The notes beneath the pieces were generated by a model. That model was not told where the DNA came from and did no database searches. It saw only the letters and a program-made list of their open reading frames with translations. A DNA stretch of 64,000 bases, taken from contig NZ_AUKE01000019.1 in the NCBI RefSeq assembly GCF_000424585.1, positions 1 to 64,000 of the forward strand. Reading direction: 5' to 3'. The translations under genes and the position numbers were made by a program. Position 1 is the stretch's first letter, and each line of letters opens with the position of its first letter. This document shows, in pieces, positions 1 through 64,000 of this stretch. The DNA comes from Butyrivibrio sp. MC2013. GTDB lineage: Bacteria; Bacillota; Clostridia; Lachnospirales; Lachnospiraceae.

Positions 1-33
1 TCCGCACTACGTGCTACTTTGCTCATGTTTTGC

Positions 34-90
34 GGGTCATAAATTCATATTCGATTTCGAGCAAGCTCGAATCGAAATGACTTTTGACCC
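34..90. other. nested inverted repeat upstream of atp operon
   Basis: The core is a 7-bp inverted repeat, ttcgagc at 56-62 and gctcgaa at 65-71, with a 2-nt loop. It is framed by gggtca (34-39) and tgaccc (85-90). There is no T-run, so it is not a typical intrinsic terminator; it may be the end of an upstream transcription unit or a small palindromic repeat. I see no gene in 1-305. Confidence 0.4.
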
Positions 91-224
91 TTACGTCATA
101 AAATTATATCCATGATCTGATTCTATAATAGTTTTCTGTTTATGTATGTGATCATTGTAGATTGAGCATTTTTGAAGTTCTTGATCTGATAATTTCAGTT
201 TTATAGTTACATTTTCCCAAAACT

Positions 225-232
225 GCTATACA
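225..232 (+). promoter_or_regulatory. possible extended -10 promoter for atp operon
   Basis: The stretch from 225 reads as TG-n-like context followed by tataca at 227-232, 74 nt before atpB. No good -35 hexamer lies 16-18 nt upstream, so this is only a candidate based on the extended -10 pattern and position. Confidence 0.25.
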
Positions 233-305
233 ATATAGGGAGGCATATTTATATTCTCTAATATTTCATTAGAGACAAATAAAGGGTCAATGGGGTGTAA
301 CACTA

Positions 306-1037
306 ATGATATATAGCAGAGTACTACTTGAGGCTTCTGGCGTGGCCGGTGCTATCAAGGATTTATTTACAGAGCTTCTGGGGGAGGACAAGACAGCTAT
401 TGAGATCCCCTTTGGCAATGGATTCTTTAATATCAATCAGAGTGTTGTAAACAGCTGGATCATTATGGCTGTGCTTCTTGTCATTTCTATTTTTCTAACC
501 CACAATCTCAAAGTATTTAATATTTCCAAGAGACAGGCAGTAACTGAATTTATAGTCCTATCCCTACGTAATCTTATTGGCGGTATTATAGGTCCCGGAG
601 GAATGAGATATACAGACATAGTTATAGTTATTCTTTTATATATAGGTGCCAGTAATGTGTATGGCCTTTTTGGCGGCCTACCTCCGACTATGGACCTTAA
701 TGTGACTATAGGTCTGGCTGTACTTGCTATCATTATTGTTGAGTATTCAGCTATTCATAAGAAGAAGCTGGGAGGCTGGTTTAAGAGCTTTGCTCAGCCT
801 GTAGCCATTATAGCTCCCATGAATGTATTGGAGCTGGGGATAAGGCCATTATCGCTGTGCATGCGTTTATTTGGTAATGTCCTTGGTGCTACTATCATCA
901 TGGAGCTGTTAAAGATGCTGGTGCCTTTAGGTGTGCCCGCTATCTTTTCTATATATTTTGATCTTTTTGATGGTCTGCTTCAGGCATATGTATTTGTATT
1001 TCTTACCAGCCTATATATCAATGAAAGCACCGAATGA
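306..1037 (+). CDS. atpB: F1Fo ATP synthase subunit a
   Basis: This is the membrane subunit a of the Fo sector, which forms the two ion half-channels next to the c ring. The 243-residue length is normal. Several hydrophobic helices are visible, and the C-terminal half carries PLSLCMRLFGN, containing the conserved channel arginine, followed by a hydrophobic helix. It is the first gene of the a-c-b-alpha-gamma-beta-epsilon operon; no atpI precedes it. The ATG at 306 has only a weak G-rich ribosome site (ggggtg). The order and the neighbours make the identification firm. Confidence 0.95.
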   Translation: MIYSRVLLEASGVAGAIKDLFTELLGEDKTAIEIPFGNGFFNINQSVVNSWIIMAVLLVISIFLTHNLKVFNISKRQAVTEFIVLSLRNLIGGIIGPGGMRYTDIVIVILLYIGASNVYGLFGGLPPTMDLNVTIGLAVLAIIIVEYSAIHKKKLGGWFKSFAQPVAIIAPMNVLELGIRPLSLCMRLFGNVLGATIIMELLKMLVPLGVPAIFSIYFDLFDGLLQAYVFVFLTSLYINESTE

Positions 1038-1060
1038 TTTAAATTATCATATGTTCTCAC

Positions 1061-1085
1061 GAAACACGCAGTAAATGCGTGTTTC
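1061..1085. other. perfect 10-bp hairpin between atpB and atpE
   Basis: The arms gaaacacgca (1061-1070) and tgcgtgtttc (1076-1085) pair perfectly around a 5-nt loop. No T-run follows. It sits in the unusually long 184-nt atpB-atpE gap and could be an mRNA processing or stabilising element favouring the high-copy c subunit; that role is inference. Confidence 0.6.
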
Positions 1086-1221
1086 TGAAGGCTCATCTAA
1101 TAATACATACATTTACTTTATTTTTCGTTAATACATGAATATAACAAATACACCATCTGGAATAATAAATAATTGAATCTATAAACAATTGCCGCAAGGA
1201 GCGGTATCGAAAGGAGAAATT

Positions 1222-1437
1222 ATGGATTTAACAGCAATCGGAGCAGGAATCGCAGCATTTACCGGTATCGGAGGAGGTATTGGTATAGGTATCGCAACAG
1301 CTAAGGCTGTGGATGCAGTGGCAAGGCAGCCTGAAGCCAGCAGCAAGATCATGCCTGTACTTATTTTGGGCGGCGCACTTGCAGAGGCAACAGCTATTTA
1401 CGGAATGATCGTAGCTCTTTTCATTCTATTCTTTTGA
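1222..1437 (+). CDS. atpE: F1Fo ATP synthase subunit c
   Basis: This 71-residue two-helix hairpin protein forms the rotor ring of Fo. The polar loop RQPEA (about residues 35-39) and the ion-binding carboxylate E55 in ALAEATAIYG are visible. I chose the ATG at 1222 because an aaggag ribosome site lies at 1211-1216; an upstream TTG would add an unlikely hydrophilic start. The glutamine and serine of the classical sodium-binding c subunit (Ilyobacter type) are isoleucine and alanine here, while a threonine two residues after the glutamate and a tyrosine are kept, so coupling-ion specificity cannot be settled by eye. Confidence 0.95.
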   Translation: MDLTAIGAGIAAFTGIGGGIGIGIATAKAVDAVARQPEASSKIMPVLILGGALAEATAIYGMIVALFILFF

Positions 1438-1460
1438 TCAGTGGAAAAGAGGACTTATAA

Positions 1461-1967
1461 ATGAATCTTCTGAATGTGAATATGAATGTTGTCTATACGA
1501 TCATTAACCTCCTTATCCTGGCACTGCTCTTTAAGAGATTTCTCTTTAAGCCTGTTGACAGGATACTCGAAGAGAGAATGCGCATCATTGATATGGAGAG
1601 GGATGAAGCTACAGAGGCCAGGAGCAATGCTGAGATGATGAAGCATGAATACGAAGCCAGGCTCAAGGCTCATAATGATCAGGTAGACAGTATTATATCT
1701 GATGCTAAAGAAAAAGCATATGAACAGTACAATGAGATCATCAGCCATGCCAATAAGGAAGCCGAAGATATCATTGATGCAGCGAAGTCTCATGCCAAGG
1801 TTGATGCAGAGAGAGAAAAGAACAGGATATTATCTGATCTTTCGGATGTAGTCGTAGATGCAGCTTCCAAGATTGCTGCCACTGCTCATACTCCGGAAAC
1901 AGATTCCGATCTCTATGACAGATTTATCAAGGAGTCCATGGAGTCCAGGAAGTCCAGGAGAAAATAA
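1461..1967 (+). CDS. atpF: F1Fo ATP synthase subunit b
   Basis: This is the peripheral stalk subunit, which links subunit a to the top of F1. It is 168 residues long, as is usual. A single N-terminal membrane helix (about residues 8-26) is followed by FKPV and a long charged, alanine-rich coiled coil rich in E, K and A. It lies 23 nt after atpE and 22 nt before atpA. In most operons a separate delta gene would follow; here the next ORF starts with delta-like sequence fused to alpha. Confidence 0.93.
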   Translation: MNLLNVNMNVVYTIINLLILALLFKRFLFKPVDRILEERMRIIDMERDEATEARSNAEMMKHEYEARLKAHNDQVDSIISDAKEKAYEQYNEIISHANKEAEDIIDAAKSHAKVDAEREKNRILSDLSDVVVDAASKIAATAHTPETDSDLYDRFIKESMESRKSRRK

Positions 1968-1989
1968 TTCGATTACAGGATAGATTATT

Positions 1990-3767
1990 ATGGCTAATAA
2001 TGAGACACAAACATTAAGCGCGCTGGTCAGATATGCAGGCACTGCGCCCGGTGAGTCGCAGCTGGAGGGCATTGAAAAAGTATTAAAAAAGCAGCTGGGG
2101 CTTTCTGATGTAGAGATCATCCTCCAAAAGGATGATTCCATAGGCGGCGGCTTTATCATCCAGTGTGGTAATTATGAGTTTGACTGGAGTGATCTTGGAA
2201 GAGCTGCCCAGCTCAGGGCCGGGATCAATATTTCTCATAGAACAGATATCAGCGAGTCTGACAGCATAGTGTCCATGATCAAGGAACAGGTGTCCAAATT
2301 TGACGTGGATATGTCAGGCAGGGAAGTGGGCAATGTATCTTGGGTAGGAGATGGTATAGCTCATATCAAAGGCATCAAGAAAGCCTTTTATGGTGAGATA
2401 CTGACCTTTGAAGATGGTAGTAAGGGTATGGTCCAGGATATCAAGAGAGATCATATCGGAGCTATACTTTTCGACTCTGATGAGAATATCATGCAGTCTA
2501 CCAAGGTCATCAGGACCTATAAAGAAGCCGGTGTGCCTGTGGGTGATGCTCTTATAGGAAGAGTGGTCAATGCTCTTGGCGAGCCTATCGATGGCAAAGG
2601 CCCCATTAAGGCTGAAGACTATTATCCTGTAGAAGAATCTGCGCCACAGATCATTGACAGGAGCCCTGTAAATCGTCCCATGGAAACAGGTATTTTGTCC
2701 ATAGATACCATGTTTCCCATTGGAAGAGGCCAGAGAGAGCTGATCATAGGAGACAGGCAGACAGGTAAGACTTCTATAGCAACAGATGCGATCCTTAATC
2801 AAAAGGGCAAGGATATGATCTGTATCTATGTAGCTATAGGACAGAAAGCATCTACTGTTGCTCATCTGATCAATACCTTCAGGGAGAAAGGTGCACTGGA
2901 CTATACGATCGTAGTGGCTTCTACCGCTTCAGATCCTGCGCCTCTTTTGTATATAGCACCTTATGCCGGTACAGCCATTGGCGAATATTTTATGAATAGG
3001 GGTGATGATGTCCTTATAGTATATGATGATTTGTCCAAGCATGCTCAGGCTTACAGATCTATCAGCCTGCTATTAGAGAGAAGCCCCGGACGAGAGGCCT
3101 ATCCCGGAGATGTATTCTATCTTCATTCAAGGCTCCTTGAGAGATCGGCCAGATTATCCATGGAGAAGGGAGGCGGTTCCATGACAGCCCTTCCCATTAT
3201 AGAGACGCAGTCAGGTGACGTGTCTGCATATATACCAACAAATGTCATCTCAATTACTGATGGTCAGATATTCCTGGAGCAGGATCTGTTTGCCGAAGGC
3301 CAGAGGCCTGCTGTAAATGTTGGCTTATCAGTTTCCCGTGTAGGCTCATCTGCCCAGACTCAGGCTATGAAAAAGGCTTCAGGTTCTATCAGGATAGACC
3401 TTGCCCAATATCGTGAGATGGCCGTGTTTACTCAGTTTTCATCGGATCTGGATGATGCAACCAAAAAGCTCCTTAAGCATGGCAGAATATTGATGGAGCT
3501 CTTAAAACAGCCACTGTCACATCCCATGTCCATGCATGATCAGGTACTGACATTAGTGGCTGCCAATGCGGGAAGATTTGATAATGTCAAGGTATCCAGG
3601 GTAAGACAACTCCTTGCTGATATGCTGGCATATTTTGAAGCACGGGAAAAAGATATAGTAAACGAGCTTGAAGCTGCCAAGATGCTGCCTGATGAGTTAA
3701 GAGAAGAGATATTAAAAGCCTGCGATAATTTCCTGGATGGAGCAGGTGATGTATTTGAGGAAGGCTA

Positions 3768-3768
<1 letters not shown>
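1990..3768 (+). CDS. atpA: ATP synthase alpha subunit with fused delta-like N-terminal domain
   Basis: The protein has 592 residues, about 85 more than a standard alpha subunit. The alpha part is complete: beta-barrel start (GNVSWVGDGIAHIKG), Walker A GDRQTGKT at about 254-261, and the C-terminal helical domain. The first ~90 residues carry GGGFIIQCGNYEFDWSDLGRA, which resembles the C-terminal domain of the delta/OSCP subunit, the part that binds b. The fusion lies exactly where a separate delta gene normally sits, between b and alpha. The N-terminal helical bundle of delta is absent. The stop overlaps the atpG start by 1 nt. Confidence 0.92.
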
Positions 3769-6081
<2,313 letters not shown>

Positions 6082-6163
6082 TATCGCTGCTTATATTTGT
6101 TTTTATCGTTACTGATTATTTCCCGTATTATCTATATCTATATAAGCTCTGATTGGAGTAGCA

Positions 6164-6601
6164 ATGGCGGAGACACATGTATTTGAACTGAATATCATGT
6201 CCATAAACGGAGTGTTTTTTAATGATAAGGTAAGATCTGTGGTGGTGCCCTGCTTAGATGGCAGCATGCAGATATGTGCCCATCATGAGGAAATGTGGCT
6301 GGCTATCTATGAGGGTGAGATCAGGATAGAGACCAGGGAAGGCGAGTGGGTCACCGGTATATGCGGAGTAGGCTCCCTTCAGTTTGCCAATAACAGGTGC
6401 ATGATCGTGGCAGATACTGTTGAGAAGCCTGAAGATATAGACTATATCAGGGCCAAAGAGGCTGCTGAGATAGCCCAGGAGCGCATCAGGCAAAAGAATT
6501 CCATTGCAGAATACAAGATGTCCCAGGCTGCGCTGGCAAGGGCTCTTAACCGGATGAAGGCGGCATCCAGCGGAAATAGGAGAATAGGCGGGCTTGATTA
6601 A
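6164..6601 (+). CDS. atpC: F1Fo ATP synthase subunit epsilon
   Basis: This 145-residue protein has the N-terminal beta sandwich of epsilon (conserved segment around PCLDGSMQICAHHEEM) and a C-terminal helical part (AKEAAEIAQERIRQKN...). Epsilon couples the rotor to the c ring and inhibits ATP hydrolysis. The ATG at 6164 follows a ggag site. It is separated from atpD by 82 nt and is the last gene of the operon. Confidence 0.92.
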   Translation: MAETHVFELNIMSINGVFFNDKVRSVVVPCLDGSMQICAHHEEMWLAIYEGEIRIETREGEWVTGICGVGSLQFANNRCMIVADTVEKPEDIDYIRAKEAAEIAQERIRQKNSIAEYKMSQAALARALNRMKAASSGNRRIGGLD

Positions 6602-6665
6602 AATAAATCAATAAATATGCACTATATATTTTTAATTAGTTCTGATATATTATTTAGTAATAGAA

Positions 6666-6699
6666 ATGAGTAGGGTACGAAAGCGTGATCCCTACTCAT
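6666..6699. terminator. hairpin between atpC and metH
   Basis: A perfect 10-bp stem, atgagtaggg (6666-6675) with ccctactcat (6690-6699), encloses 14 nt that can pair further (acg/cgt). The following bases (atttata) give only a poor T-run. It may end the atp transcript or act in the metH leader; no cobalamin or SAM riboswitch consensus is recognisable in the 150-nt gap. Confidence 0.55.
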
Positions 6700-6753
6700 A
6701 TTTATAATACAATACGTATTATGTCAGGAAATAAGCATTTTGTAAGGAGTTAT

Positions 6754-9297
6754 ATGGCTGTAAAGACTTTAAAAGAACTACTCTCATCAGGAAGACCGGT
6801 ATTCCTCGATGGTGCCACCGGTACCAATCTGATGAAGGCAGGTATGCCTGCAGGTGTGTGCCCTGAGAAGTGGATACTTGAGCATCCCGATGTGATGAAA
6901 GAGCTTCAGGCAGGCTATGCTGCTGCAGGAAGCGATATAGTATATGCGCCTACTTTTACCTGTTCCAGGATCAAGCTGGCAGAATATGGGCTTGAGGACA
7001 AGCTTTATGAGATGAACAGGTCTCTGGTGGAGCTGACCAGGGAGGCGGTAGGAGATAAATGCCTTGTGGCAGGTGACCTGACTATGACAGGCAGGCAGCT
7101 AAAGCCTGTGGGCGATCTGGATTTTGAAGAACTTATAGATGTATACAAGGAGCAGATAAGAGCTCTGGACGATGCAGGAGTAGATCTCCTGGTAGTAGAG
7201 ACTATGATGAGCCTGCAGGAATGCAGAGCTGCCCTTATAGCTGCAGGTGAAGTGTCTGAGCTGCCTGTGATAGTGACTTTGACATTTGAAACAGACGGAA
7301 GGACACTCTATGGTACAGAGGCCGGATGTGCAGCTGCTGTAATGGAAGCCATGGGAGCTGCTGCTGTGGGAGCCAATTGCTCATCAGGACCTTCTCAGAT
7401 GGTATCTGTGATCAGAGAAATGGCATCCTCCTGTTCTATACCCATTATAGCCAAGCCCAATGCGGGAATGCCTCAGATAGTGGATGGACAGACAGTATAC
7501 AAGATGACTCCTGAGGAGTTTTGCTCGGAATTTGAAGATATTATCAGAGCAGGAGCCTCTGTTCTTGGCGGCTGCTGCGGATCAGCGACTGCGTATATCA
7601 AGGCTCTGTCTGATAAGTATAGAGACCTTGACACCAAAGCTATAGTAGTCTCAAATGATGATGAAACTTGCAGAATAGATCCTGCCTGCAGAGTCCTTAC
7701 TTCTTCAAGAAGTATCCTAAAATTCAAGGATGGCGATCCCTTTATGATAGTGGGTGAGAGGATCAATCCCACAGGTAAGAAAGCCTTGCAGGCTGAGCTA
7801 AGAGAGGGGAGTATGGACCTGGTATGTGATTTTGCAGCCAGGCAGGAGGAAGACGGCGCTGCTATCCTGGACGTAAATGTGGGCTGCAGCGGTATTGATG
7901 AGAAGGAGATCATGCTTAAAGCCATAGATGAGCTTACCCAGATCTCAGATCTTCCATTATGTATAGATTCATCCAATCCGGAGGTCATAGAAGCTGCTCT
8001 CAGGATCTATCCCGGCAGAGCTCTGATCAATTCCATATCTTTGGAAGAGGGAAAGGCTGAAAAGCTCCTTCCTCTTGCAAAGAAATACGGTGCTATGTTT
8101 GTGCTTCTGCCTGTAGGCGTAAACGGCATCCCTCAAACCGTGGAAGAAAAGATCGATAATATAAGGGAACTGGCTGATAAGGCCTATGAATACGGCCTTA
8201 AGATAAATGATATAGTAGTGGACGGCCTTGTAGCTACTGTAGGTGCTGATCCCGAAGCTGCCATCAAGATGCTGGATACTATCAGCTGGTGCAGTGAAAA
8301 CGGCTTTGCTACCATATGCGGTCTTTCCAATATATCCTTTGGTCTGCCTCTCAGAAGCTTTGTAAATACAGCATTTCTGACCATGGCCATCGACAGAGGA
8401 CTGACCATGGCAATAGCCAATCCCGGACAGGAGATGCTGGTCAATGCAGCATTTGCTTCAGACCTTCTCAAGATGAGAGACGGAGCTGATATCAGATACA
8501 TAGAAAGGATGCAGAGGTATATCGGAGAAGACGGCAAGCCATACAAATTCGGTATGATTAGGCCCGGAAGCGATCAGACTGCGCCCGGCAAAGATAAGAG
8601 GACTCTGGTCAGGTCTGGGGATGGGACTGATGTCTCAAGGCCCCTTGATCCCAAGGAAGATGCAGCAGCTCAGCTCAAAAAGGACCTGATGAGCGGCAAT
8701 AAGAGAAAAATCGAAGCAAATACCAGGATAGCTCTGGATGCAGGCTTAAAGCCCGAAGAGATCCTGAACGATATCCTCATGGCAGGCATAAATGAGGTGG
8801 GCAAAAAGTTTGATAAGGGCGAGTATTTCCTTCCCCAGCTCATTGGAAGCGCAGAAGCTATGAAGCTCTCTATAGCTGTTTTGGAACCCCTATTAAAGGC
8901 AGAAGGTGCAGGCGGCCCTTCCAAGGGTACAATAGTCTTTGCTACAGTACATGGGGATGTTCATGATATAGGCAAGAACCTGGTGGTACTGATGCTGAAG
9001 AACTGCGGTTATGAAGTATATGACATGGGTAAGGATGTGGAGACAGAGGCTATCATTGACAAGGCTCTTGAAGTTGATGCCGACGTTATAGGCCTTAGCG
9101 CTCTTATGACCACCACCATGACTGAAATGAAAAATGTTATAAAACTGGCTAATGAGAGAAATTGCAAAGCCAGGATAGTCATAGGTGGAGCCTGTGTGAC
9201 TCAGGAATATGCTGATGAGATCGGCGCAGACGGCTATTCAGCTGATGCAGCTGATTGTGTTAGACTGATTGATAATATGCTGGGAAATGCGTCCTGA
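6754..9297 (+). CDS. metH: cobalamin-dependent methionine synthase, short form
   Basis: The enzyme transfers the methyl group from 5-methyltetrahydrofolate to homocysteine through cobalamin. The domain order is: homocysteine-binding barrel (residues 1-300; zinc ligands C209 in GANCSS and C274/C275 in GGCCGS), pterin-binding barrel (about 320-560), cobalamin cap (about 615-700) and the B12 Rossmann domain with DVHDIGKNL, H737 being the lower cobalt ligand. It has 847 residues and lacks the C-terminal AdoMet reactivation domain of the E. coli enzyme. The ATG at 6754 is chosen for its aaggag site at 6744; an upstream GTG lies inside the hairpin. Confidence 0.93.
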   Translation: MAVKTLKELLSSGRPVFLDGATGTNLMKAGMPAGVCPEKWILEHPDVMKELQAGYAAAGSDIVYAPTFTCSRIKLAEYGLEDKLYEMNRSLVELTREAVGDKCLVAGDLTMTGRQLKPVGDLDFEELIDVYKEQIRALDDAGVDLLVVETMMSLQECRAALIAAGEVSELPVIVTLTFETDGRTLYGTEAGCAAAVMEAMGAAAVGANCSSGPSQMVSVIREMASSCSIPIIAKPNAGMPQIVDGQTVYKMTPEEFCSEFEDIIRAGASVLGGCCGSATAYIKALSDKYRDLDTKAIVVSNDDETCRIDPACRVLTSSRSILKFKDGDPFMIVGERINPTGKKALQAELREGSMDLVCDFAARQEEDGAAILDVNVGCSGIDEKEIMLKAIDELTQISDLPLCIDSSNPEVIEAALRIYPGRALINSISLEEGKAEKLLPLAKKYGAMFVLLPVGVNGIPQTVEEKIDNIRELADKAYEYGLKINDIVVDGLVATVGADPEAAIKMLDTISWCSENGFATICGLSNISFGLPLRSFVNTAFLTMAIDRGLTMAIANPGQEMLVNAAFASDLLKMRDGADIRYIERMQRYIGEDGKPYKFGMIRPGSDQTAPGKDKRTLVRSGDGTDVSRPLDPKEDAAAQLKKDLMSGNKRKIEANTRIALDAGLKPEEILNDILMAGINEVGKKFDKGEYFLPQLIGSAEAMKLSIAVLEPLLKAEGAGGPSKGTIVFATVHGDVHDIGKNLVVLMLKNCGYEVYDMGKDVETEAIIDKALEVDADVIGLSALMTTTMTEMKNVIKLANERNCKARIVIGGACVTQEYADEIGADGYSADAADCVRLIDNMLGNAS

Positions 9298-9344
9298 TGA
9301 TAACAGGATAGCCTTAGATAAGATAAGGGGAACGGAGGAATAAT

Positions 9345-10973
9345 ATGACAGGTGCAGATGCCATAGCAAAATGTCTTGAAAAAGAAGGAGTAGAGATACT
9401 CTACGGCTACCCGGGAGTAGCCATAGCACCTTTTTTTAATAGTTTATACAATACGGATATCAAGCCGGTGCTCATAAGGACTGAGCAGAATGCTGCTCAC
9501 TGCGCATCGGGATATGCCAGGATCAGCGGCAAGGTGGGAGTTTGCGTTGTGACGTCCGGCCCCGGTGCCACCAATCTGATAACGGGTATCGCTACAGCAT
9601 TTGCAGACAGCATACCTCTGGTAGCCATTACAGGCCAGGTAAATAGCTCCATGATAGGCTCTGATGTTTTCCAGGAAGCAGATATTACAGGTGCTGTGGA
9701 GTCTTTTGTCAAATACAGCTATCTCATAAGGGATGTCAATGATATACCCAGAGTGTTTAAGGAAGCCTTTTATATAGCCAATTCCGGCAGAAAAGGCCCT
9801 GTGCTCATAGATATTCCCATTGATATCCAGCAGGCTGCCATAGGCAGGTTCCAGTATCCCGAAGAAGTGAATATGCGTACCTACAAGCCTACAGTAGAAG
9901 GCAATATGGCTCAGATCAAGAAGCTGATCAAGGTTGTAGAGAAGTCCTCACGTCCTGTTATGTGCGTGGGAGGCGGCGTACACCTTTCTGATGCCAGAAA
10001 AGAGATACGTGAATTTGTAAATAATAATCACATACCGGTAGTATCTACCATGATGGGCCTTGGTACTATCACTAATGATAATCCTCTCTATTTTGGTATG
10101 GTGGGTAATAACGGAAGAGCTTATGCTAATAAAGCACTTAAGGATTCAGATCTTGTACTGATGGTGGGTGCAAGGGTGGCAGACAGGGCAGTGAACAGGC
10201 CTGAGCTGATCACCAAGGATACTGTACTGGTACATATTGATGTAGATCCTGCAGAAATAGGCAAAAATGTAGGTCCTACCATTCCTCTTGTAGGTGATCT
10301 CAAGCATATCTTCAAGCGTCTCAATGAGCAGGAGATCAAGGCTGATACCCATGAAGAATGGCTTAAAATGCTGACAGATTATAGAAATGAACATCCGGAT
10401 AACAGACCGGAGATAGGTGAGGATTACGCTGATCCCAAGGAATTCCTCTCATATCTGTCCGCTAATATGGATGATGACGGTGTATTTGTGGCAGATGTAG
10501 GTCAGAACCAGATATGGGCTACCTCCTTCTTCCGTATCAAGAATAATCAGAGATTCCTGACCAGCGGCGGCATGGGTACCATGGGCTATGCCATTCCTGC
10601 TGCGCTGGGTGCCAAGATGGCTTGTCCTGATCGCCAGGTGATCGCTTCCTGCGGAGATGGCGGTTTCCAGATGTCCATGATGGAGCTGGCTACCATGAAT
10701 CAGAATGATATCCCTCTTAAGATCGTGGTATTCAGAAATAATTACCTGGGTATGGTAAGGGAATACCAGCATTATGCCTGCAAGGACAGGTATACTATGG
10801 TAGATATAGCCGGTAAGCCTGATCTTGAGATGATAGCCAAAGCTTATGATATGGATTATATGAAGCTGGATGGCACTATGGATATGGCAAAGGTAAGTGA
10901 TAGTTTTCTAAAGGATGACAAGGCGGTGCTCCTTGAAGTCCTGACTGATCCTTATGATCTGGCCAAGGCATAA
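9345..10973 (+). CDS. ilvB: acetolactate synthase large subunit
   Basis: This thiamine-diphosphate enzyme makes acetolactate or acetohydroxybutyrate, the first common step to valine, leucine and isoleucine. The 542-residue length is at the short end for the family. Visible features are the N-terminal Pyr domain with catalytic E47 in RTEQNAAHCASGYAR, GPGATN, and the ThDP-binding segment starting GDGGFQMSM near residue 437 and ending in NN. The regulatory subunit follows 11 nt later, which supports synthase over a look-alike such as oxalyl-CoA decarboxylase. It lies 47 nt after metH, so readthrough is possible. Confidence 0.9.
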   Translation: MTGADAIAKCLEKEGVEILYGYPGVAIAPFFNSLYNTDIKPVLIRTEQNAAHCASGYARISGKVGVCVVTSGPGATNLITGIATAFADSIPLVAITGQVNSSMIGSDVFQEADITGAVESFVKYSYLIRDVNDIPRVFKEAFYIANSGRKGPVLIDIPIDIQQAAIGRFQYPEEVNMRTYKPTVEGNMAQIKKLIKVVEKSSRPVMCVGGGVHLSDARKEIREFVNNNHIPVVSTMMGLGTITNDNPLYFGMVGNNGRAYANKALKDSDLVLMVGARVADRAVNRPELITKDTVLVHIDVDPAEIGKNVGPTIPLVGDLKHIFKRLNEQEIKADTHEEWLKMLTDYRNEHPDNRPEIGEDYADPKEFLSYLSANMDDDGVFVADVGQNQIWATSFFRIKNNQRFLTSGGMGTMGYAIPAALGAKMACPDRQVIASCGDGGFQMSMMELATMNQNDIPLKIVVFRNNYLGMVREYQHYACKDRYTMVDIAGKPDLEMIAKAYDMDYMKLDGTMDMAKVSDSFLKDDKAVLLEVLTDPYDLAKA

Positions 10974-10984
10974 AGGGGGATAAT

Positions 10985-11473
10985 ATGAAAAAGATATATT
11001 CGGTTCTGGTGGAGAACAGAACAGGTGTACTGTCCAAGGTGGCAGGCTTATTCTCCAGACGAAGCTTTAATATAGATTCACTTACTGTGGGAGAGACTGA
11101 GGATACTTCGGTCTCCAGGATGACCATTGTTTCCAGTGGTGACAGCGCAATACTCGAGCAGGTTGAGAAACAGCTGAATAAGAAGCTGGATATCATTAAG
11201 GTCAAGACCTTTGACGAATCCATGGCTGTGGCAAGGGAGCTGATGCTCATCAAGGTCAAATATACCAAGGCCAACAGGCGTGATATCATGGAGAACTGTC
11301 AGATCATGAATGCTCAGATAGTAGATATGAGCAAGAATTATATGATGATACAGATCTGTGATGTACCTGAAAGAGCCCAGCTCTTATTATCCATGCTAAG
11401 GGGCGTATCCATAGCAGAAGTAGCAAGGACTGGAACACTGGCCCTTACCAAGTGCTGTGAGAATGAGAAATAA
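10985..11473 (+). CDS. ilvN: acetolactate synthase small (regulatory) subunit, copy 1
   Basis: This 162-residue protein has an N-terminal ACT domain (residues 4-75; ENRTGVLSKVAGLFSRR) that binds valine for feedback control, and a C-terminal half that activates the large subunit (ARTGTLAL). The start has a ggggg ribosome site directly after the ilvB stop. A strong terminator follows at 11512. A paralogue lies 0.5 kb downstream. Confidence 0.93.
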   Translation: MKKIYSVLVENRTGVLSKVAGLFSRRSFNIDSLTVGETEDTSVSRMTIVSSGDSAILEQVEKQLNKKLDIIKVKTFDESMAVARELMLIKVKYTKANRRDIMENCQIMNAQIVDMSKNYMMIQICDVPERAQLLLSMLRGVSIAEVARTGTLALTKCCENEK

Positions 11474-11511
11474 AGACTGTGGTATCCCGCACTATATAAG
11501 TGAAAAAAAGA

Positions 11512-11570
11512 AGGGTTTGTGATGAAGCTTGTTCAGCAAAGGCTGAGAGCTTTATTACAAACTCTTTTTT
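11512..11570 (+). terminator. strong intrinsic terminator after first ilvN
   Basis: An 18-bp stem pairs agggtttgtgatgaagct (11512-11529) with agctttattacaaactct (11548-11565), including G-U pairs. The loop contains a second small stem (tcagc/gctga). A T6 run follows at 11565-11570. This ends the metH/ilvB/ilvN transcript and separates it from the second ilvN. Confidence 0.9.
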
Positions 11571-11650
11571 GATCTATATAAGCACAAATATATTCATGGA
11601 TTTTATCCAAGAATGTATTTTATTTTGAAAGTCTTTAACAGGAAGGCGTT

Positions 11651-11785
11651 ATGCCGGATTTAAATGATGAAGATATGCCGGAATATCAAAATACGAAATA
11701 CAGAACATATATGTACTGTAAAAGGAAAGTTAAAATCAAGCTAAAGTTAGTATTTTCAAAGCGGCTTTTGTACTTTAAAGCGTGA
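11651..11785 (+). CDS. possible 44-residue protein, unknown
   Basis: An ATG at 11651 is preceded by aggaagg and opens a 44-codon frame: acidic N-terminus (MPDLNDEDMPEYQ) and lysine-rich C-terminus (CKRKVKIKLKLVFSKR). It lies between the ilvN terminator and the promoter of the second ilvN. It is not enriched in consecutive Leu, Ile or Val codons, so it does not look like an attenuation leader peptide. No family is recognised and it may be noncoding. Confidence 0.25.
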   Translation: MPDLNDEDMPEYQNTKYRTYMYCKRKVKIKLKLVFSKRLLYFKA

Positions 11786-11875
11786 CAAAATGCAGCAGAT
11801 TATCCTAACGGGGATACCATTTAAAAATGCAAAGAGAGATTAATTTCGCTACGAAAATAGAGTAAATTCGTCTTG

Positions 11876-11904
11876 TTGACAGCTTAAAAATGCCCTAGTA
11901 TAAT
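11876..11904 (+). promoter_or_regulatory. consensus sigma-A promoter for second ilvN
   Basis: A perfect TTGACA (11876-11881) is separated by 17 nt from a perfect TATAAT (11899-11904). Transcription would start near 11911, giving a leader of about 70 nt before the ATG at 11983. It is one of the best promoter matches in the window. Confidence 0.88.
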
Positions 11905-11982
11905 TGACCTAAATTTGTTGATGACCTAAGAAACAAAAATAAGTCTTTGGATTACTTTAAGACGTTAAAGGAGTAAAGAATC

Positions 11983-12507
11983 ATGTCTGCTTCTGAAGAA
12001 ATGACATATAAGAAAGTCTTCCAGCTGATAGTTGATAATACTGCAGGTACTCTGAGCCGTATATCAGGCCTTTTTTCAAGGCGTGGATATAACATTGAGA
12101 GTATTACCGCCGGAGTAACATCAGATCCCAGGTTCACCAGGATCACCATTGTGGCTTCCGGTAATGAAGTGGTACTTGATCAGATTGAGAAGCAGGTAGG
12201 TAAGCTGGTAGATGTACGAGATATCCACGAACTTAAGCCTCAGGAGTCAGTATACAGAGAGCTGGCACTGGTCAAGGTCAGGACTGATGCATCCCAGAGA
12301 CAGCAGATCATAGCTATTGCCAATGTATTCAGAGGCAATATCGTAGATGTAGGCTGTGAGAATCTCATCATAGAGATCACAGGAAGTCAGGATAAGATAG
12401 ACGCCTTCCTGAGACTTTTGGATGGTTATGAGATATTAGAGCTGGCCAGAACAGGTCTTGCAGGCCTTGGAAGAGGCGTAGAGAATGTTGTCTATATAGA
12501 CGACTGA
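11983..12507 (+). CDS. ilvN: acetolactate synthase small subunit, copy 2
   Basis: This 174-residue paralogue of the gene at 10985 has the same ACT plus C-terminal architecture (DNTAGTLSRISGLFSRRGYN; LARTGLAGLGRG) but clearly diverged sequence. It has its own terminator-insulated unit with a consensus promoter, an 'aaggag' site just before the ATG, and ilvC 130 nt downstream. Two regulatory subunits for one visible large subunit suggest separate control of valine inhibition; the partner of each copy is not determined. Confidence 0.92.
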   Translation: MSASEEMTYKKVFQLIVDNTAGTLSRISGLFSRRGYNIESITAGVTSDPRFTRITIVASGNEVVLDQIEKQVGKLVDVRDIHELKPQESVYRELALVKVRTDASQRQQIIAIANVFRGNIVDVGCENLIIEITGSQDKIDAFLRLLDGYEILELARTGLAGLGRGVENVVYIDD

Positions 12508-12606
12508 GCATTTATAAGAGTTCATTTTTGAAAATTGCCAAAGAGCAGTTTTCTTATGAATATATAGTAATACCAAGCGATACCCGGTTTCGGGAGTAGC
12601 TGATAA

Positions 12607-13656
<1,050 letters not shown>

Positions 13657-13698
13657 ATCCTGACCTGTTTGCACCATTGCTGCAATTACGGTAAAGTA

Positions 13699-13731
13699 AG
13701 AGGTGGCACCATCAAAGGTGACACCTCTTTT
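13699..13731 (+). terminator. intrinsic terminator after ilvC
   Basis: A 12-bp stem with one mismatch pairs agaggtggcacc (13699-13710) with ggtgacacctct (13717-13728), followed by a short T-run. It lies directly ahead of the next gene, so that gene depends on readthrough or on an unseen promoter. Confidence 0.85.
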
Positions 13732-13754
13732 AAATAAAGTTGCAGGAGAGAACA

Positions 13755-16238
13755 GTGGCAGAGCTTAATTTGGAACTTAAGGAGCCTTTTCGACTCAGTA
13801 GTGATGAAAAAATTAACTACAGATCAAGGAAACAGGGTAATCTGAAGGGTTATATGTCGCTTTTTGCTATTGGATTTCTTATATATCTGGTAGCTGTTTG
13901 TCCTATACTCTTTAGACATAAGGGCCTGTTTTTTTACTACGGTGATTATAATGTCCAGCAGGTACCCTTCTATATTTTGGCCCATAGAGCTATCAGAAGC
14001 GGTAACTTCTTTTGGAACTGGAATCTGGATCTGGGCGGGGATCTTTTGGAGGATATGTCCTTTTATCTTTTGGGCAGTCCGTTTTTCTGGCTTACCATTC
14101 CTTTTTCCGAAAAGCTGATCCCTTATCTGATGCCTTTCCTCATGGCTCTTAAGTTTGGTATAGCTTCGGCTAATTCATATCTGTATATTCGCAGATATAC
14201 AAAGACCTTCAGAGGAGCCGCGACAGGGGCACTGATCTTTGCTTTCAGCGGTTTTAATACCTGTAATATAGTATTTAATCACTTTACAGATGCTGTGGCA
14301 TTCTTTCCCATAGTTCTCATGAATTTTGAGAAGCTTATGGCAGGATGTGAGCATAGGGGCAAGCTTTCCGGTAATTTTACCGCCTTTGCATTTACCATAA
14401 CCTTTTGCAGTATCATCAACTACTATTTCTTCTTTGGCATGGCCTTATTCCTTGCTCTGTATTTCTGGATCAGATATGCCTTTGAGAAGGATATCTGGTG
14501 CTTTATAAAGAGAGTCTGGACTACGCTTCTGGCATTTATTTGCGGTCTGATGATAGCAGCGGCATTTCTGCTTCCTGCCGTTATGGGGCTTGTAGGAAAT
14601 AGCAGGCTTACTGATTATATATCCGGCTATGATGCCATTGCTTATTCCAGTGGCTATCTATACTGGGATATCATCAAGAGTCTGGTGATGCTGCCTGATA
14701 TCATAGGCAGAGGAACCTTATTTTATACAGATGCTGTTAAGAATGCCTCCCTCGCCTCGTATCTACCTATGTTTGGCCTTACAGGAGTGTTTGCTCTTTT
14801 TGTCCCCGGTAAAAAGGTGGCTCCCTGGCTTAAAAAGATGCTGCTGGCATGTCTTATAATAGCCTTTATTCCCGGGCTGAATTCAGCATTCTCACTTTTT
14901 AATGCCCAGTATTATGCAAGATGGTATTATATGCCGGTCATGCTCATGGCTCTTGCAACAGCCATGTGTATTGAAAATACTGATCCCGGCCCTGTAAGAA
15001 GAGGAAGCCTTTGCTCCACGATGCTCTTTTTGCTATTTGTGATAATAGCGCTGCTCCCCGTGAGAAATGATGAGGGAGAGTTTGTATTTATGGAGATGGC
15101 GCTCAATAAAGAGATATTCTGGTTGGATGTCCTGGGTACCGCAGTCTTTTATGCAGCTCTGATCTTGATACTCTTCCTGTCACAAAAACTTATGACCAGG
15201 CTCAGTCTACTTATGGGGGCAGCTATAACGGCAGCAACTTTTGGTAGCATGATCACCCTGATAAACGGATCATACCTTATCAGTGATTATGGCAGAGAGA
15301 TGTGGCAGATGCAGATGCTGGAGACGGCGCCTGCTTCTTTCGGCGAAGAATTCTACAGGATAGAGACGGACCATACAGCCACCAACTATGAGATGAGCTG
15401 GGGGATACCTACAATACACTGCTTTTTGTCTACTGTATCAGGAGGGATATTTGATTTTTATAATGATACCTGTGGTATTACCCGCAAGGTTGAATCAGAT
15501 TCACCCCTTAGCAGAAAAGGGCTGAGAGCTATATTATCAGCCAGATACTATCTGGAGAATACCAGGATCAATGACAACAGGGAATTTGAATCGGGTGACG
15601 GAACAGCTGATTATAACCTCACTGGGTCCATAGGTGCTGATAATGGCTTTACGGTATTTGAGAATCTTAATTTCATACCTATGGGCTTTAGTTTTGACTA
15701 TTACATAAGTGAGTCGGAATGGAAGAAGCTTGAGCCTGCTTCTGTGGATTATCAGCTGGTGAAAGTATTGATCCTGCCTGATGACAAGATATCAGACGTA
15801 GAGAAGGCATTTCCTTCTATGACAAAGCTGACAGCTTCTGATCTGTCCGCAGCAAGGGATGATATGGATATCTTCAGGATGCAGTGCGCTCTTAGAAGAG
15901 AAAGTGCATGTACTGAGTTCAAGACCTTGAAAAGCGGATTTGAAGCAGTATCTGCAAATAACAGCGAGGACAGACTTGTATTCTTCTCTGTTCCTTATGC
16001 CAAGGGCTTTAGAGCAGAAGTTGACGGGGCAGAGACTGAGATCATCAAGGCGGACTTTGGACTGATGGCTGTCAGAGTGCCCCTGGGAGTGCATGTGGTT
16101 AGTTTACGATATTTTCCTCCTTATCTTCAAAAGGGGATCATATTGTCCATAATTGGACTGGTGCTGCTGATCACAAGCTCACTATTATTTAAATCCAGGG
16201 ACCTTGATTTTGACAGTAGCAGTTACAATGATGAATAA
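13755..16238 (+). CDS. YfhO-like polytopic membrane protein
   Basis: This 827-residue protein has many hydrophobic helices across residues 30-520 and again at the C-terminus, with an extracytoplasmic domain in between (about 530-780). Early motifs such as [12 protein letters not shown] and [16 protein letters not shown]-like residues fit the YfhO family, which includes proteins that glycosylate lipoteichoic acid. The GTG at 13755 with aggag at 13744 is preferred to an upstream TTG. It lies between ilvC and leuC with no evident link to amino-acid synthesis. The substrate is unknown. Confidence 0.75.
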
Positions 16239-16269
16239 ATTATTTTATAAGAATAAAGAGGACTATTAT

Positions 16270-17535
16270 ATGAGCAAAATGACTATGAGCCAGAAGATTC
16301 TGGCAAAACATGCAGGTCTTGACTTTGTAAGTCCCGGACAGCTCATTGAAGCTGAACTGGACCTGGTTCTGGGTAATGATATTACTTCTCCTGTTGCCAT
16401 TGCTCAGATGGACAAGCTGGGGGCTGACGGAGTATTTGATAAAGACAAGATCGCACTGGTACCCGATCACTTTGTTCCCAACAAGGATATCAAGTCTGCT
16501 GAGAACTGCAAGTGCGTCAGGGAATTTGCGAGAAGAAACAAGATCACCAACTATTTTGAAGTAGGTGAGATGGGAATCGAGCATGCACTCCTTCCTGAAA
16601 AAGGTCTGACAGTACCCGGAGATCTGATAATCGGTGCTGACTCCCATACCTGTACCTATGGTGCCCTTGGCGCTTTCTCAACAGGCGTGGGCTCTACAGA
16701 TATGGCTGCAGGCATGGCAACAGGCAAGGCATGGTTCAAGGTTCCTTCTGCCATCAGATTTAATCTATCAGGCAAGCTTCCCAAATACGTATCCGGTAAG
16801 GATCTGATCCTTCATATCATCGGTATGATAGGAGTTGACGGAGCACTCTACCAGTCTATGGAATTCACCGGAGAAGGCGTTGCAAATCTCTCCATGGATG
16901 ACAGATTTACCATTGCCAACATGGCTATTGAAGCAGGCGGCAAGAACGGCATATTCCCTGTGGATGAGCTTACTGTGGAATATCTTAAGGAGCATGCTCC
17001 GGGCAAGGAATATACTGTATTTGAAGCTGATGAAGATGCAGAATATGTACAGACCTATGATATTGATCTTTCAAGTCTGAAATCTACAGTTGCATTCCCT
17101 CATCTGCCTGAGAATGCCAGGACCTTTGATGAGATAGGTGATATTGCTATAGATCAGGTTGTGATCGGTTCCTGTACTAATGGCAGGATCTCCGACCTTA
17201 GAGCAGCTGCAGAGATCCTTAAGGGCAGGCATATTGCTGAGGGTATCAGATGTATCGTGATCCCTGCTACTCAGGCTATCTATATGCAGGCTTTAAATGA
17301 AGGCATGATCGCAACATTTATAAATGCAGGCTGCGTAGTATCCACACCTACCTGCGGACCCTGCCTGGGCGGCTATATGGGTGTATTGGCCAGCGGAGAG
17401 AAGTGCGTATCCACTACTAACAGGAATTTCGTAGGTCGTATGGGTGCCATTGATTCAGAGATCTATCTGGCTTCACCTGAAGTAGCAGCTGCAAGTGCTC
17501 TTACAGGTAAGATCAGCAGCCCCCTGGATATATGA
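16270..17535 (+). CDS. leuC: 3-isopropylmalate dehydratase large subunit
   Basis: This aconitase-family subunit isomerises 2- to 3-isopropylmalate in leucine synthesis. With the ATG at 16270 (agagg site at 16257) it has 421 residues, the short bacterial/archaeal type. The three Fe-S cysteines are visible: C302 in GSCTNGR and C362/C365 in [23 protein letters not shown] is the substrate region. leuD follows 28 nt later. Homoaconitase is the close relative, but the ilv/leu setting favours LeuC. Confidence 0.93.
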
Positions 17536-17563
17536 TCTGAGAATATTGGAGGACATTAGATTT

Positions 17564-18055
17564 ATGAAAAACGCAAACGGAAGCGTATTTAAATACGGAG
17601 ACAATGTAGATACAGACGTTATCATTCCTGCAAGATATCTTAACAGTACAGAAGCTGCAGATCTGGCAGCTCATTGCATGGAGGATATTGATAAGACTTT
17701 TGTGAGCAGGGTATCTGCCGGAGATATCATGGTAGCCGGCAAGAACTTTGGTTGCGGTTCTTCCAGAGAGCATGCACCTATTGCTATCAAGGCTGCAGGC
17801 GTATCCTGCGTTATCGCAGAGACCTTTGCCAGGATATTCTATCGTAATGCCATCAATATAGGACTGCCCATTGTGGAGTGTCCTGAAGCCGCTGCTGAAA
17901 TTAATGAAGGAGATAGGGTGAATATTGACTTCGACAGTGGTATTATTACTGATGAGACTACTGGGAAAAAATACCAGGGACAGGCATTTCCTCCCTTTAT
18001 GCAGAAGATCATTGACTGCGAAGGTCTCGTAAATTATATCAACCAGAATGGATGA
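17564..18055 (+). CDS. leuD: 3-isopropylmalate dehydratase small subunit
   Basis: This 163-residue protein is the swivelling-domain partner of LeuC. Motifs: [16 protein letters not shown] at the N-terminus and [14 protein letters not shown] in the middle, which contact substrate. The ATG at 17564 with ggagg at 17548 fits better than the longer open frame upstream. No leuA or leuB is present nearby. Confidence 0.95.
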
Positions 18056-18058
18056 CAT

Positions 18059-18080
18059 AGAAGTGCATCCGTGCACTTCT
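18059..18080. other. hairpin 1 after leuD
   Basis: A 9-bp perfect stem, agaagtgca with tgcacttct, encloses the loop tccg. It begins 3 nt after the leuD stop. There is no T-run, so it is more likely a 3'-end stabiliser or processing site than a terminator. Confidence 0.55.
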
Positions 18081-18084
18081 AAGC

Positions 18085-18115
18085 ATGTCAAAATACATCC
18101 ATGTATTGATGACAT
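18085..18115. other. hairpin 2 between leuD and mrp
   Basis: The outer stem atgtca/tgacat (18085-18090, 18110-18115) and the inner stem aataca/tgtatt (18092-18097, 18102-18107) enclose the loop tcca. It is the second of two tandem hairpins in an 87-nt gap. No T-run follows. Confidence 0.5.
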
Positions 18116-18142
18116 AAAATCAGTAATAGAAAGAGAGACATT

Positions 18143-18970
18143 ATGGCACAGGAAGATTTAAGGAAGAAATTTGCGGCAAAGAAACCGGTAAACCTCAAGG
18201 TGGAGCCTGCAGAAGGAAGCAATATCAAAAAGGTGATCGGTATCGTGTCAGGTAAGGGCGGCGTTGGTAAGAGCTTTGTAACTGCTCTGTCAGCATGCGC
18301 TATGAGAAGAGAAGGTTTTAAGACAGCTATCATGGACGCTGATATCACAGGACCTTCTATACCCAAGATGTTTGGTGTATCCTCAGTTAATCATGTTAAT
18401 GACAAGCAGCTGATCGTACCTGCAGAGTCCAGAGAGGGTACCAAGATCATGTCCATTAACCTGCTGATGCAGAATGAGACTGATCCTGTTATCTGGAGAG
18501 GACCTGTTATTGCAAATGTTGTAAAGCAGTTTTGGAATGAGGTTGCCTGGGGAGATGTGGACTATATGTTTGTAGACATGCCTCCGGGAACAGGTGATGT
18601 ACCGCTTACAGTATTCCAGTCACTTCCTCTTGATGGTGTTATCGTAGTATCTACACCTCAGGACCTGGTAGCCATGATCGTTGAAAAGGCTGTTAATATG
18701 GCAGCTATGATGAATATCCCTGTGATAGGCCTTGTAGAGAATATGAGCTATATGAAGTGCCCTCACTGCGGAGAGATGCTGAATGTATTTGGAGAAAGCG
18801 GCATCGAGAGCTATGCTGCTTCCAAAGGACTTGATCTGGTAGCAAGACTTCCTTTGGATCCCGGATATGCAAATTATTGCGATAGGGGAGACATAGAGAG
18901 CTTTGTCAGTGAAGACATTGACAGACTGGTATACAAGCTTAAGACATTAGGGGAATCCGACAACGATTGA
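18143..18970 (+). CDS. Mrp/ApbC/NBP35-type P-loop ATPase, Fe-S cluster carrier
   Basis: This 275-residue MinD-like ATPase has the deviant Walker A GKGGVGKS near residue 37, DADITGPSIPKMFG, and VDMPPGTGD as Walker B region. The pair C206-x-x-C209 (CPHC) is the cluster-binding motif of this family, which loads Fe-S clusters onto client proteins. The neighbouring leuC product is a 4Fe-4S enzyme and a plausible client; that link is inference. The start at 18143 has an agagag site. Confidence 0.9.
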   Translation: MAQEDLRKKFAAKKPVNLKVEPAEGSNIKKVIGIVSGKGGVGKSFVTALSACAMRREGFKTAIMDADITGPSIPKMFGVSSVNHVNDKQLIVPAESREGTKIMSINLLMQNETDPVIWRGPVIANVVKQFWNEVAWGDVDYMFVDMPPGTGDVPLTVFQSLPLDGVIVVSTPQDLVAMIVEKAVNMAAMMNIPVIGLVENMSYMKCPHCGEMLNVFGESGIESYAASKGLDLVARLPLDPGYANYCDRGDIESFVSEDIDRLVYKLKTLGESDND

Positions 18971-18996
18971 TACGGGGCTTAGTGTGAGGAGTTAAC

Positions 18997-20415
18997 GTGA
19001 GATTCAGGCCGAGTAAAAAACAGATTACATGGGGAACTACAATATTTGTGACCTCCATTATGATAATGCTTGCCTATTATGTGATCTTTAAAGGCGGGCA
19101 CATTATCAGTTTTTTCAGGACCGTTTTGGGAGGAATGGAGGCCGTTGTCTGGGGACTTGTAATAGCTTATATCATGTCCCCGGTCATGAATTTCATAGAG
19201 GACAAGATCCTGGAGAAGATCTTTAAGGCATTGGGTGCCGGAAGGGATGAGAATGGACAGTTCAAGCAGTGGAGACTGATCAGAAATCTTTCCATTCTCT
19301 TCTCTATGACTATCTTTATAATCCTGCTGGTGAGCTTCTTTGCTTATATACTGCCGCAGCTCTTGCAGAGCATCAGCGATATCATCAAGAATATCAATGT
19401 CTATTACCGCAATGCGGATCAGGCAGTCAATAAGTTTTTGGAGAGCTCAGATCCTCAGACCAGGGCAGCTGTCAATTACGTGATAGACCAGGTATATATC
19501 AGGATCAATTCCTTTATCCAGGAGAATATCATTCCCAATATGACTCATATTCTCCAGACCGTTTCCAAGTATGCTTTTAATATAATTGGTGGTTTCTTTA
19601 ATATATTTATTGGTATCATAGTATCTTTTTATGTGCTTCATTCAAAGGAGCAATTTTGCGGACAGGGCAAGAAACTGGCATATTCCTTCCTGAGAGAAGA
19701 GCAGGCCAATGAGATCATCGCCGGCTTTAGGTTTGTCCATGAAACCTTTACAGGCTTCGTCACCGGCAAGATAGTGGATTCCATCATTATCGGTATTGTC
19801 TGCTATATCCTCAATATCATATTCAAGATACCTTATCCGGTGCTCATAGCTGTGATAGTGGGTGTGACCAATATCATTCCCTTCTTTGGACCTTATATAG
19901 GTGAGGCTCTGGGATTTTTGATACTGGTCCTCATCGATCCTCCCACGGCAGTTGTATTTCTGATATTTGTGATCATATTGCAGCAGGTAGATGGCAATAT
20001 CCTGGGTCCTAAGATCCTGGGTAATTCCACAGGTCTTTCCAGCTTTTGGGTCATATTTGCCATTATGTTCTTTGGCAGTATCTGGGGCTTCATAGGATGG
20101 GTACTGGGTGTGCCTATCTTTGCTGTACTGTATGCTTTTGTGGCATATGTGACAGACAGAAGGCTTGAAGCCAAGGACCTGACCACAGATGAGGACACCT
20201 TTATAGAGACAGCTTATATCGAGAAGGGACAGTTCCATTATCTGGGAGATCCCAGTTCTACCAAATACAGATCTGAGAAGCAGTCATCATCCTGGCGAAG
20301 GATATTTAAGTCCAAGCATAAAAATGAGGCTGCAAAAAGGGAGAAGGCACCTGCTATAAAGACAGGAACTCTATCCACTGATAAGCACGAGAATGTGGAT
20401 CATCACATAGAGTAA
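18997..20415 (+). CDS. AI-2E family (PF01594-type) membrane transporter
   Basis: This 472-residue protein has about eight hydrophobic helices. The C-terminal membrane part contains the family-like stretch with NIIPFFGPYIGEALGFL and QQVDGNILGPKILGNSTGLS. A hydrophilic tail of about 80 residues follows the last helix. The start is a GTG at 18997 preceded by gaggag. Members export autoinducer-2 or act as ion antiporters; the substrate here cannot be told. Confidence 0.85.
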   Translation: MRFRPSKKQITWGTTIFVTSIMIMLAYYVIFKGGHIISFFRTVLGGMEAVVWGLVIAYIMSPVMNFIEDKILEKIFKALGAGRDENGQFKQWRLIRNLSILFSMTIFIILLVSFFAYILPQLLQSISDIIKNINVYYRNADQAVNKFLESSDPQTRAAVNYVIDQVYIRINSFIQENIIPNMTHILQTVSKYAFNIIGGFFNIFIGIIVSFYVLHSKEQFCGQGKKLAYSFLREEQANEIIAGFRFVHETFTGFVTGKIVDSIIIGIVCYILNIIFKIPYPVLIAVIVGVTNIIPFFGPYIGEALGFLILVLIDPPTAVVFLIFVIILQQVDGNILGPKILGNSTGLSSFWVIFAIMFFGSIWGFIGWVLGVPIFAVLYAFVAYVTDRRLEAKDLTTDEDTFIETAYIEKGQFHYLGDPSSTKYRSEKQSSSWRRIFKSKHKNEAAKREKAPAIKTGTLSTDKHENVDHHIE

Positions 20416-20440
20416 ATATCTCTATATTGATTGCTCCTAC

Positions 20441-20468
20441 TTGACATGATGGGATATGGAATTATAAT
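20441..20468 (+). promoter_or_regulatory. consensus promoter upstream of ilvE
   Basis: TTGACA (20441-20446), a 16-nt spacer and TATAAT (20463-20468) give a near-ideal sigma-A promoter. The leader to the ilvE ATG is about 107 nt and contains a weak gatatat/atatatc stem. Confidence 0.82.
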
Positions 20469-20581
20469 ACAACTAATAACTTTAATGCGTTGAACTGATA
20501 TATAAGTAAAATTATCATATATCTAATGACATTCACATTTATGCGAGTGTTTGAAATCTAATAAGAAAAGAGGATGGAAAG

Positions 20582-21616
20582 ATGGCAAAAAAGGAAATTG
20601 ACTGGGGTAATATCGGATTTAACTACTGGAAAACAGATTACCGCTACATTTCCAACTATAAGGATGGCAAATGGGATGACGGCGAGCTGACTACCGATTC
20701 TACAGTGACACTCAGTGAGGACGCAGGTGTTCTGCACTACGCCCAGGAATGTTTTGAAGGTCTTAAAGCTTATGAGACCAAGGACGGCAAGATCGTCACT
20801 TTCAGACCTGATCTGAATGCCAAGAGAATGGTGGATTCAGCATCAAGACTGGAGATGCCTTCTTTCCCTGAAGATCGCTTTATCAAGGCTGTAGAGGAAG
20901 TTGTAAAGGCTAATAAGGACTTCGTACCTCCTTACGGAAGCGGTGCAACACTGTATATCCGTCCTGTTATGTATGCAACAGGTAACGTTATTGGTGTTAA
21001 GCCTGCTGATGAATATCAGTTCCGTATCTTTGTTACACCTGTAGGCCCTTACTTCAAGGGTGGTGCAAAGCCTATTGTTGTTAAGATCTCTGATTTTGAC
21101 AGAGCAGCACCCCACGGTACAGGCAATATCAAGGCTGGTCTTAACTATGCTATGAGCCTTCATGCTATTGTTACAGCTCATGATGAAGGCTTTGCTGAGA
21201 ATGTATATCTGGATGCTGAGTCCAGAACATATATTGAAGAGACAGGCGGTGCCAACATCATCTTCGTTACCAAGGACGGAGGACTGGTTGTACCTCAGTC
21301 TCATACAGATTCAATCCTTCCTTCCATCACAAGAAGGTCTATCGTATATGTTGCCAGAGAGATCCTGGGCATGAACGTAGAGGAGAGACCTGTTAAGCTG
21401 TCTGAGGTATCTGACTTTGTAGAGATGGGTCTGTGCGGTACAGCAGCTGTTATCAGCCCTGTAGGCAAAATCAACGACCATGGCAAGGAAATCTGCTTTG
21501 CCAGCGGTATGGACGAGATGGGACCTGTTATCAAGAAGCTCTATGACACACTTACAGGCATCCAGATGGGTAATGTAGAAGCTCCCGAAGGCTGGATCCA
21601 CGAGATCAAGATGTGA
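20582..21616 (+). CDS. ilvE: branched-chain amino-acid aminotransferase
   Basis: This fold-type IV PLP enzyme performs the last transamination to leucine, isoleucine and valine. It has 344 residues, typical of the longer (BCAT-like) bacterial group. The PLP lysine is K184 in GTGNIKAGLNYA; HYAQECFEGLKAYE and YIEETGGANIIFV are characteristic. A gaggatgg site precedes the ATG. It has its own promoter and a terminator downstream, so it is a monocistronic unit. Confidence 0.95.
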   Translation: MAKKEIDWGNIGFNYWKTDYRYISNYKDGKWDDGELTTDSTVTLSEDAGVLHYAQECFEGLKAYETKDGKIVTFRPDLNAKRMVDSASRLEMPSFPEDRFIKAVEEVVKANKDFVPPYGSGATLYIRPVMYATGNVIGVKPADEYQFRIFVTPVGPYFKGGAKPIVVKISDFDRAAPHGTGNIKAGLNYAMSLHAIVTAHDEGFAENVYLDAESRTYIEETGGANIIFVTKDGGLVVPQSHTDSILPSITRRSIVYVAREILGMNVEERPVKLSEVSDFVEMGLCGTAAVISPVGKINDHGKEICFASGMDEMGPVIKKLYDTLTGIQMGNVEAPEGWIHEIKM

Positions 21617-21711
21617 GATATATGTCTAAGTATATGATCAGATGATAATCTTAGATATAGAGCTTGGATAAAGCTATAAGATATAGGATTTAGTATTTTT
21701 TGTGTTATATA

Positions 21712-21755
21712 TAAGCCTCTGCCATCATGATCCAGATGACAGAGGTTTATTTATG
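21712..21755 (+). terminator. terminator after ilvE
   Basis: The arm taagcctctgccatc (21712-21726) pairs with gatgacagaggttta (21735-21749), 15 bp with one mismatch and a G-U pair. The downstream stretch is T-rich (ttattta) rather than a clean T-run. Confidence 0.75.
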
Positions 21756-21822
21756 AGAATATAGAGATATTGCAGAAGAGGTTTGGGGAAGAATAGCACT
21801 ACATAGTGTGAGGAGGAATTGT

Positions 21823-22428
21823 ATGATCACAAGAGATGAGGCGTTTGAACTTTTAAAGAAATATAACAAGGATCCATTTCATATCCAGCATTCATTGACA
21901 GTTGAGGCTGTTATGAAGTGGTATGCAAATGAACTGGGATACTCTGATGAAGCAGAGTACTGGGGGATTGTAGGTCTTTTGCATGATATAGACTTTGAAC
22001 TGTATCCAGAAGAGCACTGCCTGAAGGCTCCTGAACTCCTAAGAGAAGGTGGTGTCTGTGACGACATTATTCACTCTGTATGCTCGCATGGCTATGGAAT
22101 AACTGTTGGATGCGGGACAACTATAGATGTGGAACCCATTCACGAAATGGAGAAAGTTCTTTTTGCAGCAGATGAGCTTACCGGACTTATCTGGGCAGCG
22201 GCGCTCATGAGACCGTCCAAGAGCACTAAGGATATGGAACTTAAGTCTCTCAAGAAAAAGTACAAGAGCAAGGGCTTTGCCGCAGGCTGCTCCAGAGAAG
22301 TAATTGAGCGAGGCGCGCAGCAGCTTGGCTGGGAACTTGATAAGCTGCTTACCATGACTCTTCAGGCTATGGCAGCAAGCGAAGATCTGATAAACGAAGA
22401 ATTTGAGGAATATTCATGTGGAAGATAA
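21823..22428 (+). CDS. HD-domain protein, probable hydrolase
   Basis: This 201-residue protein has a metal-dependent phosphohydrolase signature: an early histidine in HIQHSL and the HD pair in GLLHDID, followed by histidines in HSVCSHGYG. The ATG at 21823 with aggagg at 21811 is preferred over an upstream start. Similar proteins are predicted to act on nucleotides, but the substrate is unknown. It overlaps the next small gene by 13 nt, suggesting coupling. Confidence 0.8.
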   Translation: MITRDEAFELLKKYNKDPFHIQHSLTVEAVMKWYANELGYSDEAEYWGIVGLLHDIDFELYPEEHCLKAPELLREGGVCDDIIHSVCSHGYGITVGCGTTIDVEPIHEMEKVLFAADELTGLIWAAALMRPSKSTKDMELKSLKKKYKSKGFAAGCSREVIERGAQQLGWELDKLLTMTLQAMAASEDLINEEFEEYSCGR

Positions 22429-22595
22429 AGCAGATTTTTGATGGAGACTTTGGCTGCGAGGAGCTTGCACCCGGAGAAAGGCCAAAGGTTTCAGTAACAC
22501 TTGAAAATGAGGAGGGACAAACAAAGCTTGTTTCCGTAGAAGATGCATGGCTTTCTGATAACGGACTTAATGTAGGCGATGCTTGGAAAGCCTGA
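22416..22595 (+). CDS. 59-residue conserved-looking small protein
   Basis: The frame starts MWKIKQIFDGDFGCEE and ends at GLNVGDAWKA. It starts inside the HD gene end, with gagga just upstream. From memory, short proteins of this look (DGDFGCEER; VSVTLxxExG; GLxxGDxW) recur in Lachnospiraceae, but no function is known to me. It is the last gene that looks chromosomal; the element boundary could lie just downstream or even at its 3' end. Confidence 0.65.
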   Translation: MWKIKQIFDGDFGCEELAPGERPKVSVTLENEEGQTKLVSVEDAWLSDNGLNVGDAWKA

Positions 22596-22650
22596 GGATA
22601 TCGCAGAGATGGTGATGTTTCTTTGTTCCCGACTTTGAAGAGCCTCAGCT

Positions 22651-22682
22651 GACGCAACCCTAGTAAATACAAGGGTTTGCGG
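22651..22682. other. possible recombinase core site (left attachment site)
   Basis: The arms cgcaaccct (22653-22661) and agggtttgcg (22672-22681) form an imperfect inverted repeat around a short AT-rich centre (agtaaatac). This resembles the core of tyrosine-recombinase sites, two inverted arms around a 6-9 bp crossover. It lies between the last chromosomal-type gene and the first element gene. No integrase and no second copy are visible in the window, so the call is tentative. Confidence 0.4.
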
Positions 22683-22804
22683 ACTTGACCGAAGATGAAA
22701 GTCATGCAAATGTACAGCAAAAATTCCAATCGAAATGAGCAGATATGCGGTAATATGAAGTTTCGATAGGTTTCCGGGATAACCGAATATAGTAAGACTT
22801 AAGG

Positions 22805-22844
22805 ACACTTTCTAAGAAAGAAATTTCTGGAGAGTGTTTTTTTT
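22805..22844 (+). terminator. intrinsic terminator near element left end
   Basis: The arm acactttcta (22805-22814) pairs with tggagagtgt (22828-22837). The interior agaaa-gaaa-tttct extends the stem to a GAAA loop, and a T8 run follows. Between 22596 and 23019 I see no convincing gene. Confidence 0.85.
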
Positions 22845-23019
22845 GTCTGTTGTTATGGTGAAAAATCTTTGGAACTGTCAGTCAGATTTTCAGATTTACA
22901 GGTCAGGAAGGAGGAGAACCGCAAATGTACGGTACAGCGATAGTGCATGTGTTGTTGCATCACACAAAAAACCACATGAGCCTGCGGAAAAACAAGTCGC
23001 CATAGGAGGAGATATCGCA

Positions 23020-23277
23020 ATGGAAAACAGAAACACCAGGTTTCCCGAAGACCTTGTAAATGTAAGGGTGCAGGCAAATACATCATACCAGATCAAAAGG
23101 GTGATTGAGCTTGTACAAAGTGAAAAAGGATTAGAGCTGATGAGTTGCTCAAAGATTATGCCGAACTCAGGATCCGGACCGAGGCTCCGACAGTTCGCAA
23201 CGTTCAAGGATTTGAAATACGAAAAGAAACAGCAGCAGAGGAAAAACAAGCAAAGGAACTTCAGAAGAAAGTTCTGA
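23020..23277 (+). CDS. 85-residue protein, DUF3970-like
   Basis: The ATG at 23020 has aggagg at 23004-23009. The segment VNVRVQANTSYQIKRVIEL followed by CSKIMPNSGSGPRLRQF resembles the short DUF3970-like beta-alpha fold (pattern VRV...S..xPN.G.); the C-terminus is a basic tail rich in K, Q and R. A longer upstream open frame lacks a ribosome site. It is the first gene of the element's maintenance cluster, 14 nt before parA. Family assignment is from memory and weak. Confidence 0.6.
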   Translation: MENRNTRFPEDLVNVRVQANTSYQIKRVIELVQSEKGLELMSCSKIMPNSGSGPRLRQFATFKDLKYEKKQQQRKNKQRNFRRKF

Positions 23278-23291
23278 TAAGGAGGATGCTC

Positions 23292-24071
23292 ATGTGTAAA
23301 GTGATAGCAATAGCCAATCAAAAAGGCGGGGTGGGAAAGACCACAACCGCCGCAAATTTAGGAATCGGACTTGCAAAAGCAGGAAAGAAAGTGATCCTGA
23401 TCGATGCGGATGCACAAGGTTCGCTCACCGCAAGTCTTGGTTATGAAGAGCCGGATGAGATGGAATACACGCTCGCCACGGTTCTTGGCAAGATTATAAA
23501 CGAAGAGACCATAGATCCGCAAGAGGGAATTCTGCACCACGAGGAAGGTGTGGATCTGATGCCCAGCAATATTGAGCTATCCGGGTTGGAAGTATCTATT
23601 GTAAATGTAATGAGCAGGGAGACTGTACTTAAAGAGTACCTGAGTATGATCGAGCAGGAATATGATTATGCCCTGATCGACTGCACTCCCTCACTTGGAA
23701 TGGTTACGATAAATGCTCTCGCAGCGGCAGACAGCGTTCTTATACCGGTACAGGCAGCATATCTGCCGGCTAAAGGATTGGAACAGCTGATCAAAACAGT
23801 TCGCAAGGTAAAGAGACAGATCAACCCTAAGCTTGAGATAGAAGGCATATTGCTGACAATGGTGGATGGCAGAACAAATTATGCAAAAGAAGTAATTCAG
23901 CTTCTTGAGGAAGGGTATGGCAGCCAGATCCGTTTCTTCAAAAATATCATTCCTCTATCAGTTCGCGCTTCAGAAATCTCAGCAATAGGAGTGAGTATTT
24001 ATGAACATGATCCTAAAGGCAAGGTCGCGGAAGCATATACCTCTTTGACAAAGGAGGTGCTTGCAGGATGA
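23292..24071 (+). CDS. parA: ParA-family partition ATPase
   Basis: This 259-residue ParA/Soj-type protein has the deviant Walker A KGGVGKTT, DADAQGSLT and DCTPSLGMVT. It moves or stabilises DNA together with ParB. The ATG at 23292 lies 6 nt after aaggagg (23279-23285); the ATG at 23286 would abut the ribosome site. A 4-nt ATGA overlap couples it to parB. In integrative conjugative elements such genes help the excised circle survive. Confidence 0.92.
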   Translation: MCKVIAIANQKGGVGKTTTAANLGIGLAKAGKKVILIDADAQGSLTASLGYEEPDEMEYTLATVLGKIINEETIDPQEGILHHEEGVDLMPSNIELSGLEVSIVNVMSRETVLKEYLSMIEQEYDYALIDCTPSLGMVTINALAAADSVLIPVQAAYLPAKGLEQLIKTVRKVKRQINPKLEIEGILLTMVDGRTNYAKEVIQLLEEGYGSQIRFFKNIIPLSVRASEISAIGVSIYEHDPKGKVAEAYTSLTKEVLAG

Positions 24072-24934
24072 GCAGGAGTATAGCAGGAAAGATAAAACTG
24101 AATTCTTTTGCAGATATCGTTGGTGGAGATGATACCGCAGTTACAGAGGTTCCGTTATCGGATCTCCATGAATTTAAGAATCATCCATTTCGAGTTTTGG
24201 ATGATGAGAAGATGGAGGAAACGGTTGAAAGCATCAGAAAAAATGGTGTTCTGATGCCGGGAATTGTCAGACCACGAATGGATGGAGGTGGTTATGAGAT
24301 AATAGCCGGTCATAGACGAAAGCGAGCCTGTGAGCTTGCAGGGCTTGCGACAATGCCGGTTCTGATTAAGAACTACACGGATGATGAAGCTACCGTAACC
24401 ATGGTAGACACTAACATCCAGCGTGAGGATATACTTCCGAGCGAAAAGGCTCATGCTTATCGAATGAAGTTTGATGCTATGAAGCACCAGGGTTCCGCTG
24501 GAGGCAGAACCGTAGAAAGTATCGGTGAAGCTGCCGGCGAGAGTGGTAAGACGGTACAGCGGTATATATGGCTATCCAACTTGTCAGATACACTCCTGGG
24601 CTTTGTTGATGAAAAGAAATTGCCAATACGATCCGGTGTTGAAATCTCATATTTGACGGACAAGGAGCAGGGTTGGATTGAGGAGATCGTTGGATCGACT
24701 GGTGTAGTAATCACACCGGCGCAGGCCGAAAAAATCAAAGGATATTCACAGAGTAAAGAACTAACCAAGGCGCTCTTGAATGAGATTCTTTCAGAGGAAA
24801 AGCCTAAGCCGAGAAAGATTACTTTTAAGGGAGAGAAGCTATCAAGGTACTTCCCGGAGGATATGCCCGTGGAAGAAATAGAAGAAAAAATCATCAGGAT
24901 TCTTGATGAATGGAAGGATAAAGGAGGTCGGTAA
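24068..24934 (+). CDS. parB: ParB/Spo0J-family DNA-binding protein
   Basis: This 288-residue protein has the ParB N-terminal nuclease-like/CTPase domain (residues ~20-110, with GHRRKRACELAGL and NIQREDILPSEKAHAY) and a central helix-turn-helix (GESGKTVQRYIWLSNL). A short C-terminal part follows. It starts within the parA stop, so the two are translated together. The parS site was not identified. Confidence 0.92.
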   Translation: MSRSIAGKIKLNSFADIVGGDDTAVTEVPLSDLHEFKNHPFRVLDDEKMEETVESIRKNGVLMPGIVRPRMDGGGYEIIAGHRRKRACELAGLATMPVLIKNYTDDEATVTMVDTNIQREDILPSEKAHAYRMKFDAMKHQGSAGGRTVESIGEAAGESGKTVQRYIWLSNLSDTLLGFVDEKKLPIRSGVEISYLTDKEQGWIEEIVGSTGVVITPAQAEKIKGYSQSKELTKALLNEILSEEKPKPRKITFKGEKLSRYFPEDMPVEEIEEKIIRILDEWKDKGGR

Positions 24935-24936
24935 CC

Positions 24937-26217
24937 ATGGGGATACGATCCAGCGGTTGTGCTGCCGTAGATGCAATGGACAGAATACGAATATCGGGAA
25001 ATATCATTCCTCAGAGCTGGTACAAGGAGATACTGCGCGATAATGGCAAGCCTTATCTTCTTGCTGTTACATTGCTTGCGGATATCGTGTACTGGTATCG
25101 CCCCGTAGAAGACAGGGATGAATCATCCGGTTATGTGATCGGATTAAGAAAAAGATTCAGAGGCGATCTGCTTCAGAAAACCTATGATGAGTATGCGAAT
25201 CTGTACGGAGAATCAAAGCGAACGATCAAGGCTGCACTTGACCGACTGGAGGAGCTTGGTCTGATCAGAAAAGTCTTTCGGGATATCAAACTGAAAAATG
25301 GAACGAAGATTCCCAATGTCATGTATATTGAGATCTTTCCGAACAGAATTGAGGAGATTTCCCATTATGATATTGAACCTTCATCTTTAGGACCGTCGGT
25401 CCCGAAGTATGAAAATGATGAGTCAGATGTTCCTGCATCTGAGGCATATATACCCTCCCAAACCGCTGATTTGGCGGGTTCTGATGGGGGTGGTACAAAA
25501 TTTTGTAGGACCTCCTACAAAAAAATGTATGACCCCCTACAGAATAATGTAACACGTCCTACGGAGGAATGTACCCATGTCCTACAAAATGATGCAGGAT
25601 ATCCTACGCCGAATGTGGGGACAAATACATATATTACTACAGAGACTACAGGAGAGAATACGACACAGAACACAACAGAGATTACTCACAGAGAGAACAG
25701 TCCAGTCATGTCTTGTCAGGCAGAGGATGTGGATAACTTTGATGATGATGAATTGTCAGATCCTGTGGATTACTCGAAGCCGATAAAGGTAAAGATGCAA
25801 ACACCTGTAGACAGACGGACTGACAGAGATATCTATATCGAGATCTTAAAGGATCAGGTTCAGTATGACCGTATTCTTCAGGAGGATACATATGGTGAAA
25901 AGGTGAACATCGTTGATGGGATCCTAAACATCATAGCTGATATCGCAACTACTGTTCCACCGGATGGATATGAACGGGTGAATGGAAGACAGTATTCGCA
26001 TGAGGTCGTTAAGAGCAGGCTTCTGAAAATGGATTATGAGACGATCATTCATGTACTGGATAGATTCAAGGAGAACAAAACTGAGATCCGGAATATGAGG
26101 AGTTACCTTCTGACAGCACTTTATAATGCCAGGGATGAAAAAGATATACAGTTCCAGAACTTCTTCAATCACAGCTACTATGGCACCGATTGGACACAAC
26201 AGAGAAGGGAGGATTGA
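24937..26217 (+). CDS. replication initiator, winged-helix plus DUF6017-type C-terminus
   Basis: This 426-residue protein starts with a RepA-type winged helix (residues ~15-130; FRGDLLQKTYDEYANLYGES, KAALDRLEELGLI). A long polar, Thr/Asn-rich linker (about 145-270) follows, then a C-terminal domain starting DRDIYIEILKDQVQYD and including IRNMRSYLLTALYNA, typical of DUF6017. Tn1549-like elements carry this gene next to parA/parB. The linker contains a copy of the dispersed palindrome (25385-25407), read in frame as LGPSVPK. The start is GTG/ATG-proximal: ATG at 24937 with ggaggt 8 nt before. Confidence 0.85.
   Translation: MGIRSSGCAAVDAMDRIRISGNIIPQSWYKEILRDNGKPYLLAVTLLADIVYWYRPVEDRDESSGYVIGLRKRFRGDLLQKTYDEYANLYGESKRTIKAALDRLEELGLIRKVFRDIKLKNGTKIPNVMYIEIFPNRIEEISHYDIEPSSLGPSVPKYENDESDVPASEAYIPSQTADLAGSDGGGTKFCRTSYKKMYDPLQNNVTRPTEECTHVLQNDAGYPTPNVGTNTYITTETTGENTTQNTTEITHRENSPVMSCQAEDVDNFDDDELSDPVDYSKPIKVKMQTPVDRRTDRDIYIEILKDQVQYDRILQEDTYGEKVNIVDGILNIIADIATTVPPDGYERVNGRQYSHEVVKSRLLKMDYETIIHVLDRFKENKTEIRNMRSYLLTALYNARDEKDIQFQNFFNHSYYGTDWTQQRRED
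25385..25407. repeat. dispersed palindrome, copy 1 (inside initiator gene)
   Basis: The core ggaccg-t-cggtcc is flanked by ctttа-type and gaag-type arms, with one wobble and one mismatch. It is the same element as the copies near 27396, 28166 and 57931. Here it is translated as part of the disordered linker of the replication initiator without breaking the frame. Confidence 0.8.
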
Positions 26218-26221
26218 TCTG

Positions 26222-27265
26222 ATGGTATCATTTGCTGAAAAACATCCTGACCTCGTTTCGGAATGGGCAAAGGAAAATGAGATAAGGCCTGAGAGCATTT
26301 CATATGGATCAAATAAAAAGGTTATTTGGAATGGGAGCTGCGGACATACATGGACAGCATCGATCAAGAACAGAGGAAACAACCATGGCTGCCCGTATTG
26401 CTCAGGTAATAAAGTCTTGAAGGGGGTGAATGATCTGGCTACTCTATATCCTCAACTTGTTGAAGAATGGGACGAGAGTAATAGACCGCTTATGCCGGAT
26501 ATGGTTTCAAGAAAGGCCAACAGAGAGATAACATGGAAATGTCTTCGTTGCGGTCAGACATGGCGCTCCAGGATAGCCGACAGGACAGACGGACATGGAT
26601 GCCCTGTGTGCTCCGGAGAGCGACTTGTGAAGGGTATAAATGATTTTGCTACAGAACATCCTGAACTTGCAGCGGAGTGGTCAGGGAAGAATGATAAGGA
26701 TCCTTCAGAGGTCAGATCAAAGTCCAGGGAGAATGTCTGGTGGAGATGTGGTAGTTGCGGATATGAGTGGAAAGCAGTGATTGACAGCAGAGTTAAAGGT
26801 TCCGGTTGTCCTGAATGTTTAAGGCAGGAACGTATGGCAAAAGTTGCATATAGCAACGCTGAAGAAGAGATGGTTTTCAAGAATAATGTGATTGCTTATT
26901 ATGCGAACATTGCCAATGCTGAAGTGATAATGGGAAGTGATGACATTATCGGAGTTCCGCTGGATGTATATTTTCCCCAATATAAAGCTGCAGCAATTTA
27001 CTCAAAGCCTCTGATAAGGGACTGCCTTGTACGGCGAGAAAATGCAAAGAACTGGCTTTGTCTGAATGCAGGGATAAAACTGTTTCGCATAGCTGATCCG
27101 GGATCTGACGATTATGAAAACTGTATCTGTATTACTCTTGAGAACAGATCGCTTGAAGTCCTCAGTCTGGCGATACAAATGATCTTCGATATGCTCGGAA
27201 TTGATGCAGATGTTGATATAGAAAGGGATTTACTGGAGATTAAAAGTATTTCAAAAAAGTTTTGA
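26222..27265 (+). CDS. zinc-ribbon repeat protein (DUF4379-like) with nuclease-like C-terminus
   Basis: The 347-residue protein has three tandem modules of about 70 residues (to ~residue 205), each of the form HPxLxxEW ... W.C..CGHxWxaxi..R..G.GCPxC, as in the DUF4379 probable zinc-ribbon family. The C-terminal ~130 residues contain GVPLDVYFPQYKAAAIYSK, which resembles a PD-(D/E)xK or Vsr-like core except that the acidic residue expected before the lysine is alanine. The ATG at 26222 follows gggagg at the end of the initiator gene. Its role in the element is unknown. Confidence 0.75.
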   Translation: MVSFAEKHPDLVSEWAKENEIRPESISYGSNKKVIWNGSCGHTWTASIKNRGNNHGCPYCSGNKVLKGVNDLATLYPQLVEEWDESNRPLMPDMVSRKANREITWKCLRCGQTWRSRIADRTDGHGCPVCSGERLVKGINDFATEHPELAAEWSGKNDKDPSEVRSKSRENVWWRCGSCGYEWKAVIDSRVKGSGCPECLRQERMAKVAYSNAEEEMVFKNNVIAYYANIANAEVIMGSDDIIGVPLDVYFPQYKAAAIYSKPLIRDCLVRRENAKNWLCLNAGIKLFRIADPGSDDYENCICITLENRSLEVLSLAIQMIFDMLGIDADVDIERDLLEIKSISKKF

Positions 27266-27267
27266 AA

Positions 27268-27290
27268 GTTGCGCACAACGCAACATTTTT
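27268..27290 (+). terminator. terminator after zinc-ribbon gene
   Basis: The stem gttgcg (27268-27273) with cgcaac (27279-27284) is followed directly by attttt. It begins 2 nt after the stop codon. Confidence 0.7.
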
Positions 27291-27297
27291 GTGGTAA

Positions 27298-27318
27298 GAT
27301 CTGAACGAAGTTCAGATC
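27298..27318. other. 9-bp hairpin upstream of terminator cassette A
   Basis: gatctgaac (27298-27306) and gttcagatc (27310-27318) pair perfectly around gaa. It could be the 5' part of a small RNA ending at the terminator at 27379, or a regulator site. Confidence 0.5.
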
Positions 27319-27330
27319 CGGACGAAAACA

Positions 27331-27379
27331 AACAGCGATAGGGCAGTTATGAGAGAAATCTTGTAGCTGCTCTTTTTTT
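27331..27379 (+). terminator. terminator cassette A with conserved loop
   Basis: The box aacagcgata (27331-27340) abuts a stem agggcagtta/tagctgctct (27340-27349, 27364-27373). The 14-nt loop tgagagaaatcttg (27350-27363) can fold on with a GAAA cap. A T7 run follows. Cassette B at 28094-28142 has the same box, the identical loop and different but equally complementary stems, which is compensatory evidence for the structure. Confidence 0.85.
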
Positions 27380-27382
27380 GTG

Positions 27383-27409
27383 AACTTTAGGACCGTCGGT
27401 CCTGAAGTT
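27383..27409. repeat. dispersed palindrome, copy 2
   Basis: The arms of 13 nt around a central t pair with only one wobble: aactttaggaccg then cggtcctgaagtt. It starts 4 nt after cassette A and ends just before the aaaggag ribosome site of the next gene, so it can sequester or space that site. Confidence 0.88.
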
Positions 27410-27422
27410 GAAAGGAGAGAAC

Positions 27423-28079
27423 ATGGAGTCAACAAGAGATATCAGAAGGATGATCGACAAAGAAATAAAGAAAGGAAGTGCTCCGATGGCATTTGAGCAT
27501 ATAGATTACAGACCTGATGCATTACAGGAGATCACATCAGAATCAAAGCTGAAGGAGGTTCTCGTTTATCTTTTGAGAATTGCAGAGTATGAAAATCTGG
27601 CAAATGATATGACGAGAAATAATGTTTATACCGAAAATCATCTTCTTCGCGGGGATAGTTTCCACAGGCGGAATAATGTGATGGAGCGTAATGCCAACTA
27701 TCTGAACGCAATAACCTATGCCAAAAGGCTTAAGCCGGTGTATGAAGGCAAAACCTTTGTGGAAACAGTGCCATGCTTCTTTTCATTTCCGGAGGCAGAG
27801 CTTGATCGGTATCGTTTTGTATATGAAGGAACTGAAACATATGCATTTCCTATGTCGGGAAAACATATTATAAACGGATTATATCTGCTCAGCATTATGA
27901 ATCGAAAAGACCTGGCATTCCGGGATGCCCCATATTATATAGATGGGGATATCAATAAGCAGATCTATCATTTATCAGATGTTCGGGCAGTCCCTTTCCA
28001 GTGTTTACTTTTGGATGATATACATCCGGTAGATGGATTGTTTGAAGCAAAACTCTATACGATATATTTTTTGAAATAA
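27423..28079 (+). CDS. 218-residue protein of unknown function
   Basis: No family is recognised. The ATG at 27423 has aaaggag at 27411-27417. The sequence is soluble and mixed, with a helical region around residues 40-60 (LKEVLVYLLRIAEYENLAND) and a beta-rich C-terminal half ending DDIHPVDGLFEAKLYTIYFLK. It is framed on both sides by the duplicated terminator/palindrome cassettes, as if it were a separately acquired unit. Confidence 0.75.
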   Translation: MESTRDIRRMIDKEIKKGSAPMAFEHIDYRPDALQEITSESKLKEVLVYLLRIAEYENLANDMTRNNVYTENHLLRGDSFHRRNNVMERNANYLNAITYAKRLKPVYEGKTFVETVPCFFSFPEAELDRYRFVYEGTETYAFPMSGKHIINGLYLLSIMNRKDLAFRDAPYYIDGDINKQIYHLSDVRAVPFQCLLLDDIHPVDGLFEAKLYTIYFLK

Positions 28080-28093
28080 AGTAACTTGCAAGG

Positions 28094-28142
28094 AACAGCG
28101 ATAAGCGCGGGTTTGAGAGAAATCTTGGATCCGCGCTTTTTT
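28094..28142 (+). terminator. terminator cassette B with conserved loop
   Basis: Box aacagcgata (28094-28103), stem aagcgcgggtt/gatccgcgctt (28103-28113, 28128-28138) and the same 14-nt loop tgagagaaatcttg (28114-28127) as cassette A, then a T6 run. The stems share almost no sequence with cassette A yet pair fully. Confidence 0.87.
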
Positions 28143-28152
28143 GCGTTTAAGG

Positions 28153-28178
28153 AACTTTAGGACCGACGGTCCTGAAGT
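28153..28178. repeat. dispersed palindrome, copy 3
   Basis: actttaggaccg-a-cggtcctgaagt (28154-28178) lies 11 nt after cassette B and 4 nt before an aaaggagg ribosome site, the same arrangement as copy 2. The central base is a instead of t. Confidence 0.87.
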
Positions 28179-28193
28179 GGAAAGGAGGATGGA

Positions 28194-28379
28194 TTGCAGC
28201 TTGAAATGACAGAGAGTGAAATATGCCACAGATTCCGGCGAAACGGCGGTGGAAAGCGCATGATACCGATTCTTGCTCAGCTTAATGCTGTAGATGATGA
28301 AGTGATCTGTGACATCCTGTGGCGTAACAATCTCTTGAAAGAAAAACCGAAGTTTCTTCATCAATACAATTACGCGTGA
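28194..28379 (+). CDS. 61-residue small helical protein
   Basis: A TTG start at 28194 lies 5 nt after aggagg; an ATG at 28206 is the alternative. The sequence ICHRFRRNGGGKRMIPILAQL and DDEVICDILWRN resembles short proteins common in Clostridial mobile elements (S..RxAxxKxxQIxILAxLNxxxxxxIxxIL), which may bind DNA; this is from memory. The next gene starts 12 nt after its stop. Confidence 0.65.
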   Translation: MQLEMTESEICHRFRRNGGGKRMIPILAQLNAVDDEVICDILWRNNLLKEKPKFLHQYNYA

Positions 28380-28390
28380 GGAGGTAAAGG

Positions 28391-28876
28391 ATGGCAGAAG
28401 AGAAAAAGCTGAGCAAAACAGCTCAGGCAAGAGAAGATGCAAAAAACAGAAGGCATTTTAAGGAAAAATGCTATGAAATACTGATGACAAAAATGCTGGA
28501 GAATTCCATTGATATGAGAACCTCCAACAAGATTCAAATTCAGATCACAAACACTAACAGATATTTCTCGGTGAGAAGATATGGTCAGTATCTGAATATC
28601 GCGATTTTCACCAGTGGAGACATTGATGTGACCGTAAATGAGGCTTGTCACATCGAGCACAAGCAGCGGGTTTTTGAGTTTACGACTGACCTGTATAAAC
28701 AGGAGAGATTCTATGATGAATTCTCTACAATGCTGGATTGGCTGTTGCCATTGGGCTTTGGTGAGAGTGACATTGATATGCACACATTCATGGATTATGT
28801 GGAAGGATCAGGAGATGTGATCAAAGCATACGAGTCTCTCATGGAAGACAGGAAAAAGTATCACGACGATTATTAA
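28391..28876 (+). CDS. 161-residue element protein of unknown function
   Basis: No domain is recognised. The N-terminus is charged and helical (AEEKKLSKTAQAREDAKNRRHFKEK); the rest is mixed alpha/beta. The ATG at 28391 follows gaggaggtaaagg. It lies between the small helical protein and the PcfB/VirD4 block, and is probably co-transcribed with them. Confidence 0.75.
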   Translation: MAEEKKLSKTAQAREDAKNRRHFKEKCYEILMTKMLENSIDMRTSNKIQIQITNTNRYFSVRRYGQYLNIAIFTSGDIDVTVNEACHIEHKQRVFEFTTDLYKQERFYDEFSTMLDWLLPLGFGESDIDMHTFMDYVEGSGDVIKAYESLMEDRKKYHDDY

Positions 28877-28886
28877 GGAGATCAAT

Positions 28887-28925
28887 ATGAAAAGATTCTT
28901 ACGCAGGCTGGTGGTGCCTCCCTGA
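28887..28925 (+). CDS. possible 12-residue leader peptide before pcfB
   Basis: ATG at 28887 with an aaggaga site opens MKRFLRRLVVPP and stops at 28923-28925. A stem gtggtg/cgccac overlaps its end. It may only be a translation-coupling leader for the gene at 28968, and could be spurious. Confidence 0.25.
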   Translation: MKRFLRRLVVPP

Positions 28926-28967
28926 CGCCACTGCAAATACAGGGCTATGCCCGGAAAGGAGTAACAG

Positions 28968-29450
28968 ATGCATGAAGAAGTAAATCAGAAGGTCGTATCC
29001 CTCGGGATCCGAACAGGGAAGCTTACTGCAAATGTGCTGGCTAAGGCGATGAAGATGTTTTTGGATGCACAGAAGCAGAAGTCACATCAGTTCAAACACG
29101 GGAAACAGTCGTTAAAACAGCTGATGGAACAAAATGCCGGGGCGACAAATATCGAGGTGGACGAGAGCAATATCAAGTCCTTCGACCGCGTGGCGAGAAA
29201 GTATCATATCGACTACGCTGTGAAAAAGGACAAGACGCTTGATCCACCGAAGTATTTCGTTTTCTTCAAAAGCAGGGATCAGGATGCGATGACGATGGCG
29301 TTTAAGGAGTTTATTGCAAGCAATAACCGAAAGAAGGAACGCACACCGTTTAGGCAGGTTTTGAAGAAGTTCCGCGATCGTTCCATGAGTATGGACAAGA
29401 ACCGCGAGAGGGAGAAGACCAGACAGAAGAACAGGGGGCAGAGCTTATGA
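28968..29450 (+). CDS. PcfB/DUF3801 family conjugation protein
   Basis: This 160-residue protein matches the DUF3801/PcfB type found next to the coupling protein in Gram-positive conjugative systems: N-terminal helices (LGIRTGKLTANVLAKAMKMF), a central KSFDRVARKYHIDYAVKKD and KYFVFFKSRDQDAMTMAF, and a basic tail. PcfB is thought to help bring the relaxosome to the coupling protein. It overlaps the VirD4-like gene by 4 nt (ATGA). Confidence 0.85.
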   Translation: MHEEVNQKVVSLGIRTGKLTANVLAKAMKMFLDAQKQKSHQFKHGKQSLKQLMEQNAGATNIEVDESNIKSFDRVARKYHIDYAVKKDKTLDPPKYFVFFKSRDQDAMTMAFKEFIASNNRKKERTPFRQVLKKFRDRSMSMDKNREREKTRQKNRGQSL

Positions 29451-31369
29451 GTGAAGTAAAAAAGCCTGCCGCCAAAAAGAGTACCGGTAAAGGCAGAACA
29501 AAGCCAAAGAAAAGCGGTGCGAGGAAACCGGCGCAAAAGAAATCTGTGAAGAGTAATCCAATTGATCAGGCACTGACATTGGTAGCGAAGAAGTTTGTTA
29601 AAGCAGGCGGCACAAAGCTGCTTTTGAAAGTGTTCCCCTATCTGCTCTTTGGATACTTCGGAAACAAGATGGCATATGCGTATCGTGTGACGGAAGCACC
29701 GGACTTTTTCAATAAACTGATGGGAAGTCTTTCCAATCTCGGACCGGCCTTTGAGAATATCCTGCCAAGTTTCAATCTTGCAGATCTGCTCTTCGGAGCG
29801 GTATTCGGAGTTGGCATGCGACTTGTTGTATATTTCAAAAGCAAGAATGCAAAGAAGTTTCGCAAGGGCGAGGAATACGGTAGCGCCCGGTGGGGCAATG
29901 CAAAGGATATCGAACCCTACATGGATCTGAATGATCCGGAAAATAACGTGATCCTTACCCAGACAGAAGGACTTATCATGAACGGTAAGCCAAAGGGGCC
30001 TAAGTATGCCAGGAATAAAAACATCCTGGTCATAGGTGGATCAGGTTCCGGTAAGACTCGCTTTTTTGTGAAACCGAACCTGATGCAGCTCCATTCTTCA
30101 TATGTGGTAACGGATCCGAAAGGAACCGTTTTGCTCGAAGTGGGCCAAATGCTTTATGATGCCGGATACGAGATCAAGGTACTCAACACGATCAACTTCA
30201 AGAAGTCGATGCACTACAATCCCTTCGCCTATCTTCACGATGAAAAAGACATCTTAAAACTGGTGAATACGCTCATTGTAAACACCAAAGGCGAGGGACA
30301 ACAGGCCACCGAGGATTTCTGGGTCAAAGCAGAGAAGCTGCTGTATCAGGCATACATTGGATACATATTTTATGAGTGTGTGGAAGAGGAACAAAACTTC
30401 ATAACGCTCATAGATATGATCAATGCGTCGGAGACGAGAGAGGATGATGAGAGCTTCAAAAATGCGATAGATCTGATCTTTGAAGAACTGGAAGCAGACG
30501 AGCCGGATCACTTTGCTGTAAAGCAATATAAAAAGTATAAGCTGGCGGCCGGCAAGACCGCGAAATCTATTTTGATTTCCTGCGGTGCAAGGCTTGCTCC
30601 CTTCGATATCAAGGAGCTTCGTGACCTGACAGAATACGACGAAATGGAACTTGATCAGATCGGTGAAAGAAAGACCGCACTGTTTATGATCATGTCGGAC
30701 ACCGATGGAACCTTCAACTTTATACTGGCGATGATGCAGTCACAGATGTTCAATCTTTTATGCGAATGCGCTGACGATAAGCATAACGGCAAGCTGCCTG
30801 TTCATGTGAGATTTCTTTTGGACGAGTTTGCCAATATCGGCCAGATACCACAATTTGATAAGCTGATCGCGACGATACGAAGCAGGGAAATCTCTGCTTC
30901 TATTATTTTGCAGTCAAAGAGTCAGCTGAAAGCAATCTACAAGGATAATGCCGATACGATAGAGGGCAACTGTGATACCACCCTGTTCCTGGGAGGAAAA
31001 GAGAAGACGACACTGAAAGAGATGTCGGAGATTTTGGGTAAAGAGACCATTGACCTCTACAATACATCGGATACCAGAGGACAGTCCCCGTCCTACGGTT
31101 TGAATTATCAGAAAACGGGGAAAGAACTGATGTCGCAGGATGAGATCGCAGTCATGGACGGCGGGAAATGTATCATGCAGCTTAGAGGCGTGAGACCATT
31201 TTTCTCAGACAAGTTTGATATAACAAAGCATAAGCGGTACAAAGAACTGTCGGATTTTGATGAAGCGAACCTGTTTGATGTCGAAGCATTTTTATCTACG
31301 AAGCTGAAGATGAAAAAGAGTCAGATCGTGGAAACATACGAAATGGGTGTCGTCGAAGATGATGCCTGA
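29447..31369 (+). CDS. VirD4/TcpA-type conjugative coupling ATPase
   Basis: This 640-residue protein delivers the relaxase-DNA complex to the transfer channel. It has a lysine-rich N-terminus, two membrane helices (about residues 60-80 and 105-130), Walker A GGSGSGKTRF near 196-205, VVTDPKGT, and Walker B FLLDEFANIGQ near 455 followed by QSKSQL. The family is named VirD4, TraG, TcpA or PcfC depending on the system. It is coupled to PcfB upstream; the relaxase it would serve is not in the window. Confidence 0.93.
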   Translation: MSEVKKPAAKKSTGKGRTKPKKSGARKPAQKKSVKSNPIDQALTLVAKKFVKAGGTKLLLKVFPYLLFGYFGNKMAYAYRVTEAPDFFNKLMGSLSNLGPAFENILPSFNLADLLFGAVFGVGMRLVVYFKSKNAKKFRKGEEYGSARWGNAKDIEPYMDLNDPENNVILTQTEGLIMNGKPKGPKYARNKNILVIGGSGSGKTRFFVKPNLMQLHSSYVVTDPKGTVLLEVGQMLYDAGYEIKVLNTINFKKSMHYNPFAYLHDEKDILKLVNTLIVNTKGEGQQATEDFWVKAEKLLYQAYIGYIFYECVEEEQNFITLIDMINASETREDDESFKNAIDLIFEELEADEPDHFAVKQYKKYKLAAGKTAKSILISCGARLAPFDIKELRDLTEYDEMELDQIGERKTALFMIMSDTDGTFNFILAMMQSQMFNLLCECADDKHNGKLPVHVRFLLDEFANIGQIPQFDKLIATIRSREISASIILQSKSQLKAIYKDNADTIEGNCDTTLFLGGKEKTTLKEMSEILGKETIDLYNTSDTRGQSPSYGLNYQKTGKELMSQDEIAVMDGGKCIMQLRGVRPFFSDKFDITKHKRYKELSDFDEANLFDVEAFLSTKLKMKKSQIVETYEMGVVEDDA

Positions 31370-31445
31370 CAACTGAATAGGCATAAGGCTAAACGGACTC
31401 ATAAGAGCAAACCTGATACCGGAGCTACTACAACTGAATAAAGGA

Positions 31446-31485
31446 AGCAGACGATGAGCGCCTACCAAGCAAACATCATCATCTG
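31446..31485. other. hairpin in virD4-maff2 gap
   Basis: gcagacgatga (31446-31456) pairs with tcatcatctgc (31475-31485) except for one mismatch, around an 18-nt loop. It lies in a 300-nt gap with no clear gene; a 41-codon frame (MSAYQANIII..., 31454-31579) overlaps it and is doubtful. Confidence 0.45.
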
Positions 31486-31511
31486 CCCCAAGCGGGAATG
31501 GCATAACCAGA

Positions 31512-31557
31512 CCCTGTGTTCATTTTATCACAAGAGAAGATGGCGCAGGGCTTTTTT
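31512..31557 (+). terminator. terminator upstream of Maff-2 gene
   Basis: ccctgtg (31512-31518) with cgcaggg (31544-31550), followed by a T6 run. With the preceding hairpin it suggests an attenuated or separately controlled start of the pilus/channel genes. Confidence 0.6.
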
Positions 31558-31670
31558 ATGCCTTCCGGAAGTAACGTAAACATTTTTCAAACAATCGGAA
31601 GGAGGAAATCCAAGATCACTCCCGGTTATGAACAAAAAAACCGAGAAATAAGATTTTGGAAAACAAAGAA

Positions 31671-31886
31671 ATGGGATTTTTTACTAATAGCGTAACAGCA
31701 CTGAAGACCGTCGTAACCGCCATCGGAGCGGGTGTAGCCGTATGGGGAATCATCAACCTGCTTGAGGGCTACGGAAATGATAACCCCGGTGCAAAGAGCC
31801 AGGGAATTAAACAGCTGATGGCGGGCGGAGGTATCGTAATCATCGCCCAGACGGTGATCCCTCAGCTCACAACTCTCTTTTCATAA
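31671..31886 (+). CDS. Maff-2 family small membrane protein
   Basis: A 71-residue two-helix membrane protein. The segment INLLEGYGNDNPGAKSQGIKQLMAGG is characteristic of the Maff-2 family found in the transfer regions of Clostridial conjugative elements, where it sits in the position of a VirB2-like subunit. I chose ATG 31671, which gives the usual family N-terminus; a TTG at 31656 would add five residues. No strong ribosome site is close, and the aggagg at 31601 is far. Confidence 0.85.
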   Translation: MGFFTNSVTALKTVVTAIGAGVAVWGIINLLEGYGNDNPGAKSQGIKQLMAGGGIVIIAQTVIPQLTTLFS

Positions 31887-31903
31887 GGAGAACTTCGCGA
31901 TAG

Positions 31904-32776
31904 ATGAATACTATCGTTGAGAAGATTACCGAACTCATAAAGGAAATGCTGCAAGGCTGGGTAATGTCTAACCTCGAAGGAATGTTTACCGATGTGAATA
32001 CAAAGGTAGGCACCATCGCCGGAGAGGTTAGTCAGACCCCAAGCGCATGGAATGCCAGCGTTTTCACTATGATACAGACCTTGTCAGATACGGTCATCAT
32101 ACCGATAGCCGGGATCATCATAACCTACGTGCTATGTTATGAGCTGATCACGATGGTCATAGACAAAAACAACATGCATGAATTCGATACTTCGCTTTTC
32201 TTCCGGTATCTCTTTAAGGCTTGCATCGCAGTAATGCTTCTTAGCAAGACTTCGGATATCGTCATGGCGATCTTTGATGTTGGCGGTCACATGGTAAATG
32301 AAGCCGCCACTGCGATCACGGGTTCTACTGCGCTTAATGTCGGAGCAACCATCCAGTCGATGTTCTCATCGCAGCTGTCAACCATGGAGATAGGTGAGTT
32401 AATTGGTCTCGGCATAGAAACGATGTTTTGCAGCTTCTGTATGAAGATCATGTCCGTTTTGATCACCGTCATTTTGTACGGACGTATGATCGAAATCTAC
32501 CTTTATGTATCGGTAGCACCGGTGCCGTTTGCAACCCTTGTAAACAGGGAATGGGGCGGTATCGGATCAAACTATATCAAGGGATGTATAGCCTTGGCTT
32601 TTCAGGGATTTTTCATCATGGTCTGCGTTGCGATATATGCAGTCCTGGTCAACACGGTTACGGTGGCTTCAAACCTGCACTCAGCTTTGTGGCAGGTAAT
32701 GGCTTATACCGTGGTGCTTTGCTTTACCTTGTTTAAGACAGGCTCTCTTGCAAAGAGCATCCTCAATGCACATTAA
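31904..32776 (+). CDS. VirB6/TrbL-like channel membrane protein
   Basis: This 290-residue protein has a soluble, amphipathic start and about six hydrophobic helices (e.g. TVIIPIAGIIITYVLCYELI, and a C-terminal pair). Position after Maff-2 and before PrgI, and topology, fit the VirB6/TrbL-like inner-membrane component of Tn1549-type transfer systems. An aaggaga site precedes the ATG. Confidence 0.82.
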   Translation: MNTIVEKITELIKEMLQGWVMSNLEGMFTDVNTKVGTIAGEVSQTPSAWNASVFTMIQTLSDTVIIPIAGIIITYVLCYELITMVIDKNNMHEFDTSLFFRYLFKACIAVMLLSKTSDIVMAIFDVGGHMVNEAATAITGSTALNVGATIQSMFSSQLSTMEIGELIGLGIETMFCSFCMKIMSVLITVILYGRMIEIYLYVSVAPVPFATLVNREWGGIGSNYIKGCIALAFQGFFIMVCVAIYAVLVNTVTVASNLHSALWQVMAYTVVLCFTLFKTGSLAKSILNAH

Positions 32777-32796
32777 AAGACGGAGGTGACGAGCCT

Positions 32797-33216
32797 ATGG
32801 CAATCGCAGTAGATGTGGCAAAAGACCCCAAGGCGATCAAGTCGAAGTTCATCGGAAACTTCACCAAGCGCCAGGTCATTTGCTTTGGAGCGGCTGCCGT
32901 GGTTGGTATTCCCTTCTATCTGCTGACAAGAAAGGTAATCGGGACGGACGTGGCTGCCCTAATGATGGTGGCAGTCATGCTCCCGTTCTTCTTCATAGCA
33001 ATGTATGAGAAGGACGGAGTGCCTGCGGAGCAGTATTTAAAGCAGGTCATTGAGATGAAATTTATCCGGCCCGGGATACGCAGATATAAGGTAGAAAACC
33101 TCTACGAGCAGTTGAAAGAAAGAGAACTTAAAGAGAAGGAGGTGGAAGCTCTTGAACGCAAACAAAAAAGGTGGAAAGAAGAGCGCTACGGTCAAACAGA
33201 AAAGCAGGCCGGCTAA
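32797..33216 (+). CDS. PrgI family protein
   Basis: This 139-residue protein has two adjacent hydrophobic helices (about 30-75) and a charged C-terminal coiled coil. KFIGNFTKRQVICFGAAAVVG is typical of PrgI, the VirB3-like partner of the VirB4 ATPase. Its 3' end overlaps the VirB4 start by 65 nt in another frame, as is common in this family of elements. Confidence 0.88.
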   Translation: MAIAVDVAKDPKAIKSKFIGNFTKRQVICFGAAAVVGIPFYLLTRKVIGTDVAALMMVAVMLPFFFIAMYEKDGVPAEQYLKQVIEMKFIRPGIRRYKVENLYEQLKERELKEKEVEALERKQKRWKEERYGQTEKQAG

Positions 33217-35719
33217 GAAGCCTGCCAATACCGTATCGCTTTTTCAGAAGTTTACAGGGCTTACGCTTTCTGAGCATCTGAAACTAAAGAAGCTTAAGAA
33301 AGAATTATCGGGAGATCCGGTACAGTCCGGTAAGCAGATTTCCACGCAGCAAACCATAACCTTTGACAAGATGTATAAGGACGGCATCTGCAAAGTAAGA
33401 AAAAACTATTATACGAAGATGATCGAATTCTTCGATCTGAACTATGTCCTGTTGGATGAGGATGAGAGAGCAGATATCCTGGGGCTGTACTCACAGCTGA
33501 TCAATTACTTTGATCCCAGTATCGGCTTTCAGATCTTCCTTTTTAACAGGCATGTGAATGAAGAAGTCCTTGCGGCGCAGTTTGATATCGCCGCCCAGGG
33601 AGATAAGTTTGATGACATCCGTGAGGAGTTTTCAGACATGCTCAAAAACCTTTCCTCAAGAGGTAATAACGGCGTGATCAAAAGTAAGTACCTAATCTTC
33701 GGAATCGAAGCGGAGAACTTAAAAGAAGCGCGCCAGAGGTTCATAAGCATCGAAGCGGATATCATAAAGAACTTAAGAAACCTTGGTACCAATGCCAAGT
33801 CCCTTGATGGAAAGGAACGCCTCAGAGTCCTGTATGAGTTCTTCAACCAGGACAAGATGGAACCTTTCCATTTTTCATTTAAGGAAATGGCAGAGTCCGG
33901 CAACAGTGTGAAGGATTATATCGCACCGCAGGGCTTCGAGTTCCGTTTCCCCGGAAGATACAAGATGGGGCATATGTTTGGCGCGACCAAGTATCTGGAT
34001 ATCATATCGCCGAAGTTAAATGATGAGCTTTTGAAGCGTCTGTTGGATATCGACAGCAACATATCCATATCCATCCATATGCAGACCATAGAGCCGATTG
34101 AGGCTATCAAGCTCTTGAAACGTGCCTTGTCCGATGTACAGAAGACCAAGATCGACGAGCAGAAGAAGGCAGTAAGAGCCGGATATGACATGGATATCTT
34201 ACCTACGGATATCGTTCTGTATGAGAAGAACACCATGGAACTTTTGGATGATCTGAATACCAGTAACCAGAAGCTTATCTGGACCACGATCTTGATATCC
34301 GGTTTCGGAAGGAACAAGAAGGAACTGGAGAGTGTGACCCAGAGGATATCGGGTATCATTCAGCAGGCCAACTGCAGACTGATCGATCTTCAGTATAAGC
34401 AGGAAGTGGCTATGAATGCCGCAGCTCCAATCGGTATCAATGATACAAAAGAGGGAAGGCATCTGATCACAAAGAACCTGGCGATCCTGGTACCGTTCAA
34501 TACACAGGAACTGTTCCAGCAGGGACAGTCATTGTATTACGGCCTTAATGCCTTATCCAACAACATGATCATGGCAGACCGTAAGAAACTCAGGACACCG
34601 AACGGCGTAATCTTAGGTACGCCCGGTTCCGGTAAATCCTTCTCAGCAAAAAGAGAGATCCTTGGGAGCTTCCTGGTATCAAGGGATGACATTTTAATCT
34701 GTGATCCTGAGGGTGAGTATTACCCGCTTGTAAAAGCACTCGGAGGTGAAGTCGTAAAGCTGGCAACCAATTCAAAGGATTACTTAAATCCTATGGATAT
34801 CCAGTTATCCCATAAGAATGATCGAGAAGCATTAAAGCTTAAGTCAGACTTCCTTATCACGCTCTGTGATGCTATCGCAGGCGGTGAGACAGGCCTTGCT
34901 AATGATGAGAAGGGTATTATCGACCGCTGTATCGAGAAGATCTACGATGAATATTTTAAGGATCCGAGACCGGAGAACATGCCCCTATTGGAAGACCTGT
35001 ATAATGCGCTGATCCAGTACGAGCCGGATAAAGCAGTATCAGAACAGCTTGCAGTGGATGCAAGGCAGAAAGCGGTACGTATCGCAAACAGCCTTGTGCT
35101 CTATGTCCATGGCTCTCAGAACTATTTCAATCACAGAACAAATGTGGATTCTCAGAACCGTATTGTCTGCTTCGATATCAGAGACCTGGGAAAACAGCTG
35201 AAGGAACTGGGCATGCTGATCGTGCAGGATGCGGTCTGGAACAGAGTATCAAGGAACCGTGAAAGACATGTGGCGACCAGATACTACTGTGATGAGTTCC
35301 ATCTGCTCCTTCGTGATAAGCAGACGGCACAGTACTCTGTTGAGATCTGGAAAAGATTCAGAAAGTGGGGCGGAATTCCTACGGGACTGACTCAGAACGT
35401 TGGTGATTTCCTGCGTTCGGAAGAGATCGAGGGAATCCTCGGTAACAGTGACTTTGTATATCTTCTGAATCAGAACGCAAAGGACCAGGTGATCTTGGCC
35501 GATAAGCTGGGGCTTTCAGCAAAGCAGCTTCAGTATGTAACAAACTCTGAATCAGGTTGCGGACTCATTCTTTTTAATGACGTAGTGATCCCGTTTGTTG
35601 ACAGATATCCTACAGATACCAAGACATACAAGATCATGAATACGAAGCCGGAGGAAGTAGACGAGCCGGCGGGTGCAGCTAAACAGGGAGATGATGCGGA
35701 TGGCAAAGAAACAGAATAA
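33152..35719 (+). CDS. VirB4-like conjugation ATPase
   Basis: This 855-residue ATPase powers the transfer apparatus. N-terminal basic tail, VirB4 N-terminal domain (to ~430), then the ATPase domain: Walker A GTPGSGKSFSAKRE near 489, DPEGEYYPLV, Walker B YYCDEFHLLL near 712 and the QNVGDFLRS segment. Start is TTG at 33152 with aggagg 8 nt upstream. It ends inside the start of the next gene. Confidence 0.93.
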   Translation: MNANKKGGKKSATVKQKSRPAKKPANTVSLFQKFTGLTLSEHLKLKKLKKELSGDPVQSGKQISTQQTITFDKMYKDGICKVRKNYYTKMIEFFDLNYVLLDEDERADILGLYSQLINYFDPSIGFQIFLFNRHVNEEVLAAQFDIAAQGDKFDDIREEFSDMLKNLSSRGNNGVIKSKYLIFGIEAENLKEARQRFISIEADIIKNLRNLGTNAKSLDGKERLRVLYEFFNQDKMEPFHFSFKEMAESGNSVKDYIAPQGFEFRFPGRYKMGHMFGATKYLDIISPKLNDELLKRLLDIDSNISISIHMQTIEPIEAIKLLKRALSDVQKTKIDEQKKAVRAGYDMDILPTDIVLYEKNTMELLDDLNTSNQKLIWTTILISGFGRNKKELESVTQRISGIIQQANCRLIDLQYKQEVAMNAAAPIGINDTKEGRHLITKNLAILVPFNTQELFQQGQSLYYGLNALSNNMIMADRKKLRTPNGVILGTPGSGKSFSAKREILGSFLVSRDDILICDPEGEYYPLVKALGGEVVKLATNSKDYLNPMDIQLSHKNDREALKLKSDFLITLCDAIAGGETGLANDEKGIIDRCIEKIYDEYFKDPRPENMPLLEDLYNALIQYEPDKAVSEQLAVDARQKAVRIANSLVLYVHGSQNYFNHRTNVDSQNRIVCFDIRDLGKQLKELGMLIVQDAVWNRVSRNRERHVATRYYCDEFHLLLRDKQTAQYSVEIWKRFRKWGGIPTGLTQNVGDFLRSEEIEGILGNSDFVYLLNQNAKDQVILADKLGLSAKQLQYVTNSESGCGLILFNDVVIPFVDRYPTDTKTYKIMNTKPEEVDEPAGAAKQGDDADGKETE

Positions 35720-38177
35720 TCCGGCAAAGGATGATGTGTTAAAGAAGAATGCCATGAAGCAGGAGAGCTTTAACGCAAAGTCTGATACCGGAGAGTTTAA
35801 GAATGAAAGAGCGGGTCCGAAAGGATCCGCGAAGACCGGGGGTAAGAATTTATCCCCGAAGGAAAAAACTGTTTCCGAGGCGCAGGAGATGTTCACGCAG
35901 GGGACTGAGAACAAAGTCGGTTCCAAGTCTGAACAGCAGAGCAGAAAGGCAAATCAGGAGTTCTTTAGCAAGCATGAGCAGGAGGATGAAAGAAATACCG
36001 AATATGCATCCCAGCGCGAGGAGACAAGAGCAAGACGCATTCACAGGCAGCACGATACGCGGACCCGCGTTAAGGACAGCTTCATACAGTCAGACGGTGA
36101 TTTCCATGATAAGACAGGATTTGTGGAGGAAGCCGGAGCTGAGTTGGATAGCAAAAAGCTGGACAAGCTTGAAAAGAAAGCAGAAAAAGCGGGAAAGAAA
36201 ACAGAAAAGGCGCGTAAGAAGCTGCCACAGCGTAAGGAATACAAACTGGTACGCCACTTTGATGAAAAGACGGGGAAGGTCACTTATGAGCTTCAGACAA
36301 ATAAAGTTCCAAAGAGACCAAAAAACGGAAATCCCATAACGGCGGCACAGCGCAGGGCTGCGATGGAAGCCACAGGCTTTGTGCACCAGAAGATCGCGGA
36401 AAATGAAAAGGAAAACGCAGGTGTCGAAGGTGCTCATAAGACTGAACAGGCAGGAGAGGCGGTGATAGATTATGCAAGACGTTTTAAGCGTGACAAATAT
36501 GCCCGCCGTGCCAACAAAGTAGCAGCTCTGGAGAAGAAACAGTTTAAGGCAGAAGTCAATTTCCGTTATCAGAAGTTTCTGGAAGAACACCCGGAGGTGA
36601 AGAAAAAAGCCATACAGAAGAGGTTGCAGAAACAGAAGATCAAGCGGGAATATGCCAAAGCATTAAGGAAAGGAACGGAGGCAAAGCAGGCGGCGGGATA
36701 CGCCAAGAAAGCAGCTCAGACAACCACGACAATCGCAAGAAAGTTACAGGAATTTGCCCGGAAGCACATAGGAGCGATCGCAACTATAGGACTCTTCGGG
36801 CTTTTCTTTATGCTGATCGCGGCGGGTGTATCGAGCTGTGCTGCCATCTTTAACGGCGGGGTTTCAACGACCATGGCAGGGAGCTACCAGAGTGTGCCTG
36901 CACAGCTGGATGCATCCGATGAGGCTATGACCTCAAGGGAGATGGCTTTGCAGAATACCATTGATTCCATTGAAACGGACTACCCGGACTACGACGAGTA
37001 CAACTATAACCTTGCAGAGATCGGGCATAATCCGTTCACGCTGATCAATTATCTTTCAGCGACAAAGGTGAATGTGGTGGCTGCGGACTGTGATGCCGAG
37101 ATCGAATCACTTTTTAATGAAATGTATGAGCTGACCCTTACGCCAAGAGAAGAAACAAGAACAAGAACGGTCACGCAGACCAATGAAGAAACAGGTGAAG
37201 AGGAAGAAGTGGAAGAGGAATACACGGTAACGATCCTTGATGTGGAGCTGACCAGAAAGCCGCTTGAGGATATCGTGGCGGACAGACTTACCGGGAATGA
37301 TGATGCCAGTTCGCTTTATGTGGCTTATCAGGCTACAAACGGTGCACTTCAGCAGTTTTACACGCCTCTTGATGTCGATTGGTACAACCTGATCTCAAGC
37401 TATTACGGATATCGTAAGAATCCCGTCACGGGAGAGAATCAGTTCCATCGCGGGATTGATATAGCGGTTCCGGAAGGTACAGAGGTCTATGCGGCACAGG
37501 ACGGAACGGTAACAACGGCAGAGTATAACAGTGAATACGGAAACTATATCGTCATAGAAGATGCGAACGGGTTTGTGACGAAATATGCACACCTGTCGAG
37601 TATGAATGTTTCTGCCGGACAGACTGTCAAGCATGGAGCGGTTATAGGAAAAACAGGAAATACCGGATCCAGTACCGGAAGCCATTTACATCTGGAGTGC
37701 CTTGCGAGTGGAGAGTATTACAATCCACTCTTTTATTTTGAGAACGGAGACGGTTCGATCTATGGCACAACGGACCCCATAGGTGGTAACGGTGATGTGG
37801 CGGCATTGTTTGACGAGGCGGAAAGGTATCTTGGATACCCTTATGTATGGGGCGGTTCAAGTCCTTCAACGAGTTTTGACTGCTCGGGATTTGTCTGCTA
37901 CGTGGTGACCCACAGTGGTTATTACAATCTGCCGAGGACAACAGCACAGGGCATTTATAACCAGTGCCAGCATATCAGCGCATCGGAGGCAAAAGCAGGA
38001 GACATCATTTTCTTCACGGGAACATACAACTCCGGTAATCCGGTAACCCACGTAGGAATCTATGCCGGAAACGGACAGATGATCCACTGCGGTGATCCCA
38101 TCAAGTATACCTCGATCAATACGCCATACTGGCAGAATCATTTCTATGCCTTTGGTCGTTTGCCTGCTTCACCATAG
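35700..38177 (+). CDS. bifunctional M23 peptidase + NlpC/P60 cell-wall hydrolase
   Basis: This 825-residue protein cuts the cell wall for the transfer channel. A long charged N-terminal region (to ~350, rich in K, E, R), one membrane helix (about 356-384), a variable stretch with an E/T-rich segment, then an M23 zinc peptidase (HRGIDI near 581 and HLHLE near 663 keep all metal ligands), and an NlpC/P60 domain (FDCSGFVC near 728; HVGIYAG near 784; catalytic Cys and His present). I start at ATG 35700 (ggag at 35687), overlapping virB4 by 20 nt. Confidence 0.92.
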   Translation: MAKKQNNPAKDDVLKKNAMKQESFNAKSDTGEFKNERAGPKGSAKTGGKNLSPKEKTVSEAQEMFTQGTENKVGSKSEQQSRKANQEFFSKHEQEDERNTEYASQREETRARRIHRQHDTRTRVKDSFIQSDGDFHDKTGFVEEAGAELDSKKLDKLEKKAEKAGKKTEKARKKLPQRKEYKLVRHFDEKTGKVTYELQTNKVPKRPKNGNPITAAQRRAAMEATGFVHQKIAENEKENAGVEGAHKTEQAGEAVIDYARRFKRDKYARRANKVAALEKKQFKAEVNFRYQKFLEEHPEVKKKAIQKRLQKQKIKREYAKALRKGTEAKQAAGYAKKAAQTTTTIARKLQEFARKHIGAIATIGLFGLFFMLIAAGVSSCAAIFNGGVSTTMAGSYQSVPAQLDASDEAMTSREMALQNTIDSIETDYPDYDEYNYNLAEIGHNPFTLINYLSATKVNVVAADCDAEIESLFNEMYELTLTPREETRTRTVTQTNEETGEEEEVEEEYTVTILDVELTRKPLEDIVADRLTGNDDASSLYVAYQATNGALQQFYTPLDVDWYNLISSYYGYRKNPVTGENQFHRGIDIAVPEGTEVYAAQDGTVTTAEYNSEYGNYIVIEDANGFVTKYAHLSSMNVSAGQTVKHGAVIGKTGNTGSSTGSHLHLECLASGEYYNPLFYFENGDGSIYGTTDPIGGNGDVAALFDEAERYLGYPYVWGGSSPSTSFDCSGFVCYVVTHSGYYNLPRTTAQGIYNQCQHISASEAKAGDIIFFTGTYNSGNPVTHVGIYAGNGQMIHCGDPIKYTSINTPYWQNHFYAFGRLPASP

Positions 38178-38194
38178 ATTCACGGAGGAGGCTT

Positions 38195-38521
38195 ATGAAG
38201 ATTGAGAAGATGAATGAGCTGATCGAGAAGTGGAAAGCGCAAAAGCAGGCGTATAACGAGCAGATGGACAAAAAAATATCCGACCTGGAGCGGGAACGTG
38301 ATCTGGCTGTCGCAGCTGCCACGCAAAAGATATTTGCAAGGCATCACTTAAGCGCTGACGAGCTTCTTAAGCTCAAATATGCAAGTAAACAACAATTACA
38401 GAAGGTTCTGGAGTTCATAGAGGAAGAGATCGAAGAACCTGAAAAGCCGGAGCCTTTGGAGGTGACGGAAGATAAGAAAGAAAAGGAGAATCAAAATCAT
38501 GCAAAAGAAACTATTTCGTAG
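38195..38521 (+). CDS. DUF4315 family protein
   Basis: A 108-residue, mostly helical protein (ERERDLAVAAATQKIFARHHLS; DELLKLKYASKQQLQKVLEF) with an acidic C-terminus. DUF4315 members lie between the NlpC/P60 gene and the DUF4366 gene in such elements, as here. ggaggag precedes the ATG. It overlaps the next gene by 23 nt. Confidence 0.85.
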   Translation: MKIEKMNELIEKWKAQKQAYNEQMDKKISDLERERDLAVAAATQKIFARHHLSADELLKLKYASKQQLQKVLEFIEEEIEEPEKPEPLEVTEDKKEKENQNHAKETIS

Positions 38522-40334
38522 GATTACGGCATCGCTGATCCTTTCGGTGATGCTTTTTGCACTGCCGGTGGGAGCCTTTATTGCGAACACTTCAAATGCT
38601 GTCACGGCATATGCGGAAGATGATGTGTCCGGGAATGAATCGGGTGATAATACGAATCCCGGTGATGGCACAGGAGATGCTACAGACGGTGAGACGATCG
38701 GAGGAGAAACCGGTGACGGGAATACCGATAACGGAAATGCCGGTGACGGAGAAACCGGTAACGGAAATTCCGACAACGGTGAAGGTGATGAATCCGGGGA
38801 AGGCGGAGAAGAGGGAGATGATCCCGAACCCACACCGGAGCCGACGCCTGAACCCGAACCGGAGTGTATCTGTGAGCATAAGTGCAGTCAGTATGACTAC
38901 AACAAGGACTGCCCTGTGTGCAGTGCAAACTATAAGGATTGCCAGTACAAGGATCCGAGTGTGAAGATCACCATCGACGCACCAAGCGGTTGGTATGGAA
39001 GAGGAAGCTCTGTAAAGGTGAAGTTCAAAGTTGAGGATATCCTTGATACCGGCAACTTCGCAGTTAAGTCTGTCAGGGCAAAGATCGGACAGAACGGAAG
39101 CTATCAGGATGTTACCGAGGATATGTATATCGAGATCACGGAGAACTGTTCTGTATATGTCCTGGTAACGGATGCGAATGATAAGAGTTATGAGCGCAGC
39201 CGTTCCATCAACTGTTTTGATACCACAAAGCCTACGCTTAATGCGGCAGTATCAGAGGGACTTCTTACGGTACAGGCATCTGATACAGAGTCCGGGATCA
39301 AAGTCATCTATGTGAACGGATATGAATTTAAGGATGACATTACAAACGGAACATTGAACATCCGTCTGTCTCAGTTTGATGCAGGTTATGAGTATTTCAC
39401 CATTACGGCTATGGATAATGCCGGCAATGTGTCTGAGGTATATAAGACGAAAAATCCTTACTATAAGGATCCAAAGTCAGAGGATGATTCCAATCCCGCA
39501 GAACAGCTGCCTGTCAGTGCGGAGGCGACAAATCCTTCCAGTGCCACGGCAACTGTAACTCAGCATACACAGACTGACAGTAACGGCAATACCACAAGCC
39601 AGACACCGAAGACTCCGGAACAGCAGAAAAAGGAGGAGTTCGCCAGGGCTGATGCAGAAGAAGCAGCGTTATCGGATGATGAAAAGGGCGAAGATATGAA
39701 TCTTGGCAAAGAGTTTTATACCATCGAGGCTGCAAGCGGTAAGGTCTTTTATCTGATCATTGACCGTGATGGCGAAGAGGAAATGGTGTACTTCTTAACG
39801 GAGATCACGGAGAACGATCTGCTCAATGTAACGACAGACAATTCCGAAACACTGCCTAAGAATTCTGCGGCCCTTGAATCACAGATCCCTGTGACGGAAA
39901 GCGCACTCCCGAATAACAATACGGATTATGAGGAGACACATGAGGTGGCTACTCCGACTGAGACACCTGCAGAGGAAAGTACAGAAGAGCCTTCTGAAGA
40001 GCCTGCGGAGGAAGAAAAGGAACCTGTAAAGAGCAATCCGTTGGTGGGATATCTTATCATGGGTATCCTTGGTGCAGGAGTGATCGGTGCTGCTTATTAC
40101 TTCAAGGTGGTAAAGAAGAAGCAGGACGGAGATTTTGTAGAGGATGAGGACGAAGAGGACGAGGATGAAGATTATGAATCCGAAGAGGAGGCTTCCTCAG
40201 AGGATGATTTCTTTAGTGAAACGGAGAAGAAGGAATCTGAGAGACCCGCGCCTTCAGCTGATGATGTGGCCGATACCATAGAGGATGCTGACGAGGATGA
40301 TGATCCTTATGAATCTGACTCTGACAAAGAGTAA
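38499..40334 (+). CDS. DUF4366 (CD1107-type) surface protein
   Basis: This 611-residue exported protein has a signal peptide (about 1-40), a Gly/Asn/Asp/Glu-rich low-complexity segment with repeated GDGxTGxGNxDNGN-type units (~45-105), a PEPTPEPTPEPEPE stretch, a cysteine cluster (CICEHKC, CPVC), an Ig-like middle part (~150-280), a conserved domain (~380-440), a membrane helix (~525-550) and an acidic D/E-rich tail. It is probably a cell-surface component of the transfer apparatus. ggaga site at 38485. Confidence 0.87.
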   Translation: MQKKLFRRITASLILSVMLFALPVGAFIANTSNAVTAYAEDDVSGNESGDNTNPGDGTGDATDGETIGGETGDGNTDNGNAGDGETGNGNSDNGEGDESGEGGEEGDDPEPTPEPTPEPEPECICEHKCSQYDYNKDCPVCSANYKDCQYKDPSVKITIDAPSGWYGRGSSVKVKFKVEDILDTGNFAVKSVRAKIGQNGSYQDVTEDMYIEITENCSVYVLVTDANDKSYERSRSINCFDTTKPTLNAAVSEGLLTVQASDTESGIKVIYVNGYEFKDDITNGTLNIRLSQFDAGYEYFTITAMDNAGNVSEVYKTKNPYYKDPKSEDDSNPAEQLPVSAEATNPSSATATVTQHTQTDSNGNTTSQTPKTPEQQKKEEFARADAEEAALSDDEKGEDMNLGKEFYTIEAASGKVFYLIIDRDGEEEMVYFLTEITENDLLNVTTDNSETLPKNSAALESQIPVTESALPNNNTDYEETHEVATPTETPAEESTEEPSEEPAEEEKEPVKSNPLVGYLIMGILGAGVIGAAYYFKVVKKKQDGDFVEDEDEEDEDEDYESEEEASSEDDFFSETEKKESERPAPSADDVADTIEDADEDDDPYESDSDKE

Positions 40335-40352
40335 GAGATAAACCAATAAACC

Positions 40353-40400
40353 GGTGCACATGCACCAAGTATAAAGAGCCGAGGCGAAAGCCCCGGCTCT
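40353..40400. other. two hairpins between DUF4366 and next gene
   Basis: ggtgca/tgcacc (40353-40366) and a longer stem agagccg...cggctct with ggc/gcc and a GAAA loop (40375-40400, one A-C mismatch). There is no T-run. Likely an intercistronic processing or spacing structure. Confidence 0.5.
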
Positions 40401-40422
40401 GATCATGATAAGGAGGAAGATC

Positions 40423-41040
40423 ATGGACGAAAGAACAACAAATGAAGTGGTACAGGATGTGATGGATGACATCGCTGCCAAAAGAGAAGCCACGCAGGAG
40501 ACTGCCAAAGAGGAGAAGACTCTTGCAGATCAGTTTGCAGACAGCAAGGCAGAGCAGGCACAACCGGAAGGGACAGAGGATGGTCAAAAGAAGATGGATG
40601 AGATCACCCTTAAGTTCGGTAAAGGCTGCGTTGGTGATGAGTTCCAGGGGAAAGATGGCGTGAAGTATAAGGAGATCCTGGTTCCCAATCAGGACAAGGA
40701 TGATCACCGCCCCTGGCAGACCTTTGTCGTAAAGGCAAATCATGTGCATGAGAACCAGTACGGTAAAGGCATGTGGTGCAAGCTTCCCGCCAATGGGACA
40801 ACAACACTTCACAGGAGCGTAAAGGTCGGGCAGGATGAACAGGGCAAGCCTATCTGGGATACCGAGAAGACCAAGGTATCAAATAAGGACCTTAAGAAGA
40901 TGGTGGAAGCCTATAAGGATAAGGATCGTGACCGTAGTTCCATGAAGGAGAAGCTTGCGGAAAAGAAGGCTGTTGTTGCGGAGCAGAAGCCGGCGGAGAA
41001 CTATCAGGCCAAGGCAAAGTCCAAGGAAGCAGCTTTATAA
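40423..41040 (+). CDS. 205-residue element protein with shared C-terminal tail
   Basis: No family is recognised. An acidic N-terminus (to ~55) is followed by a folded middle part with KFGKGCVGDEFQGKDGVKYKE and WQTFVVKANHVHENQYGKGMW. The last 35 residues are SMKEKLAEKKAVVAEQ... ending SKEAAL, a motif also present at the ends of three other proteins of the element. ATG 40423 is chosen for aaggagg at 40410. Confidence 0.8.
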   Translation: MDERTTNEVVQDVMDDIAAKREATQETAKEEKTLADQFADSKAEQAQPEGTEDGQKKMDEITLKFGKGCVGDEFQGKDGVKYKEILVPNQDKDDHRPWQTFVVKANHVHENQYGKGMWCKLPANGTTTLHRSVKVGQDEQGKPIWDTEKTKVSNKDLKKMVEAYKDKDRDRSSMKEKLAEKKAVVAEQKPAENYQAKAKSKEAAL

Positions 41041-41050
41041 GGAGGAGCAT

Positions 41051-43156
41051 ATGGAGCTTGTGATAACTGAAAAACCTTCGGTTGCACAGTCCATCGCCAT
41101 GGTGATCGGCGCAAAAGAAAGGTGCGATGGGTACCTTAAGGGAAACGGCTACATTGTTTCCTGGTGCGTCGGTCATCTGGTGGAGCTTGCAACTCCCGAG
41201 GCCTACGATGAAACCTTAAAAAGATGGACATACAATACGCTGCCTATCATGCCGACGGACTGGAAATATGTGATCAAGAAGGACACCAAAGCCCAGTTCA
41301 AGGTATTGAAAGACCTTATGAAAAACGGGGATATCACCGCTATAGTATGTGCAACGGATGCCGGAAGAGAGGGGGAACTGATCTTTCGGCTTGTTTATGA
41401 GCAGGCGAGATGTTCAAAGCCGATCAAGAGGCTGTGGATCTCGTCTATGGAGGAGAGTGCGATCCGTGACGGGTTTGATCACTTAAGACCCGGATCCGAT
41501 TATGACAATCTTTATGCTTCAGCACTCTGTCGTCAGCAGGCGGACTGGCTTGTGGGGCTGAACGGCACAAGACTTTTTACAGTGCTTTACAGAAGCAAGG
41601 TCCTTAAGGTTGGTCGGGTGCAGACTCCCACGCTTGCAATGCTGGTGGACAGGGAGGCAGCGATACAGAGCTTTAAAAAGACGCCTTTTTATACAGTCCA
41701 TCTGATCGGAGCAGGAATGGATGCGGTATCAGAAAAATATCCGGACAAAGCAAGGGCTGACTCTGTTGCCGCTTCCTGTAAGGATCATCCGGCTACGGTG
41801 AAATCTGTAGTTTCCGAGGATAAATCTGTAGCTGCACCAAGGCTTTATGACTTGACGACACTTCAGAGAGATGCCAACCGAATCTTTGGATTTACTGCAA
41901 AAAAGACACTGGAATATACACAGTCGCTTTATGAAAAGAAGCTCTGTACGTATCCGAGGACGGATTCGCAATACCTTTCTGATGATATGGAAGATACGGC
42001 AAAGAACGTACTTTCCGTTGTGCAGAGTACATTTCCATATCTGCAGGATGAAAGAACGGTGAGCGTGGATTTTAAGCGTGTTATGAACAGCAAAAAGGTA
42101 TCCGATCACCATGCGATCATTCCTACAGTGCAGATCGAGAACTACCACAATGTACAGCTTTCAGACGGAGAGCAGAAGATCCTTGCGCTGATCTCTGCCA
42201 AGCTTTGTATGGCAACTGCAGAAAAGTATCAGTACAGGAGTATCAAGGCAGAACTGGAATGCGGAGGTAATACCTTTACTGCATCGGGAACAACTGTGGT
42301 GGAACCCGGATGGAAGAGGTATGACGCGGCGCTTCGGAGTGAGTATAAGGTCAGGATGGAAAAGGAGGATGAAGAGCTTAAGTCGCTGCCTCCGTTGACA
42401 GAAGGATTCATGTATTCGCCTTCCGAGTGCAAGGTGGTTGAGGGCTTTACACAGCCGCCGAAGCATTTCACGGAAGACAGCCTGCTCTCTGCTATGGAGC
42501 GTGCCGGCGCAGAGGATATGGGCGATGATGTGGAACGCAAGGGGCTTGGAACTCCCGCCACCCGTGCGGATATCATCGAAAAGCTGGTCAAAGATGGCTT
42601 TGTAAAAAGGGAGAAGAAACAGATGATCCCGACAGATGACGGAATAAAGCTCATCACCGTCCTGCCGGATGTAGTCAAGAGTCCCAAGCTTACTGCTGAC
42701 TGGGAAAACGCATTAACTCTCGTGGCAAAAGGCGAATATTCCGCGGAGCAGTTCATGAACGGGATAAGGAACATGGTAACAGATTTAGTAAAGACCTATA
42801 ACGGGGTCGGAGAGGAGAACAGAAATATGTTTGGATCAAATGATGCACTGGGTAAGTGCCCTAAGTGTGGAGGCGATGTGATCAGAGGCAAGTACGGACT
42901 GTACTGCTCTGAAAAGTGCGGCATGAACATTGGAAGAGCCTTTGGTAAGGAGCTTTCCGAGGAGCAGGTGAAGGATCTGCTTGAGGGCAAGAAGATCTTT
43001 GTTGAAGGTATCAAGTCCAAGAAGGGCGGCACTTACAATGCCTATCTTATACCGGATGGTGTCAGGGAGTATTCCTATACAAAGAAGGACGGATCCCAGG
43101 CAACCGGCTATGAGTACAATTTCAAGATGGAATTCCCGAAGAAGGAGGAGAAGTGA
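41051..43156 (+). CDS. topB: DNA topoisomerase III (type IA)
   Basis: This 701-residue enzyme has the Toprim start MELVITEKPSVAQSIA, the acidic motif CATDAGREGELIFR, the catalytic tyrosine Y301 in LCTYPRTDSQYL, LGTPATRADII, and a C-terminal C4 zinc motif (CPKCGGD...YCSEKCG). It relaxes or decatenates DNA, probably during transfer or replication of the element. ATG 41051 with ggagg directly upstream is preferred to longer starts. Confidence 0.95.
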   Translation: MELVITEKPSVAQSIAMVIGAKERCDGYLKGNGYIVSWCVGHLVELATPEAYDETLKRWTYNTLPIMPTDWKYVIKKDTKAQFKVLKDLMKNGDITAIVCATDAGREGELIFRLVYEQARCSKPIKRLWISSMEESAIRDGFDHLRPGSDYDNLYASALCRQQADWLVGLNGTRLFTVLYRSKVLKVGRVQTPTLAMLVDREAAIQSFKKTPFYTVHLIGAGMDAVSEKYPDKARADSVAASCKDHPATVKSVVSEDKSVAAPRLYDLTTLQRDANRIFGFTAKKTLEYTQSLYEKKLCTYPRTDSQYLSDDMEDTAKNVLSVVQSTFPYLQDERTVSVDFKRVMNSKKVSDHHAIIPTVQIENYHNVQLSDGEQKILALISAKLCMATAEKYQYRSIKAELECGGNTFTASGTTVVEPGWKRYDAALRSEYKVRMEKEDEELKSLPPLTEGFMYSPSECKVVEGFTQPPKHFTEDSLLSAMERAGAEDMGDDVERKGLGTPATRADIIEKLVKDGFVKREKKQMIPTDDGIKLITVLPDVVKSPKLTADWENALTLVAKGEYSAEQFMNGIRNMVTDLVKTYNGVGEENRNMFGSNDALGKCPKCGGDVIRGKYGLYCSEKCGMNIGRAFGKELSEEQVKDLLEGKKIFVEGIKSKKGGTYNAYLIPDGVREYSYTKKDGSQATGYEYNFKMEFPKKEEK

Positions 43157-43158
43157 TC

Positions 43159-43398
43159 ATGAAGAAACACATCATTTATGCGGCAGCTGCGGCTGTATGT
43201 GCTGCTGTCACAGGTATTATCACCGGCGTGATCGTAAATCACAGGAATTGCAAGAAATATGAGCGACTTCAGGATGCTCACATCGAGTTGATGGAAGATT
43301 ATGCCAATACGATGGAGGAGTTTACAGATTATATCCATGGTAAAAACGGATGTGATCGTGAGGATTTCATTTTTGAGGAGGACAACGAAGATGAGTGA
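43159..43398 (+). CDS. small membrane protein, unknown
   Basis: About 79 residues: one N-terminal membrane helix (HIIYAAAAAVCAAVTGIITGVIV), then a charged, acidic C-terminus ending EEDNEDE. ATG 43159 lies 10 nt after aggagg; GTG 43153 is the alternative. It overlaps topB-end spacing and the next small gene. No function is known. Confidence 0.65.
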   Translation: MKKHIIYAAAAAVCAAVTGIITGVIVNHRNCKKYERLQDAHIELMEDYANTMEEFTDYIHGKNGCDREDFIFEEDNEDE

Positions 43399-43558
43399 GA
43401 TTAAAACTATGCCAAAGGTTGAAACAGAAAGCGTAAGCAAGGGCGCACAGCGTGCGAGATATACCGCATATATGCAGGGACTTCGTAAGCTGGAGCAGAG
43501 GGTACAGTCAGAGAAGAACAGCCGCGAGAAGGCTGCCAGAGTAGGAGGCGCAGTATGA
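43391..43558 (+). CDS. 55-residue basic protein, unknown
   Basis: ATG at 43391 within the end of the preceding gene; a gagga site is just upstream. Sequence is polar and helical (SKGAQRARYTAYMQGLRKLEQRV). Its stop overlaps the start of the DUF5688 gene, so the three small frames form a coupled run. Confidence 0.6.
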   Translation: MSEIKTMPKVETESVSKGAQRARYTAYMQGLRKLEQRVQSEKNSREKAARVGGAV

Positions 43559-44706
43559 TGGATTTTGAAGAGTTTAAGGCAAGTGTGGCAGAACAGATCA
43601 AGGATTATCTGCCTGAGAAGTATGCAGATGCAACTGTCGATCTGCAGAATGTGACCAAGAATAACGATACCGTGCTGACCGGTCTTCTTATCAGAACCGA
43701 GGACAGCAATATCGCTCCGAATATCTATCTTGAGAACTTCTTCGCACAGTATCAGGATGGAGAGAATCTGGGGAATATTCTTCAGCATATCGCTGATATC
43801 CGTGTGAACCATGAGATGGAACAGGCCTTTGACGTGAGCAAGATTACGGATTTTGACCAGGTGAAGGATCATATCATCTGTAAGCTTGTAAATGCCGAGA
43901 TGAACGCAGATTACCTTGCAGATAAGCCCCACACTCTTGTGGAGGATCTTGCAGTCGTATATGCGGTAGACCTCGGCGGTGGTGAAGGCGGTCGTATGAG
44001 CGCACCTATCACCAACAATCTTATGGAACAGTACGGAGTGACCACGGAGGAACTTCATGATATCGCACTTCAGAATCTATCTGAGTCTCAGATCGAGTTC
44101 AAGACAATGAGGGATGTACTGGTGGATATGATGTTCCCTGATGGAATCCAGGAAGGGGATCCCAGAGCGTTCATGCTCCCGCCCGAAGAGGAGAATCCTT
44201 CCATGTACGTGCTTTCCAATGCGGACAAGCTTAACGGAGCTGCCGCACTTTTGGATGCTAAAACAATGGAAGATATTTCCGAGAAGCTGGGCGGCGATTT
44301 CGTGGTTTTACCTTCAAGTATCCATGAGACCATCGTTTTGCCTCTGAATGAGGATATGGATAGACATACCCTGGAAGCAATGGTGCAGGATGTTAATGCA
44401 GGCCAGGTCGCTCCAGAGGAAAGGCTTTCCGATCATGTTTATATGTATGATTCTCAGGCTAAGGAGCTTGTCCTTGCCGACAAGATGGAGGAACGCCAGC
44501 AGCAGAGAGCTGAAGCTCAGAAGGATGCCAAGGAAGCTGAACAGGCTGATAAGCCCGATAAGACAGAGCGCGGTGAAAAGAAGCCGGAGCGCGAGCGTGT
44601 ATCCATGAAGGAGAAGCTTCCCGAGAAGAAGGCGGAAGTCGCAAAAAACGAAGCAAACCGGGAACATCCGGTACCAAGCAAGACGAAGGAGACGGCACTG
44701 GCGTAA
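43555..44706 (+). CDS. DUF5688 family protein with shared C-terminal tail
   Basis: 383 residues. The body (1-300) looks like DUF5688: GGEGGRMSAPITNNLMEQYG, PEEENPSMYVLSNADKLNGAAALLD and FVVLPSSIHETIVLP. The C-terminus carries VSMKEKLPEKKAEVAKN and ends SKTKETALA, the same tail as three other element proteins. Function unknown; it is common in Clostridial conjugative elements. The start overlaps the previous stop. Confidence 0.85.
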   Translation: MMDFEEFKASVAEQIKDYLPEKYADATVDLQNVTKNNDTVLTGLLIRTEDSNIAPNIYLENFFAQYQDGENLGNILQHIADIRVNHEMEQAFDVSKITDFDQVKDHIICKLVNAEMNADYLADKPHTLVEDLAVVYAVDLGGGEGGRMSAPITNNLMEQYGVTTEELHDIALQNLSESQIEFKTMRDVLVDMMFPDGIQEGDPRAFMLPPEEENPSMYVLSNADKLNGAAALLDAKTMEDISEKLGGDFVVLPSSIHETIVLPLNEDMDRHTLEAMVQDVNAGQVAPEERLSDHVYMYDSQAKELVLADKMEERQQQRAEAQKDAKEAEQADKPDKTERGEKKPERERVSMKEKLPEKKAEVAKNEANREHPVPSKTKETALA

Positions 44707-44739
44707 AGCTGCATGACCGTTTGCAGGAAATGTTGTCGG

Positions 44740-44772
44740 ATTGGGGCAGTCGAAAGGCTGCCCCGATTCTTT
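44740..44772 (+). terminator. terminator after DUF5688 gene
   Basis: attggggcag (44740-44749) pairs with ctgccccgat (44758-44767), extended by t-g and c-g to a GAAA loop; tctttac follows, a weak T-run. It sets off the cargo patch that follows. Confidence 0.7.
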
Positions 44773-44781
44773 ACGAGGGGA

Positions 44782-44892
44782 ATGAAGATGGACGATTACG
44801 ATAGTGAGGATGTTGTACTTGTAATAGCGGGTGTATTTGCAGCATCCTGTGTAGGCAGATTTATCCTGATGTTTTTGCTTGCCATGCTATAA
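44782..44892 (+). CDS. 36-residue membrane peptide, unknown
   Basis: ATG 44782 with gagggg upstream. Acidic start (MKMDDYDSEDV) then one hydrophobic helix to the C-terminus (VLVIAGVFAASCVGRFILMFLLAML). Plausible small membrane protein; not recognised. Confidence 0.45.
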   Translation: MKMDDYDSEDVVLVIAGVFAASCVGRFILMFLLAML

Positions 44893-44947
44893 TATCCGAA
44901 GGTAAATATGTCGATATAACTTTAATGGGCATATTTGGAGGAAAGAG

Positions 44948-45604
44948 ATGTCGATAGCAAAAACGCAGACCTCTGAGAGCTTTCGATTAAGTGCGTTGCT
45001 TTCATTTTCGGGAGGACTACAGGATGCATATACTTATAATGTGAGGGATGGTGTATTCGCTAATGCCCAGACCGGTAACGTGGTACTGATGAGTCAGAAT
45101 TTTATGCAGGGAGAGTGGCATAAGGGGTTACGATATATGCTTCCACTCATATCTTTTGCCGCTGGTATTTTTTTGGCTGAAAGGATCGAGAGCAGGTTTA
45201 AGACAGGCAGCAAGATTCACTGGAGACAGATCATACTTTTCATCGAGATCGTAATGCTTTTGGCTGTTGGGTTTATGCCGTCAGGGTTAAGTATGCTCGC
45301 AAATATCATGGTATCATTTTCATGTGCCATGCAGGTGCAGACATTCAGAAAGGTCCATGGATATGGATATGCCAGTACGATGTGTATCGGCAATCTGAGG
45401 AGCGGTACGGAAAGCCTGTCACAGTATTTCAGAACGAAGGAGAAGGGATCCCTGTACAAGGCATTTCATTTCTTTGGTATTATTTTTATCTTTGCCATAG
45501 GAGCCGGCATTGGTGGGATACTTTCTTCAAGGTTCGGTACCGGTACGATATGGATCTCTCCGGCAATTCTTCTTGTGGTAGCTTTGATGATGGTCAGGGA
45601 GTGA
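44948..45604 (+). CDS. YoaK family (DUF1275) membrane protein
   Basis: 218 residues with about six helices. FSGGLQDAYTYNVRDGVFANAQTGNVV is the DUF1275 signature. Function in transport is suspected but unproven. ggagg at 44938. It is the first of four genes that look like chromosomal cargo rather than transfer functions. Confidence 0.88.
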   Translation: MSIAKTQTSESFRLSALLSFSGGLQDAYTYNVRDGVFANAQTGNVVLMSQNFMQGEWHKGLRYMLPLISFAAGIFLAERIESRFKTGSKIHWRQIILFIEIVMLLAVGFMPSGLSMLANIMVSFSCAMQVQTFRKVHGYGYASTMCIGNLRSGTESLSQYFRTKEKGSLYKAFHFFGIIFIFAIGAGIGGILSSRFGTGTIWISPAILLVVALMMVRE

Positions 45605-45623
45605 GATACGAGGAGGCATATGA

Positions 45624-46103
45624 ATGATTATTCGAAAATATGAAGAAAAAGACATTAGTAAGATGATAGAAATCTGGAATGAAGTTGTCGAGGATGGAAT
45701 AGCGTTTCCTCAGGAAGATCTGCTTGACGATGTGTCAGGCCGGGAGTTTTTTGAATTGCAGAGTTATACTGGAGTTGCTGAAGACGATGGACAGATTGTT
45801 GGTTTATATATTTTGCATCCGAATAATGTCGGTAGATGTGGACATATTTGTAATGCAAGTTATGCAGTAAGTTCAAAGTGTCGAGGGTTGCATATTGGAG
45901 AAAAGCTGGTAATAGATTGTCTATCCAAAGGTAAAGAACTTGGCTTTCGGGTATTGCAGTTTAATGCTGTAGTTGAGAGCAATGTGCATGCGAGACATTT
46001 ATATGAGCGATTAGGCTTTGTGCAGTTGGGAACGATACCGGGTGGATTCAGAATGAAAGACGGGCATTACGAGAATATCTGTCCGTACTATCATACACTT
46101 TAA
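45624..46103 (+). CDS. GNAT family N-acetyltransferase
   Basis: 159 residues with the GNAT fold: start MIIRKYEEKDISKMIEIWNEV, acetyl-CoA loop region SSKCRGLHIGEKLV, and NVHARHLYERLGFVQLGTIP. Resembles phosphinothricin/amino-acid N-acetyltransferases of unknown substrate. AT-richer than its neighbours, which supports independent acquisition. gaggc site before ATG. Confidence 0.88.
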   Translation: MIIRKYEEKDISKMIEIWNEVVEDGIAFPQEDLLDDVSGREFFELQSYTGVAEDDGQIVGLYILHPNNVGRCGHICNASYAVSSKCRGLHIGEKLVIDCLSKGKELGFRVLQFNAVVESNVHARHLYERLGFVQLGTIPGGFRMKDGHYENICPYYHTL

Positions 46104-46151
46104 CTTTCAGTATAAACGGTTAAGCAAATCGAGATTTGAAGAGGTGAAGCC

Positions 46152-46562
46152 ATGGCATGGAAATGTCCGAAATGCGGCAGAGAGTTCAGCAGACAAAACC
46201 AGGACCATTACTGTGTGAAACCGCAGAATATTGATGAATACATTGCTGCCCAGGATGAGAAATATAAGCCCAGATTAATGGAGATCCGGGAGATCCTTCG
46301 TGATGCACTGCCGGACGCGGAGGAACGGATCTCCTGGTCGATGCCCACTTATTGGAAAGGTCGTAATATCATTCATTTCGCAGCATCAAAGAAACATCTG
46401 GGCATTTATCCCGGTGATGAGGCTATAGCTGTATTTACGGAGGAACTCTCCGATTATGACGTAAGCAAGGGCACGATACGGATCCCCTATGATCAGCCTT
46501 TGCCGGAAGCACTGATCATAAGGATCGCAAAATGGTGCTTTGAGAACTATTCCAAAAAGTAG
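46152..46562 (+). CDS. DUF1801-like protein with N-terminal zinc finger
   Basis: 136 residues. The first 22 residues hold a zinc-finger pattern (CPKCGREFSRQNQDHYC); the rest fits the DUF1801/YdhG fold (DEKYKPRLMEIREILRDALPDAEERISWSMPTYW, GIYPGDEAI). Function unknown. aagaggtg site upstream. Confidence 0.82.
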   Translation: MAWKCPKCGREFSRQNQDHYCVKPQNIDEYIAAQDEKYKPRLMEIREILRDALPDAEERISWSMPTYWKGRNIIHFAASKKHLGIYPGDEAIAVFTEELSDYDVSKGTIRIPYDQPLPEALIIRIAKWCFENYSKK

Positions 46563-46689
46563 ATTGCTGGCTGCTGGAATTAGCACTGTAGATTCCCGTT
46601 TGTCGGGATGACGCAAAGTCGGGATTTATCTTAGAGATAATTGATGGACGAGAATTACCAGAATATATGACAATGAATAAGGGGAAGAT

Positions 46690-47556
46690 ATGTGGCTGAT
46701 CATGGCGGCTTTGTCCGCGCTCTTTGCCGGACTTACGGCGATACTTGCGAAATGCGGGATCAAAAAGACTGATTCAGACGTGGCGACTGCTCTGCGGACG
46801 GTCGTTGTACTCCTTTTTGCCTGGATCATGGTGTTTATCGTTGGCTCTGCCGGAACGATCACGGAAATATCGGCAAAATCTATCATCTTCTTAATTCTGT
46901 CCGGCCTTGCGACAGGAGCCTCGTGGATCTGCTATTTTAAAGCCCTGTCCGTCGGCGATGTGAACAAGGTCGTACCCGTCGATAAATCCAGCACGGTTCT
47001 GACAGTGCTTCTCGCAATCATCCTTTTCAGTGAGACAGAACATCTGGCGGTCAAGCTGATCGGTACTGCACTTCTTGCGGCAGGCGTGTTTCTGATGATC
47101 GAAAAGAAGAAAACTGAAGCAAAGGACACAAAGCGCACGTGGCTGCCCTACGCGATCGGTTCCGCTGTTTTTGCTGCCCTGACCTCTATTCTGGGAAAGA
47201 TCGGCATAACGGATGTAGAATCAAATCTCGGGACGGCGATCCGTACAGGTGTTGTTCTTGTTATGGCTTGGCTGATCGTCTTCGTTAAAGGTAAAGGTGC
47301 TGAACTGAAAAATACTGATTCCAAAGAACTTGTATTCATAGCTCTGTCCGGGATTGCCACAGGCGCATCATGGCTCTGTTACTATTACTCCATACAGAAC
47401 GGCGTCGTCAGCGTTGTCGTACCGATCGATAAGCTCAGCATTATCGTTTCCGTCGCTTTTTCCTATTTCGTATTCAAAGAAAAGTTGAGCAGAAAGGCGT
47501 TTGCCGGGTTGATTCTGATCGTTGTCGGCACTTTGGCGATGGCGATCTGGGCATAG
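46690..47556 (+). CDS. EamA/DMT family transporter
   Basis: 288 residues, ten membrane helices made of two EamA repeats (first and second halves both start with ...LSALFAGLTAILAKCGI / VFAALTSILGKIGI and share SGxATGASWxCYxxx). Exporter or permease of unknown substrate. aaggggaag site. A terminator follows at 47652. Confidence 0.9.
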   Translation: MWLIMAALSALFAGLTAILAKCGIKKTDSDVATALRTVVVLLFAWIMVFIVGSAGTITEISAKSIIFLILSGLATGASWICYFKALSVGDVNKVVPVDKSSTVLTVLLAIILFSETEHLAVKLIGTALLAAGVFLMIEKKKTEAKDTKRTWLPYAIGSAVFAALTSILGKIGITDVESNLGTAIRTGVVLVMAWLIVFVKGKGAELKNTDSKELVFIALSGIATGASWLCYYYSIQNGVVSVVVPIDKLSIIVSVAFSYFVFKEKLSRKAFAGLILIVVGTLAMAIWA

Positions 47557-47651
47557 GAAACAAATAACGGCAAATTCAAGTTGTAGAGATAATGTGTTAG
47601 CGCGTTATACCGGAAGATAAAGTGAAAAAAGAAAAACAGAATACGGTAACC

Positions 47652-47697
47652 AAAGCGGTGGCTTTAGATCGAAAGATTTAGGGTCACCGCTTTTTTT
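47652..47697 (+). terminator. strong intrinsic terminator before polyvalent helicase
   Basis: aaagcggtg at 47652-47660 pairs with caccgcttt (to 47693); the inner part continues with wobbles to atc-GAAA-gat. A T7 run follows. It lies 30 nt before the helicase start. Confidence 0.9.
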
Positions 47698-47729
47698 ATA
47701 AAGAAAAATGGAAGGAGGAAATGTATCAA

Positions 47730-50700
47730 ATGGCAAGACGATACCATGAAATCAAAGGACTTGCGGAGTACATGGCTAAGACCATCGTGTCGGATGAAGA
47801 GCAGTGGAAGAAGTTTCTGCATACGGCGGGACATATGTACAAGTACCCTTTCAGAGAGCAGATGCTGATCCATGCTCAGAGACCGGATGCAACGGCCTGT
47901 GCTTCACTGGAACTTTGGAATGAGAAGATGAACTGTTGGGTCAACAAAGGCGCGCAGGGCATCGCACTCATTGACGAGGAGGGGGTGCACAGATCGGGGC
48001 TGAAATATGTTTTTGATGTCAAAGATGTGCACGAAGCAAGGTTTGTAGGGCACAAGCCCAGGCTCTGGAGTATGGAGGAAGAGCATAAGAATTATGTGAT
48101 CGATTCTCTGGAGAAGATTTACGGGGAGACTGATGCGAGCCGGCCTTTTGAGAACAGGATCATGGAGCTGGCAAACAGGATCGCGTCGGAGATGGCTCCG
48201 GATATCGTATCAGACCAGTTATCAATGTCTGTTGAAGGCAGCTATCTCGACGGACTGGATGAACTGAATCTGGAGGTGAGGTTACAGCAGACTTTGGCGG
48301 CAAGTATCGCTTATACGGTTCTTGAACGATGCGGTATGGATGCGGATATAGTGGGAGTGGAGTTTCCCTATCTTCATGAGTTCAACTCCATTGAATCTTT
48401 ATCCGTTATGGGTGAGGCTTCATCCGAATTATCCGGTCCCATTCTTCGTGAGATCGGCAGGAGCATTTCGATATATGACCGTGAGAAGGCTCAGGAAGCC
48501 GTCAGAGCCTCACGCGAAGAATATATCGACCGCCAGAGCGAAAGAGGCGAGAAAAGACTTGCAAATGCGCCAGAGCGTGGCTATAATGCCTTAACGCCAA
48601 GTGGTGAGGAGCGAGGTAATGAATATATCGAGAGCGCAGACAAAGGCGCGGAAAGGAGCGATTATGCAGATAGAGTACATTCAGAGCGGAGACTTTCAGA
48701 TCCCGAACCTGACAGCGAACAAAGAGCCGGAGGGGATGCTCACGAAGTACGGACTGATGAGGAAGAACTTTCTGAAGGAGCACAGGAGAGGAGTCTACAG
48801 CGGGATGCTTCTGAAGGGAACACTGAAAGAACATTGTCTGACGATACAGGAGCAGGCAGATCAGAGGATGGATCTTCTGACAGAGCAGATGGCGAAGGAT
48901 CAGGGCGTGGACGAACAGATGAAGCGCAACGATCAGATGAAGTGGGTAGGTCTGATGAACAACATCAGGAACTCAGCGGAGGAGATAGTTTTATCGGAGC
49001 TGATCTACAGCTAAATCCCCCAGAGGAAGAACTAAAACAACTGAATCTTTTCGATCTGTTCCCAAGCTTTGAAGAACAGATGGGAAATATGATAGCAGCG
49101 GAGGCAAGTGTAAAACACGAAAAACCCGCTGCATTTTCTTTGTCTGATAACCAGATAAACGAGATCCTTCGCACCGGCGGAGGAATGGAGAATAGCCGCA
49201 AGCGTATCTATGCGAAGTACCAGGAACATAAGTCTCCTACAGAAATGGCAGAGTTCTTAAAGGCTGAGTACCGTACTACCGGGAAAGGCTTCACCTTTGG
49301 CGACAGTCCCGTGTCCGTCTGGTTTGACGAGGGCGGAATGAAGGCAGGCTTTGGCACATCTGCAAGAGAGAATACGGTTCTTGAGATGGGCTGGGCTGAA
49401 GTAGAAAGTTATGTCAGAGGAATGGTCGAGGGCGGCACATATATGAATCGTGCAGAAGCCTTCCTTGTTGATCAGACGGAACGCGCCAGAGTAGCCAATC
49501 ATATCTACTTCTTTTTCCGTGACGGACTGGACGAGATGCCGGAGTCTCTTGGGATTGCGGGAAATAATTATCCCGATGGGGAAGCACACCTTATGGAGCT
49601 GCTTTCTACGCACGAGGGGCGCAACACGATCAGCGCGGAGCTTGAAAAGGCAAAGTCGGCACTTGATAGCGGAGAGGTTGAGCTTAGATGGAGATATATC
49701 AAATCACCGGAGTATCTGCTTGATGAGGTTGCGGATCTTGATACGGAGAAGATAGAGTTTCCTACACCTGATGAGGTGGATATCAAGCAGGAGAGCTTCA
49801 TTACGCAGGATGAGATCGACTCTATTCTGACAGGCGGCAGTGGAGTATCCGGGGGAAAGCTCCGTATCTATGAGTATTTTCAGCAGAGACACGATAGCAA
49901 GGATAATATTGCCTTTCTTAAAAATGAATACGGGACCGGCGGCAGGTCACATGCCCTTATCGGTAATGATCAGAGCTGGGAGGATCATGATGCAAAGGGG
50001 ATAAAACTCTCCAAGGGCAGTATCATGGAGCCTTATGCAACAGCAATCCTTTCCTGGAATATTGTTGAAAAGCGTATCCGTGAGCTTGTAGCCGAAGACC
50101 GGTATCTGAATCAGGCAGAGAAGGAAGAACTCGAAAACAGATATCTGGAGAGTGCTGCGGAGGAATTATCGGATGAAGAGAATACAGTGGATCGGGCAAT
50201 GGCTGATGAAGAGCGTGAGATAGCAGAGATTATACAACCTGTCGAAGAAAGTGCTGAAAAAGTCCTGACAGCGGATGATATTCAGAACATCCAGTATATC
50301 AGCGCCGAATACAGTAACTTCGGACATACAGCGGAGTATGAGCTTGAAGCCGATGTTGATGGTGAAAGGCAGACCCTGCACTATGAGGTTACAAGACATG
50401 ACGGAGACGAGGAGAGCTTTTCTATCCATACGGATGAAAATGATGTCTATGACCGTTTATCCGGGGCAGAGCTTACTAAGCTTGAAGAAAAGCTATCTGA
50501 TGAGGTAAGAGTCGGCAGGTATGCTCAGAAGATAGAAAAAGCAGAATCTATGGAAGACCTCGATAACATCCGTTTCGAGTTTATGGATGACGAGTCATTT
50601 CCGCGCAGGCTGACAGGAAGATTTTGGGAAGCCTATGGGCAAAAGGAGAATGATCTTTCACCGACACCCGACGATGATCTTGCTTTAGTACCTGAGACGA

Positions 50701-53700
50701 GGGATGAGAGTAAAGAACAGGCTCCTGCCATCGACAAGACCGGCGCAGAGAATTTCCGCATCACGGATGATCACCTTGGTGCAGGCGGCCCGAAGGAGAA
50801 GTTCAGAAGGAATATTGCTGCAATAGAGACCTTAAAGCAGGTTGAGAGCGAGAATCGTGTGGCAACACCGGAAGAGCAGCAGATACTCTCCCAGTATGTC
50901 GGCTGGGGCGGTCTTGCGGATGCTTTTGATGAAAGCAAGAGTAACTGGTCGGATGAATATGTCCAGCTGAAAGGACTGCTCACGGACGAGGAGTATAAGG
51001 CGGCAAGGGAGAGTACCTTAAATGCGCACTATACAAGTCCTGTGATCATCCGCAGTATCTATGAAGCACTTGGAAATATGGGCTTTGAAAAAGGCAATGT
51101 CTTAGAGCCTGCCATGGGTGTCGGTAACTTCTTCGGTATGCTGCCTGAAAAGATGCAGGACTCGCGGCTTTACGGTGTGGAGCTTGATGATATCACAGGC
51201 CGTATCGCAAGACAGTTATATCCCAAGGCGGATGTCCGTATCAGCGGATTTGAAAAGACTGATTTTCAGAATGATTTCTTTGATGTGGCGATCGGTAACG
51301 TGCCTTTTGGTAACTATCAGGTACCGGACAGAGCTTATGATAAGCTGGGTTTCCAGATCCACGATTATTTCTTTGCAAAGACGCTTGATAAGGTAAGACC
51401 GGGCGGTATCGTCGCATTTGTTACAAGCAAGGGGACGATGGATAAGCAGTCGCCACAGGTGAGAAAGTACCTCGCACAGAGGGCGGAGCTTGTAGGAGCG
51501 GTGAGATTACCGAATACAGCCTTTAAGGAGAATGCCGGAACAGAAGTAACGTCCGACATTCTTTTTTTCAAGAAGCGTGACAGGCTGATGGATATCGAGC
51601 CGGACTGGGTGCATCTGTCTACCAATGCAGATGGTATCTCCATGAACCAGTATTTTGCAGATCATCCTGAGATGATCGTAGGTAGGATGGCTGAGGTATC
51701 GGGACCTCACGGTATGGAGACAGCCTGCCTGCTGGATGAGAGCAGACCTTTTGAGGATCAGTTAAGAGACGCAATCAGCAATATCTCCGCCACCTATGAA
51801 GCGGTAGAACTGGAAGAAGGCGAGGAGCTTGTCTTTGATACTATCCCAGCGGATCCGAATGTGAAGAATTACAGCTATTGTGTGGTGGATGATAAGGTCT
51901 ATTACCGTGAGAACAGTATCATGAAGCCTGCAGATGTGTCGGAAAGCATGGAAGAGCGCATCAAGGGGATGATCGGGATTCGTGACTGTACGCAGGAACT
52001 TATCAATATGCAGATGGAAGAATATTCCGATGCGGCGATCACGGCCAAACAGCAGGAACTGAACGACAGATATGATGATTTTTCAAAGAAGTTCGGTCTG
52101 ATCAGTTCCCAGACAAATAAGCGTGCATTTAACCAGGATTCAAGCTACTGCCTGCTCTGCTCACTGGAGAAGCTGGATGATGAGGGAAAGTTTGAAGGCA
52201 AGGCAGATATGTTCACGAAGCGTACCATCAAGCGTGCGGAGGTTGTAACCAGTGTTGATACGGCAAGTGAAGCGCTGGCTGTATCCTTATCCGAAAAAGC
52301 AAGGGTAGATCTGCCGTATATGGCGGAGCTTGCAGGTAAATCTGAGGACGAGATAGCCGATGAGCTTGCAGGAGTTATCTTTAAGAATCCTCTGACTGAT
52401 AAGTGGGAGACCGCTGATGAATATCTGTCCGGAAATGTAAGAGAGAAGCTGTCTGTGGCAAGGAATTATGCGGAAAATCATCCGGAGTATGCGGTGAATG
52501 TATCTGCACTTGAGTGTGTGCAGCCCAAGGAACTGGATGCATCGGAGATAGAGGTGCGTATCGGTGCTACCTGGATCGATCCGAAGTATATCGAAGACTT
52601 CATGCGTGAAACTTTCCAGACACCGGATTATCTCTTTAACAGGGATGTGGTAGGTGTGCAGTTCTCAGGTATCACTGGGCAGTGGAATGTGAAGGGCAAG
52701 AATGCCGATTATGGCAATACCCTTGTACACAGTACCTTTGGTACCGGCAGGGCTAATGCATATAAAATCCTGGAGGATAGTCTTAATCTGAAGGATACCC
52801 GTATCTATGATACAGTGGTGGAGGATGGCAAGGAAAAAAGAGTGCTCAATAAAAAGGAGACAACTCTTGCCAGTCAGAAGCAGGAAGCGATTCGTGAAGC
52901 ATTTAAGGATTGGATCTTCAGGGATCCGGAGAGACGAGCAGCGCTTACGGCAAAATATAACGAGTTGTTCAACTCAACCAGACCGAGAGAGTATGACGGA
53001 TCACATCTTAAGTTCCCGGGCATGACACCGGATATTGAACTGAAGCCTCATCAGAAAAATGCTGTAGCGCATGTTCTGTATGGAGATAATACGCTTCTGG
53101 CTCATTGCGTTGGTGCCGGCAAGACTTTTGAAATGACTGCAGCGGCAATGGAGAGTAAGAGACTGGGGCTTTGTCATAAATCGCTCTTTGTGGTGCCAAA
53201 CCACTTAACGGAGCAGTGGGCTAGTGATTTCTTAAGACTCTATCCCGGAGCAAATATCCTGGCGGCTACGAAAAAGGATTTTGAGCCTGCCAACAGGAAG
53301 AAGTTTTGTTCCCGTATCGCTACCGGGGATTATGATGCAGTCATCATCGGGCACAGTCAGTTTGAGAAGATCCCGCTTTCCACGGAGAGACAGATCGCTA
53401 TCATAGAGCGTCAGATCGAGGAAATTGAAACGGCCATAGCACTGGCAAAGGCGGAGCGGGGCGAGCGCTATACCATCAAGGAGATGGAGAAGAGCCGTAA
53501 ATCCCTTGTGGCGAAGCTTGATAAGCTGAACGATACCACCAGGAAGGATAATGTAGTAACTTTTGAGCAGCTTGGTGTGGACAGACTGTTTGTGGATGAG
53601 AGCCATAATTATAAGAACCTGTTTCTCTATACAAAAATGAGAAATGTGGCGGGTATCGCACAGACCGAAGCGCAGAAGTCTCAGGATATGTTCAATAAGT

Positions 53701-55745
53701 GCCAGTATCTGGATGAACTGACAGGCGGTAAGGGTGTGACCTTTGCAACCGGAACGCCTATCAGCAACAGTATGACGGAGCTTTATACCAACATGAGATA
53801 TCTTCAGTATGCGACGCTTCAGAAGATGGGACTGGGACAGTTCGATTCCTGGGCTGCAACCTTTGGCGAGACACAGACGGCGATAGAGCTTGCACCAGAG
53901 GGCACAGGGTATCGTGCCAAGACAAGGTTTGCGAAGTTCTTTAACCTGCCGGAACTGATCGCGCTCTTTAAGGAAAGTGCCGATATACAGACACCGGATA
54001 TGCTGAAACTTCCTGTGCCGGAGGCTGAGTATGAGAATGTGACCTTAAAACCGTCCGAAGCACAGAAGCAGATGGTGGAGTCATTGGCTGAGAGAGCAGA
54101 GAGAGTGCGTAACCGTATGGTGGATTCTTCTGTCGATAATATGCTCAAAATAACCAATGACGGACGAAAGCTGGCACTGGATCAGAGGCTTATGAACGAT
54201 ATGCTGCCGGATGATCCGAACAGTAAGGCAAATGTATGTGTGGAGAAAGCCTTTGAGATATGGGAAAAGACAGCAGATAAGAGGTCAGCGCAGCTGATCT
54301 TTTGCGACTTAAGTACACCGAAGGGAGACGGAACCTTTAATGTGTATGAGGATATCAGGGATAAGCTCATAGCAAAAGGAGTGCCACCAGAAGAGATTGC
54401 CTTTATCCATGATGCGAATACGGAACTGAGGAAAGCGGAGTTGTTTGCGAAAGTAAGAAGCGGGCAGGTCCGTTTTTTATTGGGATCCACTGCAAAGATG
54501 GGAGCCGGTACGAATGTGCAGGATAAGCTGATAGCGCTGCATCATTTGGATGTGCCCTGGAGACCATCTGACATTGAACAGCAGGAAGGCCGTATCTTAC
54601 GACAGGGTAATACCAATCCGAAGGTGAAGATCTTCAGGTATGTCACGGAAGGGACATTCGATGCCTACAGCTGGCAGCTGATCGAGAATAAGCAGAAGTT
54701 CATCGGTCAGATCATGACGAGCAAATCTCCGGTCAGAAGCTGTGAGGATATTGACGATGCCGCGCTTACCTATGCAGAGGTTAAGGCTCTGGCAACAGGT
54801 AATCCATACATCAAGGAAAAGATGGACTTAGATATCCAGGTCAGCAAGCTTAAGCTCATGAAGGCGAATCATACCAGTCAGAAGTATCGGTTGGAGGATG
54901 ATATCGCACAGAGATATCCGAAGCAGATCTCGGCACTTAAGGAAAAGATCGAAGGTTTGAAGGCTGATATCGCGGATTACAACGCAAGGAAGCCTGCCGA
55001 TAAGGAGATCTTTGCCATGACCGTGGCAGGAAAGACTTATGAGGACAGAAAGGAAGCGGGAACTGCGCTGATCGCAGTCTGCAAGGAAATGAAGTCTGCC
55101 AATACACCGGTATCCGTGGGTGAGTATCTGGGGATGAAGATGGCTGTGACCTTTGATTCATTTTTTAAGAAGTTCACACTGACCTTAAAAGGGAACCTTA
55201 GCCATAACGTGGAAATCGGATCAGACCCTTCCGGTAATATCACCCGTATCAACAATGCACTGGAGAGCATGACAAAACAGTTGGAGGAGGCTGTAGCAAA
55301 GCTTGAAAATGTGGAGCATCAGCTGGAAACGGCTAAGGTGGAAGTGGTGAAGCCTTTTGCACAGGAAGCAGAGCTGGCCGAGAAGCTGGACCGTCTGGCG
55401 GAGCTTAATGCGCTCCTTAACATGGATGAGAAGGGTGATGAAGCCGTGGATATGGATGATGATGCCCCGAAGCAGGAAACACAAGCGGACAGACAGGACG
55501 GACAGACTCAGCACAGCAATATCACCTATGTGGATACTCAGGTGGAAGTCCGTAAGGCATCCGAGCCTTCTGTAAGCTACGGAGGTAAGGTATCTGAATT
55601 CAAAGTGGAATATGCCGCAAAGAAGCCTGAAAAGGCTGAATCCGGCAGACCTTTCCACGACAAGCTTGAGGCAAAGAAAGGTGAGGTGGCAAAGCAGTCG
55701 CCCCCAAAGCCTGCAGAGGAAAAGAGTAAGCAGACATCATTATAA
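47730..55745 (+). CDS. giant polyvalent protein: ArdC-like, N6-methylase, SF2 helicase
   Basis: About 2671 residues. Order: ArdC-like N-terminal part (1-130, [23 protein letters not shown]); low-complexity linker (~270-430) overprinted by tnpV; two copies of a ~110-residue module (~460-600, ~690-805); adenine methylase ([11 protein letters not shown] ~1128, NVPFG ~1192); helicase with Walker A HCVGAGKT ~1796, DESH ~1958 and [11 protein letters not shown] ~2286; coiled coil; and the shared tail ([13 protein letters not shown]...SKQTSL). Such proteins enter the recipient and protect element DNA, by family knowledge. ATG 47730 is 11 nt after aggagg; ATG 47721 is an alternative. Confidence 0.9.
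48664..49014 (+). CDS. tnpV: TnpV-type protein, overprinted inside the helicase gene
   Basis: A complete 116-codon frame lies in the +1 phase relative to the surrounding 8-kb gene. ATG 48664 has aaaggag at 48652-48658, 5 nt upstream. The protein ([75 protein letters not shown]) looks like TnpV, the small transposon-encoded family PF14198. In the other frame the same bases encode only a polar, repetitive linker. Function of TnpV is not known. Expression is inferred from the ribosome site and family match. Confidence 0.82.
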
Positions 55746-55756
55746 AAACAGGGAGG

Positions 55757-55787
55757 TCCCGATCGGTTCACCGGTCGGGATCCTTTT
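55757..55787 (+). terminator. hairpin after polyvalent helicase
   Basis: tcccgatcgg (55757-55766) with ccggtcggga (55771-55780), loop ttca, followed by tccttttcc. Partial T-run; may be a leaky terminator. Confidence 0.6.
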
Positions 55788-55805
55788 CCCGGAAAGGAAA
55801 GCAAT

Positions 55806-55952
55806 ATGGAAGAAAAGGAAGTAATGATAGAGAGCGTAGAGCAGTTCGGAGAATATCTGAAGAATAACGCGGATGATAAGAGCATCGTCAGTGTGGTACT
55901 GGAACTGGCGGGAGAGGATAAGGAAGCGGAAGGCGGTGATCAGAATGGCTGA
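55806..55952 (+). CDS. 48-residue acidic protein, unknown
   Basis: ATG 55806 with aaaggaa upstream. MEEKEVMIESVEQFGEYLKNN... is acidic and helical, ends at GGDQNG. It overlaps the next gene by 8 nt. Small acidic proteins are often found here in related elements (from memory); no function known. Confidence 0.55.
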   Translation: MEEKEVMIESVEQFGEYLKNNADDKSIVSVVLELAGEDKEAEGGDQNG

Positions 55953-58455
55953 GGAATATGAACTGAAGCAGGTGAAAGTCAGGCTTAAGCTTGCCGAGGC
56001 GGATCCCATATACAGCACGGAGCAGATCACAACACCAGATAAGGCTGCGGAGGTCATGGCACAGGTTCTCTCACAAATGGACAGGGAGTATTGCTGTGTG
56101 GTGAATCTGGACGGAGCCAATCATCCCATCAATTTCAATGTGGTGAGTATCGGGGATGTGAATCAGGCTCATGTGCCGATCCAGAATGTGTTTAAGAGCG
56201 CGATACTCTCAAATGCAGCCAGTATCATGATGTTTCACAATCATCCCAGCGGATCAGTAAAGGCAAGCCGTGAGGATATCGACGTGACAAAGCGTTTGAT
56301 CGAGGCAGGCAAGATCATGAATATCCCGGTGCTTGATCATATCATCGTGGGTGGTGGTACAAAGGAACGGTTCAGCTTCAGGGAAGAGAGTCCTGAGATG
56401 TTTAATGTGTCCGAGAGCATGTCTTATGTCGTGCGGGAGCCTCGGGAGAGACTGCCCATAGATGGAGACAGCTTTGCCATATATCAGCTGAAGGAAGATG
56501 ATTCGCTTCGGTATATCCGCTTTGAAGGATTGGAAAGACTGCAGGCTGAAGGGAACAAGGTGGATAGGGACAATTATAACCTGGTCTATGAGTCAGAGTT
56601 AAAACCGGGAACAAGCCTGGATGATCTGTATTATCAGTTTAATATGCAGCATCCGGAGGATTTCAGAGGGCATTCCATGTCCGTGAGTGATATCGTGGTG
56701 CTTCATCAGGGTGATGAGGATAAGGCTTTCTATGTGGACCGTTTTGGATTTACGGAGGTGCCGGAGTTCCTGCTTGAAAAGGTCGCAGATCTGGAACTGG
56801 ATGAAGCCGCATATAAGCTTGGAGACCGGTATATCAGCATACAGCGCACGGAGGAAGGCTTTGATTACTCGATATTTGACGAGAAATATCATCTTCTGGA
56901 CGGAGGAGTGCTGGATGATCCCGATATCAGTATAGGAGAGGCTTTGAAGCAGATAACTGACGAGCTGAAACAGCCTGTATATGATGCGGAGCATGACCGG
57001 TATACCCATACGGAGCTGCAAGGAAATATCAGACAGAAGGATATGCCTGTGGCGGTGGATTATGATGATCTGATGGAAAAAACAGATGCCATCGGACAGG
57101 AAGAGATACAGGCTGTAAGGTCAGAGCAGGAGATTGTATCAGACTTTCGGGCAAAAACGGAAGAGAAGTTTGATACTAAGGCTCTGGATGGCATGGGTCC
57201 TTCCGTGATCGAGGAGGCTGTCAGGGAGCGTGTTCTGCAGATCGCGGAGGATTACGGCCTGGATGTGACCGTTGAGGATGTGATCGTATCCGGGAGCCGA
57301 TGCCGTGGGCTTGAGAATACAGATTCAGACCTTGATGTGGTGGTGTCCTATTCCGGAAGTGAGCGGGAGGATGATTTCTTCAATGTCCTGCATGATGAGC
57401 GGATGCTCTTTGGTACGGTTGAGCTTGATATCAATCCGATCAATACAGAAGAGACCGGAACTCTGGCACAGTATTTGCCGGGAGTGGAGAAGTATCTGAC
57501 GGAAAAGGCGGCACAGATAGAACAGAATAAGACTATTGAAGTAGCGGAGAAGGAAACACCGAAGCAGGTGGTGACTTTTACGGTAGCAGAAAGCAGTGAG
57601 TTCCACAGCTTCGGAGAGCTGCATGAGGGTATCCCCAGACTTGAGGATGCACTTAAGGTATATGAACAGCTTTGTGAAAAGAGCAATCTGAACGGAATAC
57701 CGGCGGTAGGGATCAATGTTCATACGGTGGGAACACCTGCCTATGAAGATATGCAGTGTGATTTCCTGTCGGGTAAGCGGCTTGACCTGGATGCACTTAT
57801 GTATCTGCCGGAAATGAGCCAGAATGAAGAGGTTATGGAAGCGCTGCATGGGATGAAGGAAGCCTATCCCGAAGTGGAAGTAATCGGACGGTTCCCGGAT
57901 GAACAGCAGGATTTGATAACTTCAGGACCGACGGTCCAGAAGTCAGAGGAGTTGACAGCCCAGTCCCTTGCGGAGCAGCTGAATCAGTTTGCTTATGATT
58001 ATGACCTGTATGAGTACAGGGATTCCGTGGAGGATCCGGAGGCTCATATAGCAATGCTGAAGAACGACATCGAAAACGGGACTACGGAAGGAATCACATC
58101 CTACCTGCAGGAGATCGTAGATCAGGAGGACGGACTGCCGGAGGATCTCGAAAAGGCAAAGGAACTGCTGGCCAAGCTTGCAGAGTATAAGCCTCTTGCC
58201 AAGGTGGAGGAGCGCGAAGAACAGAACTATAACATGATTGATAACGTACTCAACAATCTCCCCCAGGATCCCGAAGAGAAGAAGGAGCCTGCGCCTCAGA
58301 AGGAGATGCGGATGGCTGAGGTAAAGAAGGTTCGTAAGCGGGTATCCATGAAAAAGCTTCTTGCGGAGAAGAAGGTGGAGGTCGCAGAACGTGAAAAAAA
58401 GCCTCCCGAGGTGGGAGCACCAAGTAAATGTCCGAGTATGGGTGTGGATGATTAA
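55945..58455 (+). CDS. polyvalent protein: RadC/JAB, YodL, nucleotidyltransferase domains
   Basis: 836 residues. RadC-type JAB domain (1-150) with intact HNHPSGSVKASREDID; YodL-like region (~170-300, DSFAIYQLKEDDSLRYIRFEGL, AFYVDRFGFTEVPEF); a nucleotidyltransferase core near 449-470 (SGSRCRGLENTDSDLDVVV, all key residues kept); a further module (~545-640); an antirestriction-like helical part; and the shared tail VSMKKLLAEKKVEVAE. The palindrome copy at 57919 lies between two modules. Family knowledge of polyvalent proteins suggests anti-defence roles in the recipient. Confidence 0.85.
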   Translation: MAEEYELKQVKVRLKLAEADPIYSTEQITTPDKAAEVMAQVLSQMDREYCCVVNLDGANHPINFNVVSIGDVNQAHVPIQNVFKSAILSNAASIMMFHNHPSGSVKASREDIDVTKRLIEAGKIMNIPVLDHIIVGGGTKERFSFREESPEMFNVSESMSYVVREPRERLPIDGDSFAIYQLKEDDSLRYIRFEGLERLQAEGNKVDRDNYNLVYESELKPGTSLDDLYYQFNMQHPEDFRGHSMSVSDIVVLHQGDEDKAFYVDRFGFTEVPEFLLEKVADLELDEAAYKLGDRYISIQRTEEGFDYSIFDEKYHLLDGGVLDDPDISIGEALKQITDELKQPVYDAEHDRYTHTELQGNIRQKDMPVAVDYDDLMEKTDAIGQEEIQAVRSEQEIVSDFRAKTEEKFDTKALDGMGPSVIEEAVRERVLQIAEDYGLDVTVEDVIVSGSRCRGLENTDSDLDVVVSYSGSEREDDFFNVLHDERMLFGTVELDINPINTEETGTLAQYLPGVEKYLTEKAAQIEQNKTIEVAEKETPKQVVTFTVAESSEFHSFGELHEGIPRLEDALKVYEQLCEKSNLNGIPAVGINVHTVGTPAYEDMQCDFLSGKRLDLDALMYLPEMSQNEEVMEALHGMKEAYPEVEVIGRFPDEQQDLITSGPTVQKSEELTAQSLAEQLNQFAYDYDLYEYRDSVEDPEAHIAMLKNDIENGTTEGITSYLQEIVDQEDGLPEDLEKAKELLAKLAEYKPLAKVEEREEQNYNMIDNVLNNLPQDPEEKKEPAPQKEMRMAEVKKVRKRVSMKKLLAEKKVEVAEREKKPPEVGAPSKCPSMGVDD
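57919..57943. repeat. dispersed palindrome, copy 4 (inside polyvalent gene)
   Basis: acttcaggaccg-a-cggtccagaagt, one mismatch. It is translated as TSGPTVQK, the same reading phase as copy 1 in the initiator gene, and lies in a linker between domains. Confidence 0.8.
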
Positions 58456-58463
58456 AACTATGG

Positions 58464-58502
58464 CGGGTAGCTGCGTTTCGGCGTGGCTACCCGTTATTTT
58501 TG
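58464..58502 (+). terminator. terminator after RadC-type polyvalent gene
   Basis: cgggtagc (58464-58471) pairs with gctacccg (58486-58493) and is followed by ttattttt. In the 200-nt gap to the next gene there is also a tandem repeat of ggcttggagc (58522-58541). Confidence 0.8.
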
Positions 58503-58653
58503 TGCTCAAAATGGCTCATAAGGCTTGGAGCGGCTTGGAGCGGCACATATGTTCGAGAAAATGGCGTTTTAGAGGTGTGTTTATCGGACACCTTAAGATG
58601 CATACTTGTATCATAGCAAAAAAACAAGTCGCCCTAAAAAGGAGGTTCTAATC

Positions 58654-58902
58654 ATGGTTTGTCCTAAATGTCATAGCGAAAATGTAAATGCACAGATTGT
58701 TAACACGGTCACCCTTAAGGATAAGCACCACGGTATCATTTGGTGGCTCTGTGTTGGATGGTGGTGGGTTCCGATTAAGTGGTTGTTCTTTACGCTGCCT
58801 GCTCTGATATTTGCAATTTTCGGCAGAAAGAAGCAGAAAGCGGTTAATAAGAAAGAGACCATGTGTGTATGTCAGAACTGTGGGTATAGCTGGAAGGTTT
58901 AA
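58654..58902 (+). CDS. small zinc-ribbon membrane protein
   Basis: 82 residues. CPKCHSEN at the N-terminus and CQNCGYSWKV at the end form a split zinc ribbon; two hydrophobic, tryptophan-rich helices lie between (IIWWLCVGWWWVPIKWLFF). ATG 58654 has aggagg 9 nt upstream. Function unknown; the pattern is common in short Firmicute membrane proteins. Confidence 0.75.
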   Translation: MVCPKCHSENVNAQIVNTVTLKDKHHGIIWWLCVGWWWVPIKWLFFTLPALIFAIFGRKKQKAVNKKETMCVCQNCGYSWKV

Positions 58903-58921
58903 AAGAAAGGCAGGTAAGGCC

Positions 58922-59218
58922 ATGAAAGAAGTATATTTTACTATTACAGGAACGAATCATTATCTTGGCAGCGATTTCCTTAAGAAGGGGATGAAGGTAA
59001 AGCTGATCAAGGAGCCTGACAATGAGTATGACAAGGAGGCAATTCGCGTCGAACTTAAGGGTTTGGGCAAGATCGGCTATGTGGCAAACAGCCCTTACAC
59101 GGTAATCGGTGAGAGCAAGAGCGCCGGTCGTATGTATGACCTCATGAAGAAGAAAGCCAAGGGCAAGGTGCTCTTAGTGACTGCAAAAGGTGCTCTCTGT
59201 GAGCTGAAAGGGGATTGA
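58922..59218 (+). CDS. HIRAN-like domain protein
   Basis: 98 residues. GTNHYLGSDFLKKGMKVKLIKEPDNEYDKEAIRVE and GKIGYVANSPYTV fit the HIRAN fold, known in SNF2-type proteins such as HLTF, where it binds DNA ends. Here it stands alone. ATG 58922, 19 nt after the previous stop, with a weak aggtaagg site. Confidence 0.7.
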   Translation: MKEVYFTITGTNHYLGSDFLKKGMKVKLIKEPDNEYDKEAIRVELKGLGKIGYVANSPYTVIGESKSAGRMYDLMKKKAKGKVLLVTAKGALCELKGD

Positions 59219-59228
59219 TGCTCATATG

Positions 59229-59345
59229 ATGAGGTTCATATACTGGGTAAGGAAGTGCCTCCGGGGTAAGAATAAATACTGTAAAGGCATCTGTATGACC
59301 TGTGCATATTATGAGCAGTGCAAGGGTGACTCGGATATGCAATAG
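59229..59345 (+). CDS. 38-residue cysteine-rich peptide
   Basis: MRFIYWVRKCLRGKNKYCKGICMTCAYYEQCK...: six cysteines, a CxxxCxxC-like pattern. ATG 59229 follows the HIRAN stop by 10 nt. Similar short CRGxCxTCxYYEQC peptides occur in Lachnospiraceae (from memory). Possible zinc or Fe-S binder; unknown. Confidence 0.5.
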   Translation: MRFIYWVRKCLRGKNKYCKGICMTCAYYEQCKGDSDMQ

Positions 59346-59441
59346 ATGAAATGCAAGAGTGTACGATAATTTTCCCACTAAATGATGTAAAGCCGCCTGA
59401 ATTGTGGTAAAATCGAGAAAACCTATAGGGAGGTACACATC

Positions 59442-60437
59442 ATGCCAAAGGGAACCAATCAGAAGCTGAAACTGTATTATTTGAGCCGTATCATGACGGA
59501 GAAGACCGACGATGAGCATCATATTACGATGCCGGAGATCCAGAGGGCACTGGAGGGCTACGGTGTCACCGCTGACCGGAAGAGCCTGTATGACGATCTG
59601 GAGGCGCTGAGAGTCCTTGGAATAGATGTAATCGGAGAAAAGAACGGGCGCAGCTATTCCTATCATGTAGGAAAAAAGCAGTTTGAGATAGCGGAACTGA
59701 AACTCTTGGTGGATGCGATACAGTCCTCGAAGTTCATCACGGAGAAGAAATCCAATGATCTGATAAAGAAGCTGACGAGTCTCGCCAGCAATTATGAGGC
59801 ATCACAACTTAAGCGGCAGGTGGTGGTACAGGGACGGATCAAGACGATGAATGAGAGCATTTACTACATCGTCGATGATATCCATAATGCCATAACCAAT
59901 AATAAGAAGATCCGCTTCGAGTACCTGCGCTGGAACCTGGATAAGAAAATGGAGCGGAGAAAGGATAAGCTCTATGAAGTCAGCCCCTGGGCACTCACAT
60001 GGGATGATGAGAACTATTATCTGATCGGTTTTGATGCGGAGGAGGATAAGATCAAGCATTATCGCGTAGATAAGATGCGTGATATAGAGCTTACGGACGA
60101 GAAGCGTGAAGGTAAGGAACATTTCAAGCAGTTCGATATGGCTGCCTATGCCCGGATGAACTTCGGAATGTTCGGCGGTGAAGAGGTCAGGGTAAATCTC
60201 CACTTCCAGAATGAGATGGTGGGCGTGCTCCTGGATCGCTTCGGAAAGGATATCTCCATATATAAGACAGACAAGGAAGGCTGGTCGGAGACCTATGTGG
60301 ATGTAGCCCTCAGTGATCAGTTCCTTGGATGGATCTTTTCACTGGGAACGAAGGTGAAGATCGTCGGCCCGGAGGAAGTAGTGGAGAGATTCGCCGGGGA
60401 AATTAGGGCGATGAATAAGATGTACGGGAAAAAGTAG
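59442..60437 (+). CDS. WYL-domain transcriptional regulator
   Basis: 331 residues: winged-helix N-terminus (15-80; ITMPEIQRALEGYGVTADRKSLYDDLEAL), then a WYL domain (~140-225; KKIRFEYLRWN, YEVSPWALTWDDENYYLIGFD) and a WCX-type C-terminus (VNLHFQNEMVGVLLDRFGKDI). WYL proteins often control phage-defence operons (e.g. BrxR/CapW). gggaggt site; an extended -10 (tggtaaaat, ~59412) lies upstream. It precedes the XRE/unknown/SNF2 genes by 340 nt. Confidence 0.9.
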   Translation: MPKGTNQKLKLYYLSRIMTEKTDDEHHITMPEIQRALEGYGVTADRKSLYDDLEALRVLGIDVIGEKNGRSYSYHVGKKQFEIAELKLLVDAIQSSKFITEKKSNDLIKKLTSLASNYEASQLKRQVVVQGRIKTMNESIYYIVDDIHNAITNNKKIRFEYLRWNLDKKMERRKDKLYEVSPWALTWDDENYYLIGFDAEEDKIKHYRVDKMRDIELTDEKREGKEHFKQFDMAAYARMNFGMFGGEEVRVNLHFQNEMVGVLLDRFGKDISIYKTDKEGWSETYVDVALSDQFLGWIFSLGTKVKIVGPEEVVERFAGEIRAMNKMYGKK

Positions 60438-60488
60438 TTTTTTTACCAACCGTAGGAAAGAATTTTAAGAAATAAGTACCTTTACAAC

Positions 60489-60532
60489 AGAGATCAGGAT
60501 AAGGAATTGGAATAGCCTATATTCTGGTCTCT
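60489..60532. other. hairpin after WYL gene
   Basis: agagatcag (60489-60497) and ctggtctct (60524-60532) pair with one wobble around 26 nt. No T-run; a T7 run lies earlier, directly after the WYL stop codon, without a hairpin. Confidence 0.4.
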
Positions 60533-60541
60533 ATTTATATG

Positions 60542-60592
60542 GATGTTATAGATGTTATATAGATGTTAAGGAAATCAAAGGGAAATCAAAGG
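60542..60592. repeat. short direct repeats upstream of XRE operon
   Basis: gatgtta occurs at 60542, 60551 and 60562 (spacing 9 and 11), and the 11-mer gaaatcaaagg occurs twice in tandem (60571-60592). They lie 50-100 nt upstream of the XRE promoter, a good position for a regulator-binding site, for example of the WYL protein. Confidence 0.5.
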
Positions 60593-60641
60593 GATTCCTT
60601 TTTCTGGGTAAATCAAATATTTATATTTATAAAGATAATCG

Positions 60642-60670
60642 TAGACTTAATAAAGCAAGAATGGTATAAT
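60642..60670 (+). promoter_or_regulatory. promoter for XRE/377-aa/SNF2 operon
   Basis: Extended -10 TGgTATAAT (TATAAT at 60665-60670) with tagact (60642-60647) as -35 at 17-nt spacing (4 of 6 match). Transcription would start near 60677. Confidence 0.72.
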
Positions 60671-60679
60671 CGTATTCGG

Positions 60680-60716
60680 GTGTAGGCCCCGCCGACTGAC
60701 CTGATCGGCGCGCTAC
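60680..60716 (+). ncRNA. GC-rich structured leader of XRE gene
   Basis: cgccga (60690-60695) pairs with tcggcg (60705-60710), and gtag (60682-60685) with ctac (60713-60716). It is the only GC-rich stretch in an AT-rich region and starts at about the predicted transcription start. No known riboswitch recognised. Confidence 0.4.
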
Positions 60717-60774
60717 TGTTTTGGTTTTGTTTTATGATGCGAAATATGTTTTTAAATCTGAATGCGAGGTAAAA

Positions 60775-60996
60775 ATGAAAGTCTCTTATAACGGGTTATG
60801 GAAATTGCTAATAGATAAAGGAATGCAAAAAACAGACCTAATTGACACGGTAGGAATTAGCTCGACGACTATTGCGAAAATGGGAAAAGGAGAAAAGGTT
60901 TCACTGGATGTGCTGGAGAGACTCTGCAAGTACTTCGATTGCAACATAGGTGATGTAGTGAGCTTTGACAGAGTTGATGGACAACCGGAGGATTAG
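60775..60996 (+). CDS. XRE-type small transcriptional regulator
   Basis: 73 residues, one Cro/CI helix-turn-helix (LIDTVGISSTTIAKMGKGEKVSLDVLERLCKYFDCNIGDVV), as in YozG-like regulators. ATG 60775 with gaggt at 60766; upstream in-frame starts lack a ribosome site. It is 3 nt from the next gene and probably autoregulates the operon. Confidence 0.85.
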   Translation: MKVSYNGLWKLLIDKGMQKTDLIDTVGISSTTIAKMGKGEKVSLDVLERLCKYFDCNIGDVVSFDRVDGQPED

Positions 60997-60999
60997 GTT

Positions 61000-62133
61000 A
61001 TGAGAGAAATCAGTGATAAAAAAGAAATTGGTTTGATTGTTTCCTATTATTTGTCCAGATGTAATGATAAGGCTGTCCATGCTTTGGGTTATAAGAATTT
61101 TACAGAAGCATTCAAGGGCATAGGGGATTTAATAAATGAGAATCCTAACAATATAAAAAACATGAGGGATGAATTTGATCCTTATTTTGATAACGGGAGA
61201 AAAGGTTGGTATCAGAGGGGACTCAGGGCATCCAGACAGAAGATATTCGATGAATTTGCAGGCGTAACTGATGCGGATCTTGAAAGAATTGTAAAAAAAT
61301 TGCTGAGTATAGCGAAAGGCGGTGCGAACTTGGAAAACAATGAAATACTGAAAGATCTGAGAGCGCTTATACGACAATCAACCATGCATTACAGCGAGGA
61401 CTTTGTATGGCAGGATGTTGAATTAACAAATGAATTTAAGGAGGCGTATGAGGCCTATCTTGAGGGTATTAAATGGAGAATCGAATATTATAATGCCACG
61501 TCGGTTATAACTACGCCTACGTCCAAGAACATATTCGTCCCAAATCAATGGTTTGTTATTGCGTCATATGCGGTAGGAGTATATAGCGAATTGTATCGGT
61601 ATAAAACATATTTTGAGAAAATAGCAAACATAAATGGTCAGCGGACTGATTCGTATGCGAAAAGCCTTAGAGATGATACCGCCTCTGTGGATAAAGATCT
61701 ATTTATAAAATCCGGTGAGAGAATTCTTCATGCCGAATACAGTGATGATGAGCAGCGTATAAAAAGGGGAGCAGGAAGAATTTGGAGATTTGTTACTGAT
61801 TATTCATGGTGGTCAGGCCAGAAAACGGTTGACAGAGGCGACTTTTATTTATCGGTTGTATTGAATATGCTGAATCTGGTTAATGCCAGTCAGGGTTATG
61901 TTGGTGATATCGTCAACGCATATGGTTCCGATAAAAATCTTAAGGAGATTACAAAAAAATTAGAGAGATTTACAACTAATTTGCAAGGGCAGACATATGA
62001 CATTGAAATTGTGTCAGAAGATAAAAATACGTCAATTGTATGCGAGCCTGAATCCGGATACAATACATCAACTGATAAACCGCACAGAATTTCTATCTCT
62101 GCTAAGAGTATAGAAAAATTAGGAAGGAAATAG
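61000..62133 (+). CDS. 377-residue unrecognised protein, probable defence component
   Basis: The first ~105 residues (YLSRCNDKAVHALGYKNFT; NPNNIKNMRDEFDPYF; GRKGWYQRGLRASRQKIFDEF) look like a small N-terminal domain that, from memory, also precedes McrB-like and other restriction proteins; this is unverified. The rest (~145-377) matches nothing I recognise: no P-loop, nuclease or membrane motif is evident. It is AT-richer than the transfer genes. ATG 61000 overlaps nothing and lies 3 nt after the XRE stop; SNF2 gene follows 5 nt later. Confidence 0.75.
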   Translation: MREISDKKEIGLIVSYYLSRCNDKAVHALGYKNFTEAFKGIGDLINENPNNIKNMRDEFDPYFDNGRKGWYQRGLRASRQKIFDEFAGVTDADLERIVKKLLSIAKGGANLENNEILKDLRALIRQSTMHYSEDFVWQDVELTNEFKEAYEAYLEGIKWRIEYYNATSVITTPTSKNIFVPNQWFVIASYAVGVYSELYRYKTYFEKIANINGQRTDSYAKSLRDDTASVDKDLFIKSGERILHAEYSDDEQRIKRGAGRIWRFVTDYSWWSGQKTVDRGDFYLSVVLNMLNLVNASQGYVGDIVNAYGSDKNLKEITKKLERFTTNLQGQTYDIEIVSEDKNTSIVCEPESGYNTSTDKPHRISISAKSIEKLGRK

Positions 62134-62138
62134 CATCC

Positions 62139-64000
62139 ATGTATACTTGGATTGTTGATAAAAACCATATTGCATTAAAAAATTCAAGTGAAATCTTACA
62201 TCCGGATGCTAATGAAGTGTTTAGATTGCTGAATGGCGAACCTGTTGATGGAATAGAATGTAACCATCCATCAGAGGATTTGCCGGATATAAAGTTTTCC
62301 AAAGTAGGAGAAGATATTGTATGCCGTCTCAGGAATGGTGATGAGGGGGATATAATCCTTTCGCTGGAAACTGCTGGGAAAAATCATGAGACTATCGACA
62401 TTGTTGATGGTCATATAATTGACCAGTGCATTTCTGGGAATAAGTGGTTTTATGTAACAGGATGTACCGAGGAATTACAGAGAATATTTGAGGATCTGCA
62501 TATTATAAAGACGGGGAGAATTACAGTATATCAATATATCGAGCTGGTTAAATGTATAAACAAGGCAGGAAGCGATGTTATAGATAACCGAGTTATCCTC
62601 TCAGCACTTGATAAACCAATAGATAATAAAACATCTTTACCGAAAGGTCTTGCTGCAAAGCTGTACAGATATCAGGAGACTGGGTATAGATGGATGCTAT
62701 ATATGCTTGAAGAGAATAAGGGTTGTATTTTAGGAGATGAAATGGGTCTTGGCAAAACTCTCCAGGTAATTACCGTAATGCTGGAGATGAAAAAAGAAAA
62801 CAAGACTCCCATGCTGGTTGTTGCTCCAGTGTCACTCCTGCAGAACTGGAAAAGAGAGTGTGAGAAATTTGCTCCTGATTTAAGTGTTGTTATTCACCAT
62901 GGATCATTTCGCACAGGACGATACAAGGAACTTGAAGAGTATGATGTGGTTGTTACAGCGTACAGTACCGTAGTTAGTGATGCCTCTTTGTTTTCGATGA
63001 TCAATTGGAAAATAGTTGTTCTGGATGAGGCGCAAAATATCAAGAATGCGTATAGCGACAGAACAAAATACACAAAAAGAATTCCGAGAGAATGGTCGTT
63101 GGCTGTTACCGGTACCCCTTTTGAAAATCATTTAAGCGATATTTGGTCGATCATTGATTTCATTAACCCTGGAATTTTGGGAACTGTTACAGAGTATAAA
63201 AGCGAGTATCCTGATGATTCAGAAGGAGCTAGTAAGATTGAACCTATTCTAAGCGCCATGATGATAAGAAGGCTTGTTGAAAACGTTGCAACTGATTTGC
63301 CTCAAAAAATAGTCGTACCACAGCCATTAACTATGTCAGAATCGGAGGCGCAATTGTATGAGGATTTTCGATCAGAAATAAGTGTCACGGGAGTGAATGG
63401 AAATGCTATAGGGCTCGCTGCGCTTCAGAAATTGAGAATGTTTTGTACGCATCCAAGGTTGTGTGATGTGCAAATGTCTAGCAGCCCTTTTACCGACTCT
63501 GTAAAGTATCAGAGAATGTGCGAGATTGTGGAGGAGATTATAGATAGGAATGAAAAAGTAATACTTTTCACTTCTTATCAGAAAATGTTTGGAATTCTCG
63601 AGGAGGATATACCGGAACGCTTCGGCATTCCAGTATTAAAAATTAATGGTTCGACACCTGTTGAAGAACGACAGACAATTATTGATTCGTTTAACAATTT
63701 TAGTGGAAGCGCCTTGTTGGTTCTTAATCCCAGAGCAGCAGGGGTTGGGCTGAACATTACTTCGGCAAATCATGTAATACATTATAATCTGGAATGGAAT
63801 CCGGCGTTAGAGGATCAGGCGTCTGCAAGATCATACAGACGTGGACAAGAAAAGACCGTGTTTATTTATCGTCTGTTTTACGAGAATACAGTTGAAGAAG
63901 TAGTAAATGACAGATTAGAACGGAAAAGGGATATTGCCGAAGGCGCTGTCATTGGGACAGATGGTGAGAAAGAAAATGCGGAGGATATTATAGCAGCGCT
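62139..64000 (+). CDS. SNF2-family helicase, cut by window end
   Basis: ATG at 62139 with aggaagg 10 nt upstream opens a frame that runs off the window (620 codons seen). The first ~175 residues match nothing known to me. Then the SNF2 core: LGDEMGLGKT near 195, VLDEAQNIKN, VTGTPFENHLSDIWSII, and in the second lobe GVGLNITSANHVIHYNLEWNP and QASARSYRRGQ. No SWIM zinc finger is visible. It forms an operon with XRE and the 377-residue gene; more genes may follow. Confidence 0.93.
   Translation, partial: MYTWIVDKNHIALKNSSEILHPDANEVFRLLNGEPVDGIECNHPSEDLPDIKFSKVGEDIVCRLRNGDEGDIILSLETAGKNHETIDIVDGHIIDQCISGNKWFYVTGCTEELQRIFEDLHIIKTGRITVYQYIELVKCINKAGSDVIDNRVILSALDKPIDNKTSLPKGLAAKLYRYQETGYRWMLYMLEENKGCILGDEMGLGKTLQVITVMLEMKKENKTPMLVVAPVSLLQNWKRECEKFAPDLSVVIHHGSFRTGRYKELEEYDVVVTAYSTVVSDASLFSMINWKIVVLDEAQNIKNAYSDRTKYTKRIPREWSLAVTGTPFENHLSDIWSIIDFINPGILGTVTEYKSEYPDDSEGASKIEPILSAMMIRRLVENVATDLPQKIVVPQPLTMSESEAQLYEDFRSEISVTGVNGNAIGLAALQKLRMFCTHPRLCDVQMSSSPFTDSVKYQRMCEIVEEIIDRNEKVILFTSYQKMFGILEEDIPERFGIPVLKINGSTPVEERQTIIDSFNNFSGSALLVLNPRAAGVGLNITSANHVIHYNLEWNPALEDQASARSYRRGQEKTVFIYRLFYENTVEEVVNDRLERKRDIAEGAVIGTDGEKENAEDIIAA

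Follow-up and report, generated by a model that had tools for sequence, protein, structure and literature searches.

The locus studied here raises the question whether a single stretch of DNA encodes two selected proteins, one of them a transposon-type protein read in a shifted frame inside a giant polyvalent gene. It lies in a window of 64,000 nucleotides from Butyrivibrio sp. MC2013, which is the whole stretch of DNA that was analysed. We propose that the locus is very probably a conserved nested gene pair, in which one mRNA with two starts would give two proteins and both frames are under selection. The features in question, in window coordinates, are:

47721..55745, forward strand: giant polyvalent gene enclosing tnpV, an open ORF of 2674 codons
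47721..48593, forward strand: ArdC-N-like N-terminal domain of the giant protein, with homologues across family and class
48652..48658, forward strand: Shine-Dalgarno-like AAAGGAG, followed by a 5 nt spacer and the tnpV ATG
48664..49014, forward strand: tnpV, a 116-codon ORF at +1 to the giant ORF (coordinates include the TAA stop)
48664..49014, forward strand: polar linker of the giant protein (host residues 315-431), the tnpV bases read in the host frame
53034..54608, forward strand: helicase part of the giant protein (residues 1772-2296), with ResIII at 1772-1967 and a sub-threshold Helicase_C match at 2223-2296

Anatomy of the nested pair

The tnpV frame begins with an ATG at 48664-48666, 943 nt beyond the start of the giant ORF, and ends with a TAA at 49012-49014, giving a product of 116 aa. 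The original prediction of a 116-codon TnpV in a shifted frame, with aaaggag 5 nt before its ATG, proved exact to the base. The product matches the Pfam profile PF14198 (TnpV) at 140 bits (cut-off 27, E 3.7e-41), with residues 4-114 spanning positions 1-111 of 111. A full-length family match of this kind is unexpected by accident, which argues that tnpV is not a chance ORF. It is the one TnpV match in its own genome. The polar linker that had been described for the host protein at this place was also recovered, as residues 315-431 form a stretch rich in D, E, R, S and G.

Within the giant protein, ResIII scores over its Pfam cut-off, and the SNF2-related, Eco57I methylase and Helicase_C matches lie below theirs. 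With the Pfam ArdcN profile, 8 of 19 relatives gave a match at E up to 1, the best being E 1.8e-5, and the window's copy gave none. If TnpV proteins are randomly recoded with synonymous codons, the host frame stays open at a mean probability of 0.0003-0.001 per gene. Elsewhere in the window, other same-strand ORFs of 101-178 codons are nested in or mostly overlap longer ORFs (35803-36339, 38557-38964 and 45322-45627).

Upstream of the giant gene are genes for a T4SS coupling protein, TrbL_2, a TraG P-loop protein, an M23/NlpC-P60 peptidase, a CD1107-like protein and a topoisomerase, and downstream of it is a RadC/YodL/LPD16 polyvalent protein. This neighbourhood is that of a conjugative element, so tnpV rides on mobile DNA. 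The window's contig gave no hit to a serine or tyrosine recombinase or to an integrase. Between the topoisomerase and the giant gene (43555-47553) lie cargo-like genes (DUF5688, DUF1275, GNAT, DUF1801, EamA). Past the element's genes, both in the window (58811-64000) and in L303:811-14917, there is a defence-like island with HIRAN, a WYL regulator, an SNF2 helicase, HATPase, HNH, a C5 methylase, Vsr, NOV_C and two GmrSD proteins.

In the proposed mechanism, a single mRNA from the element's transfer region would carry both starts. The first would yield the giant protein with its ArdC-N-like domain, linker and methylase/helicase parts, and TnpV, of 116 residues, would come from the second, where a further ribosome site precedes an ATG in the +1 frame. 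From the sequence, we infer that both proteins are translated and co-expressed, an arrangement that would place tnpV under the control of the transfer gene, as the original prediction suggested. The role of TnpV is likewise read from sequence context. Its predicted structure comprises a beta-hairpin and helices (AlphaFold pLDDT 91.4) and had no fold match in the PDB at E 0.001. Lambda Xis-like excisionases have a winged-helix DNA-binding fold, against which the missing PDB match is no evidence. Tentatively, TnpV might be an accessory of the element's recombination or transfer, a guess by analogy that we would hold with rather less than even confidence. It draws on standalone tnpV genes, which are found in transposons and, on one Campylobacter plasmid, immediately behind a recombinase gene, the end of which that tnpV overlaps by 4 nt. 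On a Salmonella plasmid, the neighbours of tnpV are hypothetical proteins and a resistance gene.

Recurrence of the nested arrangement

PF14198 was found in 104 of 200 sampled genomes of the family, in 100 of them over the cut-off. For the N-terminus of the giant protein, matches came from 119 of 397 family genomes, 100 of 391 class genomes and 33 of 398 phylum genomes; some of those at phylum level are short ArdC-like proteins. From part of the matches listed, we fetched 158 loci by the N-terminus, comprising 78 automatic best matches and 80 loci hand-picked for spread, some of which were already known to adjoin a TnpV match. All were scanned for TnpV in six frames. After exclusion of 8 duplicates, 4 loci with a weak N-terminus and no TnpV, and 1 locus cut by a contig end, 145 were informative.

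In 139 of these 145 giant-gene homologues, a TnpV-like ORF lies inside an open host frame at the identical place and in the identical relative frame. Split by retrieval, the nested arrangement is present in 63 of 67 automatic and 76 of 78 hand-picked loci. The TnpV matches are strong in 126 cases, one of them (L034) cut by its contig end, and weak in 13, all hand-picked distant hosts. A further locus (L245) has TnpV at that frame with the host frame closed. The remaining five were scored as having no TnpV nearby. In three of them the host frame is short (185 aa in L035, 326 aa in L047 and 56 aa in L295). Another, L231, is a giant-gene homologue with an unrelated acidic linker and without tnpV, and in the last (L280:7-503) a tnpV stands un-nested just upstream of the giant gene, which has a short acidic linker instead. 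L231 and L280 look intact without the overlap, so the overlap is dispensable. By eye, the L280 tnpV is followed by an apparent terminator hairpin.

Retrieval by TnpV led to the same place. Among the best 80 of 304 named loci, 78 are nested and the other two (L161 and L169) are disrupted copies. Altogether, 167 nested copies are in the +1 relative frame and none in another. Further TnpV-like ORFs in the same relative frame are carried by plasmids of Bacilli and Oscillospiraceae, from Cohnella (130 bits), Subdoligranulum (166 and 90 bits), Virgibacillus (78 bits), R. albus (28 bits) and Listeria welshimeri (26 bits). The Listeria protein recurs in 95 Listeria plasmid records, which count as one case because they are near-identical (at least 95% identity); plasmid record NC_003383.1 of Listeria innocua Clip11262 also matches. 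The nested arrangement is therefore old and common to most giant-gene homologues examined rather than a local event.

When read individually, the 13 weak hosts and several stronger ones contain open alternative-frame ORFs of about 125-165 codons, with a ribosome-site-like motif of at least 4 bases ahead of a possible start. Eleven loci (L172, L173, L182, L263, L265, L267-L269 and L271-L273) encode, in the alternative frame at this position, proteins of about 135-145 aa that are only weakly TnpV-related; these may represent sister families of TnpV that have yet to be described.

Five loci carry a second tnpV, free-standing and with its ATG preceded by GGAGG (L111:15421-15792, L124:18380-18751, L064:17069-17440, L127:12047-12418 and L082:9968-10339). 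The open frame of the giant gene ends just within this second tnpV, which in L127 comes after an earlier stop. It looks as though an IME had landed in the gene's 3' part, comparable to the IMEs in snf2 genes (PMC9815147).

Selection on the two frames and alternative readings

In 42 independent pairs at 3-18% divergence, the dN/dS of tnpV is 0.140 (CI 0.119-0.160), next to 0.142 for the host N-terminus, so that the low value sought in the +1 frame was indeed found. Substitutions in tnpV follow the order of third, first and second codon position, from most to fewest, in every divergence bin. In 112 non-independent pairs at 3-8% divergence, differences at positions 1, 2 and 3 amount to 0.033, 0.018 and 0.111 for tnpV and 0.057, 0.042 and 0.191 for the host N-terminus. 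The third positions of tnpV, which are the first positions of the host, are thus slowed too.

The host frame leaves its mark on the codons of tnpV. A stop arises in the host whenever a T at a tnpV third position precedes AA, AG or GA. Such a T occurs at 0 of 3615 junctions in 145 nested genes, compared with 241 of 1145 in 44 standalone tnpV genes, although the zero is partly circular because nested copies were defined by their open host frame. In the host's own frame, stop-making T stands at 2646 of 8975 junctions. Retrieval by the host sets no condition of openness, and there the 140 loci with TnpV in this frame divide into 139 open host frames and 1 closed (L245). Nor are the counts for amino acids conditioned in this way. 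T that would make a host Cys is used at 3 of 829 nested junctions versus 145 of 326 standalone ones. The corresponding fractions are 110/1862 versus 188/587 for Tyr, 40/613 versus 62/191 for Trp, 461/1308 versus 253/613 for Phe/Leu and 961/2845 versus 214/779 for Ser. Against a stop-free synonymous null, which is limited by its assumption of pooled synonymous usage, the linkers of 68 thinned genes have less Cys (0.000 versus 0.005), fewer aromatic and hydrophobic residues and less Lys, and more Ser, Asp and Glu; for Gly and Gln there is no difference.

The apparent dN/dS of the host frame in the overlap is 1.91 (1.67-2.22; 42 independent pairs), a value that does not signify positive selection because synonymous changes in the host hit second positions of tnpV. 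The linker sequence itself is loosely constrained. What selection maintains in the host frame is its openness and its coding for a polar linker with little Cys and few aromatic residues. Both tnpV and the giant protein are thus indicated to be under selection, and the original claim of two selected proteins from one stretch is supported.

The best-surviving alternative is that only tnpV is real in the overlap. The giant ORF would then consist of an ArdC-N-like gene and a separate methylase/helicase gene, with the open frame between them a by-product of the base composition of tnpV. This would fit the loose constraint on the linker, the codon usage of the host frame in the overlap, which is unlike the gene's own (r 0.057), and a public annotation that places the start of the SNF2 gene well downstream of tnpV. 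However, tnpV does not by itself keep this frame open. Standalone tnpV genes have a mean of 5.48 stops in the host-equivalent frame, and the two of 44 that are open (L056 and L068) are not true standalone genes, their hosts being broken and cut, respectively; without them, stop-making T is found at 241 of 1089 standalone junctions. Keeping two separate genes would also explain neither the near-constant openness of the host frame (139/140) nor its avoidance of Cys, Tyr and Trp, and we regard this alternative as improbable.

The tnpV start was taken as the ATG nearest the expected place, regardless of any ribosome site, and a strong Shine-Dalgarno motif precedes it in 138 of 146 nested copies. 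Among control ATGs of these host ORFs, counted frame by frame, a strong site occurs in only 235/9365, 29/1003 and 133/5193 cases (2.5-2.9%), in agreement with the conserved ATG and ribosome site that had been anticipated. Across 58 host ORFs of at least 1900 codons, 55 of 56 nested tnpV ORFs combine an ATG with a strong site, as do 5 of 126 other nested ORFs of at least 80 codons, two of which start some 50 bases or less from tnpV and could be the same gene. The constancy of the ATG is partly built in, since the start pickers preferred or required it. In four plasmid nested copies (L312, L314, L315 and L318), the ribosome site is weak or not of the strong kind.

Alternatively, TnpV could be reached by +1 frameshifting from the host frame, which would produce an ArdC-N-TnpV fusion beside or instead of separate TnpV. 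Shine-Dalgarno-like motifs upstream can stimulate frameshifting; such a motif is present here, and the tnpV frame is open for a median of 20 codons ahead of its ATG. Yet the ATG stands at Shine-Dalgarno spacing in the 138 copies, and standalone tnpV genes have a strong site as well (55/64; the start pickers for both sets favoured ATG), which makes frameshifting more improbable still. Finally, the idea that the tnpV ORF is accidental or silent, or that it inserted recently and in this element alone, is hardly credible, for although tnpV genes are mobile elsewhere, it is contradicted by the dN/dS of 0.14, the conserved ribosome site, the shared place and frame in 139 of 145 homologues and a divergence shared with the host.

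Origin of the pair and comparison with known systems

In 63 host genes, synonymous codon usage in the nested pair was compared with the remainder of the host gene. The correlation is 0.498 for the tnpV frame, 0.057 for the host frame in the overlap and 0.589 for control windows, and the tnpV frame exceeds the host frame in 58 of the 63. By the reasoning set out in the accessible text of PMC3744397, gene-like codon usage marks the primary frame of an overlap. The usage of tnpV, closer to the host gene's own, suggests that its frame is primary, and the overprint is then probably the polar linker of the giant protein, although the contrast could reflect only a stronger present constraint on tnpV. 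The original proposal that the host frame had adapted to tnpV therefore holds in so far as the host avoids stops, Cys, Tyr and Trp, whereas its description of tnpV as the overprinted gene is reversed.

Nested TnpV and the host N-terminus have diverged together, as judged from their correlated distances (Mantel r 0.865; highest of 1000 permutations 0.158; 107 loci thinned from 219). In unrooted trees of 87 and 98 rows, which are built on few columns, standalone tnpV genes are placed among nested ones. The starred branches force at least 4 and at least 5 changes of state, respectively, the second tree correcting the labels of L056 and L068, which the first had as standalone, and 0 of 200 bootstrap trees have a single split between nested and standalone genes. 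This suggests that standalone tnpV was released from the nested state several times, which seems more likely than repeated entry into one site and frame. The nested pair may thus be the ancestral home of the known TnpV family. It would have had a single origin before the element's lineages in Clostridia and Bacilli parted and stayed at one site and in one frame, and transposons and IMEs would have gained their free-standing tnpV genes from it in several separate releases. The linker would be an existing gene read out of frame. We consider this history only slightly less likely to be right than wrong. The likeliest origin of the pair would be that an ArdC-N module and a downstream polyvalent gene were joined long ago via an open frame, out of phase, through the intervening tnpV.

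Public annotation treats the pair inconsistently. In Monoglobus, TnpV is kept and the giant gene is truncated in one case; in a Monoglobus plasmid, whose host frame is without part of the N-terminus, TnpV is kept and the giant gene is absent from a table that is incomplete by its own description. Cohnella is annotated with TnpV and an antisense ORF, and the Listeria records listed (20 of 96) have either TnpV or the giant protein. These conflicts fit the NCBI rules, which, in the accessible text of PMC8665328, bar fully embedded genes without individual justification. Nesting may explain why annotation calls either TnpV or the giant gene and cuts or omits the other, and annotation errors are probably frequent for giant conjugation genes as well as for TnpV proteins.

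The TnpV of Tn4451-type transposons and IMEs belongs to the same family, PF14198, which the window's protein matches over its full length and well over the cut-off. There, tnpV is a free-standing gene, whereas the window's tnpV is nested out of frame in the giant gene. Tn6104 of C. difficile encodes a protein 48% identical to the TnpV of Tn4451, and the Tn4451 protein has been postulated to act in excision (PMC3158075, in the part available). IMEs with a free tnpV insert into snf2 genes, as described in the accessible part of PMC9815147, an arrangement different from the nested one. The polyvalent proteins of conjugative elements (Iyer et al. 2017, PMC5512222) are giant and multidomain, with ArdC-N-like, methylase and helicase parts that the window's giant protein would probably share, and a word search of the main text of that paper returned 'TnpV' and 'overlapping' 0 times each. 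Among the titles and abstract beginnings listed by searches of a mainly open-access literature, none gave an earlier report of the overlap between tnpV and the giant gene.

Long overlapping genes of the E. coli O157:H7 type similarly have a whole or near-whole gene embedded in another frame. Few whole-gene overlaps are documented in bacteria, and among the matches listed, in the text available for them, the cases are mostly antisense or young and are described as antisense, recent or orphan genes. Unlike those, the tnpV overlap is on the same strand, its nested product belongs to a recognised family, and it is found in more than one class of Bacillota. With its presence in more than 100 sampled elements, a named family and signs of selection in both frames, the pair offers a natural test of long-term sharing of DNA by two proteins.
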